Shown here: positions 1 through 64,000 of the stretch, in pieces
How positions within the stretch are numbered: position 1 is the first letter of the stretch
Layout: the number at the start of each line of letters is the position of its first letter
DNA from: Sphaerolaimus hirsutus
Taxonomy: Eukaryota; Nematoda; Chromadorea; Monhysterida; Sphaerolaimidae
DNA length: 64,000 nt
Reading direction: 5' to 3'
Assembly: GCA_964036195.1 (NCBI GenBank)
Contig: OZ038450.1
Location: forward strand, 24,829,208-24,893,207
Notes under the pieces: generated by a model
Database searches by the model: none
Told to the model about the DNA's origin: nothing
The model's input: only the letters and a program-made list of their open reading frames with translations
Made by a program: the position numbers and the translations under genes

Positions 1-303
1 TTCCGATGCTTTCCATTCACTTTTTCATTTTTTGTTAGCCACATCTTTTACACTAACAGGTGTCTATGATCATTTTGGCACTTCACAATTATTATACAAA
101 CTTTTTTTACATTGGTGTACATCAGGTGGGAACAGTCCAATAATACATTATCTATTTCTAATGTCTCCGTTATTGCACTAACACCATTCTGCCCATTCTT
201 TTAATTCTCAAGTACAATATTGTCATAAAGAAAAACGGAAGGACTACAGGAAAGCAGAGAAGGAACACCATCACTAAATTCCCCTGGCGTTAAACCAAAT
301 TTA
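1..303. other. left edge, no feature seen
   Basis: AT-rich non-coding DNA. I see no exon, RNA gene or repeat end in it. Confidence 0.5.
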
Positions 304-730
304 CCGTATTTCCTCGAAATACCCCCCCCCCCCGTTTGACCCCCACCCCTCTCGAGACCACTATGAAACAATCACCCCCCCCCCCTCGAAATACCCCCCC
401 CCCCCAGATTGAGTGTAAAGAGAACGTACATGACAAATACTGCAGTTTGTGTTCTGCGTAGTGCAGAACACACGTTAAAACAATGTCGGAAACACATTAG
501 AACAGTGTTTATACCATCTACGTACTAATATTAGTCTACAGGAGTCTATATTTACATGTCAGTTATTGATGCATTTTTCTACCCCAGCGCACATCACAAA
601 CAACGATTTTGTACTATGATTTCAAAAAATTTCTTGCGAAATAATCACCCCCCCCCTCGAAGTACCCCCCCCCCCTCTCGGGAGCACTATTAAACAATCA
701 CCCCATGGGGGGTATTTCGAGGAAATACGG
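304..730. mobile_element. TA-flanked MITE, CCGTATTTCCTCGAAATACC family
   Basis: Inverted ends CCGTATTTCCTCGAAATACC and its complement lie between TA dinucleotides at 302-303 and 731-732. Both arms repeat the word CTCGAAATACCCCCC several times. The centre carries a conserved core (for example ACGTACATGACAAATAC) that recurs in the copies at 38039, 42734 and 44964. No ORF. The TA target duplication fits Tc1/mariner-like or ISL2EU-like families; which one cannot be read from the sequence. Confidence 0.8.
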
Positions 731-916
731 TAGGCACTTTTCAGTAAACTTTTCTAAAACTTGTATAAAGCCCAGGCATAAGGCCCATTGGAGGACATTG
801 TGCATGTTAACTTTTGACAGCATGATAATACTGCTTGAAATGTATTGGCACACACAAAAAATGCGATACTAAAGCTGCCTCTCCCTCCAATTTATGACTG
901 ATCTGCACTCATCCAG

Positions 917-1075
917 GTGCCACTCCCAGACCCCGCAGAGTGTGAAAAGTCTTGTAAAATTTCAAATTTTATTTTATTTTGTTCACTTATTGTTTGACAT
1001 GACTTATTCTGACATTTTACATAATTTTTGACACTTTGCATAACATTTTACATTTTACAGAGTTTTGGAGTGCCC
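917..1075. mobile_element. short palindromic MITE, GTGCCACTCCCAGACCC ends
   Basis: The left end GTGCCACTCCCAGACCC faces the right end GTTTTGGAGTGCC. The interior is made of TGACATTTTACA-type words. Members of the same family lie at 7097, 15041, 19340, 22355, 24793, 29838, 35177 and 59165. Non-coding. Confidence 0.65.
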
Positions 1076-1618
1076 CCTGTCCAATAATATTTCTGCCGCA
1101 AATATTCACACCGTTTGTTTGGACACTTTAAAAAAAATTTGGCCAGGCGTGGTACGGCGACAAAATCATCATCGATACAACTGCAGCAGACAGCATCCGC
1201 CTTATTTCGACCAATCCCTTGCTTGGATTAACTTTCGTTCGAGTGGCCCACTCGCCCCGCGCCGTTTCCTTAGTTTTGATGTCACGGAAATCGATGTCTT
1301 TGTGCGTTGGTGTCTTGCGAACACGCGGCGCCAAATTTAAATTATTCCCTTTTGTTGGGTTGAATTTCTCGTTTGACCCATGCGTGTAGGATGGACTTAC
1401 CCTGCAGCCTCGATACGCTGCCAATCGTTCACATCAAAATGTTGCCTAACTAGTCAATTACACAAAGAGTAATGTTTTCTTCCACTATGAATTAAGATAC
1501 TCGTCGGCAGCGCACAACGACCTTTAGCCCAATTTGCACATCCCTAAGTCTCTTCTCACTTTCACTTTCATCCGTCATTCAAAAAAGGAAAAATTTCTCG
1601 GCGTCGCGACGAGGCGTC
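1076..1618. other. upstream region of the KNL2-like gene
   Basis: Open frames overlap on both strands at 1065-1424, but none has a recognisable domain or splice context. The region probably holds the promoter and 5' leader of the gene starting at 1619. No TATA box or initiator stands out. Confidence 0.4.
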
Positions 1619-1985
1619 ATGGACGATCCCGGCGCGGCGACGATGGAACTCGGCTATTGGTTTCCCGTATTCAATGGAGGAAAAGTGTCTCTGCGCGGGG
1701 TGCATTTTGCCGAGTACGTTACCTCAAAAACTCCCATTTCCGACCCACTTGGCACAGTGCCAACCAACACATTCCCCCTCATAGCGGCACCCTGCGCCCG
1801 GTGCACACCTCAGTCGTCCAGGAACGGCTGTCCGCGGTGCGGCTGCGAGTCGCCGACGGTGCCGAAGTGGTGTTGGCGGGCTCGCCGGTGCAGCGCGCCA
1901 TGCTGCAGAACGCGGTGCCCAAGGACGCCATTCAGGCGTTCGCGAATGGGTTTCCCAATGATTGGCAGAAATGGGCCGTGAAAAT
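1619..1985 (+). CDS. KNL2: exons 1-2 of the KNL2-like gene: SANTA domain
   Basis: Exon 1 (1619-1713) ends in phase 2 at a GTACGT donor. A 71-bp intron follows, and exon 2 starts after CCCCCTCATAG at 1785. Spliced, they give the SANTA pattern: an early Trp (ELGYWFPVF), a Val-Leu-Gly strand (GKVSLRGVHF), a basic strand (VVQERLSAVRLRV), a G-x-VxLxG turn (EVVLAGSP), and the hallmark C-terminal block FANGFPNDWQKW. The unspliced frame through the intron (GTVPTNTFPLI) has no such pattern, which supports the small intron. Exon 2 ends at AAAAT|GTGAGT in phase 2. Confidence 0.85.
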
Positions 1986-4900
1986 GTGAGTGTTTTTGAG
2001 TTTTGAAAGTGGGAGTTTCGGTTTTGCAGAAGGGGAAGGTGGAATCGACCTGTTTCGGTGGAATCGACCTGAATCGACCTGTTTGTTGCTCCCGCATATT
2101 TTCAGCTGTTTCTCTGTTTTCATAGGGTAATTACAAATGGACTGTCATATTTGTGTTCTAAATATAGAAACACTACTATTTTATATCCTGTCTCTACGTA
2201 CTATTCGAATTTCTTCCTTTCTGACTTATTTATTGTTATATATAATATCAGATATGGCATCGTTTTATAATTTTGCATGCCTTAGTCTTTATCAAATTTC
2301 CACAACATTCCAACATCCCTGCCACGCAACCGTCACATCTCCCACTGCAGACAACGTGCACATGACACGTTGGTCGCGCGGGGCGTCCATAACGACGTGC
2401 GCCGGTCACCCCGAGTGCTCGGCCACAAACAAGTCACCAGGGCGGGCCTGCCGCTGGGCAAGGTTCAGACGCCCGCCAGAGCTCGCCAGCCGCCGGCGCG
2501 GCCGCAGCTGCAACAGGAGCCTGGACCTGAGCTAGCTGAAGCAGTGCCGCAGGAGCGACCTGAACCAGTGCAGCGGCTGGGAGAAGAGTCTCAGTTACAG
2601 CGTGAGAAATCCGAACCAATGCCGCAGCCGCAAGCTGAGCCGCAGCTGGTGGAACAGCCCAGGTGTGCTGCTCTGTTGTTTTAATAAAGGATTTCCTGCC
2701 GTAGCGGATGTGGGGCTTCGCGTAGGTACATGGCTTGATAGGCCTTTCCAATTTTCAGTTGAATTAACCTGCGCGTGCATGTTTGGTTTTGGTTTACTCG
2801 ACGAAAATATCCTCTATTTCTATTCACGTTTGGGATGGGAAACAAATAATGAAAAATCAATTTTTCAAACCGTCATAATCACTTCCCATGACCCACCCCT
2901 ATTCCTCACGAACATTCACACACCTTTATAATCATTTATTTTGCCCAGATTGGAAAAAGAAAGTGGTGTCAGTGACGGGTCAGAGTCAAATCAAGCAAAA
3001 GCCGTCTGGGCAGCCCGGGCCCGCCTGTGCGACTACGACACGTCCGCCGACGCGTCCGGCCACGACGACAGCGGCCTGGCCGCGCCCCCGCCCGCCGCGG
3101 CGACAAATGTTGAGCGGTGGGTGTCCCTTGCGAATTTTGTTATGGTTCTGGTTTGGGGATTTCTGATTAAATTCATGTGCATTTGTAGTCTCGCACTGTG
3201 GATTTTGTTGAAGAAAAGCCGCATTTTGTGGCTCCACATTGATTGACTGCAGTAGAGATGGCAGTATAATGGCTAATGTTCGATTGAGTCTGCATTCTCG
3301 TCTAGGGTTCAAACGGGATCCCGATCCCGGATCCCGTGAAATTCCGGGATTTAGAAATCCCGATCCCGAAAATTTTCAAATCCCGATCCCGAGAAACTCC
3401 AAACTCCGGAATCCCGATCCCGGAAAAATTGGAGGATATTATCATAAGTGAAAAAAGGACGTTTTTGCATGCAAAAATGTGAACGCAAACCCCCAGCGTT
3501 CATTTTATGCCACTTTTCTGGCATCCAACAGTGTTTTGAGACCTTTATGAACAACTGTGAATGCCAGAACATTGGCCAAATACTCTATCCCAAGACCCCA
3601 ATCCCGATCCCGAAAAAATGCCGATCCCGATCCCGTGACCCCAATCCCGGCCAATCCCGATCCCGAAATCTCAAAAAACCAATCCCGATCCCGAAAAGTC
3701 AATCCCGTTTTAACCCTATTCTCGTCTATACTTTTCGCAAATCATTTCAAAGAAATCTCAATGACAAGAAAGAAATCACAATGACAAGAACGAAATCACA
3801 ATGACAAGAAAGAAATCACAATGACAAGAAAGAAATCACAAAAAAATCGTAAAAGCTCATTCTTAGAAAGTCGGTTTTGAAAAAAATAACAATCCACAAT
3901 CACAAATTCACAATCCTCTGAGCCCTATGCCAAGACGTGCCATGTGCTTCACATACTAATTACTAACCCATTCACAATCCACCTACAGGCGACCCGAGGT
4001 TCCCGATCTGCCCGACAACAAGTTGGTGTCCACCCTGCCGCCGAACAACGCCAGCGGCAGCGGCAGCGGCCCGTCGCTGTTCGGCGCGTCGCACCAGTCC
4101 TCCGTGTTCGCCGCGCCTTCAGTTGATAGGACCTGCGCGCCCAGTTTGGCGCCGAGTATGTTGCAGAATCGCAGTGGTGAGTTGAGGGGGGTCTTTGTGG
4201 GGTTTTGGGGTTTGTGGTGTTTGTTTGGGAGATAAATGACTAGGATGAGGGGAGATTGATGGAAATGTGGGCATTATTAGCGTGGCAAAAAGTGGTTAGG
4301 TACCGTTAAAACTAGGTGAGCGATGAAATTCACCTTTTAATCAATTCTAGCTCAACATGCGGAAAATACGCAATGAGGTATAAGAATTAGCGATTATAAA
4401 TGTAAAAAATGAACAGGAAGGTACGAAAATAGCAATTTTGGGTGAAAAATTGGTCAAAATCGTCACCAACCCCTTCTCAACCAAGATGGGGGTGGTTCAT
4501 GCCTACTATCCAGGAAGCTTTCTCCAAGACTCCACGCACAACTTGCCCTATCAACAGATGCAACGTGCGCGCGGCGGCGGGAGTACAGCAGTCGGCGCGT
4601 GTCCAGGTCGCCTTCAAAGTCGCCGCGTCGCCGGCGGCACGACGGCAGCCGTCGCTACGATTCAAGTTATAGCCGCGACGCAAGGCGAATGCCCACGGGG
4701 AGGAGTAAAGGATATGATAGCCCGCCCAGATATAGGTTGGGTTTTGTGCAGACTTCTGCTTATCGCCACGGATTAGGTCTAGCTTGATAAATGAAACCCC
4801 GAATATTCGAGAGAAAAAATACTCGGATTGCAAATGCATGCAATGCTACCCCGTTAGCTGTGGATGTCTATTTGACGTGTTACTTTTTGCATTTTTTCGC

Positions 4901-7900
4901 CCAGATGATTTTGTGTTAATGTCAGGGTGCGTCAGGTGCCAGTTCCGCAAGTGGCAAGTAAATTGGCAAAAGCGACGTAATCCTATTAAGTCGAGTAAAA
5001 ATACAAATGTGACATTTCGCGTCTCACTTCTCATTTTACTTTGCTTCTGCCAATTTACTCCGCTTTTGCCATTTTGCGCTTTCACTTCTCCACTTGCGGA
5101 ACTGGCAATTTGACTCAGCTGAGTAAAACCTTAAAAGCGCTCAAAAAGCGTGTGAAACCTCCAAAGCAGTCACGATTTGATTTTGATTGATCGGGTGCAC
5201 TATAATTCCCATTATGGGAGCTCTTATCCAAACTCGCTATACCGTATTTCCTCGAAATACCCCCAGGGGGTTTATTTTTTCAGAGTGGAAATTTTGAGAG
5301 AAAAACGTGAAAAATGCAACAATAACCACCATTTATAAGTTTTTCACAGCCTTATATAATGATGTAGATGTTATAAACGATGTTCTAACTAGGGTTCAAA
5401 CGGGACCGCGGTCCCGGTACATGGTTCGGCAAAAAGTCGGGACTGGGGCGGTCCCGGTCCCGACACCCCAGTCCCGGTCCCGGTCCCGACAATTGAAAAA
5501 AGCCAGTCCCGGTCCCGACCCCCCAGTCCCGGTCCCGGTCCCGACATTAGAAAATTTCTGGTCCCGGTCCCGGTCCCGGTCCGAAAAACTGGTCCCGTTT
5601 GAACCCTAGTTCAAACGTAACACAGTAAGTGTTTTGAACGTCTGTTATGCATTTCCCGGACCACAAATACATAGTGCCCATTTTGAGGGGGGGGGGGTAT
5701 TTCGAGGAAATACGGTAAATACCTTCATCTCAGGGGCAGCGACAGGACGCGTGGCAGCTCGGCCCCGCCCACTCCGATTGCCGTGCCGCCCGCCCGGCAC
5801 CAAAAGCCGTCTGACGTGTCGAGCAGAGGCTACAGTGTGCTGCCGCATGGTGGTGTGTTTGTGTTGTGGTGGTTTGAGGGGTTGTTGATTGGGTGAATGG
5901 TATGTGCATGCAGGGGTCAAAATCCCTGGTGACACGCAAAATGGTTACTTTGCCATCGGAATTGCTGAAAAATAATGGAAATAACCACTAATGTTTATAT
6001 GAAATGTAAATTTGCAAAATACGTGATGAATCAATACCGAAGATTTCAATGCCGTTTAAAAAAGCCATTCAAAAATCATATGTCAAGAAGAATTAAGAAT
6101 AAAAATGAATACAGTAAAGTCCCTATGTAAGTTAGGGTTGTAAAAAGAATGCTTTTTTGCCATTTGATTAAAAAAACAGTGTCCACGCTGTGATTTCAAA
6201 AAACCCCTATCTAATCCAATATTTACCAAAATACCATGTCCCTCGCAGACAAGCACAGCGGCAAGCGACCCAGATCCCCGTCTCGCTACGACAGGCGCGG
6301 CGACGATTATAGGCGTCGGCGGCGGCACGACGATTACAGACACCGCCGCGACGACTATTACTACGAGCGCGACAGACGCTACAGGCGCCGCCGCGGCGAA
6401 CACCGCCACCGCAGGTTAGGGATTGGGGTTGGGTCGATTTGAATGTTTGAGTGATTGATTTGGAAAGAATTTTGAAAAACGTTGAATTTTGTGAAGAAAT
6501 TTCAGATAAAGGGCAAGCTGGCCGGAGTTTTTAAACGTTTTTCCATGCCCACCGCCAACTAGGGAAGGGAAAATGTGTTTTCAACTGTCATTTTAGTTAA
6601 CAACGGTTTAAAAAGTTTTTTTATTAAAATGGAACTATTTTCGTTTCGATGCTTGCGTTTAAATTTTTTGAAAAACTTCGGCCATCCCTGGTGCCAACGT
6701 TATAAAACTATTGATTTCACCGAGCCCTGTGCAAAGATGCTTATTAGGCTGAATAGGTAAAAGCAGTGATACCACAGCAGAGAGCTTTTGAGAAGTTCGG
6801 ACAGCGAAATGCGGACCTTGCTTCCATAATTGTAACATTATACTCTTGTTTGTACCCTATATTTGTTCTACCCCAAAATTACCTCGTCCCTTTCCGCGCG
6901 CAGACGCTACCGCACCCCTTCGCCGTGTTCCACGTGCAGTTCGTGTTCGACGTGCTCGCCGCCGAGCAGCGCGTCGCCCAGCCGCAGTCCGTCGCCGAAG
7001 CGTCGCAGCCGCCCGACAAAGGGCAGGGAGCCGCGCGGTAACAATAGTGGCGTGTATCATTTGTCGGGTGAGTGTAGTGCGTTTTTGATTGATACAGGTG
7101 GCAATCCCAAGCCGTGTAAAGTGTCAAATGTAAAGTTAAATGCATAGTGAGACGTCAAATGTTAAGTCAAATGTCAATTGTCATGCAAAGTATCAAATGT
7201 AAACTAAAGTGTCAATTGTGTAATAAAAATAGTTTTTTTTTGTATCCAAATCGTATGGCGAAAATAAGATTTGCATGCAGAAACAGATTTGTATACGACA
7301 AAATATGATTTGGATACACAATTGACACTTTACTTTACATTTGACACTTTGGATGACAATTGACATTTAACTTTGCATTTACCTTTACATTTGACACCTT
7401 ACTTTACACTTTACAGGACTTGTGACCGCCACCAGTTCCCAATTCACATCTGCCTCTGTGCACTGAAACGTCCCAAAAACGATCCCTTCACTTCCCAGTG
7501 TCCCGCGTGGGCGGCAGCCGCAAACCAGACAAGCCGCGCGAGCGCAAACCTGGCACCAGCGGCGGCCGCCCCAATCGCAGCGGCGCGGCCAACGTCAGCG
7601 TCAAGAGACGCGGCGCGCGCGTGGCCGATAGCAGCGGCGCGTCGTCCGGCCGCCGCCGCCTGTCCGCCCTGTGCGAGGAGGGCCACGAGCCGGACGACGA
7701 GCTGCAGCTGCAGTCCGTCGTGGTGGATGACGTCGCTGCTGCTGTGGTTGAAGAAGTTCAGCCGGTGGTGGAGATGCCGCCCACGCCGCCGCCGCAGTCG
7801 CCGCCGCCGCCACCTAAGAAACGATGGAAGCCTAGGGAACTGGCTAAGTTGACAGTGTGAGTTTGGTGGTGATGCTGGTTGAGTAATATACGGCTGGGCG

Positions 7901-10900
7901 TAATAGTTGAGACTAGGGTTGGAAAAAAATCGATTTTTTTTAACGACCCCGATTTTTTAAAAAAAAAATCGATTTTTTTAAATAAAAATCGCTGGGGTCA
8001 AAATTAGCCCCATTTCTGCCTAAAATCGCCTCTGGGGGTAAAAAAAGCCATATAAATTGGTAGGGAGTGCACACTTATACTTTCTGTGCTAATATAAGTA
8101 CAGTAGAGCTTTGGAAAAGCTTGAAAGTCAGTTATTTTTAAGTGTAAATGTAATTAAATTGTTATATTTGTGACGTGAATCACACTTCATCGACAATTTG
8201 CAATTTTATTTGCAGAAATAGCATGTTCTTGCTCAGAACAAAATATAAATGATATTGGAAGTGAACATGGATGCATTTTGCATAAATGTTCGATGTGACA
8301 ACTAGGGTTGGCCGATGTTTTTTTTAAAACGTTTTTTTTAATAAAAAAAAACGTTTTTTTTTTAAAAAACATGACGTCCGATATGTTTTTTTAAAAAAAA
8401 AACATCGGCCGAAATTTTTAGTACTAAGCACTAGGTATTTTGCAAAATTTTTGCGCGCAAGCGCGCAATTTCACACACAAATTGACATTGGTGGTTGTTT
8501 TCATTGGTTTTGTTGCATTTTTAGTATCAAAACATCCATTTCTATGTGCTACCATGGGTGAATAAGCCGACATATGTTGCTGTAATATATAATATTGAGG
8601 TAATGTGCTTCCATGTACCTCCACAGTGTGTAACTTCACTCCCAAAGTAACAACCTCCTTTTATAACTTTGTTTGATCACCATTCCGTGCCAAACTTTAC
8701 CTGAAGTCACGAACATTCGACTATAAGGCGATATACGAACGATATGTTGACGAAAAATGGATATTTTTGACACAAATCACCACTTATAATGCTATCCCAT
8801 GGCTCCACAGCATATGGTCATATTTAACATCACAGAGTATTGCCAGTGTCTGATATACCTATATATGTTGACACTAGGTCATATCTGGGAGCTTTTAAAA
8901 AAAACGTTTTTTTTTATAAAAAAAACGTTTTTTTTTAAAAAACATCGAGTTAAAAAATACGTTTTTTTTCCAACCCTAGTGACAACACAAAGCATAACTA
9001 TGAATACTTCCTAAAATAATTCACAGCCTACCTTACACGCTTAAAAGCACACATAAATGGGTACTACACCCCCCAAATTGGTTGTCAAAGCCATGAAAAA
9101 AGCAACTTGTGGATTGTTTGCATGAAAGTGCGCGCTCGCGCGCAAAATTTTTGCATTTTACCTACTGCTTGAGTACCAAAATTTTTTGCCAGCGATTTTT
9201 TTTTTTTAAAATCGGTACGGGTGCTGCGATTTTTTTTTAAAAAAATCGGAAAAATTTTTTAACAAATCGCTTAAAAAAATCGCTTGCCAACCCTAGTTGA
9301 GACTAAGTTGGAAATTGATTGATAACATTTGGGGAATTGATAGATAACATTTGAAGCTGCGTTTGCAGCTCTACGGGTGAAATGCATAAAAAAAGGTCGC
9401 CGAAAAATTGCTCATTTTCTAATTTTAATGAAAACGTATGATGAAACATGGGCCGATGTAAAATGGCATTTGCGTTAACCAACGGAAAATGCATCAACGT
9501 CGGCTTTTTTCAGTCATACACTTTTCATTTAAACAAAACAAAAACATCTTCGAGTGATAAGTGACAGTAAAGTTCCCGTCACAACTTACCACTTTAAATA
9601 ACCACTTGACACTTTCTAACCCCCCTCAGCGCCCTTCGAGCCATCCTGCCTCAAGTTGACAATCCCGACGACTGGGACAAAGTGGCCAGATCCATCGCAC
9701 CCCGCTTCTCCGCCGACGATTGCAGACAGAAGGCGGAAGAAAGGGGGTATGATAGGGATAAGCTGATTGAAGCTGGTTGGTGCGCCCTTTTGGGGATGCT
9801 AGTTTTTTCAAATGTTTTTATTTTCAAAATTGATTTTTTTAAGTAAGTGATGAAATCGGGTTTTTAAAAATCAAATGCCGAAATTTTAGTACTGATTCGG
9901 TATCTGGTTCTTTACCTCACTTTTTGGTGTTTTTGAAAGAAAAAGTAATGAAATTTTTAAATGTAATTTTTATTTTCAAATGCCCTTTTCCATCCAAATC
10001 CCACGCCCGATAATTTTGCACTGAAAAATTGTCTTCTTCGGCTTATCACATGACATTCCGTTCACCGTAAATTTGGCCCATAATTTTTCACATTCAAAAA
10101 CATTGTAGAATCACATTCCCTATACACCATCCAACTATGGTGCCAACAAAAAATTTTTACGGAAAAATTTTTGCACTTGCCGGAAAACGGAAACGGAAAA
10201 TATTTTCACCTGCCGGAAAACGGGGACGGAAAAACTTTTGCCTGCGGAAAACGGAAACGGTACAAATTTGCCTGCGGAAACAGAATAAAATTTGGCACTT
10301 ACCACTGGTAAGTTACCAGGAAACGGAAAACGTTTTGCACTTGCCGGAAAATGGAACGGAAATGGAAAAAATTTCGTCTGCGGAAACGGAAAACGTAAGT
10401 TGACACCCCAATCCCCCCCCCCCCCCGCAGCCGACCAAACCGAACGTGATCGCCAATCGCAACAGCAAGAACAAGACCGGCGGAACGCGCAGGCGTGCGC
10501 GGCGATCCGCGCCCGGCCCGGCACGCAGTCCTACTTCATCGAGGCCATGTCCGTGCTGCAGTCGCGCGTCACCACCGGCGTCGGGTTGACCACCTTGTTG
10601 CTTGATGGCACGGCGGTTGGTTGCCGGGTTAGGATGTCAAACGGGATCGACTTTTTGGGATCTGGATTGGGGTTTTCAACATTTCGGGGCATCGGGATTG
10701 CGTTTTTCCGATTTTGAAATCGGGATAGAGGTTTCGGGGTCGGGTTCGGGACGACAAAATCGCGAAATTTGTCGGGATCGGGATCCCTTTTGGACCCTGG
10801 TTGTGGTGTGGGTGGGGGAGACTGATGTTCTGTTTAAGCAAACATTGATTAAAAACCCATTTGAGTTTACCATATGTATTTTCGTATCCCTGTCAGCGTT

Positions 10901-13900
10901 CTGGTAAACTCAATTGTGTTGGCAATCTGGTAAAACAGATTGGCCAGTATTGAAAATTTCAGTTATCAACTAATATTTATGTAGAGCAAATCTGGAGGAC
11001 ATGGGTTGATGCTATACATGTGTAGTAGTTGATTAACTTATTACTACACATGGAAACCCCTTTCCAACCATTTTTCATGTCGATAAATAAGGAAAAATAA
11101 AAAAATCATGATAAAGATAAATAGAAATTATTCATCGATGTTTGTGTCTCAGGCGCCAGAGGATAGCACCGTGGAAGATTCAAATTCGGCTGGCGGCGTA
11201 CGCCGAACCGGCATGTCATCGTCACTCGTACCGAATGTAAGTTTTGTGCCTCATTCGTTTCTGTTGTCGAGTTGCGTTTTTGTTAGTCTTGTCTTGTGTA
11301 CTCTTTTACGAAGAACTGAAGTGTCTTTTTACTCTAGTCTTTGTCTTGTTTGACGATTTTAACAAAGTGTATAAATAGCATTTCACACATCCCGGAAGAT
11401 TTTGTGAGATTTTGTGCGTGTGTGTTAAAATATTGCCTTGCAGAGATTTTGAAAATCAAAAAATATAAAGGGAACATTTTAAATTCGTTTACGTTTCTCC
11501 TTTAAACTCCTTCGTCGTTATATTTTATTTCTGAGATTATTTTCAACTATATTTTTAATTGCCAGTTTTTATAACGCAAGTACGAAACGTAATTCACGGC
11601 AATTCAGTGCCGTCGCGATCAGTTTCACACAAATCCCCTAATCAATTTACCCCCTTCTTTTTCTCACCCTTAGGCATCAGTTGAGCACGCATTGAACCGC
11701 CTCGACATGGACGCGTCGCTGAACTCACTTTTGGCCACGCCCACCGGCGAGGCGAATGAAGCGGCAGGTGCAGTCGCGCCGCGCCGACGGCCTGCATTTG
11801 CCGCTGCGCAGGTATGGCATTGGTGGCATTTTTCAGAATTTGAAATTTCTGACTCGACTCGGAAATTTCGGTGCATTTTTTGCTGAAAATCGTTGGGTTT
11901 TTTTTGAAGTTTATTTTCGTTTGCTCCGATTTTTGTTGACATTTGAGACTGCTAATGAATTGTCACTATACATGAGTCTCATCGGATCCTAAATTAAAGC
12001 TAAATGTACCATGAGTAATAAACGCGAAATTTACATGAATTTACATAAATATATCAATGTACAAATCACGGGACAATGTCCACCGTAGTCCGCGAGGAGT
12101 GTCGATGTATCGATCAGCCGGCGCGGTGTAGAAGCGTCAAAAGGAGAGCCATAATCAACTCTCGAAGATATCCCTTATGTGTGGGAATCGGCGCTATTCG
12201 ATGCGCGCATACACTGCCAAGCGCAGTGTTTAATTCGTTTGGCGATGAATCGCGAAATTACCTCGCGATGTTTGTGGCAGCGATTCTCTGCTGTGAGCCA
12301 ATGTAATTTGGCTATTGCCCCCGGTTTCGCCGAAAAATTACACCGGCATTTTGCACCCTGTTTCTCTGTTAGGGATTTTATTTCCGCCCTATGATGCAAG
12401 CAGGTGACCAGCACATGCATGGCTGTCAGTAACGCACCTCCTTGTGCTTTGTTGCAGTCCATGCATCGGACTCCGCTTGGTACTTTTATCATATTGTACC
12501 GCGCCTGCAGCCACCGTGCATGCACATTTCGATAATTTCTTAGTTGGAGGGTGTCATCAACATTCATTGTCCTCAGCGCCATGCTGTCTCTATTTTTCAG
12601 CGCGGCGTTTTGTCTTTCGACACATCGTAGTCGAATTAATTTGTTCATCCACCACTTTTTCATCGTTACCACGCTTGAAAATTCAATGCCGTAACTCTCG
12701 CCATAAATTTTGGCCCGGTCTGGGATACACGTTCCCATCAGATCTCTGCCGGCCATATTTACGCGCCTTGGCAGGTTTTCACTCATGAAAAGATAGGCAT
12801 CTTTTGTCAGCCCTTTTTCCAATTGATGTAAATAACCACAATACATCATTGTGTGTTTTTTAATTCTGTCGGAGGGCCGTGTCGAGCCCACATCGTGCCA
12901 GATCGCGTCACTGCACGTTGTTTTTTGCACGGACAAACTTATTTTGACCGCTTTTAGGGATGCCCTATCTATGGCCTCCAATTGAGGTTTCCTTATTCCC
13001 GTTACCTCCAATCCGAAGCTAACGGCGCTTTCGATGTACTGCTTCCAAACGAAATCCACGCACCAAAGTTTTGCGTCTGTCAATTGGGTGGATTTTAAAG
13101 CTAAAGCAGCCAATCTTTCTGCTTTTGCAACCGATTGTTTCCGGTGCTCTTCAAATGTGTCTCGGGCACTCGAGATAGTGACACCAAGATATTTTATGGT
13201 GTTTGTTTCAGAAATATACATGTCTTCTCTTTTGTGGGTTTTTCCCAAGCGCCACTTTTTGGCAGCTATTGCTTTTTGTCCCCATCTGAGCACGTAGCTT
13301 TTTGTCGCATTGATCGCGACATCCCAATTCCAACTCCATTTTGTGAATATGTCTAATATTCTCTGTAAATCTGCTTCCGTGTTGCTAAGGAAGCAGATGT
13401 CATCAGCAAAGAATAGTGCTGGCACTCTATGCACCCCAAATCGGGCCCCTACATCAGCCGCCTCTAGATGTAGGCGCAGATCGGCTAGGTAAATTATGAA
13501 GCCGGTGGGCGACCAGCAGCAACCCTGCCGCAACCCAATCGGGTAGTCCAATTTATCGCTTTCATAATCGCCAAATGTCATTACGCATTTTTGTTTGTCA
13601 TACGTATTTGCTATAGCTTGGACAAATTTCGAGGGGAAACCAAAGTGGCCCATTTTTGCCCACAGTTTTTTCCTGTTTACCCTGTCGAACGCCTTGACAG
13701 CATCCACGAAGCATGTTATCAGCTTCCCCTTGGATTTGTCGGCATGGCGTTTGCATGCTTGCATGACAACCAAGTTGTCCAATGTCCGGCGTTTGCCGCG
13801 AAAACCCCCTTGGATATCGCCAAACCCATTGTGCTTTTCAAACGCCGCCAATGTGCGTTTGTTGAGAATTGACATATACAATTTCACGATATTGCAGCCA

Positions 13901-15898
13901 ATCCCCAACGTGCGATAGTTGCGCACATCCATGGTACTCCCCTTCTTGTGTAGCAGCACCATTTTACAAACTTTTTTGTCTGTTTCGATCTGGCCACCAT
14001 TCAGCCATTCGTTGAAAATTCTCGCCATAGCGCACATGCGACTCGCATCTAAAATTTTCAAAACTTCATGTGAAATTGCTGTTGTGCCAGCAGATTTGTT
14101 ATTTTTGAACCGTTTTAATTCCGTCCGTATTTCGGTTTCGGTGATCGGCTCTAATAATTCCCGTTTTGTATTGTTTGATACAATATCTGCGCCAAACCAT
14201 GTGCGCGCGTCCATTGTGACCGCGCCCGGGTTTGGGGACATGACGATGTCCCATGCACTTTCTAATTCGCGCTTGATTTCATTTTCGGAGCAAATCAACC
14301 CGTGTTCATTTTCGAGTGCAAACCTTCGTTGTGAGGTGTCCTTCATACCATGCATGTGATGGTATAATCTCTTCACAGCTGTGCTGCAATTTTGACGAAG
14401 AGTTGTGATGAAATTAAGTTTTTTCCCTAAAAGTGCGTGCTGAATTAGCTGAAAAGTTTGATCAGAACTGACGTCACCCACGCTATGCATTGTCACGTAA
14501 AATGCCCTGTAGATCAATTTGTCAAGTTGTGCGGCATTTTGGTTTGGCGAGCTATGTTTAAATCTAATTAAAAAAATCGCAGTATCCAATCAGAGTTTTT
14601 TATATAATCCATTTTAAAAATAAAAAAATTCTTTTTTTTCTACCAGCCTTAGTAACATTCTAGAAACTGGACCCTTTAATCTCTTTATAATTACCATCCC
14701 TTTCCCACCCACAGACGCCGCAATCAAGTTCAGCCGACGACGAGCAAGCGGACGAGCGCGACGCCTTGGGCGATCTGGCCGCAAAAACTACTGAGGATGC
14801 GGCAGCTGCCAGGTGGGTACAGATTTAGGGTTCGCCCCAGGATCAGGGTTTAGGTAGGGCGCAGGGCGCCTGAAGTGCGAGTAGGGTTTAGGGCGCCTTT
14901 TTTTGATTGAATTTGACGCGATTTAGGAGAGTTGAGGAAGAGTGCTAAACAGCAACAACGGCCGACTTTTCGAGAATTTGGCATTTGATTTTTGACTTTT
15001 TAATTTTTGACCGGCACTGAGACCGAGACCACGGTATCTTGTGCCATTCCCAAGCCCTGTAAAATGTAAAATGTCATGCAAAGATTCGAAAGTCATGTAA
15101 AAAGTCAAATTTTATTCTTTTATTGGTCGTTTGACATTTTACACAGCTGTTGACACATTGCATGGCATTTTACATTTTACATGTCATTTTACAGTATCTA
15201 GGAGTGGCACCTCAAATATATCCCAACCCTACGCTTGTCACCTACCACGTGCTTCCCAATGGATGATTATACGAATAAAAAATTCGCAGACGCCGACAAC
15301 TCGCCTACGCGTGCAAATTGAGCCGCGAGCGGGCGGCCGGCCAGCGGGAACTGACGCGCGAGCACCGCCGCAGTCCGAGGCTGGCGGGCGGCAAGCAGAA
15401 CTCGTCGCTGCTGCACTCGGCCACCGGCAAGCAGCTCTTGTCCACGTTGAGGGTGAGTGGGAAGTTTGGTAGAGTGTAATCGCTGCAGTTGGCATATTAA
15501 AGTTGTCACTTCGCGTCTCTTATCACTTTTTTGTCACTTAGTCAACTTGTCGTGGGCCCTTTTGTGGTGCATGATTTGACCCTCCAATGGAGACGCCTGT
15601 CATCCCGAGCGCAGCGAGTATAGCGTTGTAGGTATAAGGAGTGCAAAATGTGCACTGCCATACGCGGGAATCGAACCCGCGCCTCCCGTGTACGCATGAG
15701 CACCCACCGCTGTATCACAGTGCCGCACGTTATTCGTTTTTTATTCCTTCGCAGGACGACACGCAACGCAGTCGGATGGCTCAATTGGACGAGAACGATC
15801 GCGCTGACAACGACAATGACAATGACGATGATGTCGACGACGACACTGGCGACCAACTAGAGGAAGTTGTCGGCGACGCGGCATTCAAGTGGGATTAG
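1619..15898 (+). CDS. KNL2: KNL2/MIS18BP1-like centromere protein (SANTA + SANT/Myb), 17 exons
   Basis: Members of this family bind centromeric chromatin and help load the histone CENP-A. Exons by splice sites and phase: 1619-1713, 1785-1985, 2351-2662, 2949-3116, 3989-4176, 4558-4735, 5734-5849, 6249-6414, 6904-7037, 7499-7856, 9630-9775, 10431-10627, 11153-11236, 11674-11811, 14715-14812, 15290-15452, 15755-15898. All phases agree, and the spliced frame has about 961 codons without a stop. Order of parts: SANTA (residues about 12-98), Q/P/E-rich linker, an Arg/Ser/Asp/Tyr-rich region (about 322-519), a proline run, a Myb/SANT domain (about 626-676), and an acidic C-terminus rich in DND repeats. 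The ATG at 1619 is chosen because SANTA begins just after it; an upstream exon cannot be excluded. The 3' border of exon 12 is the least certain. Third codon positions are GC-rich, unlike the introns. The family call is mine from domain pattern, not from a search. Confidence 0.8.
2351..4176 (+). CDS. KNL2: exons 3-5 of the KNL2-like gene: disordered linker
   Basis: Exon 3 (2351-2662) encodes a basic stretch (VRRSPRVLGHKQ) followed by a Pro/Gln/Glu-rich run. Exon 4 (2949-3116) is Ser/Asp-rich and ends in an Ala-Pro run. Exon 5 (3989-4176) has a Gly-Ser run (NASGSGSGPS). All three look disordered and are held together by GT/AG sites and matching phases (2, 2, 2, then 1). RRSPR vaguely recalls the start of a CENP-C-type motif, but the aromatic residues of that motif are missing, so I do not call one. 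Confidence 0.75.
3303..3718. mobile_element. hAT-like element filled with CCCGAT words
   Basis: The ends TAGGGTTCAAACGGGA and TCCCGTTTTAACCCTA are flanked by a perfect 8-bp target duplication, TTCTCGTC (3295-3302 and 3719-3726). The interior is largely iterated CCCGATCCCGA. The terminal pentamer fits the hAT rule YARNG. It lies in the intron between exons 4 and 5. Confidence 0.85.
3749..3840. repeat. 20-bp tandem repeat
   Basis: Four near-identical copies of ATGACAAGAAAGAAATCACA run from 3761 to 3840, with a degenerate copy in front. Intronic. Confidence 0.85.
4558..7037 (+). CDS. KNL2: exons 6-9 of the KNL2-like gene: RS/RD/RY-rich region
   Basis: Four small exons (4558-4735, 5734-5849, 6249-6414, 6904-7037) encode about 200 residues dominated by Arg with Ser, Asp and Tyr. 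Visible pieces are RVSRSPSKSPRRRRHDG, RRYDSSYSRDARR, DDYRRRRRHDDYRHRRDD and SPSRSPSPKRRSR. Exon 9 also has a Cys/Ser run (CSTCSSCSTCS). Such composition is typical of SR-type splicing factors and of phase-separating nuclear proteins. I know of no comparable block as a standard part of KNL2/MIS18BP1. The run of phase-compatible junctions on both sides argues that it belongs to this gene. Confidence 0.75.
4936..5107. mobile_element. palindromic MITE-like element, GTGCCAGTTCCGCAAGTGG
   Basis: The left end GCCAGTTCCGCAAGTGG is mirrored by CCACTTGCGGAACTGGC at the right. The interior has paired words such as TTTTGCCAATTTAC. A diverged relative ends near 62520 (CCACTTGCGGAATTG). It sits in the intron between exons 6 and 7. 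Confidence 0.65.
5242..5715. mobile_element. TA-flanked MITE ending 18 bp before exon 7
   Basis: CCGTATTTCCTCGAAATACC ends lie between TA pairs at 5240-5241 and 5716-5717. It contains a younger hAT-like insertion (5390-5608). Its right end lies only 18 bp upstream of exon 7, so the pyrimidine tract of that acceptor is squeezed between the transposon and the exon. Confidence 0.85.
5390..5608. mobile_element. hAT-like element filled with GGTCCC words, nested
   Basis: The ends TAGGGTTCAAACGGGA and TCCCGTTTGAACCCTA have flanking octamers GTTCTAAC and GTTCAAAC (7 of 8 match). The interior is iterated GGTCCCGGTCCC. It has the same ends as 3303-3718 but a different word, so the word array evolves faster than the ends. 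Confidence 0.8.
7097..7433. mobile_element. palindromic MITE of the GTGCC group
   Basis: The left end GGTGGCAATCCCAAG is mirrored loosely by ACTTGTGACCGCCACC. The interior consists of TTTACATTTGACAC words in opposite orientations on the two arms. It ends 65 bp before exon 10. Confidence 0.6.
7499..9775 (+). CDS. KNL2: exons 10-11 of the KNL2-like gene: SANT/Myb domain
   Basis: Exon 10 (7499-7856) encodes an RGG-like basic stretch, an acidic/valine stretch, a proline run (PPTPPPQSPPPPPKKRW) and the first Myb helix. Exon 11 (9630-9775) carries the second and third helices. Myb landmarks are the Trp in KKRWKPRELAKL (about residue 629), the Trp in NPDDWDKVARSI (about 654), and the helix-3 block SADDCRQKAEE. 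A charged tail follows (DRDKLIEA). The domain is split by an intron that holds two nested hAT-like elements. Exon 11 probably ends at AGCTG|GTTGGT in phase 1; the earlier GGGG|GTATGA donor would put a stop into exon 12. Confidence 0.85.
7914..9295. mobile_element. hAT-like element, TAGGGTTGG ends, AAAAATCG words
   Basis: TAGGGTTGG and CCAACCCTA ends have a perfect 8-bp target duplication GTTGAGAC (7906-7913 and 9296-9303). The arms are rich in AAAAAATCGATTTTTT. No transposase ORF. It carries a younger, related insertion at 8303-8978, and it splits the intron inside the Myb domain of the KNL2-like gene. Confidence 0.9.
8303..8978. mobile_element. nested hAT-like element, AAAAACGTTTTTT words
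   Basis: TAGGGTTGG and CCAACCCTA ends have a perfect 8-bp target duplication GTGACAAC (8295-8302 and 8979-8986). Its arms carry AAAACGTTTTTTTT in place of the AAATCG of the host element. One member of the family has jumped into another. Confidence 0.9.
10138..10413. mobile_element. degenerate element of CGGAAAACGGAAACGG words
   Basis: It is built from CTTGCCGGAAAACGGAAACGG words and bounded by TATGGTGCCAAC and GTTGACACCCCA, which are degenerate versions of the TAGGGTGTCAAC ends of the intact element at 39358. No clean target duplication. It abuts the C-rich acceptor tract of exon 12. Confidence 0.6.
10431..10627 (+). CDS. KNL2: exon 12 of the KNL2-like gene (3' border uncertain)
   Basis: The acceptor is the run of C ending in GCAG at 10430. 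In phase 1 the frame is strongly GC3-rich and encodes a Gln/Arg-rich helix, then PGTQSYFIEAMSVLQSRV. The next exon starts in phase 0, so the donor must be phase 0: CGG|GTTAGG at 10628, GCG|GTTGGT at 10616, or the weaker GGC|GTCGGG at 10580. The first lies at the edge of a transposon. Confidence 0.6.
10630..10799. mobile_element. degenerate hAT-like element of GGGATCGGGAT words
   Basis: The left end TAGGATGTCAAACGGGATC and right end GATCCCTTTTGGACCCTG are decayed TAGGGTTCAAACGGGA ends. The interior is GGGATCGGG-rich. No clear target duplication. Its first bases overlap one candidate splice donor of exon 12 (GT at 10628). Confidence 0.6.
11153..15898 (+). CDS. KNL2: exons 13-17 of the KNL2-like gene: C-terminal region
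   Basis: Exon 13 (11153-11236), exon 14 (11674-11811), exon 15 (14715-14812), exon 16 (15290-15452) and exon 17 (15755-15898) join in phases 0, 0, 2 and 0. They encode a Ser/Glu segment, an Ala-rich segment, a basic coiled segment (KLSRERAAGQRELTREHRR), a Ser/Leu segment and a final acidic tail rich in Asp/Asn ending AFKWD. The stop is TAG at 15896. A possible poly(A) signal AATAAA lies 440 bp downstream at 16338. Confidence 0.7.
12175..14589 (-). mobile_element. LINE-type reverse transcriptase ORF, 5'-truncated copy, antisense in intron 14
   Basis: An 804-codon frame without a stop encodes a non-LTR retrotransposon reverse transcriptase. Landmarks by residue: a fingers motif RNYRTLGIGCNIVKL (about 223-237), GGFRGKRRTLDNLVV (261-275), motif A FVDAVKAFD (about 294-302, catalytic Asp), motif B GLRQGCCWSP (352-361), motif C FADD (394-397), the LINE block KYLGV (466-470), and a C-terminal CX2CX12HX4C zinc knuckle (Cys709, Cys712, His725, Cys730). 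No apurinic endonuclease domain precedes it. On the coding strand a TGA lies directly before the first codon (TTG), and the first ATG is at codon 34, so the copy is probably 5'-truncated. No poly(A) tail or target duplication is visible. It lies antisense in the intron between exons 14 and 15 of the KNL2-like gene. The clade is not settled. Confidence 0.85.
15041..15210. mobile_element. palindromic MITE, GTGCCATTCCCAAGCCCTG ends
   Basis: The left end GTGCCATTCCCAAGCCCTG is mirrored by the right end TCTAGGAGTGGCAC. TAAAATGTCATGCAAAG words occur on both arms. It ends 79 bp before exon 16. Confidence 0.75.
15652..15723 (-). repeat. tRNA-derived block (probable SINE head)
   Basis: On the minus strand there is an A-box-like TGATACAGCGGTGGG and a perfect B-box region GCGGGTTCGATTCCCGC forming a T arm. 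The acceptor stem does not close in the right register, so it is not a functional tRNA. It continues into ACATTTTGCAC, as does the tRNA-like block at 20481. It lies in the last intron of the KNL2-like gene, antisense. Confidence 0.6.
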
Positions 15899-16634
15899 CG
15901 CCGCGCGGCAAATTGCAGCGCTGCAGTTGAGAGTGGATATGTTGAAGTGGTTTGGTTGCGCGACCGGCGGCACTTGGTGCTAGGGTTCGGTGGCTAATGG
16001 GCATTTTTGCGCCGATTTTCGCTTAAAGTTAGAAATCTCCGGTGTGGGTGTAGAATGCGACTTTCGACTTTAGAATGACTTAAATATATTCATATTCTCT
16101 CTGAAAAAATATGAAAACTGTTTTGTGTGTGACAGTTATTTACACACATCGCCCCAACCCTGCCATGTTCTCGCTGGTGTGCTGCTATTACAACCAATTG
16201 CTTATTTGTCACATGTCAATTAAATTTGTTACATTGTCAATTACATTTGTTAAACTGTCAATTTCAATTCTTACAACCGTATCAATGAGAATTACTGAAA
16301 ATATATAAATATAGTGCGTTTTTGGTGTCTGTTCCGTAATAAATTGCCGCGCAAGAATTTTCCGCCGGGGTTGCTTTATTTGTTTATTTTGAACGTGGGA
16401 AAAACCAAAAACGTAATTTTGGGTATTCACTCTATCGGGTGTGGCCGATTTCACTGTAAAGTGTGCGGTCGATCGTTTTTCACAATGTTAAATAGGTTAA
16501 AACTCTTCTTTGAGTAACTTGGGTTCTTACAAATTATGGAACAGGCTACGGAGGTTTTGCAGCCGATTTGTCGTATTTTTTTACAAACTTCCAATTTACA
16601 TGTTATCATTGCTACACAAATTTTGCTCCTGGTA
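15899..16634 (+). other. 3' flank of the KNL2-like gene
   Basis: Non-coding. A canonical AATAAA at 16338-16343 is the best poly(A) signal candidate. No other exon is seen. Confidence 0.4.
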
Positions 16635-16866
16635 TACTCGGCAGACCGTAAAGTATGCGCCCAAATTTAGTTATGTCTTGGTCGATAACGCGCGAGCAGG
16701 ATACTTATGTATGCACTTCACAAAAGAAAAATATATTAAAAAGAGAAAGGGCTGAGTCGCGTACAAGCGACGAATTTTTTTCCTGGAAAATTTCTATTTT
16801 TCTGAAACGATTTTTATTTTATTTTTCCTTCAGAAAAATGCATACCTAGCGTGTGGCCGCCGAGTA
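16635..16866. mobile_element. TA-flanked MITE, TACTCGGCAGACCG ends
   Basis: TACTCGGC and GCCGAGTA ends lie between TA pairs, with an inner word GTATGCGCCCAAATTTAGTTATGTC. A diverged copy lies at 40164-40411 and shares ACTTATGT and GCGAGC words. No ORF of note. Confidence 0.65.
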
Positions 16867-17605
16867 TACTAATTGCGTAAATTTCCAAGTGACACTAAAA
16901 GTTATAATTAGTGAGTGGTGGGTAGAATTAAAAGTGGTAAGTGACAAGTAAAGGCCTGACAAGTATTTCACCTACAAATGTACTTACTTGTCGCCCGTGT
17001 TGACAACTTTTAATTTTACATTCACAACTCTGTCGCTTTCTACCGTCGGAATTACTCTCTGGTGCGCGTAATGAATATGTAAAAAAAAATGTTTGTGCAG
17101 TTGTCCATCAGTACTTTTTTGCTTTTTTTGTAATATCCGCGCTATTGATTATTAGTTTGTCATTGTGTTGCACTTTGATTTGCATAAAACTTGCAATTCA
17201 TTTTGCTCATATTTAAACATTTGAAATTAAGTGAAGTAATTCACTTTAACGAGAACTGTACATAAAATAAATTAAAAACTGATTGTTATTATTGCTAATG
17301 CATGGTTATTTTTCTGAGGGGTACAAAAAATGCTCTGAGCGAATTACGGGGAAGAATTTACTGCCATATTTACTTTAACAACGCGGTTTCAAAGATATAC
17401 TTTATTAGATAACGATCAGACAATGTAGGGCAATATTTATCTACTGAACTATGTTGAAAAAATTTGGTATTTATAAATACGTAATCAGTTCAGTCGAACT
17501 GTGGATGGTCAAAATATGTATTTCAACGGCATCTGTTTGAATAAGCCTTTTTTTTATCTGTTTGAATCTGTAAAAAGTTGCTTTTCTAAAAAGCGGCTAA
17601 ATGGT
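16867..17605. other. AT-rich spacer with a TTGTCACTT-type repeat
   Basis: Around 16890-17040 there are paired words of the GTGACAAGTAAA type, seen again at 22137, 25190, 30556, 30925 and 33899. The rest (17050-17605) is AT-rich and shows nothing. Confidence 0.4.
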
Positions 17606-17816
17606 CCCACACACGCTAGTTGACATCGCAAATTCGTGTCAACTCGGTGTCAACTAAATAACACCAAAAAAATTCAAGCGTCACACTTAACAGAAACGAT
17701 GAAAATTAAGTGTCATTATGTAAAAATTAACTATGCTCTATCAGATAGGAAAGTTGAAATTAAATAATTCACTTAAATTTAGTTGACACGAATTCAGTTG
17801 ACATCCAGCGTGTGTG
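17606..17816. mobile_element. palindromic element, CCCACACACGCTAGTTGACA ends
   Basis: The left end CCCACACACGCTAGTTGACA is mirrored by TTGACATCCAGCGTGTGTGG. The interior pairs GTGTCAACT with AGTTGACAC. A close relative is at 28756-28980 with a 7-of-8 target duplication. Confidence 0.7.
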
Positions 17817-17978
17817 GCGCCGGCTGGCGCCCAATACTTTGCGCCATCGTGCAAAATATTTCAATACATAGTTACACATGGAATTATATTCGTAATTCAC
17901 TTCATAAATACTCTTAGCATTCAACTACCATAAAATGTTAATTTTGACTCGCTGAAATTTCGCTATTCGTGTTTACGC

Positions 17979-18729
17979 CAGAGTTGTTAAAATACCGGTA
18001 TTTTTGGAAAGTGTAAGTGTAAATACACTTTCCAAATTTTGAGTATGGATACCAAAAGTGTAAGGTATTTTAAAAATACCTGGGAAAGTGTAAAAAAAGT
18101 GTAAGTGTAAAAAATTTTTTTAGAAAGAGCTCGCACTGTTGAGCATTAGAAAAACCCGCTGTTATCACCTTTAAATCAATTTATTTATCATTTTCATGCA
18201 TTATTTCACATTTTACAGCCTTTTATGAAACATTTAAGACTGCAACAAAAACTGTAGTGGTATGAAGTTCCCTAACAATCGCAGTTTTTCAGTGTTGATA
18301 TTTTACTGATTAAGCAATGTGATACACACTGTTTAAATGCAAGAATGGACATGCAGCAAATCTCAATGCAAAAGTTGACGTTGTGTCCAGCTGGTGAATT
18401 TCCATTGATCTTGTCCTTTTTTACAAAAGTATGATGAAACTGTAGAATACCATGAGTACTGATCAAAGGTTGTAGATCAAAGGCTAGTTTGTACATTTGC
18501 CATATTTTCTACATTCAATGCATTTTTGGTACATACCCTATTTTATGCTTACTCAAAAGCATAAAACCGGGCCATCTGAAAGAGAAAAAATACACTTTCT
18601 GTATCCGGGTATTTTGCCCAGGAAAGTGTAAAAAAAGTGTATGGGTATTTTATGAAAGTGTAAGTGTAAATATAAATACCCATTTACCCGGGTATTTCGG
18701 GTAAGTGTAAATACACTTTCGCAACTCTG
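17979..18729. mobile_element. hAT-like element, CAGAGTTG ends, AAGTGTAAGTG words
   Basis: CAGAGTTG and CAACTCTG-type ends have a perfect 8-bp duplication GTTTACGC (17971-17978 and 18730-18737). The arms repeat AAAGTGTAAGTGTAAAT. A sister copy in inverted orientation is at 49132-49892 with its own perfect duplication. The only ORF (about 74 codons, minus strand) resembles no known protein. Confidence 0.9.
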
Positions 18730-18849
18730 GTTTACGCCACAAAAAGTAACATGTTTTCATGGGTCAAAATTTCAGCGCGCCAATAAAATACTGACAAATT
18801 TGAAAATATAACTAAAAATCGAACAAAAATACATTATTGCTTCAAAAAC

Positions 18850-21800
18850 TCATCTAATGCACAACAAGCACAAAATCACGAGCGAGTGATAAAAGGGCAC
18901 ATGATACTGATACTGTCTGGGCGCGGCGTTGGCATGCTGCCAAGTGCGGGAGTCTGCCTGCCCCGCCCCCTTGGTGTGCTCCGAGAGCACGTAGGGGTCG
19001 TAGGTGATCGGCTCCCTCTGGTTTGATTCCGTCTCTTGCCATGAGATGCGGGTGGGCGGAGCCTGTGAGATAAATATTTACTGCATTTTCTCGGGATAAC
19101 CGCATTGAATTAACCCCAGTTGAAATTTACTGGCGAAATGATACGGCCCTTATGGATTGGATTAACGGTGATTAGCCTTGGGGTACGACATTTTGTCATA
19201 TTATGGGGGCAGCAGTCCCACACCCCAAAAATGGCATGTATTTACGAGTCGCAAAAAAAATCGTAAGCAAAACAGCGAAATTTCAATGGACATTTATGAC
19301 ATTTCCTACTGCGCGTAAATCACCATTCCAAATTGGTGCTACTCACAAACCCTGAAAGATGTAATTTATATGTCAAATGCCCTGTAACATTTTAAATGTC
19401 ATGTAAAATTTCAAATTCTTGTTACTGCCCATTTTACAATTTCATAACATCTTATATTTACTTTCCATGACATTTGCCATCTTGCATGATTTTTGACATT
19501 TCACAGGCTTTTGACACTTTCCATGACATTCCACAATCTCTCTTAGCCCCCCAAACCCACCTCCACCCTCACCCTCTCAGTAACCCCCTGGTCCCCCTCC
19601 CAATTCTCGCCCTGCAAGCTGAGCTTGGCTCCAAACGGGCAGGAGGGCATGACGGTTTGGGTGGTGTCCCTGAGCACCCGGTGGATGACCCGCCACGAAC
19701 TGTCGCCGCAGTGTTGCCGGATGGGCTGGCGAACGCAGGAGGCGAAGAAGTTTAGGGCGCTGGGTTTTTTTTTTGGGGGGGGGTGGTTTTAGTAGTGGTG
19801 GAAAAAGCGCCAGGACTTTGGCGCTAAGTGCCATGGCGCTTTTCCGACCCCAGCGCCAATGGCGCCAGAGCGAAATGGCGCTTTTTGCTTTGACGCTAGC
19901 GCCAAGCGTTTTGTTCCCGCCGACAGGCAAAAATAGTGCAAAGCGCCATGGCGCTTTTCTGAACCCTAGCGCCACAGCAATATAGTGCAAAAACGACATG
20001 GCGCTTTTTGCTTTGGTGCTAGGGTCAGGCGCCAGCGCCATCGCAGTTTTCAATCACTACTTTAGGGTTGTTTTTGGTAGAGTGGATGTGCAATCATCTC
20101 ACTTGCTACTGTTCAATATTTGACCGGAGATGGTCATTTTATTCTTAAATCTAAAATGGATATTCAAGGAACACACGGGTCCAAAAAGCTTATTAAAAAT
20201 AATCGAAAAGAATTTTCAGAATATTCCTGTAGTGAAACAGTATAATAAAAATACGTTTCACACTGATCCGATACTTCCAAAAGGTATTCATACAGGCGAG
20301 AACAGTTACTTTTTGAGGAAACAAACGTATACCGTATTTATTCTAATAGAATAGCGCCGTTCTATTTTTTTCGTCAACTTTTTTACCTGCTGTTCTATTG
20401 GAGGTATGCCCTTATGTTACAAGAAATACGGTAGTCGGGAGACCCGTTTTTACCAGCCATTGTGCCAGGTGCAAAATGTGTCGCCTGGCCGGGAATCGAA
20501 CCCGGGACCTTTCACCAAGCATGTGAACGCTCAACCGACTGGGCTACCAGGAGTTGACACTTATGTTCAAATGATAACTATTCCAGCCCACCTGCACATT
20601 TTAGCCATTTTGGCCTGGAACTGCATCTGGGGCATCTGGTTCAGTCTATGAATGACGGCCATGGTCTCGTCGTGGCAACTTTTCGCCTCCGGCCGCTGGT
20701 CCAAGTCCATCAGGCAGTCGGCGTTCGAGTAGAACGCTGCGGGGTCGATTTCGGTTAGTGTGATTTGTAATGGACTACGCACACCAGTTTTCTACCGGAA
20801 TTTCCGATTAAAATTGGAAATCGGCTTTTGACGCATTTGAGTTTACCGAAATGCGGTCCGTCGGAAATTAAGTGTGCGTAACACAATATTATGTATACCT
20901 ACATTTTTGTGTGCTTGAATTTGTTGCAAAGTTGATTAGCCTGTCCTTTTTGGTCAGGCTCGTCGAAATAGTGTTGGGCTAGCCAAATGAAACTCCAATT
21001 ATAGTGGGCAAATCCTATTTACCGGATTTCCTCGAAATACCCCCAGGGGGTTTATTTTTTCAGAGTGGGAAATTTAAACGGGGGGGGGGGTATTATTTTG
21101 CCAGAAATTTTTGGAAATGCAACAATATGCACCATGTTTAATGTATAAACATTGTTTTAACGTAACAAATTTATTGTTTTTAACGTGTGTTCTGCATTGC
21201 TCGGATCACAGACCGCGGCTTTTGTTATTTACGTTCTCTTTAAACTCAGTTTTTTTTTTTTGGGGGGGGGGTTATAAATTAATAGTGTCCATTTTGAGGG
21301 GGGGGGGTGGGTTATAAATTAATAGTGTCCATTCTGAGGGGGGGTATTTCGAGGATATACCGTATATCAATCCCCAAGCACACCCCCCTCCCCCGACCGA
21401 CTTTGGTAGCCCTGGTTGCACAGGTATCCGTAGGAGGCGTTCATGAGCTGCAGCGTCATGTGGCCGGGGCAGCGGCTGCGCGCCTCAGACACGCACACGT
21501 CGAAACGGCGGATTAGACTGAGTGGGGGGGGGGATGATTTTGGGGGGACGTGCCATTGTATTTTCATCGAATGAAGGGTCACTAACTCTAGTGGGGGGTA
21601 GGGTAACGATGGCGAACAAATATTCGAAAACGTTTTTAAATTATCGGATTTTTTGGAATTTTTTTCATCTTTTAGCTATTCCAAAATGCATAAATATAAA
21701 GAATTCGAAAAATAAATTAAAAAATCCCGAAAAATATTGTAAATAAAAATATCCCGTGCAATTTCACGCTTTCTACAACACCCCAACTTGAAGAACCTCA

Positions 21801-22670
21801 AACCATCCCCTCCAAATAGGTTCTCAAAGGTAGGTTCAAAACCTCAAAAGCACCGCACCCTCAATAACCCCCCCCCCCAACCAACGCGCACAGCTCCTTG
21901 AACACTTCCTGGCCCAGATTGGTAAAGCTGGAAAACGCTGGCAGGCCATTTGTAGCTGACGCCAGTGCCGCCTTTGTGGAGTTACTTAGTACCTCGGCGT
22001 AGCGCTTGACGGGTTTCATGCACGCGTGCACCTGGAATGGATTATGGTAGGTGGATTTTGACCCGACTTTTTGTCGGGCAGCCCGATTTAGTGTGATGAA
22101 GTGCTGTGTCTGGTTTGATGTGATTTGCGTGTCAGTTTCTCAAGTAGGCAAGTGACAATAAAAGTGGCAAAGATAAATGTAAGCGGAAAGTCAAGTGACA
22201 AGCAAGTTTACTATTGTTTTCGTTGCATTCTTACTTGGAATCACATGGATTTACCACTTGTCACTTCACATACCACAACTTGTTGTTTTACTTGTCACTT
22301 ATCCACTTGTGTAATTTCCTCCAAATTAAATCTGGCGACGCAATAGACACAATACTTGCAGACCCTGTAAAATGTCATGCAAATTGTCAGTCATGTAAAA
22401 TGTCACGCAAAATTACAAACGAGCAGCAAAAAAAACTTGAGATTTGAGATGAATTTTGACACTTTGCATGAAACTTTGCGCTTTACAGGGTCTGGGAATT
22501 GGCACCGGGCCCGTCAAGCTTCAAGCAAACCTGAGCACCCACAGCACCGTCGCAGCGCTGCCCACCCGCCGCTGCAGTGGACGCGGCCGCCGCGACGCTC
22601 AAACTGCACAGCGCCAGCAGCAGACACACGCAGCTGCCGCCGCGCGGCGCCGCCAGCGCGCCGTTTAAGT
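18850..22670 (-). CDS. secreted cysteine-rich protein, six visible exons
   Basis: Exons in transcript order: 22531-22670, 21886-22031, 21402-21517, 20592-20736, 19573-19759, 18850-19062 (TGA at 18850-18852). Phases fit at every junction (0, 2, 1, 2, 0), giving 314 residues. The first visible exon encodes a signal-peptide-like core (SCVCLLLALCSLSVAAAAS). The ectodomain has 12 Cys in helix-like spacing, for example FKELCALIRRFDVCV, KMCSALNFFASCV and RQPIRQHCGDSSW. One N-x-S/T site is visible early (SNST) and another in MNAS. The C-terminal exon is polar and ends in a short hydrophobic tail (LVILCLLCIR). No ATG precedes the signal segment in frame, so a first exon lies further right. The Cys pattern loosely recalls nematode CPG4-type or DUF19-type domains; this is inference. 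GC-rich third positions match those of the KNL2-like gene. Confidence 0.7.
19340..19535. mobile_element. decayed MITE of the GTGCC group
   Basis: The left end GGTGCTACTCACAAACCCTG and interior ATGTCATGTAAAATTTCAAA versus TGACATTTCACAGGC words match the family at 15041. The right end is decayed. It lies in the last intron of the secreted-protein gene. Confidence 0.5.
19796..20062. mobile_element. GCGCCA-word element, TAGTGRTGG ends
   Basis: The left end TAGTGGTGGAAAAAGCGCC and right end TTTTCAATCACTA enclose an array of GCGCCATGGCGCTTTT words. Relatives lie at 33437, 41822, 43094 and 61568. The target duplication is not clean. It is intronic, 37 bp from an exon of the secreted-protein gene. 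Confidence 0.6.
20332..20431. mobile_element. 100-bp TA-flanked MITE, GTTCTATT words
   Basis: CCGTATTTATTCTAATAGAA and the complementary right end AAGAAATACGG lie between TA pairs. It carries GCCGTTCTATTTTTTTCGTC and TGTTCTATTGGAGG words. The same family is at 26988 and 38508. Confidence 0.75.
20481..20553 (-). repeat. tRNA-like block with anticodon GCU (SINE head or pseudogene)
   Basis: It folds well as a tRNA on the minus strand: acceptor CTCCTGG/CCAGGCG (one mismatch), D arm TAGCCCAGTCGGTTGAGC, anticodon stem TTCAC/GTGAA with loop ATGCTTG, T arm CCGGGTTCGATTCCCGG. The anticodon would be GCU (Ser), but the long variable arm of a true tRNA-Ser is missing. It continues into CACATTTTGCAC like the block at 15652, which argues for a SINE. 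It is intronic, on the same strand as the host gene. Confidence 0.65.
21022..21362. mobile_element. TA-flanked MITE next to a splice donor
   Basis: CCGGATTTCCTCGAAATACC at the left and GTATTTCGAGGATATACCG at the right lie between TA pairs. Poly-G/C words sit near both ends. It lies 39 bp from the donor of the third visible exon of the secreted-protein gene. Confidence 0.7.
21602..21745. mobile_element. fragment of the TAACGATGGC hAT-like family
   Basis: It starts with TAACGATGGCGAACAAATAT and continues with ATTCGAAAA words, as in the complete copies at 45686 and 47902. The right end is missing. Confidence 0.55.
22355..22505. mobile_element. palindromic MITE of the GTGCC group
   Basis: Left CAGACCCTGTAAAATGTCAT and right TTACAGGGTCTGGGAATTGG are inverted copies. 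It lies in the first visible intron of the secreted-protein gene, directly downstream of the signal-peptide exon. Confidence 0.7.
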
Positions 22671-23040
22671 CTGCGTTCGTTCTTGCAATTGGGAGTGACC
22701 ACTGTACACTGCACTGCACTGAGGTGAATTTAGTTTCGGTTTGAGATGCATTTTTAGGTAGACTGATCAATTGATTACAGGTCCAACTAGCAGTTCATGT
22801 TTGACACATTTGGCGGTGGGGATGCGATAAATCCCCTTTCGTAAACGTAAAGTATTTATTTTTTTACTCACCCCCTGAGTACAGAAACGTAAAAGTATTT
22901 TTTTTTACTTTTACTCATGAGTAAACGTACTTTTCCCATGGAAAACGTAAATGTGAGTATTTTTGAGAAAAGCCACCCCAATTTTCGCTCAGAGCCACTA
23001 ATTTTTATAACTTTTTGCCCATTTTAAGCGCTTTTGGCTA

Positions 23041-23842
23041 CCGTATTTCCTCGAAATACCCCCCGTCTCGAAATACCCCCCTCAGAATGGGCACTGAATT
23101 CATTAGCGCCCCCCCCCTCGAAATACCCCCCTCCAAATTGAGTGTACAGAGAACACGTACATGACAAAACTGCGGCTTGTGATTCGGACAATGCAAAACA
23201 CACGTTAAAACAATGAGTTGTTACGTTAGAACAGTGTTAAATGCTTACCGTATTACCTCGAAATACCCCCATGGGGGTTTATTATTTCCCCAGCAAAATT
23301 TGAGGGGGGGTTAATTCGAGGGGGGGGGGTTATTCGAGGGGGGGTTTTATTTTTTCGTCAGAAATTTTCGTAAGGATCGTAGTAAATAGTAGGCATTTAC
23401 GTACCCAAAATAGGTAATAAATGTGTCCAAACAGGATATATTTGGACATAAAAATGTAGATAGCTACACAAACTACTCTATGTGTAGCTGCAATGCAAAT
23501 TAACAGTAATATACATCATGTACATTGCGTACATGACGTATTTATTATGTACATGACGTACATCCTTCCGAATGTGGGGGGTATTTCGAGGGGGGGTTAA
23601 TTCAAGGGGGGGATAATTCGAGGTAATACGGTATATAAGTCAATAGATTTTTATATATAGCGGTTATTGTTGCAATTGTCTGCGTCTGCGTGCGTTGCAG
23701 ACGACAATTTAGTACTGGAATTTCAAAAAAATTCTGGCGAAATAATAAGCCCCCCTCGAAATACCCCCCCCCCCTCTTTAACCCCCCTCAAAATTCTCAC
23801 TCTGAAACAATCACCCCCGGGGGGTATTTCGAGAAAATACGG
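23041..23842. mobile_element. TA-flanked MITE (outer)
   Basis: CCGTATTTCCTCGAAATACC and GTATTTCGAGAAAATACGG lie between TA pairs at 23039-23040 and 23843-23844. It is interrupted by a second MITE of the same superfamily. Confidence 0.85.
23248..23631. mobile_element. TA-flanked MITE (inner), CCGTATTACCTCG ends
   Basis: CCGTATTACCTCGAAATACC and GGATAATTCGAGGTAATACGG lie between TA pairs at 23246-23247 and 23632-23633. It carries a palindromic core with ATGTACATGACGTA words. Confidence 0.85.
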
Positions 23843-24085
23843 TATAGATGTATTACTTACATATCCATTTCCGACTATTTTCCACATTTTTGGCATATCC
23901 TCTTCCTTTTTCCCTTTTACACCTTCAAAAAATCGCCATAAAAGACTATCTGTAATACGTTTTCTGTACTCGAGTACTTTGAAAAAGTATACGTAAAAGC
24001 GAGTATGAGGACTTTTTTCGGAGGAAACGTAAACGTATTTACTCTGTACTCGAGTAAAAGTAAATACGTATCAACAACTATGGAC

Positions 24086-25616
24086 TAGCTTCAACTTGTA
24101 GCAAGTTCAATCAACTACTATGTACACGTGGAAGTTTGAATTTTACACTCCATACTTTAGATATTTAGATGTGTAGCCGCTTATCCCCGCAAACATTGAC
24201 CATAGAAATCACATTTACCTTTAAAACAATGTGCCTTCGCATGTGCTGATTTGCTTCCCAGTAATCTTCCCATTGTCTCTCAGCTGCGCTTCACTAAATG
24301 CACTTAATCATCTGCATAAATAAAACTGCTCTAATATCGCCATGTTGATGTGCTCTTGCAGGTGTGATTTTTTTAAATAGATTTAGAAATAGAATAAAGA
24401 GATTTAGAAATAGAATAAATAGTTGACGGCAAAATGGTCGATTTTCGCCTGCTGTTGTTGTTTATTGTATACCAAATACTATTTATCCACCCAGCAAAAC
24501 ATATTAAGAATGCTACAATATTTATGTTCGTCTGTTGCGAGATTTGCTACATGAAACGCGTGCAGTTAACACCATCTGCGTATCATTTTCGCTTTTCGGG
24601 ATATTTATGGGCGATTTACAAATGGCCGCGCGCGCTGTCGGCTGCGTGGGCTCTCAGGGGCTGAATTTCATTTGCCCGACACGATTTTGTCGGGCAGCCC
24701 GCCAGATTTTGTCTGAATGTATGAATGAATACTATGTTCGATTCAATGTGTTTCTTATTGGCGGCACATCGAATCGTGAAGCATTACCCAGCGACGCTGT
24801 AAAATGACAAATGTTTCAAACATGGTTTGCCATTTTGCAGGGAATTTTACATGACTTTTGGCACTTTGTATGACATTTTACATTTTACAGGATCTGGGAG
24901 TGCCCCTGCGAAACAATCGATCGGTGTCGGGCTGATTGAATTGCGCTCCAGCTATTGTCGATCTAATTAATCATTTTACATGGAAATCAGAGATAGGGCG
25001 GTGCGAGCTGCAGCCGCGGGAAAGTGTCGCTCTGGAGCCAGTTTGCACACTGTAAAACTTCATGTAAAATGTGAAATGCGCTGTATGCAAAGTAGATTCT
25101 ATTGGGCATTTTACTTGACAATTCAAACGGTGCGCAACTGGTGCCGATTCCGAAAGCCGCTTTCCGAGTGATAATTAATAGAAGTGGCAGTGATACGAAA
25201 ATTTGTCAGCGGCAAGTCGAGTAACGGGTACATTTAACCCATGACTTCACTGTCAAAAGTTTACATGTCACTTGACGTACCATTTGGAACTTTTCTTGTC
25301 ACTTCACTTGACAAAACGCAAAATTAGCCCCTGTGCGCGCCGTTCTCACCAGTGCCGCGATAACCGAAACGCCCATTTTTCGAAGTCGATGAGATATGTA
25401 TTTATGCTTTTCGCCATTTATTGAACTTGACAATGAAATTTTGTTGCTCAATATGTCCAAAAAATGGGATACAAAATGTTTGACACACCACAGAACATAT
25501 CATTCAAATTGTCTTTACACGGTAGATAAATTGTCAATTTCAATTTGTGATGCAGCCTGTGGCGAGCTAAAAGTGAGAATTTTCAGTATTTCTTAGTATT
25601 GAACGCGTTAAAACTA
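24086..25616. other. non-coding block with small repeats
   Basis: It holds a GTGCC-group MITE at 24793-24905, a TTGCCCGACA/TGTCGGGC palindrome near 24674 (also at 22070, 27350 and 31860), and TTGTCACTT-type words at 25190-25320. No exon could be supported. Confidence 0.4.
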
Positions 25617-26045
25617 CCGTATTACCTCGAATTATCCCCCCCCTTGAATTAACCCTCCCCTCGAAATACCCCCCCCCCTAAATTTCGGCTGAGGAAATAA
25701 TAAACCCCCCCCTCGAAATACCCCCCCTAAAATTGAGTGTAACGTGAACGTACATGACAAATACCGCAGTTTGAGATCTGTACTATGCAGAACACACGTT
25801 AACACTGATGATTAAGTGACGTTAGGGAAGGGATTTGTGTATATACAGTAATATATGCCTATAAACACATATAAATCTATGTGATTGTTCGATTTTTCTA
25901 CGTCTGCGTATGGGGAATTTCCGAAACTTTCTGGCGAAATAATAGACCCCCCCCCCCTCGAATAAACCCCCCCCTCGAATTGTCCCCCCCTCAAATTTTG
26001 CTGGCGAAATAATAAACCCCCTGGGGGTATTTCGAGGTAATACGG
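25617..26045. mobile_element. TA-flanked MITE, CCGTATTACCTCGAATTATC ends
   Basis: CCGTATTACCTCGAATTATC and GTATTTCGAGGTAATACGG lie between TA pairs. Both arms repeat CTCGAATTATCCCCCC and CTCGAAATACCCCCC. Confidence 0.85.
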
Positions 26046-26477
26046 TACATATTCGACTGGCACAGAGTTTTTTTAAAGCAGGGCAGTTTTCCACAAAATG
26101 TTCATATTGAATTGTTTTTTAATGGTGAATCGAAAAAAACGGTGCTTGTGCAAGGTTTATTCAATGTAAAGCTTGCCATTTCAAGTGCACTTTCACTGGT
26201 TCTCAACAACTGGCAAAAATTATGCTTGCAAAATATCTTAGAATTTGGATATACTCATGATTCCTGAAGAAGCAAACAACAGCTGCTTCATATTTTTCTA
26301 GAAATTGTTTCACTTGGCCATTTTTTCCGACGAACAGTGTCCGAAACTCGACGGAAATTGCTTTGAAAAATCTAATAAAAACTATTCAAGACCGATACAT
26401 TTGAAATTCGAAAATTTGAAAAAATGGAACCAATGAAATTGAGCCTCAAAACGAATTCAGATCGCACTTTCAATGAC

Positions 26478-26715
26478 CCTACACACACTAGTTTTCACCG
26501 TGACCGATGTGAAAACTGAAATGGCCACATGGCCACATCCAGCCTACTCTTTTTGTATGCTAGATGTGTTTTAGTTTTCAAATTTTCAAATTTTAATTTT
26601 CATTAATTTAATTTCTAATTTTAATTAAAAAAATCATTCAATCGTGTTCATTAAATTGCATTTGCAAAAATTTCAGTTTTCACACGAAGTCACGGTGAAA
26701 ACTAGTGTGTGTAGG
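26478..26715. mobile_element. palindromic element, CCTACACACACTAG ends
   Basis: CCTACACACACTAGTTTTCA at the left has a full inverted copy at the right. The interior is AT-rich with AATTTTCAAATTTT words. No clean target duplication. Confidence 0.75.
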
Positions 26716-28755
26716 CACAATACATCCTTGCTGCATCTTTTTCCTGATAATAATCTTTAAAACTCAATTGTGAAACAGCTGACTTTCTAAATATTATACA
26801 AATTTGCATCATTTCATCTTAATTCTTGAGCCTTTTAAACAGATTGCATAGACTTTTGCAAGACGGGTGATATCTAGAAAAACTTAGCGTGATAAAACGA
26901 GGTGTATAAAAAATAACATCCCAAAACTAGAAACGCAAGTTGAAATCTTGAAACAAAGCCATGTATAGGCTCAACTAAATATCAATAACGGTATTTCTTC
27001 TGATAGAACGACGCCGTTCTATTTTTTCGTCAACTTTTTACCTGCCGTTCTATTGGAGGTGCCGTTCTATTGGAGGCTGGCGTTCTATTCTTTTCGTGGG
27101 TGTAAAAAGTACTAAAACCTGCCGTTCTATTGGAGGTGCCGTTCTATTGGAGGTATGCCGTTCTATTAGAAGAAATACGGTAAATGCACTAGAGCCTGCC
27201 ATAATGATGTGACTGTAAATAAAATATTAAGCACAGAGTGCGTGAATACTACGATGTTTACGAATGGTGGGTGCAGATAACGCGACAACCCATGCTCGTT
27301 AATAGTGTGCCGCGTAGAAACACAACTATTTGGGACGGCATGAAATTTGCCCGACAGGTTTTATCGGGTTACCCGATTTGTCCTGTCGGGTCGTATTTAT
27401 CTGAGTATTTTTTGGCAACAGAACCCAATCAAAATCAGTTGAAATTGCCTGAGGCTGGCTGGGTATAATCTCAGATACAATAAATCGGGTTACCCGAAAA
27501 AATGTCGGGTATAATCAACCCGAAACCCGCAAAATCTGTTGTACATATGCTATCACTTCTGCACCGCGTGAAGTTACATCGGCATGAAACTTGAAAGGTG
27601 TCCTTTAAGCATGTGATAAGCTGTAGTAATCATGGAGCACTTTGCTAATAGCCATGCGGCGGCGTGCAGTTGATGCCCAGATTTTTGTGCTTACGTAGTG
27701 CTTAGAGTTGTGCGCTGCGCACGCGCGTGCAATTTTGTAGGTGCGAGCGCACTTTTGAGGGAGTTTAAAACTGGAACTTGCAGCTGCACAATTTTTAATA
27801 TTTTTTTTTGCTCTCAGCACCAGACAATATACCTATTCAGAGTTGGCTGCTACCTAAATATTATTAAAAACTGATTTTAGGCACCTTCAAGAACGCATGA
27901 AACACAAATAAAATGTCATCTCATGATGTAAATACACAACCAAGTGCCAACATACAGCGCCATTTAAATACCCGCGGCTGGCAATGCTTGTTAGCCGCAT
28001 TCAGCACATTGCATAAGTGGAAGCTCTCTTATCTCTCCACCTATATAAACAGGTGCACATGCATTTACCTGTGCAGCGCATGCATCGCGTGTCTAGGGCA
28101 CATTATGCGCGACTGCAGACTACTCGAGTCACTTCACGCGCTGCCGCCACCTGCCGTGCCGCGCGGCACTGCCGAAACTAGAATACTTGCGTAGATGTGG
28201 TGTACTGGGGATTGGATTGGTGGTGGGATGGCGCCATGGGGTTTGGTGCCTTTTTCTGGTGCTGAGGCAGCTTAATTGAGCCTGTGCCTCTGTGCACCTT
28301 TGCCCGCTGTGCATGTTGACCCACTGTGCATGTCAGGGGTATTCTAGATTTTGATCCTCCAGGGGGTTGCAAAGATGGCTGATCGCTCTTCTGGAGGGAT
28401 AGAAAACTGGGGAAAAATTGGGGGGTTTGGGGGTGCGCGGGGGTTCAATTTATAGGGTTTTTCAAGATGTACAAAAACAGTAGAAAAATCGCTAAAAGTA
28501 GGTGAAAAATTACTAAAAATGGGTATATAAGCACACACTACAAAAAAATAGCTGAAAATAGACAATAAAACATATGAACTAGTGATTTTGAAGGTGAAAA
28601 TCTAATAAAATGTATGAAAATTAGTAATTTTGAGTAAAAATTAGGGTCAACATGCGCACCGGGTTTACATGCACAGAATGCCTCAGTCGGTTAATTGTGT
28701 CAGGACTGCCTGATTATAACTTATCATGGGTACCATTTTAGGATGGGCACATTGG
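26716..28755. other. spacer with one MITE, no gene seen
   Basis: A MITE of the GTTCTATTGGAGG family sits at about 26988-27181 and ends in AGAAGAAATACGG. Words of the GTCGGGTTACCCGA type lie at 27350-27520. A GC-rich patch at 28080-28195 has short frames on both strands but no domain and no convincing splice sites. Confidence 0.4.
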
Positions 28756-28980
28756 GCCCACACACACTAATTGACATCGCAAATTCGCGTCAACTCTGGT
28801 CAATTGAATAAAACACGAAGTTTGTAAAAAGTATCACACTTAACAGGAACAATGAAAATGAAGTGTCATGATGTAAAATTAACTATGCTCTATCAGATAG
28901 ATAAGTTGAAATCACAGTATCACTTAAATTCAGTTGACATTTAGTTGACACGAATTCAGTTGACATCCAGTGTGCGGGGG
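28756..28980. mobile_element. palindromic element, GCCCACACACACTAATTG
   Basis: Inverted ends GCCCACACACACTAATTG and CCAGTGTGCGGGGG have flanking octamers CACATTGG and CCCATTGG (7 of 8 match). The interior matches 17606-17816. Confidence 0.7.
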
Positions 28981-29379
28981 CCCATTGGCGCTTGGTTCTA
29001 TGTGTTCGCAGAGTATTTGGCTGGCACTTTTCCAGCGCTGTATGTGGCAGCATGTTTTCGCACCTTCTTGTTTGGTGCTTAATCTTGGCTGTCGAAACTA
29101 AGCCGGATATATTTAGGTAGACAGATAAATTTGAAAATGGTCTTTAAATTTGAAATTCGTGTGCAATATTTGTACAAGAATCGTGTATCGTAATCTTTTG
29201 CATCAAAGCTGTGGCATTTTTACAAGTAGCTTTTTCGGTTAAGTGGCTTGAGCTGGCAAACGCCCGCATTCAACTGTGACCATTGTTAATTGGTCGCTGG
29301 CACATGTAACCAGCTGTGGGTTAAAAACGCAATTCATTTTACTCTACCGTAGAACTTCTATTCCAAACAGACCTATTGT

Positions 29380-29585
29380 GCCTGCGCACACTAGTTTTCA
29401 CACGAAATTTGGAAAACTCATATATCAGCTTTGAACGCATTTGAGTTTTCTACAATGAGGTGGCCGTCAACTACAGTTGACGGAGATTTTAAGTGACTCA
29501 TAGTAGAAAACTCAAATGCGATCAAAGCTGATTTATTAATTTTCCAAATTTCGTGTTAAAACTAGGTAGGTAGTGTGCGCAGGGC
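29380..29585. mobile_element. palindromic element, GCCTGCGCACACTAGTTTTC
   Basis: Left GCGCACACTAGTTTTCAC and right AAACTAGGTAGGTAGTGTGC face each other. The centre has GTCAACTACAGTTGACGG and arms CGCATTTGAGTTTTCTAC. The same core recurs at 31146 and 53836. Confidence 0.7.
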
Positions 29586-29837
29586 CAATATTTGCACGTG
29601 CAAAACTATTTTGCAAAACTTGCAATTTTACCGTTTGGATTGTTCACATGTTTCGAGCTAGTTTCGACTGGCGTCTTAGCTGAGCTGGGTCTCCTAAGTA
29701 GCAACTGTGTATAGGCAAAAATACTTAGGTATTTGTTAACTGTCAGCGTGCAACGGACTTGAAAAATGCGAGGTCATGTTTTGAACAAAAAGGGGAGTGA
29801 AAAGCATACATACACAATAAATAAACTGATTCTTCCT

Positions 29838-29976
29838 GGTGCCAGTCCCAGACCCTGTAAAATGTGAAATGTCATTGTCTGGCAACGTACGTTTGCCATT
29901 TTACCGGGTATTTTACATGACTTATGGCACTTCGCATGACATTTGGCATTTTACAGGGTCTGGGACTGCGCCCTGG
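29838..29976. mobile_element. palindromic MITE of the GTGCC group
   Basis: GGTGCCAGTCCCAGACCCTG is mirrored by CAGGGTCTGGGACTGCGCC. About 139 bp, one of the better preserved copies. Confidence 0.8.
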
Positions 29977-32323
29977 GCACTGAAAATTCTGGAAGAACGA
30001 TGTCATTTTATGGTGTTTTAAATTTACGGTATTTGTTTTTTTCACGGGCATGCCTATTTACACAAAAGGTAATTCAGAAAATGTCATAAAATGACACTAT
30101 TCTCAAAACAGTTTCCCATTTTTCAGTCTAAAAAAGAATCCGTTCAAAAAATGAAAATGACTGATCTTGCGCAAGTGCTTTGCGCATAGCTTTTAAGTGT
30201 CCTTAAATCTATCATAAATTTTTTTCAAAATATTTAACATTTTCTTTTTCGGTTGTCACTTGGCATAACATGGTGCTTTTGCATAGATATTTTAAAGGCA
30301 TCAAAATCAAATAGACATTTCAGATTGACATGAGTTCAGTTGCAAAAATGACAGCACTTAAAATATTGCTGGCAACCCGCAGTGGGCCAAATGGACAGAA
30401 CAATGTGATTTGATAATGTGACGAAAGGAAAAATCCTTTGAGATAAAAACATAAAAGGTGGGAAAACAGATTGTATCCAAACCGCAGTGGTCATTCACTC
30501 GCGTGCGGCGCGGCGTGGCCTATTTTTGCTGGCACTTTCGGGACACTTCTACACTTTGTCAAGTGACAATAATCAGGCAAATATAAAGTGTCAATATTTT
30601 GTTGTTCTTTTTTACACAACATTTCTACATGAAATTTTTCGGTCAACTTAATTATTTATGTAAACTTTTTCTTGTCACTTGACAAGGCGTAGAAATGCAT
30701 TCAATACTCGTCCAGTCCAATAGTCTATCATCACGCAAATTTATGGGAATCATCTATCAATTGATAAAATTTAATGTCGCACATGCTGGAAATTCAAATC
30801 GGACGCACTGATTTTGCACGTGCGTTTTTTCCATTAATGCTGGTCATCAAAATACGCGTGAGCTATATAACAAAGTGTGTCGTGGGACCGCGGGCGACAT
30901 GAACGACCCTCAGCACTTTACAAGTTGACACTTTGCAAGTTAAGTAGACATAGCGATAGTTCAGTGGTTGTTATAAGTCAAGTGATAAGTAAACTTTCAA
31001 GTGATGAGTAAATGTGTAAATGAAAATGCCAGGTACTTGCAGCTTTACTTATCACTTACATTTTTTTACTTGTCACCAGTCTACTTGCAGAATTTGTACA
31101 TGGGAGTTTACTAGTGGGTATATGAAGCTATTGATATTGTGACATGTGTCTGGGTATTGGTTGCAATAACTAGTTTACTGCCAGTAAACAAAAAATTTAG
31201 TAAATTCATAAATACATTTTGAATGGCATTTGAGTTTACTTCAATTAGCTGTTAATCAAAAACAGTTGAAGGGGATTAAAAATGACTCATTCCAGTAAAC
31301 TCGAATACATTCAAGGTTGATTTATTAGTTGGCTAAATTTTGGAAATTTCATTAGTAAACTAGTGTGTTCTGGCAACACAATATGTAAATTTTGGCACAA
31401 ACCACAAAAAAGGACACGAAAATGCGGTAAAAACTCAATCGTAACCTAAGAATGCATCACTCGAAACCACTTAATATCCACTTGCAAACCGTCACACTTG
31501 CAAAGTGACCTTGGGTCGAGCCAGCGCGTCACGCACTGCACGCACCTGCGTCCAGCCGCGTGCAAACCTCCATTCGGATGTGTTTTTGAGTTGCATTCGG
31601 AATGACCTTCACTGAATCCATGTGTCATCCTGAATGGATAACAGTGCCGCCGCGCCGCTGTTGTGTATATATGTCAATTGGCGGCAGCTTGTATTGGCTG
31701 TTGTGACCGCGCCTTGTGGTGATTGCGCCATAAACTTTTTGGCGCTTGGCGCTGGCACCTTTGTTTTGCGCTTGATTTTGGGAATGGAACTGGTGCTAGA
31801 TTTGGGCGTTGAATATCGCAATGCCCTGTGCATTTGGTAGGTGAATTTTCCACTCAAGATTTGTCGGGCGCCAAAGGAATTGGGCAGCACATAACTCGTC
31901 GGGTAGCCCGACAAATCATGTCGGGTCTTCAATTCCCAAATTTGGCGCCAACGCGCCCAGCGCTGAAACATGTTTTTGGCGCCGGCACCAAAAACCCCGC
32001 CAATTTTGTCAACAATTCATTTCCCAGAAACCAGTGACCGGCTCGCAACCAATAATTGATCGTGCCAGGTACTTTGGATTTGGGATTTATGATAATTGGA
32101 TGCGCGCGTCGCTTCGAGTTGATTGACACCTGTGGCCGGTGATGAAACGTATCGCAAACGCGATTGTGAATTGTAATCCTGTGGTCGATGGCACGCTGGC
32201 ACCACTGACCACAGCTGCCGCACGCGCGCGCTGCACGTTGGCCGATTTTTGAGGCATTAGGTACTATTTACTATAAACGCTTATTTTGAGGTGAATATAT
32301 TTTGGTAAATTTGTGATTTTTGC
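29977..32323. other. spacer with short inverted repeats, no gene seen
   Basis: Inverted GTCAAGTGACAA elements lie at 30556-30685 and 30925-31092, and a decayed copy of the 29380 family at 31146-31383. Minus-strand frames at 31446-31971 run through repeats and are not supported as exons. Cys-containing short frames near 31500 have a possible donor but no acceptor. Confidence 0.35.
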
Positions 32324-32808
32324 CACAGTTATAAATGCGTATCTACTTTTACTCAAAAAGTAGGCATACTCGAGTACCGAGTATATACGCATACGTATAC
32401 TTTGAAAAAAGTATCTGTACTCGCCTGTACGATTACTTTTTGAGAGTACTCGAGTACAGTAGAGTTTTTTTTATGAGTACAGGAAGAGTATTTTGCCATT
32501 CGAGACCCCTGCTTTTCATATAGAATACTTTGTAATAGAAAGAAAACACCTTTTTATTGTCCAGGGTAATCATTCATAATGCTTTTTCCAGAAAGAAACG
32601 ATAAATTTACTCGCTTTTACGCTTTCCTGAGAACGAAATGCTCACATTTACGCTTTCTGGGAAAAAAGTATTTTACTCTCATTTAGGTACTCGCGAGTAA
32701 AAGTAAATGATTTTTACTTTACGCTTTCTGAACTCGGGTGGTGAGTAAAAACAAAATACTTAACGCATACGCATACTTAAAAAAAAGTTCGGTACTTTTA
32801 ACAACTCG
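32324..32808. mobile_element. hAT-like element of TACTCGAGTAC words
   Basis: The left end CACAGTTATAAATGCG and right end CTTTTAACAACTCG have flanking octamers ATTTTTGC and ATTTTACA (6 of 8). The arms are filled with GTACTCGAGTA and GAGTAAAAGTAAA. Confidence 0.65.
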
Positions 32809-34064
32809 ATTTTACAAGTCACCTATTCTAGACGTGTGTTTTCAGTTAAGTAGGTGTCGGAAAAAGCTACATGCACGTAAGATTCAAGTGGAAATTTCAA
32901 TTAAATGTTGTATCTAAATATATCCAATGTGATTAAAAGTGAACGCGAATTCTGAATGGATTATTTCAGTTCTTTGAAAAATATATAAATACATCAGTTG
33001 ATCTAAATAGCGGTGTCAACCCACCTATGCGAATCTGTGACATATAAAACATCTATCACATCGTCGCTATAAATCAATTTTTATATGTATCAGCAAAGTT
33101 TTTTTCGCCATAAAATGTTTGGCTTGACAGAATATGCTTTGAATAAGACTCACTGAACGCACGTAAAAAAACAGCCTAATAAATAAATATGTATTTACCG
33201 GTACAGACAAAGTAAATATTACCTACATAAAAATACAAAAGACATAGAAAATATTGAAATTGCATTTGTAACCATGTAATCGCTCAGGAGAAGAATTAAC
33301 AGTGAAATCGACCTGCCACAACGAATTTCCGCTGTACTATGTGCATTTGGTATCAAATACAGGTATTTAAGTGGTATCATATATATTTATATACAAGTAC
33401 GTGTACAGTTAAGTTCCTCGATTGAACAATCAGTGATGAAATAGCGCCATGGCGCTGGCGCCATTTGATGGCGCCGCGCATGCCGTTGCGCCATTTCTTT
33501 GAAATTTGCTACGTTTTCAGGCATTTTTTATTGTCAAGATTTCAAAACAGGTCAATAAACATTTGATTGGGTAAATATATAGATTAAAATAAAACTTAGC
33601 GCGTGCCCATCTGACTGAAAAAATGGGAACATTTTGTGACACTCACAGAAATGTTCATAAAATAGGCATTCTTTTATTTGCCACGTTTGATATTGAGGTA
33701 GGTATAAAAAACTTGTCTGGACCAAAAAACATGAAATAACAACTAAAATGTCTTTAGATAGAATGCGTTTTTTTCTTGAAAGGGCAAAAACATGTCTGAT
33801 AAGAAAATGTTATCACTTTGTTTTCCCATTAATATCCATTAAAATGTTCTAAGAGCAGAGAAATTGCGCTATCTAAAGGTCCCATCTCATTACGCCACGT
33901 CAAGTGACAAATTTCATATTGCTTTAAATTTTTAGATAACTTTCCTGTAGAAGTTAAGCACGTGACAATAAAATCTCAGGTGACTTGTATTTTTTACAAA
34001 CAATTACGTACTTTGTCACTTGACCGGATGCTGAATAAATGTACTGGTACCGCAAATATCGACA
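32809..34064. other. AT-rich spacer
   Basis: A short array of GCGCCATGGCGCTGGCGCC words lies at 33437-33502. An inverted GTCAAGTGAC element lies at 33899-34024. Nothing else is recognisable. Confidence 0.35.
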
Positions 34065-34421
34065 ATAAATCCTCGAATAAATCCCCGGGGGAGTAATTTT
34101 TCGTCAGTTAAGACTGGGAAGTTATTCGAGAGGAGTTATTTCTCCAACAGAATTTTCCGTAAAATGTATTATCAATTTTCTGTGTAAATAGGGTGAAATT
34201 GATTAGATATATCATGAGTTGGAATTGAATTGAATCCATAATTGCAGCAATAATATCAATAAATTTTACAGAAAACATAATTTATGTAAAACATTTTTCA
34301 TAAATGTGACACCTTTTCAACTCATCAAATATTGTTGGGGGGGGGGATGTTTTTTCCCCACTCCGCTAACGGGGCGGGGGGGGGGCTTTTTCGAGGGAGG
34401 GATTATTCGAGGAGTTACGGT
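34065..34421. mobile_element. diverged MITE of the TA-flanked superfamily
   Basis: CCTCGAATAAATCCCCGGGG at the left and GGATTATTCGAGGAGTTACGG at the right are diverged versions of the common ends. The middle is AT-rich. Confidence 0.55.
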
Positions 34422-35170
34422 AACCAAGTTCCTATTGTGCGTGCGATGCGACCCGGCGGCAGGTAATGCGAGCAGAAATGGGTCCACTCGCGCCGAACCG
34501 TCTGAAGAAATGAACTATGCAGTGCTCCGCAGCGTGCAATGCAGTGTTAAACAATTGCATCCAACGATATGGGTGCTTTGTGTGTCGTGATGGGAAGAGA
34601 AGCGATTTTTTAATGTTTTATGTTTCATAATCTACTGTGGTTGTAATTTGTTTTGTTGTAGAACAATAGATTGTAGAATAGGTATATATATGCACAAATA
34701 TTTGTGTACAGATGACAAATTCAATTGATAACATGATGCAATCAAAAGTGTTAAAGTACCATGCAATTTAATCCGGCAATCGCACACAACGACAAAAAAA
34801 TCCAAATAGGATTTTTCCAAAATTCTAAAAAACCATTTGAAAAACCACTTCCCACCAACCACCAAAGCGCATTTCTCACCTACAGGAAACACAGCACCAT
34901 GCTGCTACTTCCCGGCCTTATAAGCGGGCGGCATTTGCAAAGCGCCACCCGCTTGTCCATTTATATACCCCATTTTTGCTGAGCCATTTCCCTTCAGCGG
35001 AGGAAATGATAGCCGACCGAGTTGGCTAATTGTGCCTGCATTTGCGCTGGATATGTGCTCCCTTTACATCCCGGGTTGGTTTGTATGCTGCGCGTTGTAC
35101 AAGTGCGACCGAACTTCGTTGGGGTGGTGTTTGTGTTGCACAACTTTGCTGAATTATGAATCGATATGTT
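34422..35170. other. spacer, no gene supported
   Basis: Short frames at 34440-34590 and 34900-34982 have no domain and no convincing splice sites. Confidence 0.35.
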
Positions 35171-35176
35171 GGCTGT

Positions 35177-35792
35177 CTCGCACCCTGTAAAGTGTCAAAT
35201 GTCTGTGTGAAAAAACGGTCGCGCCCTGTACCCAAATACCGCTAATAACCACCAAAATCCAAATGTCATGCAAAATGTCAAAACTGCAGTTTTTTAAAGT
35301 GAAATTTTCCAAAACATTTAAAGCGGCGTTTACACTGACACGTGTGACGACAAAAACTTTTTGGGCTTTCAACTATCTTTATGTCACGAAAATTGAATAT
35401 TTGTTGTGTCAGATACCTAGATCTCGATCACTCTTTTTGCCTAGGACAAACATAAATTTTTATATATGACGTTATCATACACAATAAAACGAAACAAAAT
35501 TTTTGTCGTCACAGGTTGTCGGTTCGAGTTGTTCCCGGGAGCCTCGTTAACGAGGCTCCCGGGAACAACTCGAACCGACAACTTGTGACGACAAATTTTC
35601 TTGTTTGTTTTATTGTGTATGATCACGTCATATATAAAAATTTATGTTTGTCCTAGGCAAAAAGAGTGATCGAGATCTAGGTATCTGACACAACAAATAT
35701 TCAATTTTCGTCACATAACGAAAGTTAAAAGCCCAAAAAAATTTTGTCGTCACACGTGCCAGTGTAAACGCAGCTTAACACTTTACAGGGTG
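35177..35792. mobile_element. GTGCC-group MITE split by a TTAA hairpin element
   Basis: CACCCTGTAAAGTGTCAAATG on the left and AACACTTTACAGGGTGTGGG on the right are the two halves of one MITE. The hairpin at 35322-35774 is inserted between them. Confidence 0.75.
35322..35774. mobile_element. near-perfect 450-bp foldback flanked by TTAA
   Basis: The two arms of about 225 bp are almost exact inverted copies meeting at GTTAAC around 35548. TTAA lies on both sides (35318-35321 and 35775-35778), as expected for piggyBac or Kolobok-type insertion. The ends read GCGTTTACACTG with CACGTGTGACGACAAA behind them. It contains no ORF of note. Confidence 0.85.
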
Positions 35793-36244
35793 TGGGATTT
35801 CCCCATGGCAAGGGGATTTGTATCGCTGACATTATGGTTGATGTATGACTACAGACATGCTGCATGGCGCCGCTCTGACATGTCTCTCAGCCGTTTTGTT
35901 GCTGACAGGTGAAAAACGGCGGCGGTTGAATGTTTTTTTAACATTTCAATAGAAATCAGTTGAGAAAAAATCATTGCAGAATAAATATTCTGCAATTCAG
36001 CCTTCTCTACGCGACGACATTATCACTTTTATGGAGCTTTTAATTTACTTCCCGCTCGCTGCAACTTGGGGAACAAGCCACGTGAGCAATGCGCCATTTC
36101 TGCACTTTTGTTGGAGGGCCATCGCTGCCGCGGTGCCGACGGAAACAATACGACTTGCGCTGTATATGCTTTCCACCTTATTGCGCGGAATCGGGTGCGG
36201 CTTGGCGTGTGCCAGGAGACATCTTCGCATGAGACATCTTTGTA
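35793..36244. other. spacer with open frames on both strands
   Basis: Frames of 78 to 116 codons overlap on both strands at 35974-36324, but part of each runs into the transposon at 36245 and none has a domain. I do not call a gene. Confidence 0.35.
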
Positions 36245-36799
36245 CAGGGTGCGGCAATTTAGACGGACCCCAGAAAGTTTTGAAAAACTTGTCACTGGGT
36301 AGTCGGATTAACGTCAAATTTTAGGTCAACATTAACAACTAAATAAGAAAGGGTCCCTGAAAGTATGGCTGCGATAGCTCCACTTGTTCACAAGTTATTC
36401 ATGCGAACACGTAATTGTCACTTTTCCACACCTTGTGATAACGTTCAAACGGAATTGACTTCTCGGGATCGGGATCGGATTGTTTTTTTTTCAGGGTTTT
36501 TTTCTGATTTCCTTTTTGCAGTTGCATGCCTAAATGCGTGCACGCCCGCCACTAATTGGCTATGCCTATAAGGAAAACGGCCAGCGCTTGCGTAATTGGT
36601 CGTAAAACTAGGTGGTGGAAAAGTGACAATTACACGTTTGCATGAATAACTTGAGAACGAGTAGAGCTATCGCAGCCATAGTCTCAGGGATCCTTTCCTA
36701 TTTAGTTGTTAATGTTGACCTAAAATTTGACGTTAATCCGACTACCCAGTGATAAGTTATTCAAAACTTTATGGGGTCCGTCTAAATTGCCGCACCCTG
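36245..36799. mobile_element. TA-flanked foldback, CAGGGTGCGGCAATTTAGAC
   Basis: Inverted arms of about 190 bp begin with CAGGGTGCGGCAATTTAGAC and end at TA pairs (36243-36244 and 36800-36801), typical of Tc1/mariner-derived MITEs. The centre (about 36430-36610) carries a fragment with GTTCAAACGGAATTG and GGGATCGGGATCGG words, a piece of the family at 3303. Confidence 0.8.
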
Positions 36800-36801
36800 T
36801 A

Positions 36802-38038
36802 GATGCACAGTTGGCATTGAGAAACATCTTGGGGATTTTTATTGATAGTATCAGAAAGTATAAAAAAAATGCGATTTGAACCATGATTTTGCATAGAGAT
36901 TAAATTATACTTTCATTTTGAGAGATTTTCTGAGATTTTTTTAAAAAATTCAAAGATTATACCTATCAGATTTATCTTTGCCAGCTTTTCTTAAACATGT
37001 TTAATAAATTTTTTTGAAAGACTCAGATAATATTTTAAATTATATTTGATCAAAATCACCTAACCGTGCACTGTGAGAAATATCAATTGAAATGAAAAAA
37101 AGTCAGAACAGTTTTTGACATTTAGCAGATGTTGCAAATTGAACACATTACAAGTATTTTAGGCAGGACAATAATGCAACATTCTCAAAGTTTGTTTTAT
37201 TCAAGTAGTGTCAAAATAAAGGTTATTGAGTCAATTTCAATTTTCATGTTATTGTCAGTTTTCTACAACTACAAAACTTCATGCTTTTTGAATTTACAGT
37301 GAAGGAACACACAAATATCCATACCATATTCATAAGATGTCTCTCGGTATAGATGTCTCCCGGGATTCTACGGGGCCGCACTTTACGACCCGACCCCAAC
37401 ATTCAGAAAATTGCAAAGATGCTATAAATTTCGTTTTAATGGGTCCTCGTTTTTGGCTCCTAATCTGCTAATGTAAGTTGGCGGCTGGGCGGAGCTTCTT
37501 TCGATTGCAACGCGATTGGGGCGTGGTTTAGGACCAAAATTCAAGTCGGGATTCGGGGGACATTTGATGACACAATTTGTGCTTGAACAATGTTCATTTG
37601 AAGATACTTTTTATGCGGTTCTAGTTCAGCAGGTAATCATGCTAGGAAGGTCAGAGACATTTTTTCAATTTTTGACTGGGAAACTGAAGCATGTTCGATC
37701 GTAACATTTCCAGGGGACTTTTCAGTTTGGGTGACTTGAATATCTAACAAGAAATTGTACGAAGTGTAAGTCGGTAACGAATGGCAGTAAAAACAAAAAC
37801 AAGCAAAAAGTTACCAATAAAAAATTACAAATTAGTTTCATCAAACTTAATCTAAGCGCGACAATACAACCACAATCAGAGGTTGTGTCATTCCAGTAAT
37901 GAACCCAATAAAATGATTTTATCCAAAGAAATGATCCCTATCTGCTTATGGCTGTTTGGGTCTAATTAGCTGACACAGTCTGAGAGGAACTTTCGACTGG
38001 GAAATGTCATGACTGTATCGATATTTTAAATATGCATA
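36802..38038. other. AT-rich spacer
   Basis: No exon, RNA gene or repeat end recognised. The words GACATCTT and GATGTCTC near 36230 and 37340 may be remnants of one repeat. Confidence 0.35.
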
Positions 38039-38486
38039 CCGTATTTCCACGAAATACCCCCCCCCTCGAAATACCCCTTCTCGTTTGACCCCCCCCCCCC
38101 CCCTCTCGGGACCACTATGAAACAATCACCCCCCCCTCGAAATACCCCCCCAAATTGAGTGTAAAGGGAACGTACATGACAATAACTGTAGTTTGTGTTC
38201 TGTGTACTGCAGAACACACGTTAAAACAATGTCGTTGTCACGTTAGAACAGTGTACATACCATCTACATACTAATATTAGTCTACAGAACCTTATAAATG
38301 GCAGTTTTTGTTGCATTTTTCGACGTCTGCGTACGTTTCAGACGACAATTTCGTACTTGGTTTTCAAAATTTTTCTTGTGAAATAATAACCCCCCCTCGA
38401 AATACCCCCCCCCCTCGTTTAACCCCCCCCCCTCTCGGGACCACTATGAAACAATCACCCCCGGGGGGTATTTCGAGGAAATACGG
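38039..38486. mobile_element. TA-flanked MITE, CCGTATTTCCACGAAATACC
   Basis: Inverted ends lie between TA pairs at 38037-38038 and 38487-38488. Both arms carry CTCGAAATACCCCCC words. The core matches 304-730 and 44964-45391. Confidence 0.85.
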
Positions 38487-38507
38487 TACATGTGATTAGT
38501 GTTATAA

Positions 38508-38692
38508 ATTCCGAAATTCTTCTAATAGAAGAGCATACCTTCAATGGAAGGGCACATGTTATTATATAAAATGACTCTTTTTGGCTCTTTTTTCCACTCA
38601 CGAAAAACATAGAACGCCAGCCTCCAATAGAACGGCAGGTACAAATATTGACGAAAAAGTACAACTTCGCTCTTCTATTAGAAGAAATACGG
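38508..38692. mobile_element. MITE of GTTCTATT words
   Basis: The left part TTCTTCTAATAGAAGAGC and right part CTCTTCTATTAGAAGAAATACGG face each other. The arms hold CCAATAGAACGGCAGGT. Same family as 20332 and 26988. Confidence 0.65.
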
Positions 38693-39349
38693 TATTATAC
38701 GACTACCGCCACAAACCATGCAACCCGCCCAATTACACGAATCGCTCAAAGACACGGGCGCACACAAAGCACTATTATACTCATCAACAGATCTCCGTTC
38801 GAATTTGCATGTACAAACTGGAATTAAAGCCGCGCCACCAGTTGAGAATTGCCTGCCAAACGGGTTAGAGCTCCTTGTAGTGATGGGAAGGGATACCGGG
38901 CACTCGCGACTTTACGCCTAGCGCGCAGTTCCCATTGGAAGCGTGCCAATTGTAATAAACGCATATGATTTTCATAAAAAGTGGAAAAATTCATCGCTGT
39001 TATTACGTTTATAGCAAAAGTATTGACACATTTTTTAAATAAAAATCGCATATTTCATCGTCATTGGCACTCTTCCAACCTGAGACAACTACGCGTGCAG
39101 GCAGGGTGTTATGTCACTGGAATATATACATATTTTACGAGTGTTGTCGAGTTATATTGTTTGCTTTATGGTGTGTTTTTTGTGACAATGTCATTTATAG
39201 TTTCGCCAGTTATTTATCTCCTGAAATGTACAATTTCACATCAAACAAAATTTCATCAATCATGCCAATCAAATCAAATCAGGCCAATCAAATTTCATGC
39301 CAGTTACTTTTAAATTTCGCAGTTGGCGCATTGGTACACAAACTACTTG
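38693..39349. other. spacer with a decayed MITE
   Basis: At 38925-39120 a decayed relative of the element at 43475 (CCATTGGAAGCGTGCCAAT, CACTCTTCCAACCTGAGAC) can be seen. Frames at 38581-38921 are not supported as exons. Confidence 0.35.
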
Positions 39350-39357
39350 GTCAGTTC

Positions 39358-39852
39358 TAGGGTGTCAACTTTCCGTTTTCCGCTTTCCGCAGGCAAATGT
39401 TTTTCGTTTCCGTTTCCATTTTCCGGCTGCTAAATTTTTTTTTCCGTTTCCGTTTTCTGGCTAAATTTTCGGTTTTTCCGCCTTTTTTCTGTTTTCCGAT
39501 TAAATTGTCTGTTTTTCCAACTTTTTTCACTTTCCAGCTAAATCTTTTGTCTTCTGTTTCAGCCAAACTGGTAAACATGCATGCATGCTGTCAATTATGT
39601 GAATTTTTCCCATTTTTTGCAAAATTTCTGCAAATTTTTTCCCGTTTCCGGAAAAATTTCAGCAAATTTTTTACATTTCCGGCATATACGCGGCAAACTT
39701 TTCCCTTTCCGTTTCTGTTTTCCGGCCTTTCATTTTTCCATTTTCCATTTTCTGGCAATTGCATAAATTTTTCCGTTTCCGTTTTCCGGCAAGTGCAAAA
39801 TTTTTTCCGTTTCCGTTTCCGTTTTCCGCCAAAAGTTTTTGTTGACACCCTA
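39358..39852. mobile_element. hAT-like element, TAGGGTGTCAAC ends, TTTCCGTTTTCCG words
   Basis: TAGGGTGTCAAC and GTTGACACCCTA ends have a perfect 8-bp duplication GTCAGTTC (39350-39357 and 39853-39860). The interior is an array of TTTCCGTTTTCCGGC. The 168-codon frame here is repeat translation only. Its relative at 10138 is decayed. Confidence 0.9.
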
Positions 39853-40163
39853 GTCAGTTCGATTTCTCCCAAACCCAGAAAACACATTTCCACCACTAGG
39901 TAGTATTCCCCCATTTTCACTCAGTTTAGCGCACGCCCCTTGTGTGTGAGCCGCGGGAATTCCACGCAAATACTTGAAGCGGCAGTAGAATCATGCAAAT
40001 TGATTTTGACCTTCATCAAATAACGGGGGGTACATGCAGACGGGGGACTACGCTAATGAGTCATTTAATTTGTGTTCAATTTGGACGTTGGTTTGCAGCG
40101 AATGGAGTGACCACTGGTCAAGCTACTGGTACCTGAATGTTTGAAAGTATTTATTTGGGTGCG

Positions 40164-40411
40164 TATACTCGGCGCACCGCAAAGTGTGCGCCCAAAATTA
40201 CTTATGTCTAGTTGATAACACGCGAGCGGGATACTTATGTAGCAGAAAAAGAAAAATATTTTAAAACGAAAATGGTGGAGTCGAGTACAAACGACGAATG
40301 TTTTTCCTGAAACGTTTTTTATTGCTGAAAATTTTTGTATTTTATTAACGATGACCTCATGATGGAGTGTTTCCTTCAGGAAATAGCGTAGCGTGCGGTC
40401 CGCGGAGCATA
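40164..40411. mobile_element. TA-flanked MITE, TACTCGGCGCACCGC ends
   Basis: TACTCGGCGCACCGCAAAG at the left and GCGTGCGGTCCGCGGAGCATA at the right. Diverged copy of 16635-16866. Confidence 0.65.
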
Positions 40412-40956
40412 CGTAGCACATAAATAAAATAAGTACTTTCACTTCACGGTTATAACTTTCTAAACTACCTAGGTACTGAAATTTCCAAACTGTCAAGTTG
40501 AGAGCGTTCATGTTTTCATTTCTGTGTATAAATAGGTAAATATTTGTTTACCCGTCTTTACAGGAAACGGCCATGGGTGAAAGCACAAGCACAAGTCCAT
40601 AATAATCACACTGCTAATTAATTATCAACATTTTTAGAAAAGTTTTCAATTGACTGAAATCAATTTACTGCTGGTGTTGATCAATTGTTTGAGCTGGATC
40701 ACATTGCACACTGCACATAAATTTGCGAATCGATTTGCCATAAAAACGAGTCTAGTGTGAAATTTGTGACTTGTACGCATCATCGAGTTGTTTTTGTCTG
40801 CAGAGAAAAAAGATGTCTGTGAAAACCTTGAAATTTGGAAATTTTCCATGATGTTTGAACCATTGCCAAGTGATGTAAATATTTATACCTACATTTATGA
40901 AGTACCGTAATCGTAAACATTCAATAATTTTTCTCTAGAAATGGAATGTTAATGTA

Positions 40957-41214
40957 CCGTATTTCCTTGAAGCACCGTTCCCCTCGAAATACCCCCCTCA
41001 AAATGGGCACTATGAATTTGTGGTCCGGGAAATGCATAAAAGACATTCAAAAACCTTACTGTGTTACGTTAGAACATCGTTTATACCATCTACATCCTTA
41101 TATAAGGCTGTAAAAACTTATAAATGGTGGTTATTGACGCATTTGTCACGTTTTTCTCTCAAAATTTTCACTCTGAAAAAATAAACCCCCGGGGGGTAAT
41201 TCTAGGAAATACGG
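40957..41214. mobile_element. TA-flanked MITE, short copy
   Basis: CCGTATTTCCTTGAAGCACC and GGTAATTCTAGGAAATACGG lie between TA pairs. The core resembles the empty form of the element at 5242. Confidence 0.8.
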
Positions 41215-41415
41215 TAATTGAAATTGTAATGTTGGCCGTAATTTATTCACTGATTTATTATGAAATTCTATTATATTTGAACACAGGTGAGTATTGTAGT
41301 GAGTTCAGAGTAACCCCCCCCCCCTCCGATTTTTGACACACACATTGCTTTCTCATGGGAACTTCAATTTCTCACTTCAATGTACTGCAACAACAACAAC
41401 AAAAAATAAACTCAC

Positions 41416-41547
41416 GTGCACTGGGATTCGTCACATCCACTGTCGCAACCAAATTCATCTTTAGTTATGGCACACTCTGGTCCACAAATAATGTCCATAA
41501 CGCTGCATGGTTTTTCTGTCGTCGTCGTATGCCTTGGCTTTGGGTTG
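41416..41547 (-). CDS. cysteine-rich module exon, copy 1
   Basis: On the minus strand, an exon between acceptor TTCTTTCTCACAG and donor GTGAGT, length 132, phase 2 on both sides, so it can be duplicated or skipped without shifting the frame. It encodes a Thr-rich spacer (HTTTTEKP) followed by a small Cys module with ICGPECAITKDEFGC and DSGCDESQC. The D-E-x-G-C core recalls antistasin-like modules, but the spacing is not exact. The rest of the gene is not identified. Third codon positions are AT-rich, unlike the two larger genes. Confidence 0.6.
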
Positions 41548-42322
41548 CTGTGAGAAAGAACATTTTTGTTTTTGGCATTTGTTCCCTGACACTGTGACGT
41601 GAAATGATGATGACGTGGAATGATAAAAATTGAATTTTTCAATTCGCTCTAGTTGTGGCTGATAACACTCAGTATTGGACACGATTAAGGTATTGATTCA
41701 TATATTATCCTTAGAAAATTGTAGACCCGTAGCATGATCCACACTCGTGTAATTAATTTCACGACATCATTTCACGTCATCATTTCACGTCGAATCGACG
41801 CTGAGCTGTAATTCCGGCTTTAGTGATGGGATGACGCCATTTCTGTTGCGCCTTCAAATGGCGCTAATCGTGTGGAGCCATTTCATCGTTTCGTGTGGCT
41901 GCAATGACTCTTCCAATAAAAATCGACACATGACCAGTCTCTTTTAGGACACTTTAAGAAACATTTCAAGTTGAATTTTGAACTTTCTCTGAATGAAATG
42001 TGTCACTTTACAGGGCGTGAGTGAGAATGGCAGTGGTTTCGTCAGAAAAAGTTTAACGAACGGGCAGGGGCAAGGCATAGAGAAAATACAGTTGATCTGT
42101 GTGAGCACCGCAAAAAGTGTAAATACAGTGCTTTTTGTTGACATGGCCGTCGTTTGACTGCAGTAGCGAAGCTTTCTTTTTCAGAACTCCGTATTTCTTC
42201 TGAAAAGTTGTCTCTTTTCCTTCTTCTTTTCTTCTCTTTTTTCTATTCGAAAATTGAGCCGAAAAAAAAATTCGAATAAAAAAATAGAGCCAGGCAACGA
42301 TGAATCGCGAATCGTTGTTTGT

Positions 42323-43011
42323 GATGTGCGGTTTACGCCCAAAGCGTCACAGTGCCGACTCGTCATAGACTTTCATTGTCATACTCGCATAGCTCGTCAT
42401 TAAACACATGACGCATGCTATACAGAGTATAGTGAAATGAAATGAATAGAGTGGAAAGCATACTTTTTCGCAGAATCCTACCATAGCTAAATGAACAAAA
42501 TCTTGTGGTAAATTTTGTAATTAATTTTTCCATAGTAAAAATGAAATATTATGATGGACAAAACCGTATAATTTTTTGTTCATTATTCGGATGGACTATG
42601 GTAGGTTCCCATAGAAAGTGTGTTGTCTGCCAAGCTTAGTTATGTGTCAAAACATTTACATAACGATTCGGCGCTTGGCCACTCAAAACATGACAACATG
42701 GATTATGACGAGTTGGGAACACACGTGATGTGCGCTGGGGTAAAAAAATGCATCAATAACTGACATGTATAATAGACTGTAATATTAGTACGTAGATGGT
42801 ATAAACACTGCTCTCACGTGATTCCGACATTGTTTTCACGTGTGTTCTGCACTGCGCAGAACACAAACTGCAGCATTTGTCATGTACGTTCTCTTAACAC
42901 TCAATCTGGGGGGGGGGGTATTTCATAGCGGTCTCGAGAGGGGGGGGAGGGAGGTCAAACGAAGGGGGGGGGTATTTCGAGGGGGGGGGGGGGTATTTCG
43001 AGGAAATACGG
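42323..43011. mobile_element. TA-type MITE remnant broken by a 400-bp insertion
   Basis: The right half (42735-43011) is a normal MITE ending GTATTTCGAGGAAATACGG. To its left the core is interrupted: the direct repeat GTGATGTGCG occurs at 42321-42330 and 42725-42734, with about 400 bp between. The left end of the MITE is lost. Confidence 0.55.
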
Positions 43012-43093
43012 TATTTACCAAACTCAAACAACGTTCTAAGAAATACACTGAAACAGGAACTACTACAGTATTATAGGATTATGGAACTAGCGA

Positions 43094-43425
43094 TAGAACG
43101 GCGCCACGGCGCTGGCGCCATTTTAGGGCGTCAAATGGCGTCGCCCAACTGTGCCATTGGCGCTTGGTGCATTTTTTCCGTGGCGCCAATGGTGCCCATC
43201 TTCGAAAAGGCTCTATTGGCACTTCGCACTTTTTTCATGTGGCGCCTGGCGTGCAGTCGAAAAAGGGCGCCACAATGGCGCCAACGTGAGGATGAGTTTG
43301 GTAAAAACTATTAAAAAATGAATGCGCCTGTGCGCCCTGAATACTCTTGGCGCCTGGCGCCCTGTTTCCGAATCGCGCTGTTGGCGCTCTACGCGCATTT
43401 TTCTGGCGCTTTTTCCATCACTAAA
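43094..43425. mobile_element. GCGCCA-word element
   Basis: Starts TAGCGATAGAACGGCGCC near 43088 and ends GCGCTTTTTCCATCACTA. Filled with GGCGCCAATGGCGCC words. No ORF of interest. Confidence 0.65.
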
Positions 43426-43474
43426 TGGCAGGTATGGAAAAAATAACTCAACGTAAATATATTTAGTTTTGTTG

Positions 43475-43719
43475 TATACTCCGGTTACTTTACACCCTGC
43501 ACGTGTGGTTCCCGCTGGAAGTGTGCCAACGATGGTTAACATGTGCGAGTTTCATAAAAAGATGACAAAATTGATTGTTGTTATAATGTTATTCATTAAC
43601 ATATCACATCGATTATTTTTTTCTAGTCTTTTTACGGAAGTCGCCATGTTAATAATCATTGGCACGCTTCCAACATGAGACATAAATCAGTGCGAGGGCA
43701 GACTATCATGTACGCCGAG
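43475..43719. mobile_element. MITE, TACTCCGG / CCGAGTA ends
   Basis: The left end TACTCCGGTTACTTTACACC and right end TCATGTACGCCGAGTA. An inverted sister copy lies at 60875-61117 and shares GTGCGAGTTTCATAAAAAGATG and the TGTTATAA centre. Flanking TA pairs are present. Confidence 0.75.
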
Positions 43720-44447
43720 TATAACAATGAATTTTCTCCGCACTACACACGGGACACCATGTCATGGACATTTGACACAAGAAAACATTCGCAGCAAAAA
43801 AGTGTTAGTGAGGCGCGGTGAAGTGTCCTGTCGTGTCTTCGTGCAGACGCGCAGTGACGACGTAGGTTCGCTTGGCACGTAAACCCGCTTGGCATGTAGA
43901 CCAGACAGCCACGTATTTCTACCCGCCAGGCATGTAGACCAGACAGCCACGTATTTCTACCCGCCAGGCATGTAGAGCTGGCAGGCACGTAGCAAGGCGT
44001 TTATAGTTTACAGGAATGAAGAGTCTGTCAACTACTGTCTGTAAACACTTGACAGACAGGGAAATTATACTCAAGTAAACTCAAGTATGTTCAAAATGGA
44101 TTTATGTGTTAGGGAAATTTTGGTTGTCAACCAGTGGGGATGAAAGATGAATATGGTTTGCCACAGTTTGTGGCTGGTGTGAGCAATAACCATATTATTG
44201 CACTGCAGTTCTTGGTGCACGTGAGGGCAATTAAAAAATTAGTTCGCTGCAGTTCACAGCTTGTGTGACCAATAAAAATATTGTTGCACCACAGTTCGCA
44301 GTGCATGTGAGTGGGCATTTGGACCCGGTTGGCATGTAGCCTGCCCCCTTGGCACGTACGCCCTGCTACGTGCCTGCCGGGTCCACACTCCACATGCCTG
44401 GCGGGTACAAATACCTGTACGCCAGGTTAACATGCCAAGCGTGAGTA
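43720..44447. repeat. tandem GGCATGTAG repeats and spacer
   Basis: At 43862-43996 a 46-bp unit with GGCATGTAGACCAGACAGCC occurs twice, plus partial copies. At 44324-44440 a related inverted block occurs (TGCCTGCCGGGTCCACACTC). Minus-strand frames through this block are repeat translation. Confidence 0.6.
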
Positions 44448-45554
44448 AACTCGGCATACATGATACTCTACAATGAGTCGCATGATGTCATATCATGCAC
44501 GCTGTATCCAACCGGTAGAACTCTGTTTTGGTGGCTGGTGCTTATGCATATACGGAATGAAACCATTCAATTGTGCCTGCACAATTCAAACACTCGATCA
44601 AAGTGTAATTGAGTTATTTGGCATGATGCCAACCAAGCGTCGTCTGGATGGACAGCATCTGAATAAATACAAAGCGGGAACGTTTTCCGAATTCAAAGGT
44701 TTACAAATTTTCTTCAAAATGAATTGATAGCATGTAACTTTTCTAAATGTGAATTAGATTAAACGTAGGTAAACGTATAATCAAAAATTTGCAGCACCTA
44801 TCGGCACAAAAATTGGAGTAAACGAGTGCGTAAAGAACAGCACATTTTTATTTTCCTTTTTATTATCTTTCCATTTTTTAATAATATTTTCATTTCTCGT
44901 TAGCTCTACAAGAACAAAATATAACTTTCCGATTTTGTAGAATGATATGTCTGATGTCGACTACCGTATTTCCTCGGAATACCCCCCGGGGGGTGATTGT
45001 TTCATAGTGCTCCCGAGAGGGGAGGTTAAACGAGGGGGGGGGGGTATTTCGAGGGGGGTTTATTATTTCGCAAGAAATTTTTTGAAATCCTAGTACAAAA
45101 TCGTTGTTTGTGATGTGCGTTGGGGTAGAAAAATGCATCAATAACTGACATGTAAATATAGACTCCTGTAGACTAATATTAGTACGTAGATGGTATAGAC
45201 ATTGTTCTAACGTGATTCCGACATAGTTTTAACGTGTGTTCTGCACTACTCAGAACACATACTGCACTGTTTGTCATGTACGTTCTCTTTACACTCAATC
45301 TGGGGGGGGGGGTATTTCGAGGGGGGTGATTGTTTTCATGGTGGTCTCGAGAGGGGGGGTCAAACGAGGGGGGTATTTCGAGGAAATACGGTATACATAT
45401 TCACATAAATATCTACGACTCACTGTACACCATTTTTCTACTGTATTTAAGATGTATAGCACTTCGCTGTTCAGTAAGGCGTTGAATTTCATTGACGCTC
45501 AGCCAAGCGAAACATAAGTGAACCAAACTTGTAGAGTATCATGTATGCCGAGTT
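44448..45554. mobile_element. TA-flanked element with 26-bp perfect inverted ends
   Basis: AACTCGGCATACATGATACT and its exact complement, identical over 26 bp, lie between TA pairs (44446-44447 and 45555-45556). It holds an 84-codon frame at 44473-44727 with no known domain and a nested TA MITE at 44964-45391. Confidence 0.8.
44964..45391. mobile_element. nested TA-flanked MITE
   Basis: CCGTATTTCCTCGGAATACC and GTATTTCGAGGAAATACGG lie between TA pairs. Full-length, and a close relative of 304-730 in inverted orientation. Confidence 0.85.
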
Positions 45555-45677
45555 TACAGATACTTTTGTCAAAGTACACATATGCGTATTTACTTGGTAC
45601 TCGAGTATGCATGCATTTTGAGTAAAAGTAACTATGCATTAACAACTGTGGTGACATGTGCCCTTTCTAAGACCTGT
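45555..45677. repeat. fragment of the TACTCGAGTA element family
   Basis: GGTACTCGAGTATGCATGC and CATTAACAACTGTGG are the right-hand part of the family at 32324 and 61406. Confidence 0.5.
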
Positions 45678-45685
45678 CAGAGGTG

Positions 45686-46676
45686 TAACGATGGCAAAAA
45701 AAGATTCGAAAATTCGAAAATATTTTCGAATTTTCGAATTTTTTCATAATTTTCGAATTTTTATTTCACCCCTGGAAAAAACACTTAAAAATCGATTTAT
45801 TTTTTAAAAAATTCGAAAATTCGAAAATTCGAAAATAGTTTTCGAATTTTTCAGGTAATTCAAGGCGACAAAACACAGTCTTAAGTTCAGCGTGCTAAAT
45901 AAAGCGAAAATTGATATGCGCTGGGTCTGAAAAAATCTCATGTAATGAAAAAAAAACATTAAAAAGCATTGAAATGGCGTCCGTGGCGCAGCAGTAGACC
46001 CTATCAAATCCGTTTAGGAGTGCACACTGCACAGAGCCGCCCAAACAATTAGAAAGTACCACGGCGAGCTACTTCCGCGGATACAGATACCAATTCAAAA
46101 AATCGCTCGCGGGTCTTCCAAGGGGCAGTCACACAAACGTTTTTTGGAAGACATTCAGCCCCAGCGAAAATGGTGCAAGCTGATACACATACCGTATTTC
46201 CTCGAAATACCCCCTCGCAATACCCCCCTCTCGAAATACACCCCCCTCAAAATGGGCACTATGAATTTATTAACCCCCCCTCGAAATACACCCCCTCGTT
46301 TAACCCCCCTCAAAACTTCCACTCTGAAAAAATAAACTCCACGGGGGGTAGTGCGAGGAAATACGGTAAGTGTTTCTACCATTTGTCATGTTAAAGTGAA
46401 GTGAAACTGTCATTTCATGCTTCATTTACAGTGAAATTAAGGTTAAAAGGGGCTCCAAACATGAAAACAGTCAAAATACTGTGTTTTAAGCTTCAAATTG
46501 AATATTTACTTAAAAAATTCGAAAATTGCCAAAAAAGATTCGAAAATTTGAAAATTCGAAAATTAAATTCGAAATTCGAAAATTAATTTGGGAAAAAATT
46601 CGAAAATTCGAAAATTCATTTTGGAAAAAACACTTAAAAATTTAAATACTTTTTTCTGGGAGGTTTGCCATCGTTA
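45686..46676. mobile_element. hAT-like element, TAACGATGGC ends, ATTCGAAAA words
   Basis: TAACGATGGCAAA and TTTGCCATCGTTA ends have a perfect 8-bp duplication CAGAGGTG (45678-45685 and 46677-46684). The arms are ATTCGAAAATTCGAAAA arrays. A TA-flanked MITE (46192-46366) is nested inside. Confidence 0.9.
46192..46366. mobile_element. nested TA-flanked MITE, short
   Basis: CCGTATTTCCTCGAAATACC and GTAGTGCGAGGAAATACGG lie between TA pairs at 46190-46191 and 46367-46368. Confidence 0.85.
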
Positions 46677-47901
46677 CAGAGGTGCCGGAACGGTACGTTG
46701 CCATATTTCCCGGTGCCTTTAGCATCACTACTGGTACCCTATCGTTTGCACCTACTGGGATGCACATCAAATATTGGAATATTTTAAATTAAGTAAACAC
46801 GTATTTATGACGTATTGATGTTTTTATGTCTTTATGTTTTTAAGTATTTATTTGTAAATTGTATTTATTGTATGCAAAATTTAAACTTTATTTATTTTAT
46901 GTATTATAAATTTGTATTTAGGTATGTATTTATGCACATCGGGTCCTAACTTTCTTTGAAATTTAAAAAGTGTCATGTTTAGAACGTACATGTTTATCAT
47001 TTCTGCATATAAATATTTTTTGCAAGAAACAGCCAACATTTTCAGAAAATTTTGCAATTGAATGAGAAATCACATTACTGCCTGTGTCTAGAGTTGTTTG
47101 AGCTTAATCATATGCACACTGCTAATCGATTTGCGATCGAATCTGCTCTACTTAAATTCAGAGTTGTACGCATCGAGTTCTTCTTGCCTGCGGTGGGAAA
47201 ACAACGATTTTTATCAAAAGTGTATGTAAAGTCGGCGGACATTTCACCCTACAAAATCGGAAAGTTAGAATTCGCTCGTGAATAGAGCGAACAACGAAAC
47301 TTGTGTCCCACGCGGACGCTAGAAATTGAAAAAGAAAATCATATTAAAAGAAAAATGGACGTTTCGCTGCGTCCGTGCGTGCCGCGCCCTAGTTATCTAC
47401 ATTTTCAACGTTGCTCGTAAAGAATTTGACCGTTCAAACTACCGTTTTACTGTTCAAACTACCGTTTTTGTTTTTGTTTTATTTTTCATTCGTTGGCTCC
47501 ATTCCAACAGAATAGAACTTCGCAGCCAGCCAAAATTTCGAAATCCGCTATTAATATGAATAAAATAGGCTCACAATAGCTATTTAACCATGCATATAAA
47601 CAAAAATAGTGATTATGAAGGTGGAAATTGGCAAAGCGAAGCAAATTTTAACGATTTTTAGCTAACTTTCAGTTTTCACTCTCATTTGTATAATACGCAA
47701 CTGGTAACTGGGATAAGGGCCAAGTTTTCATATGTGATCCGATCTATTCCAATGGTTAAAATATTGCGTCACAATACCTAATGCCATCATGCACTCTCCA
47801 CTGGAGAGATTGACGCAAATGTTTGTAGGGCGATACGTCTGCCGACTTTATTAAAAACCATAAATATTTGCCCATTTTATTCTAGAAGTTCTAATGGTGG
47901 G

Positions 47902-48387
47902 TAACGATGGCAAACCGTTTGAAAAAGTGTGAAAATTTTCAAGTTGTTTTGCAAAATGCCTTTTTGAATTTCGAATTGTTTTCTGAAAATAGTTTTTGAA
48001 TTTTCAAATTCAGTTTTCTAATGTTTCTTCTTTTTGATTATTTTTTAATTTTTTGGATTACTTTTTGATTTTTTTCGTACCAAATTATTCATTTTCGAAT
48101 TTTGCTGATGAATTTTGAATATGTTTTATAGCCTTCCAAGCTGTTACCTCATATACATTTTCAGAATTTTTGTTCTGCTACTATGCCATGGGCCATGTGG
48201 AATTGATGTTTTTCATCGTTTTTTGTTGCATTTTATACCCATTTTCAGCCAAAAATACAGAAATTTTTGTCAAACTTCCCTAAAAAAATCGATTTTTCAA
48301 GTGTTTTTGTATGGGTGAAATATTAATTCTAAGAGCAAACAATTTGAAAATTCGAAAACGTTTACAAATTTTTGCTTGCCATCGTTA
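47902..48387. mobile_element. hAT-like element, TAACGATGGC ends
   Basis: TAACGATGGCAAA and GCCATCGTTA have a perfect 8-bp duplication ATGGTGGG (47894-47901 and 48388-48395). The interior is AT-rich with decayed ATTTTCAAATT words. Confidence 0.9.
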
Positions 48388-48573
48388 ATGGTGGGCTGTG
48401 ACTTACCCACCAGCGATTTACACACAAACGGGTATCGGGTTCAGAATAATAAACCCCTCCCCCGGATTTTTGGCTTGGCTTTCTTACTTGACAAAAAACT
48501 TGGCTTTCTTACTTGACAAAAAACTTACAACACTTTCAATAAATTAAATAACAACAACAAAAAATGAACTCAC

Positions 48574-48708
48574 GTGCACTGGGATTCATCACAGCCACTG
48601 TCGCAACCAAATTCATCTTTAGTTATGGCACTCTCTGGTCCACAAATAATGCCTATAGCGGGACAAGCCACTGCTTTTTCTGTCGTCGTAGTTGGTTGTG
48701 TTTGGTCG
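48574..48708 (-). CDS. cysteine-rich module exon, copy 2
   Basis: Acceptor TTTCTTTCACACAG and donor GTGAGT on the minus strand; 135 bp, phase 2 on both sides like copy 1. It encodes QPTTTTEKAVACPAIGIIC and GPESAITKDEFGCDSGC, then DESQC. One Cys of copy 1 (in GPEC) is Ser here, while ACPAIG adds one upstream. The exon is well conserved compared with its flanks, which suggests selection. Neighbouring exons are not identified. Confidence 0.6.
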
Positions 48709-48994
48709 CTGTGTGAAAGAAACTTTTTTCCTACCGATGGGATTGGCGCCAACGCCATATATTGGCGACCGATTGACGCCATTTCGCGCTTTCAAATAGA
48801 GCGAATCGTGTGGCGCCATTTCAGCATGTACAGTATTTATGTAAATACGATACTTCATCCTAAAAAAATCTTCCAGGCTCTTAGAATACTGGAAGAAACA
48901 CTTCAAGGTGAATTTGAAACTTTCTCTGAAATTTGTCACTTGACAGGGTGTGGGATTGGTGGTGGTGTCGTAAGAAAAGGTTAAACTGACGGGC

Positions 48995-50398
48995 TGGGGC
49001 CAGATTGAATACTCCCTACAGATTTGTAGGGTAGGGCGTACGCCCGATAGATTTTTTAAAGTTCAGCCGCATCGACGCACATGCACCGAGAGCAAGGCGG
49101 TTCATAAAATACACGAAACTATCCCTTAAGGCAGAGTTGCGAAAGTGTATTTACATTTACCCGAAATACCCGGGTAAATGGGTATTTATATTTACACTTA
49201 CACTTTCATAAAATACCCATACACTTTTTTTACACTTTCCTGGGCAAAATACCCGGGTACAGAAAGTGTATTTTTTTCTTTCAGAAGGCCCTGTTTTTTG
49301 CTTTTCAGAAAGCATAAAATAGGGTCATGTACAAAAATGCATTGAATGTAGAAAATATGGCAAATGTACAAACTAGCATTTGATCTACAACCTTTGATCA
49401 GTACTCATGGTATTCTACAGCTTCACCATACTGTTGTATTTAAAAAGGACAAGATCAATGGAAATTCACCAGCTGGACACAAAGTCAACTTTTGCATTGA
49501 CATTTGCTGCATGTCCATTCTTGCATTTAAACAGTGTGAATCGCATTGCTTAATCAGTAAATAATCAACACTGAAAAAGTGCCATTATTAGGGAACTTCA
49601 TACCACTACAGTATTTGTTACAGTCTGAAATGTTTCATAAAAAGCTGTAAAATGTGAAATAATGCATGAAAATGATAAATAAATAAATCTAAAGGTGAGA
49701 ACAGCGGTGTTTTCTAATGCTCAACAGTGAGAGCTCTTTCTAAAAAAACTTTTTTACACTTACACTTTTTTTTACACTTTCCTAGGTATTTTTAAAATAC
49801 CTTACACTTTTGGTATCCATACTCAAAATTTGGAAAGTGTATTTACACTTACACTTACACTTTCCAAAAATACCGGTATTTTAACAACTCTGCCTTAAGG
49901 TCGCCGATATTGCAATATGACGTATATCGCTTCGATTTTGGCTCGGAAATCACGATTTCGTCATTTCTTGGCCGTCTGCCAATTCGTTTTTTATTTTATT
50001 TTGTCGGGCGGGTTACTCGCAGAAGTCGCGCTTTTGTACGCTCGTGCATGCATTTCTTTCTTGTCGCTGCCCTCATGGTTTCGGTTGCAGACAGTGAACA
50101 CTAAAAAAGTGACCACCTGACTACACAAAAGCGTGACCTATGCGAGTAACCCGCCCGACAAAATAAAATAAAAAACCAATTGGCAGACGGCCAGGAAATG
50201 ACGAAATCGTGATTTCCGGGCCAAAATCGAAGTGATATAGGTCATATTGCAATATCGGCAACCTTAAGGGATGGTTTCGTATATTTTACGAACCGCCTTG
50301 CTCTCGGTGCATGTGCGTCGATGCGGCTAAACTTTAAAAAATCTGTCGGGCGTACGCCCTACCCTGCAAATCTGTAGGGAGTATTAAATCTGGCCCCT
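48995..50398. mobile_element. large foldback, GGGGCCAGATT ends
   Basis: GGGGCCAGATTGAATACTCC and GGAGTATTAAATCTGGCCCC bound two inverted arms that share GTCGGGCGGGTTACTCGC, CGCATCGACGCACATGCACC and GATATTGCAATATGACGTAT. The paralogous segment near 42050 lacks it. A hAT-like element (49132-49892) sits in its left arm. A relative lies at 57721-60181. The superfamily is unknown. Confidence 0.75.
49132..49892. mobile_element. hAT-like element, CAGAGTTG ends, nested
   Basis: Perfect 8-bp duplication CCTTAAGG (49124-49131 and 49893-49900). Inverted sister of 17979-18729, with the same internal order and the same short frame. Confidence 0.9.
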
Positions 50399-51172
50399 GG
50401 GCTCAGCGAAGACACTGTTAATCAATGTGAGCGTCACAAAAAGTACAAATACAGTACTTTTTGTTGCCATGGCTGCCATTTTGCTGAAGTTACGAAGCTT
50501 TCTTATCAGAATACCGTATTCCTTCTAATAGAAAAGCGCCGTTCTATTTTTTGTCGACTTTTTTCCTGCCGTCCAAATAGAGGTGATGTAAGAACGATAA
50601 AACGAATATTGAATAAAATAACGGGGCCAGGCAATGTATTTTGTGTGATTTTATGTAGGTATTTACCTTTACCAAACTGAACCAGCATTGTAATGTCAGC
50701 TTTTCATCCAGGTTTATAAAAGCTGATGATAAATGCATGGCGTAGTGGTTCAACTAATGAAGAATGAATTACATTACAACAGTATTACAGGTGGCAGGTA
50801 TGGAATGAATAACTTATATTTATTGTTGTTGTAACAATTACCATTCGTATTTCCTTGAATAACGCCAGGCCAGTAAAGCACTGTAGGTAAAGTGTAAAGT
50901 CAAGTGTCAAATGTCATGCCAAATGTCGAAAGGAAGGGAGGCACAGGTAGGTTGTATTTATTTAAAAAGGTCTCCCGGAATCTAATTCACTCTAAAAACA
51001 CTTTACTATACCATATTAGATCACATGAATATCTCAGTTATTTATCACACACACATCAAGGTTTTACCTAAGATACTCGGATGACATTACGCCGTACATT
51101 TTCCCGGCGAAAACACTCCATCATGACGTGATCACTTTCGTTGTCTTCGTCATCTCTCGCCATCACGTCGTC
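50399..51172. other. spacer after the duplicated segment
   Basis: It includes the end of duplication copy 2 with a decayed MITE of the GTTCTATT family (50513-50600). No gene seen. Confidence 0.4.
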
Positions 51173-51180
51173 GTCATCAC

Positions 51181-53057
51181 TAGTGATGTTAAAGGCACCG
51201 GGAAAAATGGCACCGCACCGCACCGGCACCTTTGCCAACGCATGAAAAGGGCACCTGGCACCCTGGGGCACCGGTCAGAAAATGGCACCGCACCGCACCG
51301 GCACCGGTGCCTTTTGGAAAAAATGGCACCGGCACCGAAGGGCACCGGCGGGTTGCCGGTGCTAGCACCGAAAGGCACCGCACCGGGCTGGAATTTCTGA
51401 AGTAAATATCGGGCAGTTTCTCAGTGGTTTCACCTTTGGAAGTGCATATTTCCATGAATTTTCAACCGATTTTGATGGTTGAGCACTTAAAATGATCAGA
51501 ATGATGTGGCAATCACTTTTATGAAGCAATTACAATGATTACAAATGAAAGATAAAATATTTTATTTACTACAATGTCCATAGCCACTATTGTCTACTGA
51601 TCGGAGTCGTTGCTGTACAGAGAATGGAACTATCTCTGTCATAAACTGACAACAAATTTTGAACAAAAAAGTAAGATAAATATAAAATATAAAAATGATA
51701 AAAATTCAAAAAAAATTTTAAATTTGCTCATCAGATCATGTATCGGGTATAATGGATTTCACAGTAGGTATATTTATTTGATGGGAGGTTTACAAAATAG
51801 GCAAAAAGGTTGGGTAAATATATCGCTGTTTTTGAAATATGAATAAGCACATACTATGGACAAAATTGCACAGCACATGAAGCCTTGGCTAGTGACGTTA
51901 AAGGCACCGGGAAAAATAGCACCGCACCGCACCGGCACCTTTGCCAACGCATGAAAAGGGCACCTGGCACCCTGGGGCACCGGCCAGAAAATGGCACCGC
52001 ACCGCACCGGCACCAGTGCCTTTTGGAAAAAATGGCACCGGCACCGAAGGGCACCGGCGGGTTGCCGGTGCTAGCACCGAAAGGCACCGCACCGGGCTGG
52101 AATTTCTGAAGTAAATATCGGGCAGTTTCTCAGTGGTCTCACTTTTGGAAGTGCATATTTCCATGAATTTTCAACCGATTTTGATGGTTGAGCACTTAAA
52201 ATGATCAGAATGATGTGGCAATCACTTTTATGAAGCAATTACAATGATTACAAATGAAAAGATAAAATATTTAATTCACTACAATGTCCATAGCCACTAT
52301 TGTCTACTGATCGGAGTCGTTGCTGTACAGAGAATGGAACTATCTCTGTCATAAACTGACAACAAATTTTGAACAAAAAGTAAGATAAATATAAAATATA
52401 AAAATGATTTAAAATTCAACAAAATTTTAGATTCGCTCATCAGATGACATATCGGGTATAATGGATTTCACAGTAGGTATATTTATTTGATGGGAGGTTT
52501 ACAAAATAGGCAAAAACGGTTGGGTAAATATACTGCTGTTTTTAAATATGAATAAGCACATACTATGGACAAAATTGCACAGCACATGAAGCCTTTCCCG
52601 GTGCCTTTCCCGGTGCCTTTTACTTTGGCCCTGGTGCTAGCACCTTTGGCACCGGCAAAAAAATGGCACCGCACCGCACCTGCACCGGTGCTATTCTGAA
52701 AAAAATGGCACCGGCACCGGCATGGCACCTCTGAATATTGCAATGGCACCGCACCAGCACCGGTGCTGGTGCCCTTCGGTGCCCAGCACCGGGGCACCGG
52801 TGCCCCGGTGCCTTTACATCACTAGCCTTGGCCGGTGCCTTTCCTGGTGCCTTTTACTTTGCCCTGGTGCTAGCACCTTTGGCACCGGCAAAAAAATGGC
52901 ACCGCACCGCACCGGCACCGGTGCTATTCTGAAAAAAATGGCACCGGCACCGGCATGGCACCCCTGAAGATTGCAATGGCACCGCACCAGCACCGGTGCT
53001 GGTGCCCTTCGGTGCCCAGCACCGGGGCACCGGTGCCCCGGTGCCTTTACATCACTA
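51181..53057. mobile_element. hAT-like element with internal tandem amplification, GGCACCGG words
   Basis: TAGTGATGTTAAAGGCACCGG and GGTGCCTTTACATCACTA ends have a perfect 8-bp duplication GTCATCAC (51173-51180 and 53058-53065). Inside, a unit of about 709 bp occurs twice in tandem (51181 and 51890), each starting with the terminal sequence. The right end is also doubled (52594-52825 and 52830-53057). All frames are translations of GCACCG words. Confidence 0.9.
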
Positions 53058-53065
53058 GTCATCAC

Positions 53066-53827
53066 GTCTTCCATAAGTTCTCGGCTGGCCGTCTGCCAGC
53101 CCAAGACGTAACTCCTATCTGTTTGTAGAGTATCGTGTCTGCCGAGTATAGCTCACACGCAATTTTGTTCCAGATTCAAGCAATACGACATCCCCCGCTG
53201 ATGTAACCGCAGATTTAATCAGCATGTATTTTCATCTGATTTGACAGCCAATTTCGTTTTCCCTGGATTTACCTAGCGACATAAACACCGCATTTGCTTG
53301 AATAGTTCCCCCTTGAATAATCCCCCCTCGAATAGTCCCCCCCCCCTAAAAGACGGGTGAGGAAATAATTCCCCCTTCAAAAATTTGTAGAATTTTAACA
53401 AAAATGGCACGTTATTGTGTTAATAAAACAAATAAAACACTCATGAAATGAGTGGATAGAAACACGCAAGAAAATTTAGACGAAAAAATTCCCCCCCCCC
53501 TCGAATAATTCCTCCCTTAAATAGTTCCCCCGTCCAAAAAGTCTGACGAAATAATAATTCCCCAGGGGATTATTCAAGCAAATACGCTAGTTGCAACGTG
53601 TTTGCCATAACTTCGTCAGACCAACTAATTCTAATTTACTTCTAAGCACACCAAGTCAAGTTGTGATAAATTAATAAGCTATAAACACGGAAGAATATAT
53701 AGTGCGTAAATAGGTATGCACAAACTTATGCACATAAATTTGTAGTGTTGCGTGTGCGTGTGATCCTCTTGGGTGCAATATTGAAAACTCAAAATACTCT
53801 CATGGTGGGAGTGACATCAAGATAAAA
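53066..53827. other. spacer with a diverged MITE
   Basis: At about 53297-53589 a variant of the TA superfamily with TTGAATAGTTCCCCC and GGGGATTATTCAAGCAAATA ends is visible. A fragment GAGTATCGTGTCTGCCGAGTATA lies at 53130. No gene seen. Confidence 0.45.
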
Positions 53828-54589
53828 CATATTGGCCCTACGCACACTAGGTAGTTTCTACGGAAAACTTCTAAATCCAGTTGTAAACATTTGAGTTTAC
53901 CAGAATGAGGTGTCTGTCAACTACTGTTGATGGAGGTTAGAAAGAACTCGTTCCGGTAAACTCAAATGCGTTCCGAGCTGATTTATCGGGCAAATACCTA
54001 TTCATTAAATCGCGCATTTGCTTTTCTAGTAAATTTGTCAGTTTGACGGTGCTTTTGTCATACGAATAAATTTGCCAGTTTGGCGGAATTTTTGTCATAC
54101 ACAGCGGAATATTTAACATAAGGGGGGTATATATTCGTCATACCACAAAGTATAGGGCAGCTGTTCATCAATACTATACCATATTATAAAGCCACTATTT
54201 ATTTGTGTGGAAAGGATGCTCCAACATAAAAGATAGGACGTTTCTGCTTCTGCCCGATTCGTGTGTGTTTTTACACACACAGTGGACATTTTTTATCAGC
54301 ACAAAATGCCCTTTACAAACATGATCCCTTTAAAATCTTGACAAACAGGGTTCACATATGGCAGAGTAGCTTTCCAAGAATGCAATTGCACATGTATAGG
54401 GGGTTGGCTTGAGTTTTTAAGGGTTGAGTTTACAATTCTGGGTTGAGTTGACAGGTGTTTATAAATTAGGGTTGAGTTGACTGAAGTTTAAAAATAAGGA
54501 GCTGTGTTGACAAAAGTTTACAAATTAGAGGCTGAGTTTATGGGAGTTGAGTTGATGTGAGTTTACCAAATTAGGGGCTGAGTTTATGG

Positions 54590-56165
54590 TAGTTGACAAT
54601 AACATTACCATAACCCTTAAGTGAGGCCCCCAGGGCTAAAAAATATAAATTGTGAAATGATGCATTTGTGGGTTTCTGATTACAATGATTTGAAATATGC
54701 ACTTCATTCTGACAGTACATTACCATAACCCTGAAATTGAACCCCTGAAGCCAAAACTTTCAAATTGTGAAATGATGCATTGTGGGTTTCTAATTGCACT
54801 GATTTGATATACCGTATTTCTTCGATTTTATTGACCGCCAATGTATTGTTTCATAAGCTATTTTGGGGGGCAATGTAAACGAGCAGGGCAAAGCGAATGA
54901 ACATGGCAATGTATATTCCACATTGTCTTTTTCATGTGCATTTCTTAATTAGAGATGAATGTGGAATAAGTATAATGAAAACTACACTTTGCGTTAATCA
55001 TAAATTAGGTAAATTCTTGCAATAGTAGAGTTGTTAGACCCCTTGGAGCGGCAAACATAAAGTGATGAATCGGATAATGCAACATCTATATTTTCATACG
55101 CCAATGTATTCGAACATGGCAATGTATTTTTCATAAGCCCCACATACCCGACAATGTAAACGAGCAAGGCAATGTAAATGAACAGTCAATAAAATCGAAG
55201 AAATACGGTATAATGCACTCCATTTTGACACTACATAACCATAACCCTGAAAATGAACCACTGGGGCCAAAAACTTTCAATTTGTGAAATGATGCATTTT
55301 TGGGTTTCTGATTGCACTGATTTCAAATTTGGGTTTCTGATTGCACTTATTTGATATATGCACTCCATTCTGACACTACATTACCATAACCCTAAAAATG
55401 AACCCATGGGGCTAAATACTTTCAATTTGAGAAATGATGCATTTTCAGGTTTCTGATTGCACTCATTTGAAATATGCACTTCATTTTGACACTACATTAC
55501 CATAACCCTAAAAATGAACCCCCTGGGCCAAAAACTTTCAAATCATAAAATGATGCATTTCTGGGTTTCTGATTGTAGCGATTTCAAATATGCACTCCAT
55601 TACTAAAACCCTGAAATTGAACCCCTAGACCCAAAAATTTCAAATTGTGAAATGATGCATTTAGGTTTCTGATTACAATGACTTGAAATATGCACTCCAT
55701 TCTGACAGTACATTACCATAACCCTGAAATTGAACCCCTGGGGCCAAAACTTTCAAATTGTGAAATGATACATTGTGGGTTTCTAATTGCACTGATTTGA
55801 TATATAATGCACTCCATTTTGACACTACATTACCATAACCCTGAAAATGAACCTCCAGGGCCAAAAATTTTCAAATCATAAAATGATGCATTTGTGGGTT
55901 TCTGATTGTAGCCATTTCAAATATGCACTCCATTTTGACACCACATTACTAAAACCCTGATAATGAACCCCTGGGCCCAAAAACTTTCAATTTGTGAAAT
56001 GATGCATTTGTGGGTTTTTATTGCAGTGATTTGAGATGTGCACTCCATTTTTACTCTACATTACCATAACCTTTAAGTCTAACCCCCGGGGCTAAAAAAT
56101 TGAAAATTGTGAATTGATGCATTTGTTGATTGATGATAGCGATGATTTGAAATATTCATTTCATT
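54590..56165. repeat. tandem repeat of about 115-120 bp, roughly 12 units
   Basis: Each unit contains GACACTACATTACCATAACC, AATGAACCCCTGGGGCC and TTGTGAAATGATGCATTTG. Units vary by small indels. One is interrupted by the MITE at 54812. Confidence 0.85.
54812..55208. mobile_element. TA-flanked MITE, CAATGTA words
   Basis: CCGTATTTCTTCGATTTTAT and ATAAAATCGAAGAAATACGG lie between TA pairs. The arms carry GGCAATGTAAACGAGCA words. Same outer end as the CTCGAAATACC and GTTCTATT families but a third word type. Confidence 0.85.
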
Positions 56166-56189
56166 TTGACACTACATTACCATAAACCT

Positions 56190-56735
56190 GAAAATGAGTT
56201 TACAGGGGTTTCCAAATTAGGGACTGAGTCTATGGGAGTTTCTAAATTAGGGGCTGAGTTTATGGGAGTTTCCAAATTAGGGGCTGAGTTTACAGCAGTT
56301 TCCAAATTATGGGTTGAGTTTACGGGAGTTTCCAAATTAGGGGCTGAGTTTATGGGAGTTTCCAAATTAGTGGCTGAGTTTACAGCAGTTTCCAAATTAT
56401 GGGTTGAGTTTATGGGAGTTTCCAAATTAGGGGCTGAGTTTATGGGAGTTTCCAAATTAGGGGCTAAGTTTATGGGAGTTTTCAAATTAGAGGCTGAGTT
56501 TATGGGAGCTTACAAATTAGGGGCTGAGTTTACAGGAGTTTGCAAGTTAGGGGCTGAGTTTACAGGAGTTTGCAAGTTAGGGGCTGAGTTTACAGGGGTT
56601 TCCAAATTAGGGGCTGAGTTTACAGAAGTTTCCAAATTAGGGGCTGAGTTTATGGGAGTTTCCAAATTAGGGGCTGAGTTTACAGGAGTTTCCAAACCAG
56701 GGGCTGCATTTACAGGATTTAGAGTGCCATTTCTC
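56190..56735. repeat. 30-bp minisatellite, about 18 units
   Basis: The unit is GGGGCTGAGTTTATGGGAGT plus TTCCAAATTA; degenerate units already occur at 54410-54600. Because 30 is divisible by 3, it makes a 259-codon plus frame and 100-codon minus frames, each a 10-residue repeat. I regard these as by-products. Confidence 0.9.
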
Positions 56736-57720
56736 CAGTCTCCAGGGGGTGCCATTTTTTGGAGTGACATATGGGGGTGCCATTTCAAGGGGGTCCCCAT
56801 GGGGGCCATTTTTTGCTGGTCCTCAGGGGGTGCTATTTTTTTTGGGGGGGGGTCCATAGGGGGTGCCATTTGGGGGGGTCCTCAGGGGGTGCCATTTTTG
56901 GAGAGTCCCCAGGGGGGCCATCACATGGGGGGCCATGTGATATGATAGTGTGGTTTTGCAACGTGTCAAACTTTGTTGTAATATTAATTGGTTATGTTTA
57001 TGTTTTGCTGTTCTTTTTGTGTTTGTAAATCCTTGTTGTATTAATTGTAGAGAACCACAAAACCCTACCGAAGGTTGGAGAGAATCCTGCTAGTGCTAAA
57101 TACAGACCTAAGATTTATCATATTGTATCTTATGCTGGTTTTGTGTACCTCTGTTGGCATGTGTAAAGTAATCCCAGCAGGATAATCCTCAAATGTATGA
57201 GGAACCTTCAACCTTAAACAGGTGAGGGAATTATAAAATAAATGGAATTAGTGTGTAAAGTGCTGGTGTGTTCTAGTATTATTATTGTGTTTTTGAATAT
57301 AAGACTATATAGGGATATTTATCGTTTTGCAAATCAAAATTTCAATTTGCACTCATGAATGATGTTTATTTTTTGCAAATTGCGATTTTGTTTTGCAAAT
57401 GTAGATAAGAATTTTGATTGTAACATCTCAATAAATGTCTTTACAAATCAATTAAAATTTTGATTTGAAAAAAATACAATGTATTTATCATTCATTCATA
57501 ACTCATAATTTTTTCTCACCTCAAATTTCAAACTGCAATTTAGACTTTAAAATGCAATTTTGAAAAATAAAATGGAGAGAGTCCCTTCAGGAACTATAAA
57601 AACTCAAGAATATATAAATAATATATAACTTCTTTAAATTGAATTCAGATGTAAATATTATCCACACATTCCCACAATTACTATCACACTTTTCTCTTTT
57701 CAATGAACTGCTCAATACCT
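56736..57720. other. G-rich word array, then AT-rich spacer
   Basis: At 56736-56945 words of the type GGGGGTGCCATTTTTTGG recur about eight times. From 56950 to 57720 there is AT-rich DNA with no exon. Confidence 0.5.
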
Positions 57721-59164
57721 GGGGCCAGATTTAATTCTCGAGTAATGTGCCCTACCTGAAAGTAATGCACCTGAAATCGGGCAGCCGGCCTACAAATTGT
57801 TTACGGATGCCCTACCCTACATGTCAGTCTCCCGACACGACAAAACACAATTCAATTGTGTGTCGGGAAACACGTGTCGGGTGTAGGGCATATTTATTTG
57901 TTTTGTTTAGTGTTTCACAAAAAAAGAAAATGTGTAAATTGTGTAAAAGATGCATGAAAATGGAACACATTGAAATCATCTCATAAGAAATCTATCAGAT
58001 CATGTACTTTCCAGAGAATTTCAGTTTTCGATTGCCTCCAATTGTTTTCTGTGGATACATTGTGAAGTGTGCGTAAAAGTTGGCGGACATTATGGAAGTC
58101 TATGGTCTAAGGAATTTTTGTACGAGTGCGGTATAAACCAACGATAGGGTCACATGTGAATTTGGCCCACGTCCAAGTCACTCTGCGTTTCAGACAAATG
58201 AGAGTGAAAAACGCAGGTTTCATGTTCATGTCACTGATTATCACTGCGGAATGCAATAAATCGACCGGAAATGATCACAAGTACACTAGTTGACACATTT
58301 GTGATCATTTCCAGTCGCTTAATTGTGTTCCACAGACGTAATGAGTAACGCAAACGTAAATCCTGTGTCTTTCACCTCATTCGTAAAATACGTAACCCAA
58401 CGCGTGCCAAGTCAACATATGGGATATCTATCACATTTGTCCTTTTTAGGAATTCGTTAGCATTGTTTGAGCGCGATATCTAGCTTTACGACTGTGTATT
58501 TTTATATCCGTGCTTTATCCATTTATTTTCACATTTGAAAGTTCAATCGGTTTAAATAAACTGTGAATCGAACGGAATCCGTCCGTTTGAATTCGAATTT
58601 GAGACACATCTTACTATTACATAAAAGAAGGAAAGCTGACTCGTTTCATGTCAGCCGATTTTATCTATTTAATAAAATTTCATCAAGTTTGTTTTCTAAA
58701 TCATGATTTTTATATTTTTATCAACCTAGTTTTGTTCCTGCCCATTGTTATTTTGCTGGAGGGCGGAATATTATTTTTCTTTTTATTTTGTCGGCCACGC
58801 GCCCGACAAAACGTGAGAATTGAATAGGAAATTGGTGTGTAGGGCGCCTTACATGCATAACTCCTCTATGGATTGTGCACGGTTTTGTCGGGCGTGTAGC
58901 AGAGTTGTGCAAATACTGGTATTTTTGGAAAACGTAAACGTAAACGTAAATACCTTTTCCAAATCAAAAGTATAAATACTAAAACGTAAGGTATTTTTAA
59001 AATACCAAGGAATACGTAAAAAAAACGTAAACGTAAATTTTAAACACACAGTATTTGCCGATGGAAAATACCATTATATTCACCTTTAGATGGGTCAATC
59101 GCTCCATCTGCACCACTTTCTGATGTAAGTGTGGCCAAATCCAACTACGCTGGTGATTCTGGGG

Positions 59165-59355
59165 GAGTCCCAGACCCTGTAAAATACCTTGTAAAATGTC
59201 AAATAGCATGCACAGTGTCTAAAGTCATGCAAAATGCCCTGGAAGGTGGCAAATCTTTGCCATTTTGCTGGGCATTTTACATGAGTTTTGACATTTGCAT
59301 GAAATTTTACATTTTACAGGGTGTCCTACAGAGTCTGGGATTGGCACCAGAGCTT
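59165..59355. mobile_element. palindromic MITE of the GTGCC group, nested
   Basis: GGGAGTCCCAGACCCTGTAA at the left and AGAGTCTGGGATTGGCACC at the right, with ATGTCAAATAGCATGCA and TTTGCATGAAATTTTAC arms. Confidence 0.75.
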
Positions 59356-59371
59356 GCACTCGCCCTACCAG

Positions 59372-59745
59372 CATAGGCGGCGTAAGTGCTTGTACGCTTG
59401 TGAATGTCACAAGCGGGATATTTGGTGTCACAAGCAGAAATTTCACTGTCACATTGTGACATTCACATGCGTGTATTGTACAAACGAGTGTGAAAGCTCA
59501 AAATAAAAACAAAATTGCTAAAATTGGCTCCATTTTGCCAATTTTCACCTTCATAATCAATATTTCCATCTATATACATGGTTATATATCTATTTTAAGC
59601 CTATTTTATACGTATTTATAGCGATTTCGAAATTTTTGGCTGGCTGCCAACTTCACACAAGGGCTCCGATATTTAGGTGTCACAAGGTGAAATTTTCGCT
59701 AATGTGAATGTCACAAGCGCAAATTGGGACCTTGCGCCGCCTATG
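59372..59745. mobile_element. hAT-like element, CATAGGCGGCG ends, TCACAAGCG words
   Basis: CATAGGCGGCGTAAG and CTTGCGCCGCCTATG ends have a perfect 8-bp duplication CCTACCAG (59364-59371 and 59746-59753). Words GTCACAAGCG and GAATGTCACAAG occur on both arms. Confidence 0.9.
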
Positions 59746-60527
59746 CCTACCAGTTTCAAAACGTGTACTACTCACAGTTGTTGCACGTGCGTCATCCGAA
59801 CTCATCACCAAAAAATTTATAAACGCAATTTATTTTTATACATTACATTTATACATTTTTATACATTTTGTTACTTTTATGCAAAAACATGAGAATATTG
59901 TTGGCTGCAGGTGGTGCAGCCCATTTGAATATGTGCGCGTGTGAACGATAACATATTTTTTTACGTTTTCCCTAGTACCCGGGTATTTTGGTCATGAAAA
60001 CGTAACAAAACGTAATGGTATTTTTGGAAAACGTAAACATAAACGTAAGTATAAATACCCAAATAACCGGGTATTTCGGGTAAACGTAAATACGTTTTTC
60101 CAACTCTGGCGTGTAGGGAGATGCGTGTCGGGAGTAGTGCATAACTTAAGAATATTTGTAGGGCGAATTAAATCTGGCCCCTGGTATTATGGGAGATATT
60201 TATATTGTCACATATACTTCTTTGAATAAAGCGCCATACCTTGCAGTATGACAAATATTCTGTTTGTATGATGAATTGCCTGCACTTGAAACTTAATCCC
60301 ATGATAAACTGCCCTCACTAACTGGCAAATTGCCCGCGTGTATGACGAATATTCCGTTTGACAAATAGGCGAAAAAATATGCAAAACTTATTTGTATGAC
60401 AAAAATGTGTTTTGATAGAAACATAGTGAGTCGATTTATCAGGTTTCCGAATTTTTCGACAAATCGGTAAAAGACTAATGTGTGTAGGCACATTGGAAGC
60501 TTGTAGCATTTTATCCCGCATCTGCCG

Positions 60528-60659
60528 TAGGGTTGGGACCCCGAACCGACCCGCATATTTGGAACCGAGAACCGAGAACCGGAACCGGAGAAAATACCCA
60601 AACCGGAACCAAAAACCGGCACCGCTTCGGAACCGAAAATTTTGAAATTCCCTACCCTA
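60528..60659. mobile_element. hAT-like element, TAGGGTTGGGA ends, GGAACCGG words
   Basis: TAGGGTTGGGACC and TTCCCTACCCTA ends have flanking octamers ATCTGCCG and ATCTGCAC (6 of 8). Short array of GAACCGAGAACCGG. Confidence 0.7.
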
Positions 60660-60874
60660 ATCTGCACCGTGTTTATTCACCGGGTCATTTGCACCGTGTT
60701 TATTCAGAGCATTTCAACAAACGTGCGCTATCAAATTATGCCTTCAGATCAGTGATGCTCAATAAAATAATGTTTGATGCTTTCTCTCTGCTCTGCTGCA
60801 GTAACATGCAACACCCAATTGCGAAGTTTAAAAACATTCTAAACATTTCGTATTTCACAACATATTGTAGTATA

Positions 60875-61117
60875 CTCGGCGTACATGATACTCTGCTCTC
60901 GCACTGATTTATGTCTCGTGTTGGAAGCGTGCCAATGATTATCAAATCATGCGATTTCCATAAAAAGATGAAAAAATTCATCGATGTGAATATGTTAATG
61001 AATAACATTATAACAACAATCAATTTTGTCATCTTTTTATGAAACTCGCACGCGTTAACCAGCATTGGCGCACTTCCAGTGGGAACCATGCGTGCAGGGT
61101 GTAAAGTAACCGGAGTA
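60875..61117. mobile_element. inverted sister of the MITE at 43475
   Basis: Left TACTCGGCGTACATGATACTC, right GTAACCGGAGTA, TA pairs outside. Shared core CAATTTTGTCATCTTTTTATG. Confidence 0.75.
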
Positions 61118-61405
61118 TAGTTTAGTTATAGTTTTCGCGCTTAGATGACACTGAAGCTGATTAGATGGTAGTCTATCCGAAAATATAACTCTCTTTGAGC
61201 CCCCCCCCCCCACCCCCATTAAAATTGCCTGACGAGACAATCACGGTTTTAGGGACTTATTCAAGCGTATACGGTATGCAGTGCAAGAACGTCATCAACG
61301 TTCAGCTAAATTTGAACGGTGTCAGTAGCGGGCTGCCTGCGACCTGCAGATAAGCCGCACATTAGCCTAAATAGCATTATAGCTGGCTACTCGAGCGCCT
61401 TGCAT
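61118..61405. other. spacer with a MITE remnant
   Basis: At 61199-61276 the right end of a TA-superfamily MITE is seen (GGGACTTATTCAAGCGTATACGG). The rest is unassigned. Confidence 0.4.
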
Positions 61406-61973
61406 CACAGTTGTTAAAACGTATTTACTTTTACTCGATAAATATGTGTGTACTCGCGTACAGGGTAAATACGTCTACGTTTCTTCCGAAAAAAGTTCCT
61501 GTACTCTCTTTTACGTATACTTTTTGAAAGTACCCGAGTACAGAAAACGTATTTCTGATTTCTTAATAGTGATGGAAAAGCGCCAGAAAAAAGAGCGCCA
61601 GGCGCTAAAGACGCCATGGCGCCATTCGAAAACTGGGCGCTAAGCGCCAAGGGCGCCACAGAAAAATGGCGCCAGGCGCCAATGGCGCCATGGCGCCATT
61701 CGGAAAGTAAAATATGAAAATATGAATTAATAATCAATAATATATGCCAAAAATATGAAAATTAGTGATTTTGAATAAAAATTTGAATAGAATATCTAAA
61801 AAAATACTCACTTTTACGTTTTCCACGGGAAAACGTATTTTACTCACGTTTGCCCATGAGTAAAAATGTTACTTTACGTTTTATGTACTCCGCAGGTGAG
61901 TAAAAAATATACCCATTTACGTTTACGTATAGGTACTTTGAAAAACGTTCGGTAATTACTTTTAACAACTCTG
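61406..61973. mobile_element. hAT-like element, CACAGTTGTTAAAAC ends
   Basis: Flanking octamers CCTTGCAT and CCCTGCAT (7 of 8). Arms of TACTCGCGTACAGG and GAGTAAAAATG words. A GCGCCA-word element (from about 61568, TAGTGATGGAAAAGCGCC) is nested inside. Confidence 0.8.
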
Positions 61974-62946
61974 CCCTGCATCAAAGTTTGCTCGAATTTC
62001 ACTCAAATTGTGCCATTTAAATAGCGAAATTCACCGATGTATTGTGCCGCGCATTTCTTTGGATTTCGTCTCATGGTTACTGCAGTTTCGAAGTTTCTTC
62101 CGCTGTGGCTGCAAATGCCGCTGGGACAGAAGTTGCAGCGATGCGCTCAAAGTTAACTCTAAAGTCTACCTGACTGCGGATTTGGTAGAGAAAATGCCTA
62201 AATACTGTTTTACTACCGAAATGCCCCGTTTTACGATTGCGGTCTTGAGTCCATAGAATAGAAGCTTTGGGTTTAAAGGCTTGATCTTCTCAAAATACCC
62301 TGATAAAGGTAAAACTTTTCAACGTGCCTATTCAGCAAGTGTTGAAGTGAAAGACAATTTTAAATGTGAAAAGGTTAAAAGCAAAGTAAAATGTGAAGTG
62401 AAATGAGAAGTAAAAAGTTCACTTCGCTTTTCAAGTTTTTTACTTCCCATTTCACTATTCACTTCTCATTTTACTTATCATTCATAAAAACGGTTTTTCA
62501 CTTCTCCACTTGCGGAATTGACCCCAGCCAGATACATTTCTCTCGTTCGCGCAAATCAGGTTTAACTTTTGTCCTTTCGGCGAACTTTGATCTGCTGTCA
62601 GCTTTGAAGCGCGATTTCAGCGCCGCTCTGTGGTTTTCTGTAGTGATGATCCATACTGTCCCATAAAAAGGTGGACAGCTAGCAGAAATTTGTAGTGATG
62701 AAGTGTGAATGACTTTTGGAATGAGTTGATTTGAGAAAAAATGTCAGCTATTTATGGTCGCTGACTGAAATTGAGGAATCCTGCAAATAGCTAGATTTTA
62801 CATCAGTAAGACAGCATGATTGAAAAGATTTTCCCAGTTCAAAGCCTTTTGTAGCTTCACACCGTGTAGTTTTTCCATTTTACTATTCCAGGTTTCCATA
62901 GGTTGGCACTGGGCGGGCACCCATAAAAACTTTCAAAAGTTATTAC
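61974..62946. other. spacer, no gene supported
   Basis: Plus-strand frames at 62008-62256 and 62403-62666 have no domain. At 62330-62520 an inverted GAAGTGAAA/TTTCACTTC element with the end CCACTTGCGGAATTG is seen, a relative of 4936. Confidence 0.35.
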
Positions 62947-63304
62947 CAGTGTCCGCATAACAACTCCACTGTCCATTTTCTTTCGGAACACCGAGTCGTA
63001 TACACGCAATTCCATCGCATCCGGAATCGTTCGGCATGGCGCCGCCGGCTCGTGAGTGATGATGCATACAAGATTTTATCGTTAGAGTTTGAGCGGACGG
63101 TTTGATTGGCGCCAACGCGGCTACAGTGCAAGGTCGTAAAACAGTTAGCACCGGGCCTTTCACAGTCGATTCTCGCCGGGTAGCCCGCTGCAGCGGCGGC
63201 ACAGCGGCGTATTGTTGCGATGGCGGCACGGCGGCTTGATGCAGTTGCGGCGGCGCCGCGGGCGTGTCCGCGCGCTTTTGACGGTTGTGTAAGTGACGCC
63301 ACAT
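62947..63304 (-). CDS. probable exon of an unidentified protein
   Basis: Minus-strand frame from ATG at 63304 to a donor GCGGACACTG|GTAATA, phase 1. It starts basic, has a Pro/Gln/Ala-rich stretch (PPLQRATRRESTVKG) and ends in a Cys segment (SGCDGIACIRLGVPKENG, QWSCYADTG). GC-rich third positions in the first two thirds support this frame over the overlapping 125-codon frame. An in-frame TGA lies just upstream of the ATG, so it may be a first coding exon. It might belong to the same minus-strand gene as the Cys modules at 48574 and 41416, but the phases (1 versus 2) need at least one exon in between. Product unknown. Confidence 0.45.
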
Positions 63305-63384
63305 GCATCAGCGGGTGCATGAGTTCATTTCAGTGTTTTGACCACTGAATGTGTTTATTCCAGAGAGTGGGTGGCGTGGTAATA

Positions 63385-63591
63385 CCGTATTACCTCGAAT
63401 TATCCCCCCTTGCATTAACCCCCATCCCCCCCGAATTACTCCCCTGCCCTCAAAATGTGCTGGGGAAATAATAAATCCCCCTCAAATACCCCCTCCAGAA
63501 TGATGTACATCATGTATGCAATGTACATGATGTATTTATAACTGCTAATTTGCATTGCAGCTACACATAGACTAGTTTGTGTAGCTATCTA
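63385..63591. mobile_element. left part of a TA-flanked MITE
   Basis: Starts CCGTATTACCTCGAATTATC after TA at 63383-63384. At 63592 it is broken by another MITE, so its right half lies beyond the window. The core with GATGTACATCATGTATG matches 23248-23631. Confidence 0.75.
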
Positions 63592-64000
63592 CCGTATTTC
63601 CTCGAAATACCCCCGGGGGGTTTATTGTTTCATAGTGAGAATTTTGAGGGGGGGTTAAACGAGGGGGGGGTATTTCGAGGGGGGTTTATTATTTCGCCAG
63701 AAATTTTTTGAAAACCAAGTACTAAATTGTCGTCTGAAACGTACGCAGACGTCGAAAATGCAACAAAAATCGCCATTTATAAGACTCTAAAGACTTGTAT
63801 AAGTGTGTAGACGTATAACCACTGTTCTCACATAACAGAGTCATCGTTTTTAATGTGTGTTTTGCATTACCCAGATGACAAACCGCAGCCTTTGTCATTT
63901 ACGTGCTCTATACACTACATTTTGGGGGGGGGGTATTTCGAGGGGGGGTTTATAAGTTCATAGTGTCCATTTTGAGGGGGGGTATTTCGAGGGGGGGGGG
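63592..64000. mobile_element. TA-flanked MITE running off the right edge
   Basis: Starts CCGTATTTCCTCGAAATACC after TA at 63590-63591. It has the GACGTCGAAAATGCAAC core and GTATTTCGAGGGGGGG words. The right end is outside the window. Confidence 0.75.

Follow-up and report, generated by a model that had tools for sequence, protein, structure and literature searches.

The 17-exon gene on the plus strand of the window (the 64,000-nucleotide stretch of DNA analysed here) looks, from its predicted protein, like a KNL-2 (M18BP1-type) gene, and no second SANTA gene was found in the genome. KNL-2 is a known protein with a part in marking the sites at which chromosomes attach during cell division. The long linker between its SANTA and SANT-like domains contains a block rich in arginine. 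This Arg-rich block is real, and its likeliest reading is a disordered linker that is basic and perhaps tunable by phosphorylation. The locus is best described as an ordinary gene with an unusual linker, and the claim of a novel functional insert was only partly supported.

Gene model, family assignment and surroundings

The exon chain was predicted from the DNA sequence and spans positions 1619-15898 of the window (+), on contig C1 of an assembly with 762 contigs and 348 Mb; it encodes about 945 amino acids. The 17 exons originally claimed were recovered as a chain in which all chosen introns have GT-AG borders and 15 of the 16 exon junctions were in frame as first read. The exception was the junction of exon 12 with exon 13. 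Five phase-compatible GT donors were found for exon 12 (10553, 10568, 10580, 10616 and 10628), and the 945-residue version of the protein uses donor 10580, chosen among the five without further evidence. Apart from this junction the predicted model holds. Its features are as follows.

1619..1713, +: exon 1, start of KNL-2 (aa 1-32) and first part of SANTA (spliced model, Pfam)
1785..1985, +: exon 2, remainder of SANTA (domain at aa 13-94; Pfam E 4.2e-12, genome search 43.4 bits)
2351..2662, +: exon 3, linker, Q/P/E-rich (spliced model)
2949..3116, +: exon 4, linker (spliced model)
3989..4176, +: exon 5, linker (spliced model)
4558..4735, +: exon 6, Arg/Ser-rich (aa 322-381), with three 20-residue windows at 70% S+R (composition)
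5734..5849, +: exon 7, Ser/Pro/Arg (aa 381-420; composition)
6249..6414, +: exon 8, Arg/Asp/Tyr mixed-charge stretch (aa 420-475; 23 R, 9 D and 7 Y in 56 residues)
6904..7037, +: exon 9, Ser/Pro/Arg-rich (aa 475-520; composition)
7499..7856, +: exon 10, end of linker and start of the SANT-like domain, from about 7816 (model, phmmer)
9630..9775, +: exon 11, bulk of the SANT-like domain, to about 9744 (phmmer to 1wgx, E 0.015; AlphaFold2)
10431..10579, +: exon 12, 3' end uncertain (spliced model with donor 10580)
11153..11236, +: exon 13 (spliced model)
11674..11811, +: exon 14 (spliced model)
14715..14812, +: exon 15 (spliced model)
15290..15452, +: exon 16 (spliced model)
15755..15898, +: exon 17, acidic C-terminus and stop (spliced model)

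HMMER matched SANTA (PF09133) at aa 13-94, in exons 1-2 as predicted (E 4.2e-12, 46.8 bits against a Pfam cut-off of 21), and a SANTA profile search of the 348-Mb genome gave one match at E ≤ 0.001, in exon 2 (43.4 bits). A single SANTA gene is reported for most metazoans in the available text of PMC9210943. When the SANTA region was compared with 177,635 PDB sequences by phmmer, the best match was a Mis18-binding protein 1 fusion (9r6h), at a weak E of 0.0078. The same kind of search with the region around Trp629 gave 1wgx as the best match (also weak, E 0.015), an entry labelled KIAA1903 that we take to be the human M18BP1 SANT; 9f5w, a Mis18-binding protein 1 construct, was third of five matches to this region (E 0.36) over the same aligned residues. 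Because M18BP1 tops both PDB searches, and does so in the right order along the gene, the KNL-2/M18BP1 assignment is convincing. The isolated SANT region matched nothing in Pfam, even with E relaxed to 10, and a DUF4778 match overlapping the SANT-like region (E 0.0038) was below its Pfam cut-off. A single-sequence AlphaFold2 model of exon 11 contained helices at residues 2-8, 12-22, 28-38 and 42-46 with low confidence (mean pLDDT 68.4, pTM 0.38). The original prediction of a KNL2/MIS18BP1-type gene was thus borne out by SANTA and the two PDB searches, qualified by the weak SANT score. Its pairing of SANTA with SANT/Myb in one protein stands firmly for SANTA; SANT was supported weakly by 1wgx, and the Pfam test for Myb/SANT was negative. 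SANTA comes first, close to the N-terminus, and about 530 residues of linker separate it from the SANT-like domain.

An ABC-ATPase gene (+), presumably ABCE1, lies upstream of KNL-2 at about -13400 to -7978 in window coordinates (ABC_tran 7.9e-7 on one exon, Pfam). Between it and position 1619 no further KNL-2 exons were evident in 20 kb of upstream sequence, with frames filtered by length and GC, a procedure that may miss short exons. A vertebrate-type N-terminal Mis18-binding region is therefore probably absent. The upstream region also carries a Thr/Ser-rich, mucin-like tandem-repeat frame of 422 residues (-3734 to -2469, -).

Several features within and beyond the introns were noted. Intron 14 holds an uninterrupted 804-residue frame antisense to the gene (12178-14589, -) with an RVT_1 match (8.3e-27, Pfam), by its look a non-LTR-type retrotransposon. 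By eye, related short-period repeats with GATCCC or GGTCCC units that end in 'caaacggga'-like sequence occur in introns 4, 6 and 12 (3300-3720, 5400-5610 and 10640-10800). Part of intron 16 (about 15640-15730) resembles the T-arm side of a tRNA, 'gaatcgaacccgcgcc'; it was not called by Rfam or ARAGORN and is perhaps a tRNA-derived SINE. A tRNA-Ser (GCT) gene is present at 20480-20553 (-). A DASH_Dad1 match (5.1e-7, below cut-off) of a 264-residue frame at 56151-56942 (+) was dismissed as spurious, since most of the frame is a translated 30-bp minisatellite of 17.4 copies. Pfam searches on nine of 12 frames from two GC-rich stretches (all six of 50900-53500 and the three plus frames of 19400-23000) led nowhere.

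The Arg-rich block

The block consists of exons 6-9 (4558-7037, 594 coding nucleotides) and encodes 198 residues, aa 322-519, in agreement with the roughly 200 residues over four exons that had been placed between the two domains. It is 27% R, 18% S and 7% Y, and with 60 K/R against 20 D/E its net charge is +40. Elsewhere the net charge is -1 (exons 3-5), +5 (exon 10 linker), -1 (SANT) and -12 (C-terminus). Exons 3-5 and 10 have a GC of 0.66-0.70, similar to the block, but R contents of 8% (exons 3-5) and 12% (exon 10 linker), so GC alone is insufficient to account for the block. Disorder of the linker was judged from composition.

Composition is patchy, with Arg/Ser in exon 6, Ser/Pro/Arg in exons 7 and 9 and Arg/Asp/Tyr in exon 8. 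R+S exceeds 40% over at least 259 residues (aa 337-595, the longest length tested), and three of 926 20-residue windows, in the exon 6 core, reach exactly 70% S+R. RS/SR dipeptides number 13 in the block against 18.8 in residue shuffles, 1943 of 2000 of which reach 13. The 'RS' label given to the block therefore fits the exon 6 core and does not fit the mixed-charge exon 8 or the dipeptide count, which is not enriched. Six of the seven S/T-P-x-K/R CDK-type sites in the whole protein fall in the block, against a mean of 1.5 in composition-matched shuffles (0.16% of 5000 shuffles reach six, a post hoc and uncorrected comparison). Outside the block there is one such site, with 0.99 expected from shuffles. 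The patterns used to look for a CENP-C motif matched neither the protein nor any of the three plus-strand frames of 1-16500.

The block runs from phase 1 to phase 1, as do its halves, exons 6-7 (294 nt) and 8-9 (300 nt). Because of this phase symmetry the block or either half could be skipped in frame. Neither the phase symmetry nor the cluster of CDK-type sites had been part of the original observation. Tandem duplication of exons 6-7 into 8-9 was not supported, since the phases match but the alignment scores do not beat shuffles (local alignments as high in 115 of 1000 shuffles for exon 6 against exon 8, and in 832 of 1000 for exon 7 against exon 9). Derivation from another gene was likewise not supported: at E ≤ 0.001 the genome matched the block only in its own four exons, in a search that scored nine candidates and in which low-complexity handling may hide others.

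CENP-A loading partners and a possible function of the block

No Mis18 was recognised in the genome among the six of 17 Yippee-Mis18 model candidates (maximum E 10) that were read, in a six-frame exon-wise search of a kind that can miss Mis18-type genes. The two significant matches were rejected as Mis18, their sequences being Yippee-like, and presumably represent Yippee-like proteins. Four of the fifteen weaker candidates were also rejected, with nothing Mis18-like on reading. One weaker candidate (L010) is, we assume, a CULT/cereblon piece, and another (L013) presumably holds a carboxylesterase-like piece. The CENP-C cupin model gave no genome matches, in a weak test whose control responded below the cut-off in 4 of 14 named genomes.

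The H3-core model gave 30 genome matches, and four regions with divergent copies were inspected. Two near-identical divergent H3 genes, at C1:15700029-15701802 and C2:22584232-22584936, consist of two pieces each and have a loop 1 two residues longer than that of canonical H3; they are possibly a centromeric H3 pair. A third divergent copy (C15:8768103-8769244) has a Trp in loop 1, and a fourth (C637:1786-2043) shows 55% identity and has a basic tail that continues its reading frame. These two are candidates for CENP-A or other variants. For the joined exon pieces of the C1/C2 and C15 genes, ordinary H3 was best among the 60 best of 174 and 173 PDB matches.

The reading that we tentatively favour is a Mis18-independent KNL-2 with a disordered basic chromatin tether tuned by CDK/RS phosphorylation. 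By analogy with C. elegans, KNL-2 would recruit or maintain CENP-A without Mis18 proteins, and the disordered, strongly basic block would tether it onto chromatin, either to DNA or to the nucleosome acidic patch. Mitotic phosphorylation of the CDK-type sites and of the RS dipeptides would lower the net charge, and the lower charge may weaken the hold on chromatin so that binding would follow the cell cycle. The block, being basic, probably contributes to keeping KNL-2 on chromatin, because the central part of C. elegans KNL-2 contacts CENP-A (PMC8259991) and mammals are described, in the text available, as having a CENP-C-binding domain between SANTA and SANT (PMC9210943). A precedent for control by phosphorylation comes from Xenopus M18BP1-L, which according to the accessible part of PMC13021935 carries a metaphase phosphorylation on S760. 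This residue lies close to a conserved arginine that anchors the protein to the acidic patch, and the phospho-mimic S760D shows no binding to CENP-A nucleosomes in vitro.

In favour of this reading we counted SANTA itself and its single genome match, M18BP1 as the best match in both PDB searches, the nematode markers, the absence of a recognised Mis18 among the six candidates read, the net charge of +40 against that of the flanks and the cluster of CDK-type sites (post hoc). Counted against it were the Xenopus mutants, in which nucleosome binding survives mutation of the Cdk1 consensus sites (PMC13021935, in part), and the C-terminal position of the CDK sites studied in C. elegans KNL-2 (T750, S772 and S784), of which S772/S784 serve condensation and not CENP-A loading (PMC8714079, in part). 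The missing CENP-C motif, the CENP-C cupin model without matches (a weak test), CENP-A candidates that stayed uncertain and the SANT without a Pfam match also weighed against it. Nearly as likely as a basic tether is a neutral disordered spacer whose composition has drifted and whose basic clusters are at most nuclear localisation signals. Such a spacer is consistent with the C. elegans central region, which lacks an annotated domain in the available text of PMC8259991, with the absence of block-like sequence elsewhere in the genome at E ≤ 0.001 (nine candidates scored) and with an internal exon-pair duplication not supported by alignment against shuffles. It does not readily explain the sharp local charge contrast, or CDK-type sites in excess of shuffles (post hoc).

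An unlikely alternative in our judgement is a genuine SR-like or Arg-mixed-charge domain, through which KNL-2 would enter nuclear speckles or other RNA-rich condensates, or would bind centromeric RNA. The accessible part of PMC9479744 defines an SR protein by an RRM together with an RS domain of at least 50 residues, more than 40% R+S and RS/SR dipeptide repeats; it counts a protein as SR-related by composition if a 20-residue window has 70% S+R, with at least 20% of each. The likeness lies in R+S above 40% over more than 50 residues (at least 259 here) and in the borderline core of three of 926 windows at 70%, and the R/D-rich exon 8 resembles domains that accumulate in speckles (PMC9324279, in part). 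The dipeptides, however, are fewer than the shuffled mean, the context is SANTA/SANT, and no Pfam family reached its cut-off in the block and hence no RRM was found there; the sole Pfam listing was SR-25, at E 1.5 and with a score of 8.8 bits where its cut-off is 40. Furthermore, K/R are three times D/E, and added basic residues are reported to promote apparent nucleolar accumulation in the text available of PMC9324279. Since no RRM was found, this is not an SR protein under the definition in PMC9479744, and it is at most borderline SR-related by that paper's composition rule.

We consider it very unlikely that exons 6-9, or some of them, come from a separate transcript or one that is alternatively spliced. 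The phase symmetry of the block and of the pairs 6-7 and 8-9 would keep the frame on skipping, and the reading frame of exon 8 has an ATG at 6236. Against this, junctions 5-6 to 9-10, five in all, are in frame with GT-AG borders, and GC and GC3 of exons 6-9 fall among the values of the remaining exons, with GC at most slightly above them. Equally improbable to us is a bolder scheme, in which an alternatively includable, phase-symmetric Arg-rich cassette, gained in this lineage, took the place of the CENP-C motif and the Mis18 route and acts as an electrostatic clamp on CENP-A chromatin under CDK/SR-kinase control, exon skipping and phosphorylation setting how and when centromeres load. A variable chromatin-binding linker is more likely than a new kind of machine.

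Comparison with known systems

The four-unit TTAGGC pattern gave 17,386 overlapping exact matches in the genome (11,965 + 5,421), the listed places being internal to contigs, and four units of TTAGGG and five of TTAGG gave no exact match there. (TTAGGC)n is the telomere repeat of C. elegans in the source text available. Col_cuticle_N (PF01484) gave 56 genome matches at E ≤ 0.001, all above cut-off. We take PF01484 to be the nematode cuticle collagen domain. The repeats and the collagen matches therefore point to a nematode, and C. elegans KNL-2 is the comparison to make.

Vertebrate M18BP1 provides the best PDB sequence match for both domains of the gene described here. It differs in having an N-terminal region, for which the present model, starting SANTA at aa 13, has no room. 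The mammalian protein is without CENPC-k in the text available of PMC9210943, and a CENP-C motif was likewise not found here; the motif is a feature of many KNL2/M18BP1 members and is not required.

This case concerns one gene in one species. It has SANTA in common with C. elegans KNL-2, together with a middle that lacks annotated domains and is probably mostly unstructured; the SANT/Myb domain of the C. elegans protein has a weakly supported counterpart here, and no Mis18 was recognised among the six candidates read. The lengths are about 945 residues here and 877 in C. elegans. The central region of C. elegans KNL-2 lies between SANTA and Myb. Its residues 269-470 have no annotated domain, are predicted to be mostly unstructured and bind the N-terminal tail of CENP-A by yeast two-hybrid and in vitro, according to the accessible part of PMC8259991, and according to that of PMC8714079 no further member of the Mis18 complex is recognisable in C. 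elegans. The available text of both papers makes no mention of an Arg/Ser-rich linker, which is present here, and the CDK sites studied in C. elegans are C-terminal, whereas six of seven CDK-type sites here are in the linker. No mention of an Arg- or Ser-rich KNL2/M18BP1 linker was found in the literature searched, of which coverage was partial and which included few subscription papers. The suggestion that the block is not a known standard part of the family thus survives for its composition and not for the architecture, given the mostly unstructured middle of KNL-2 already described in the accessible text of PMC8259991. The effects suggested originally, on chromatin or RNA binding or on condensates, stay inferential. 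The C. elegans central region is a CENP-A contact, and a linker of quite different composition in another nematode would help to show whether sequence, charge or phospho-sites matter.
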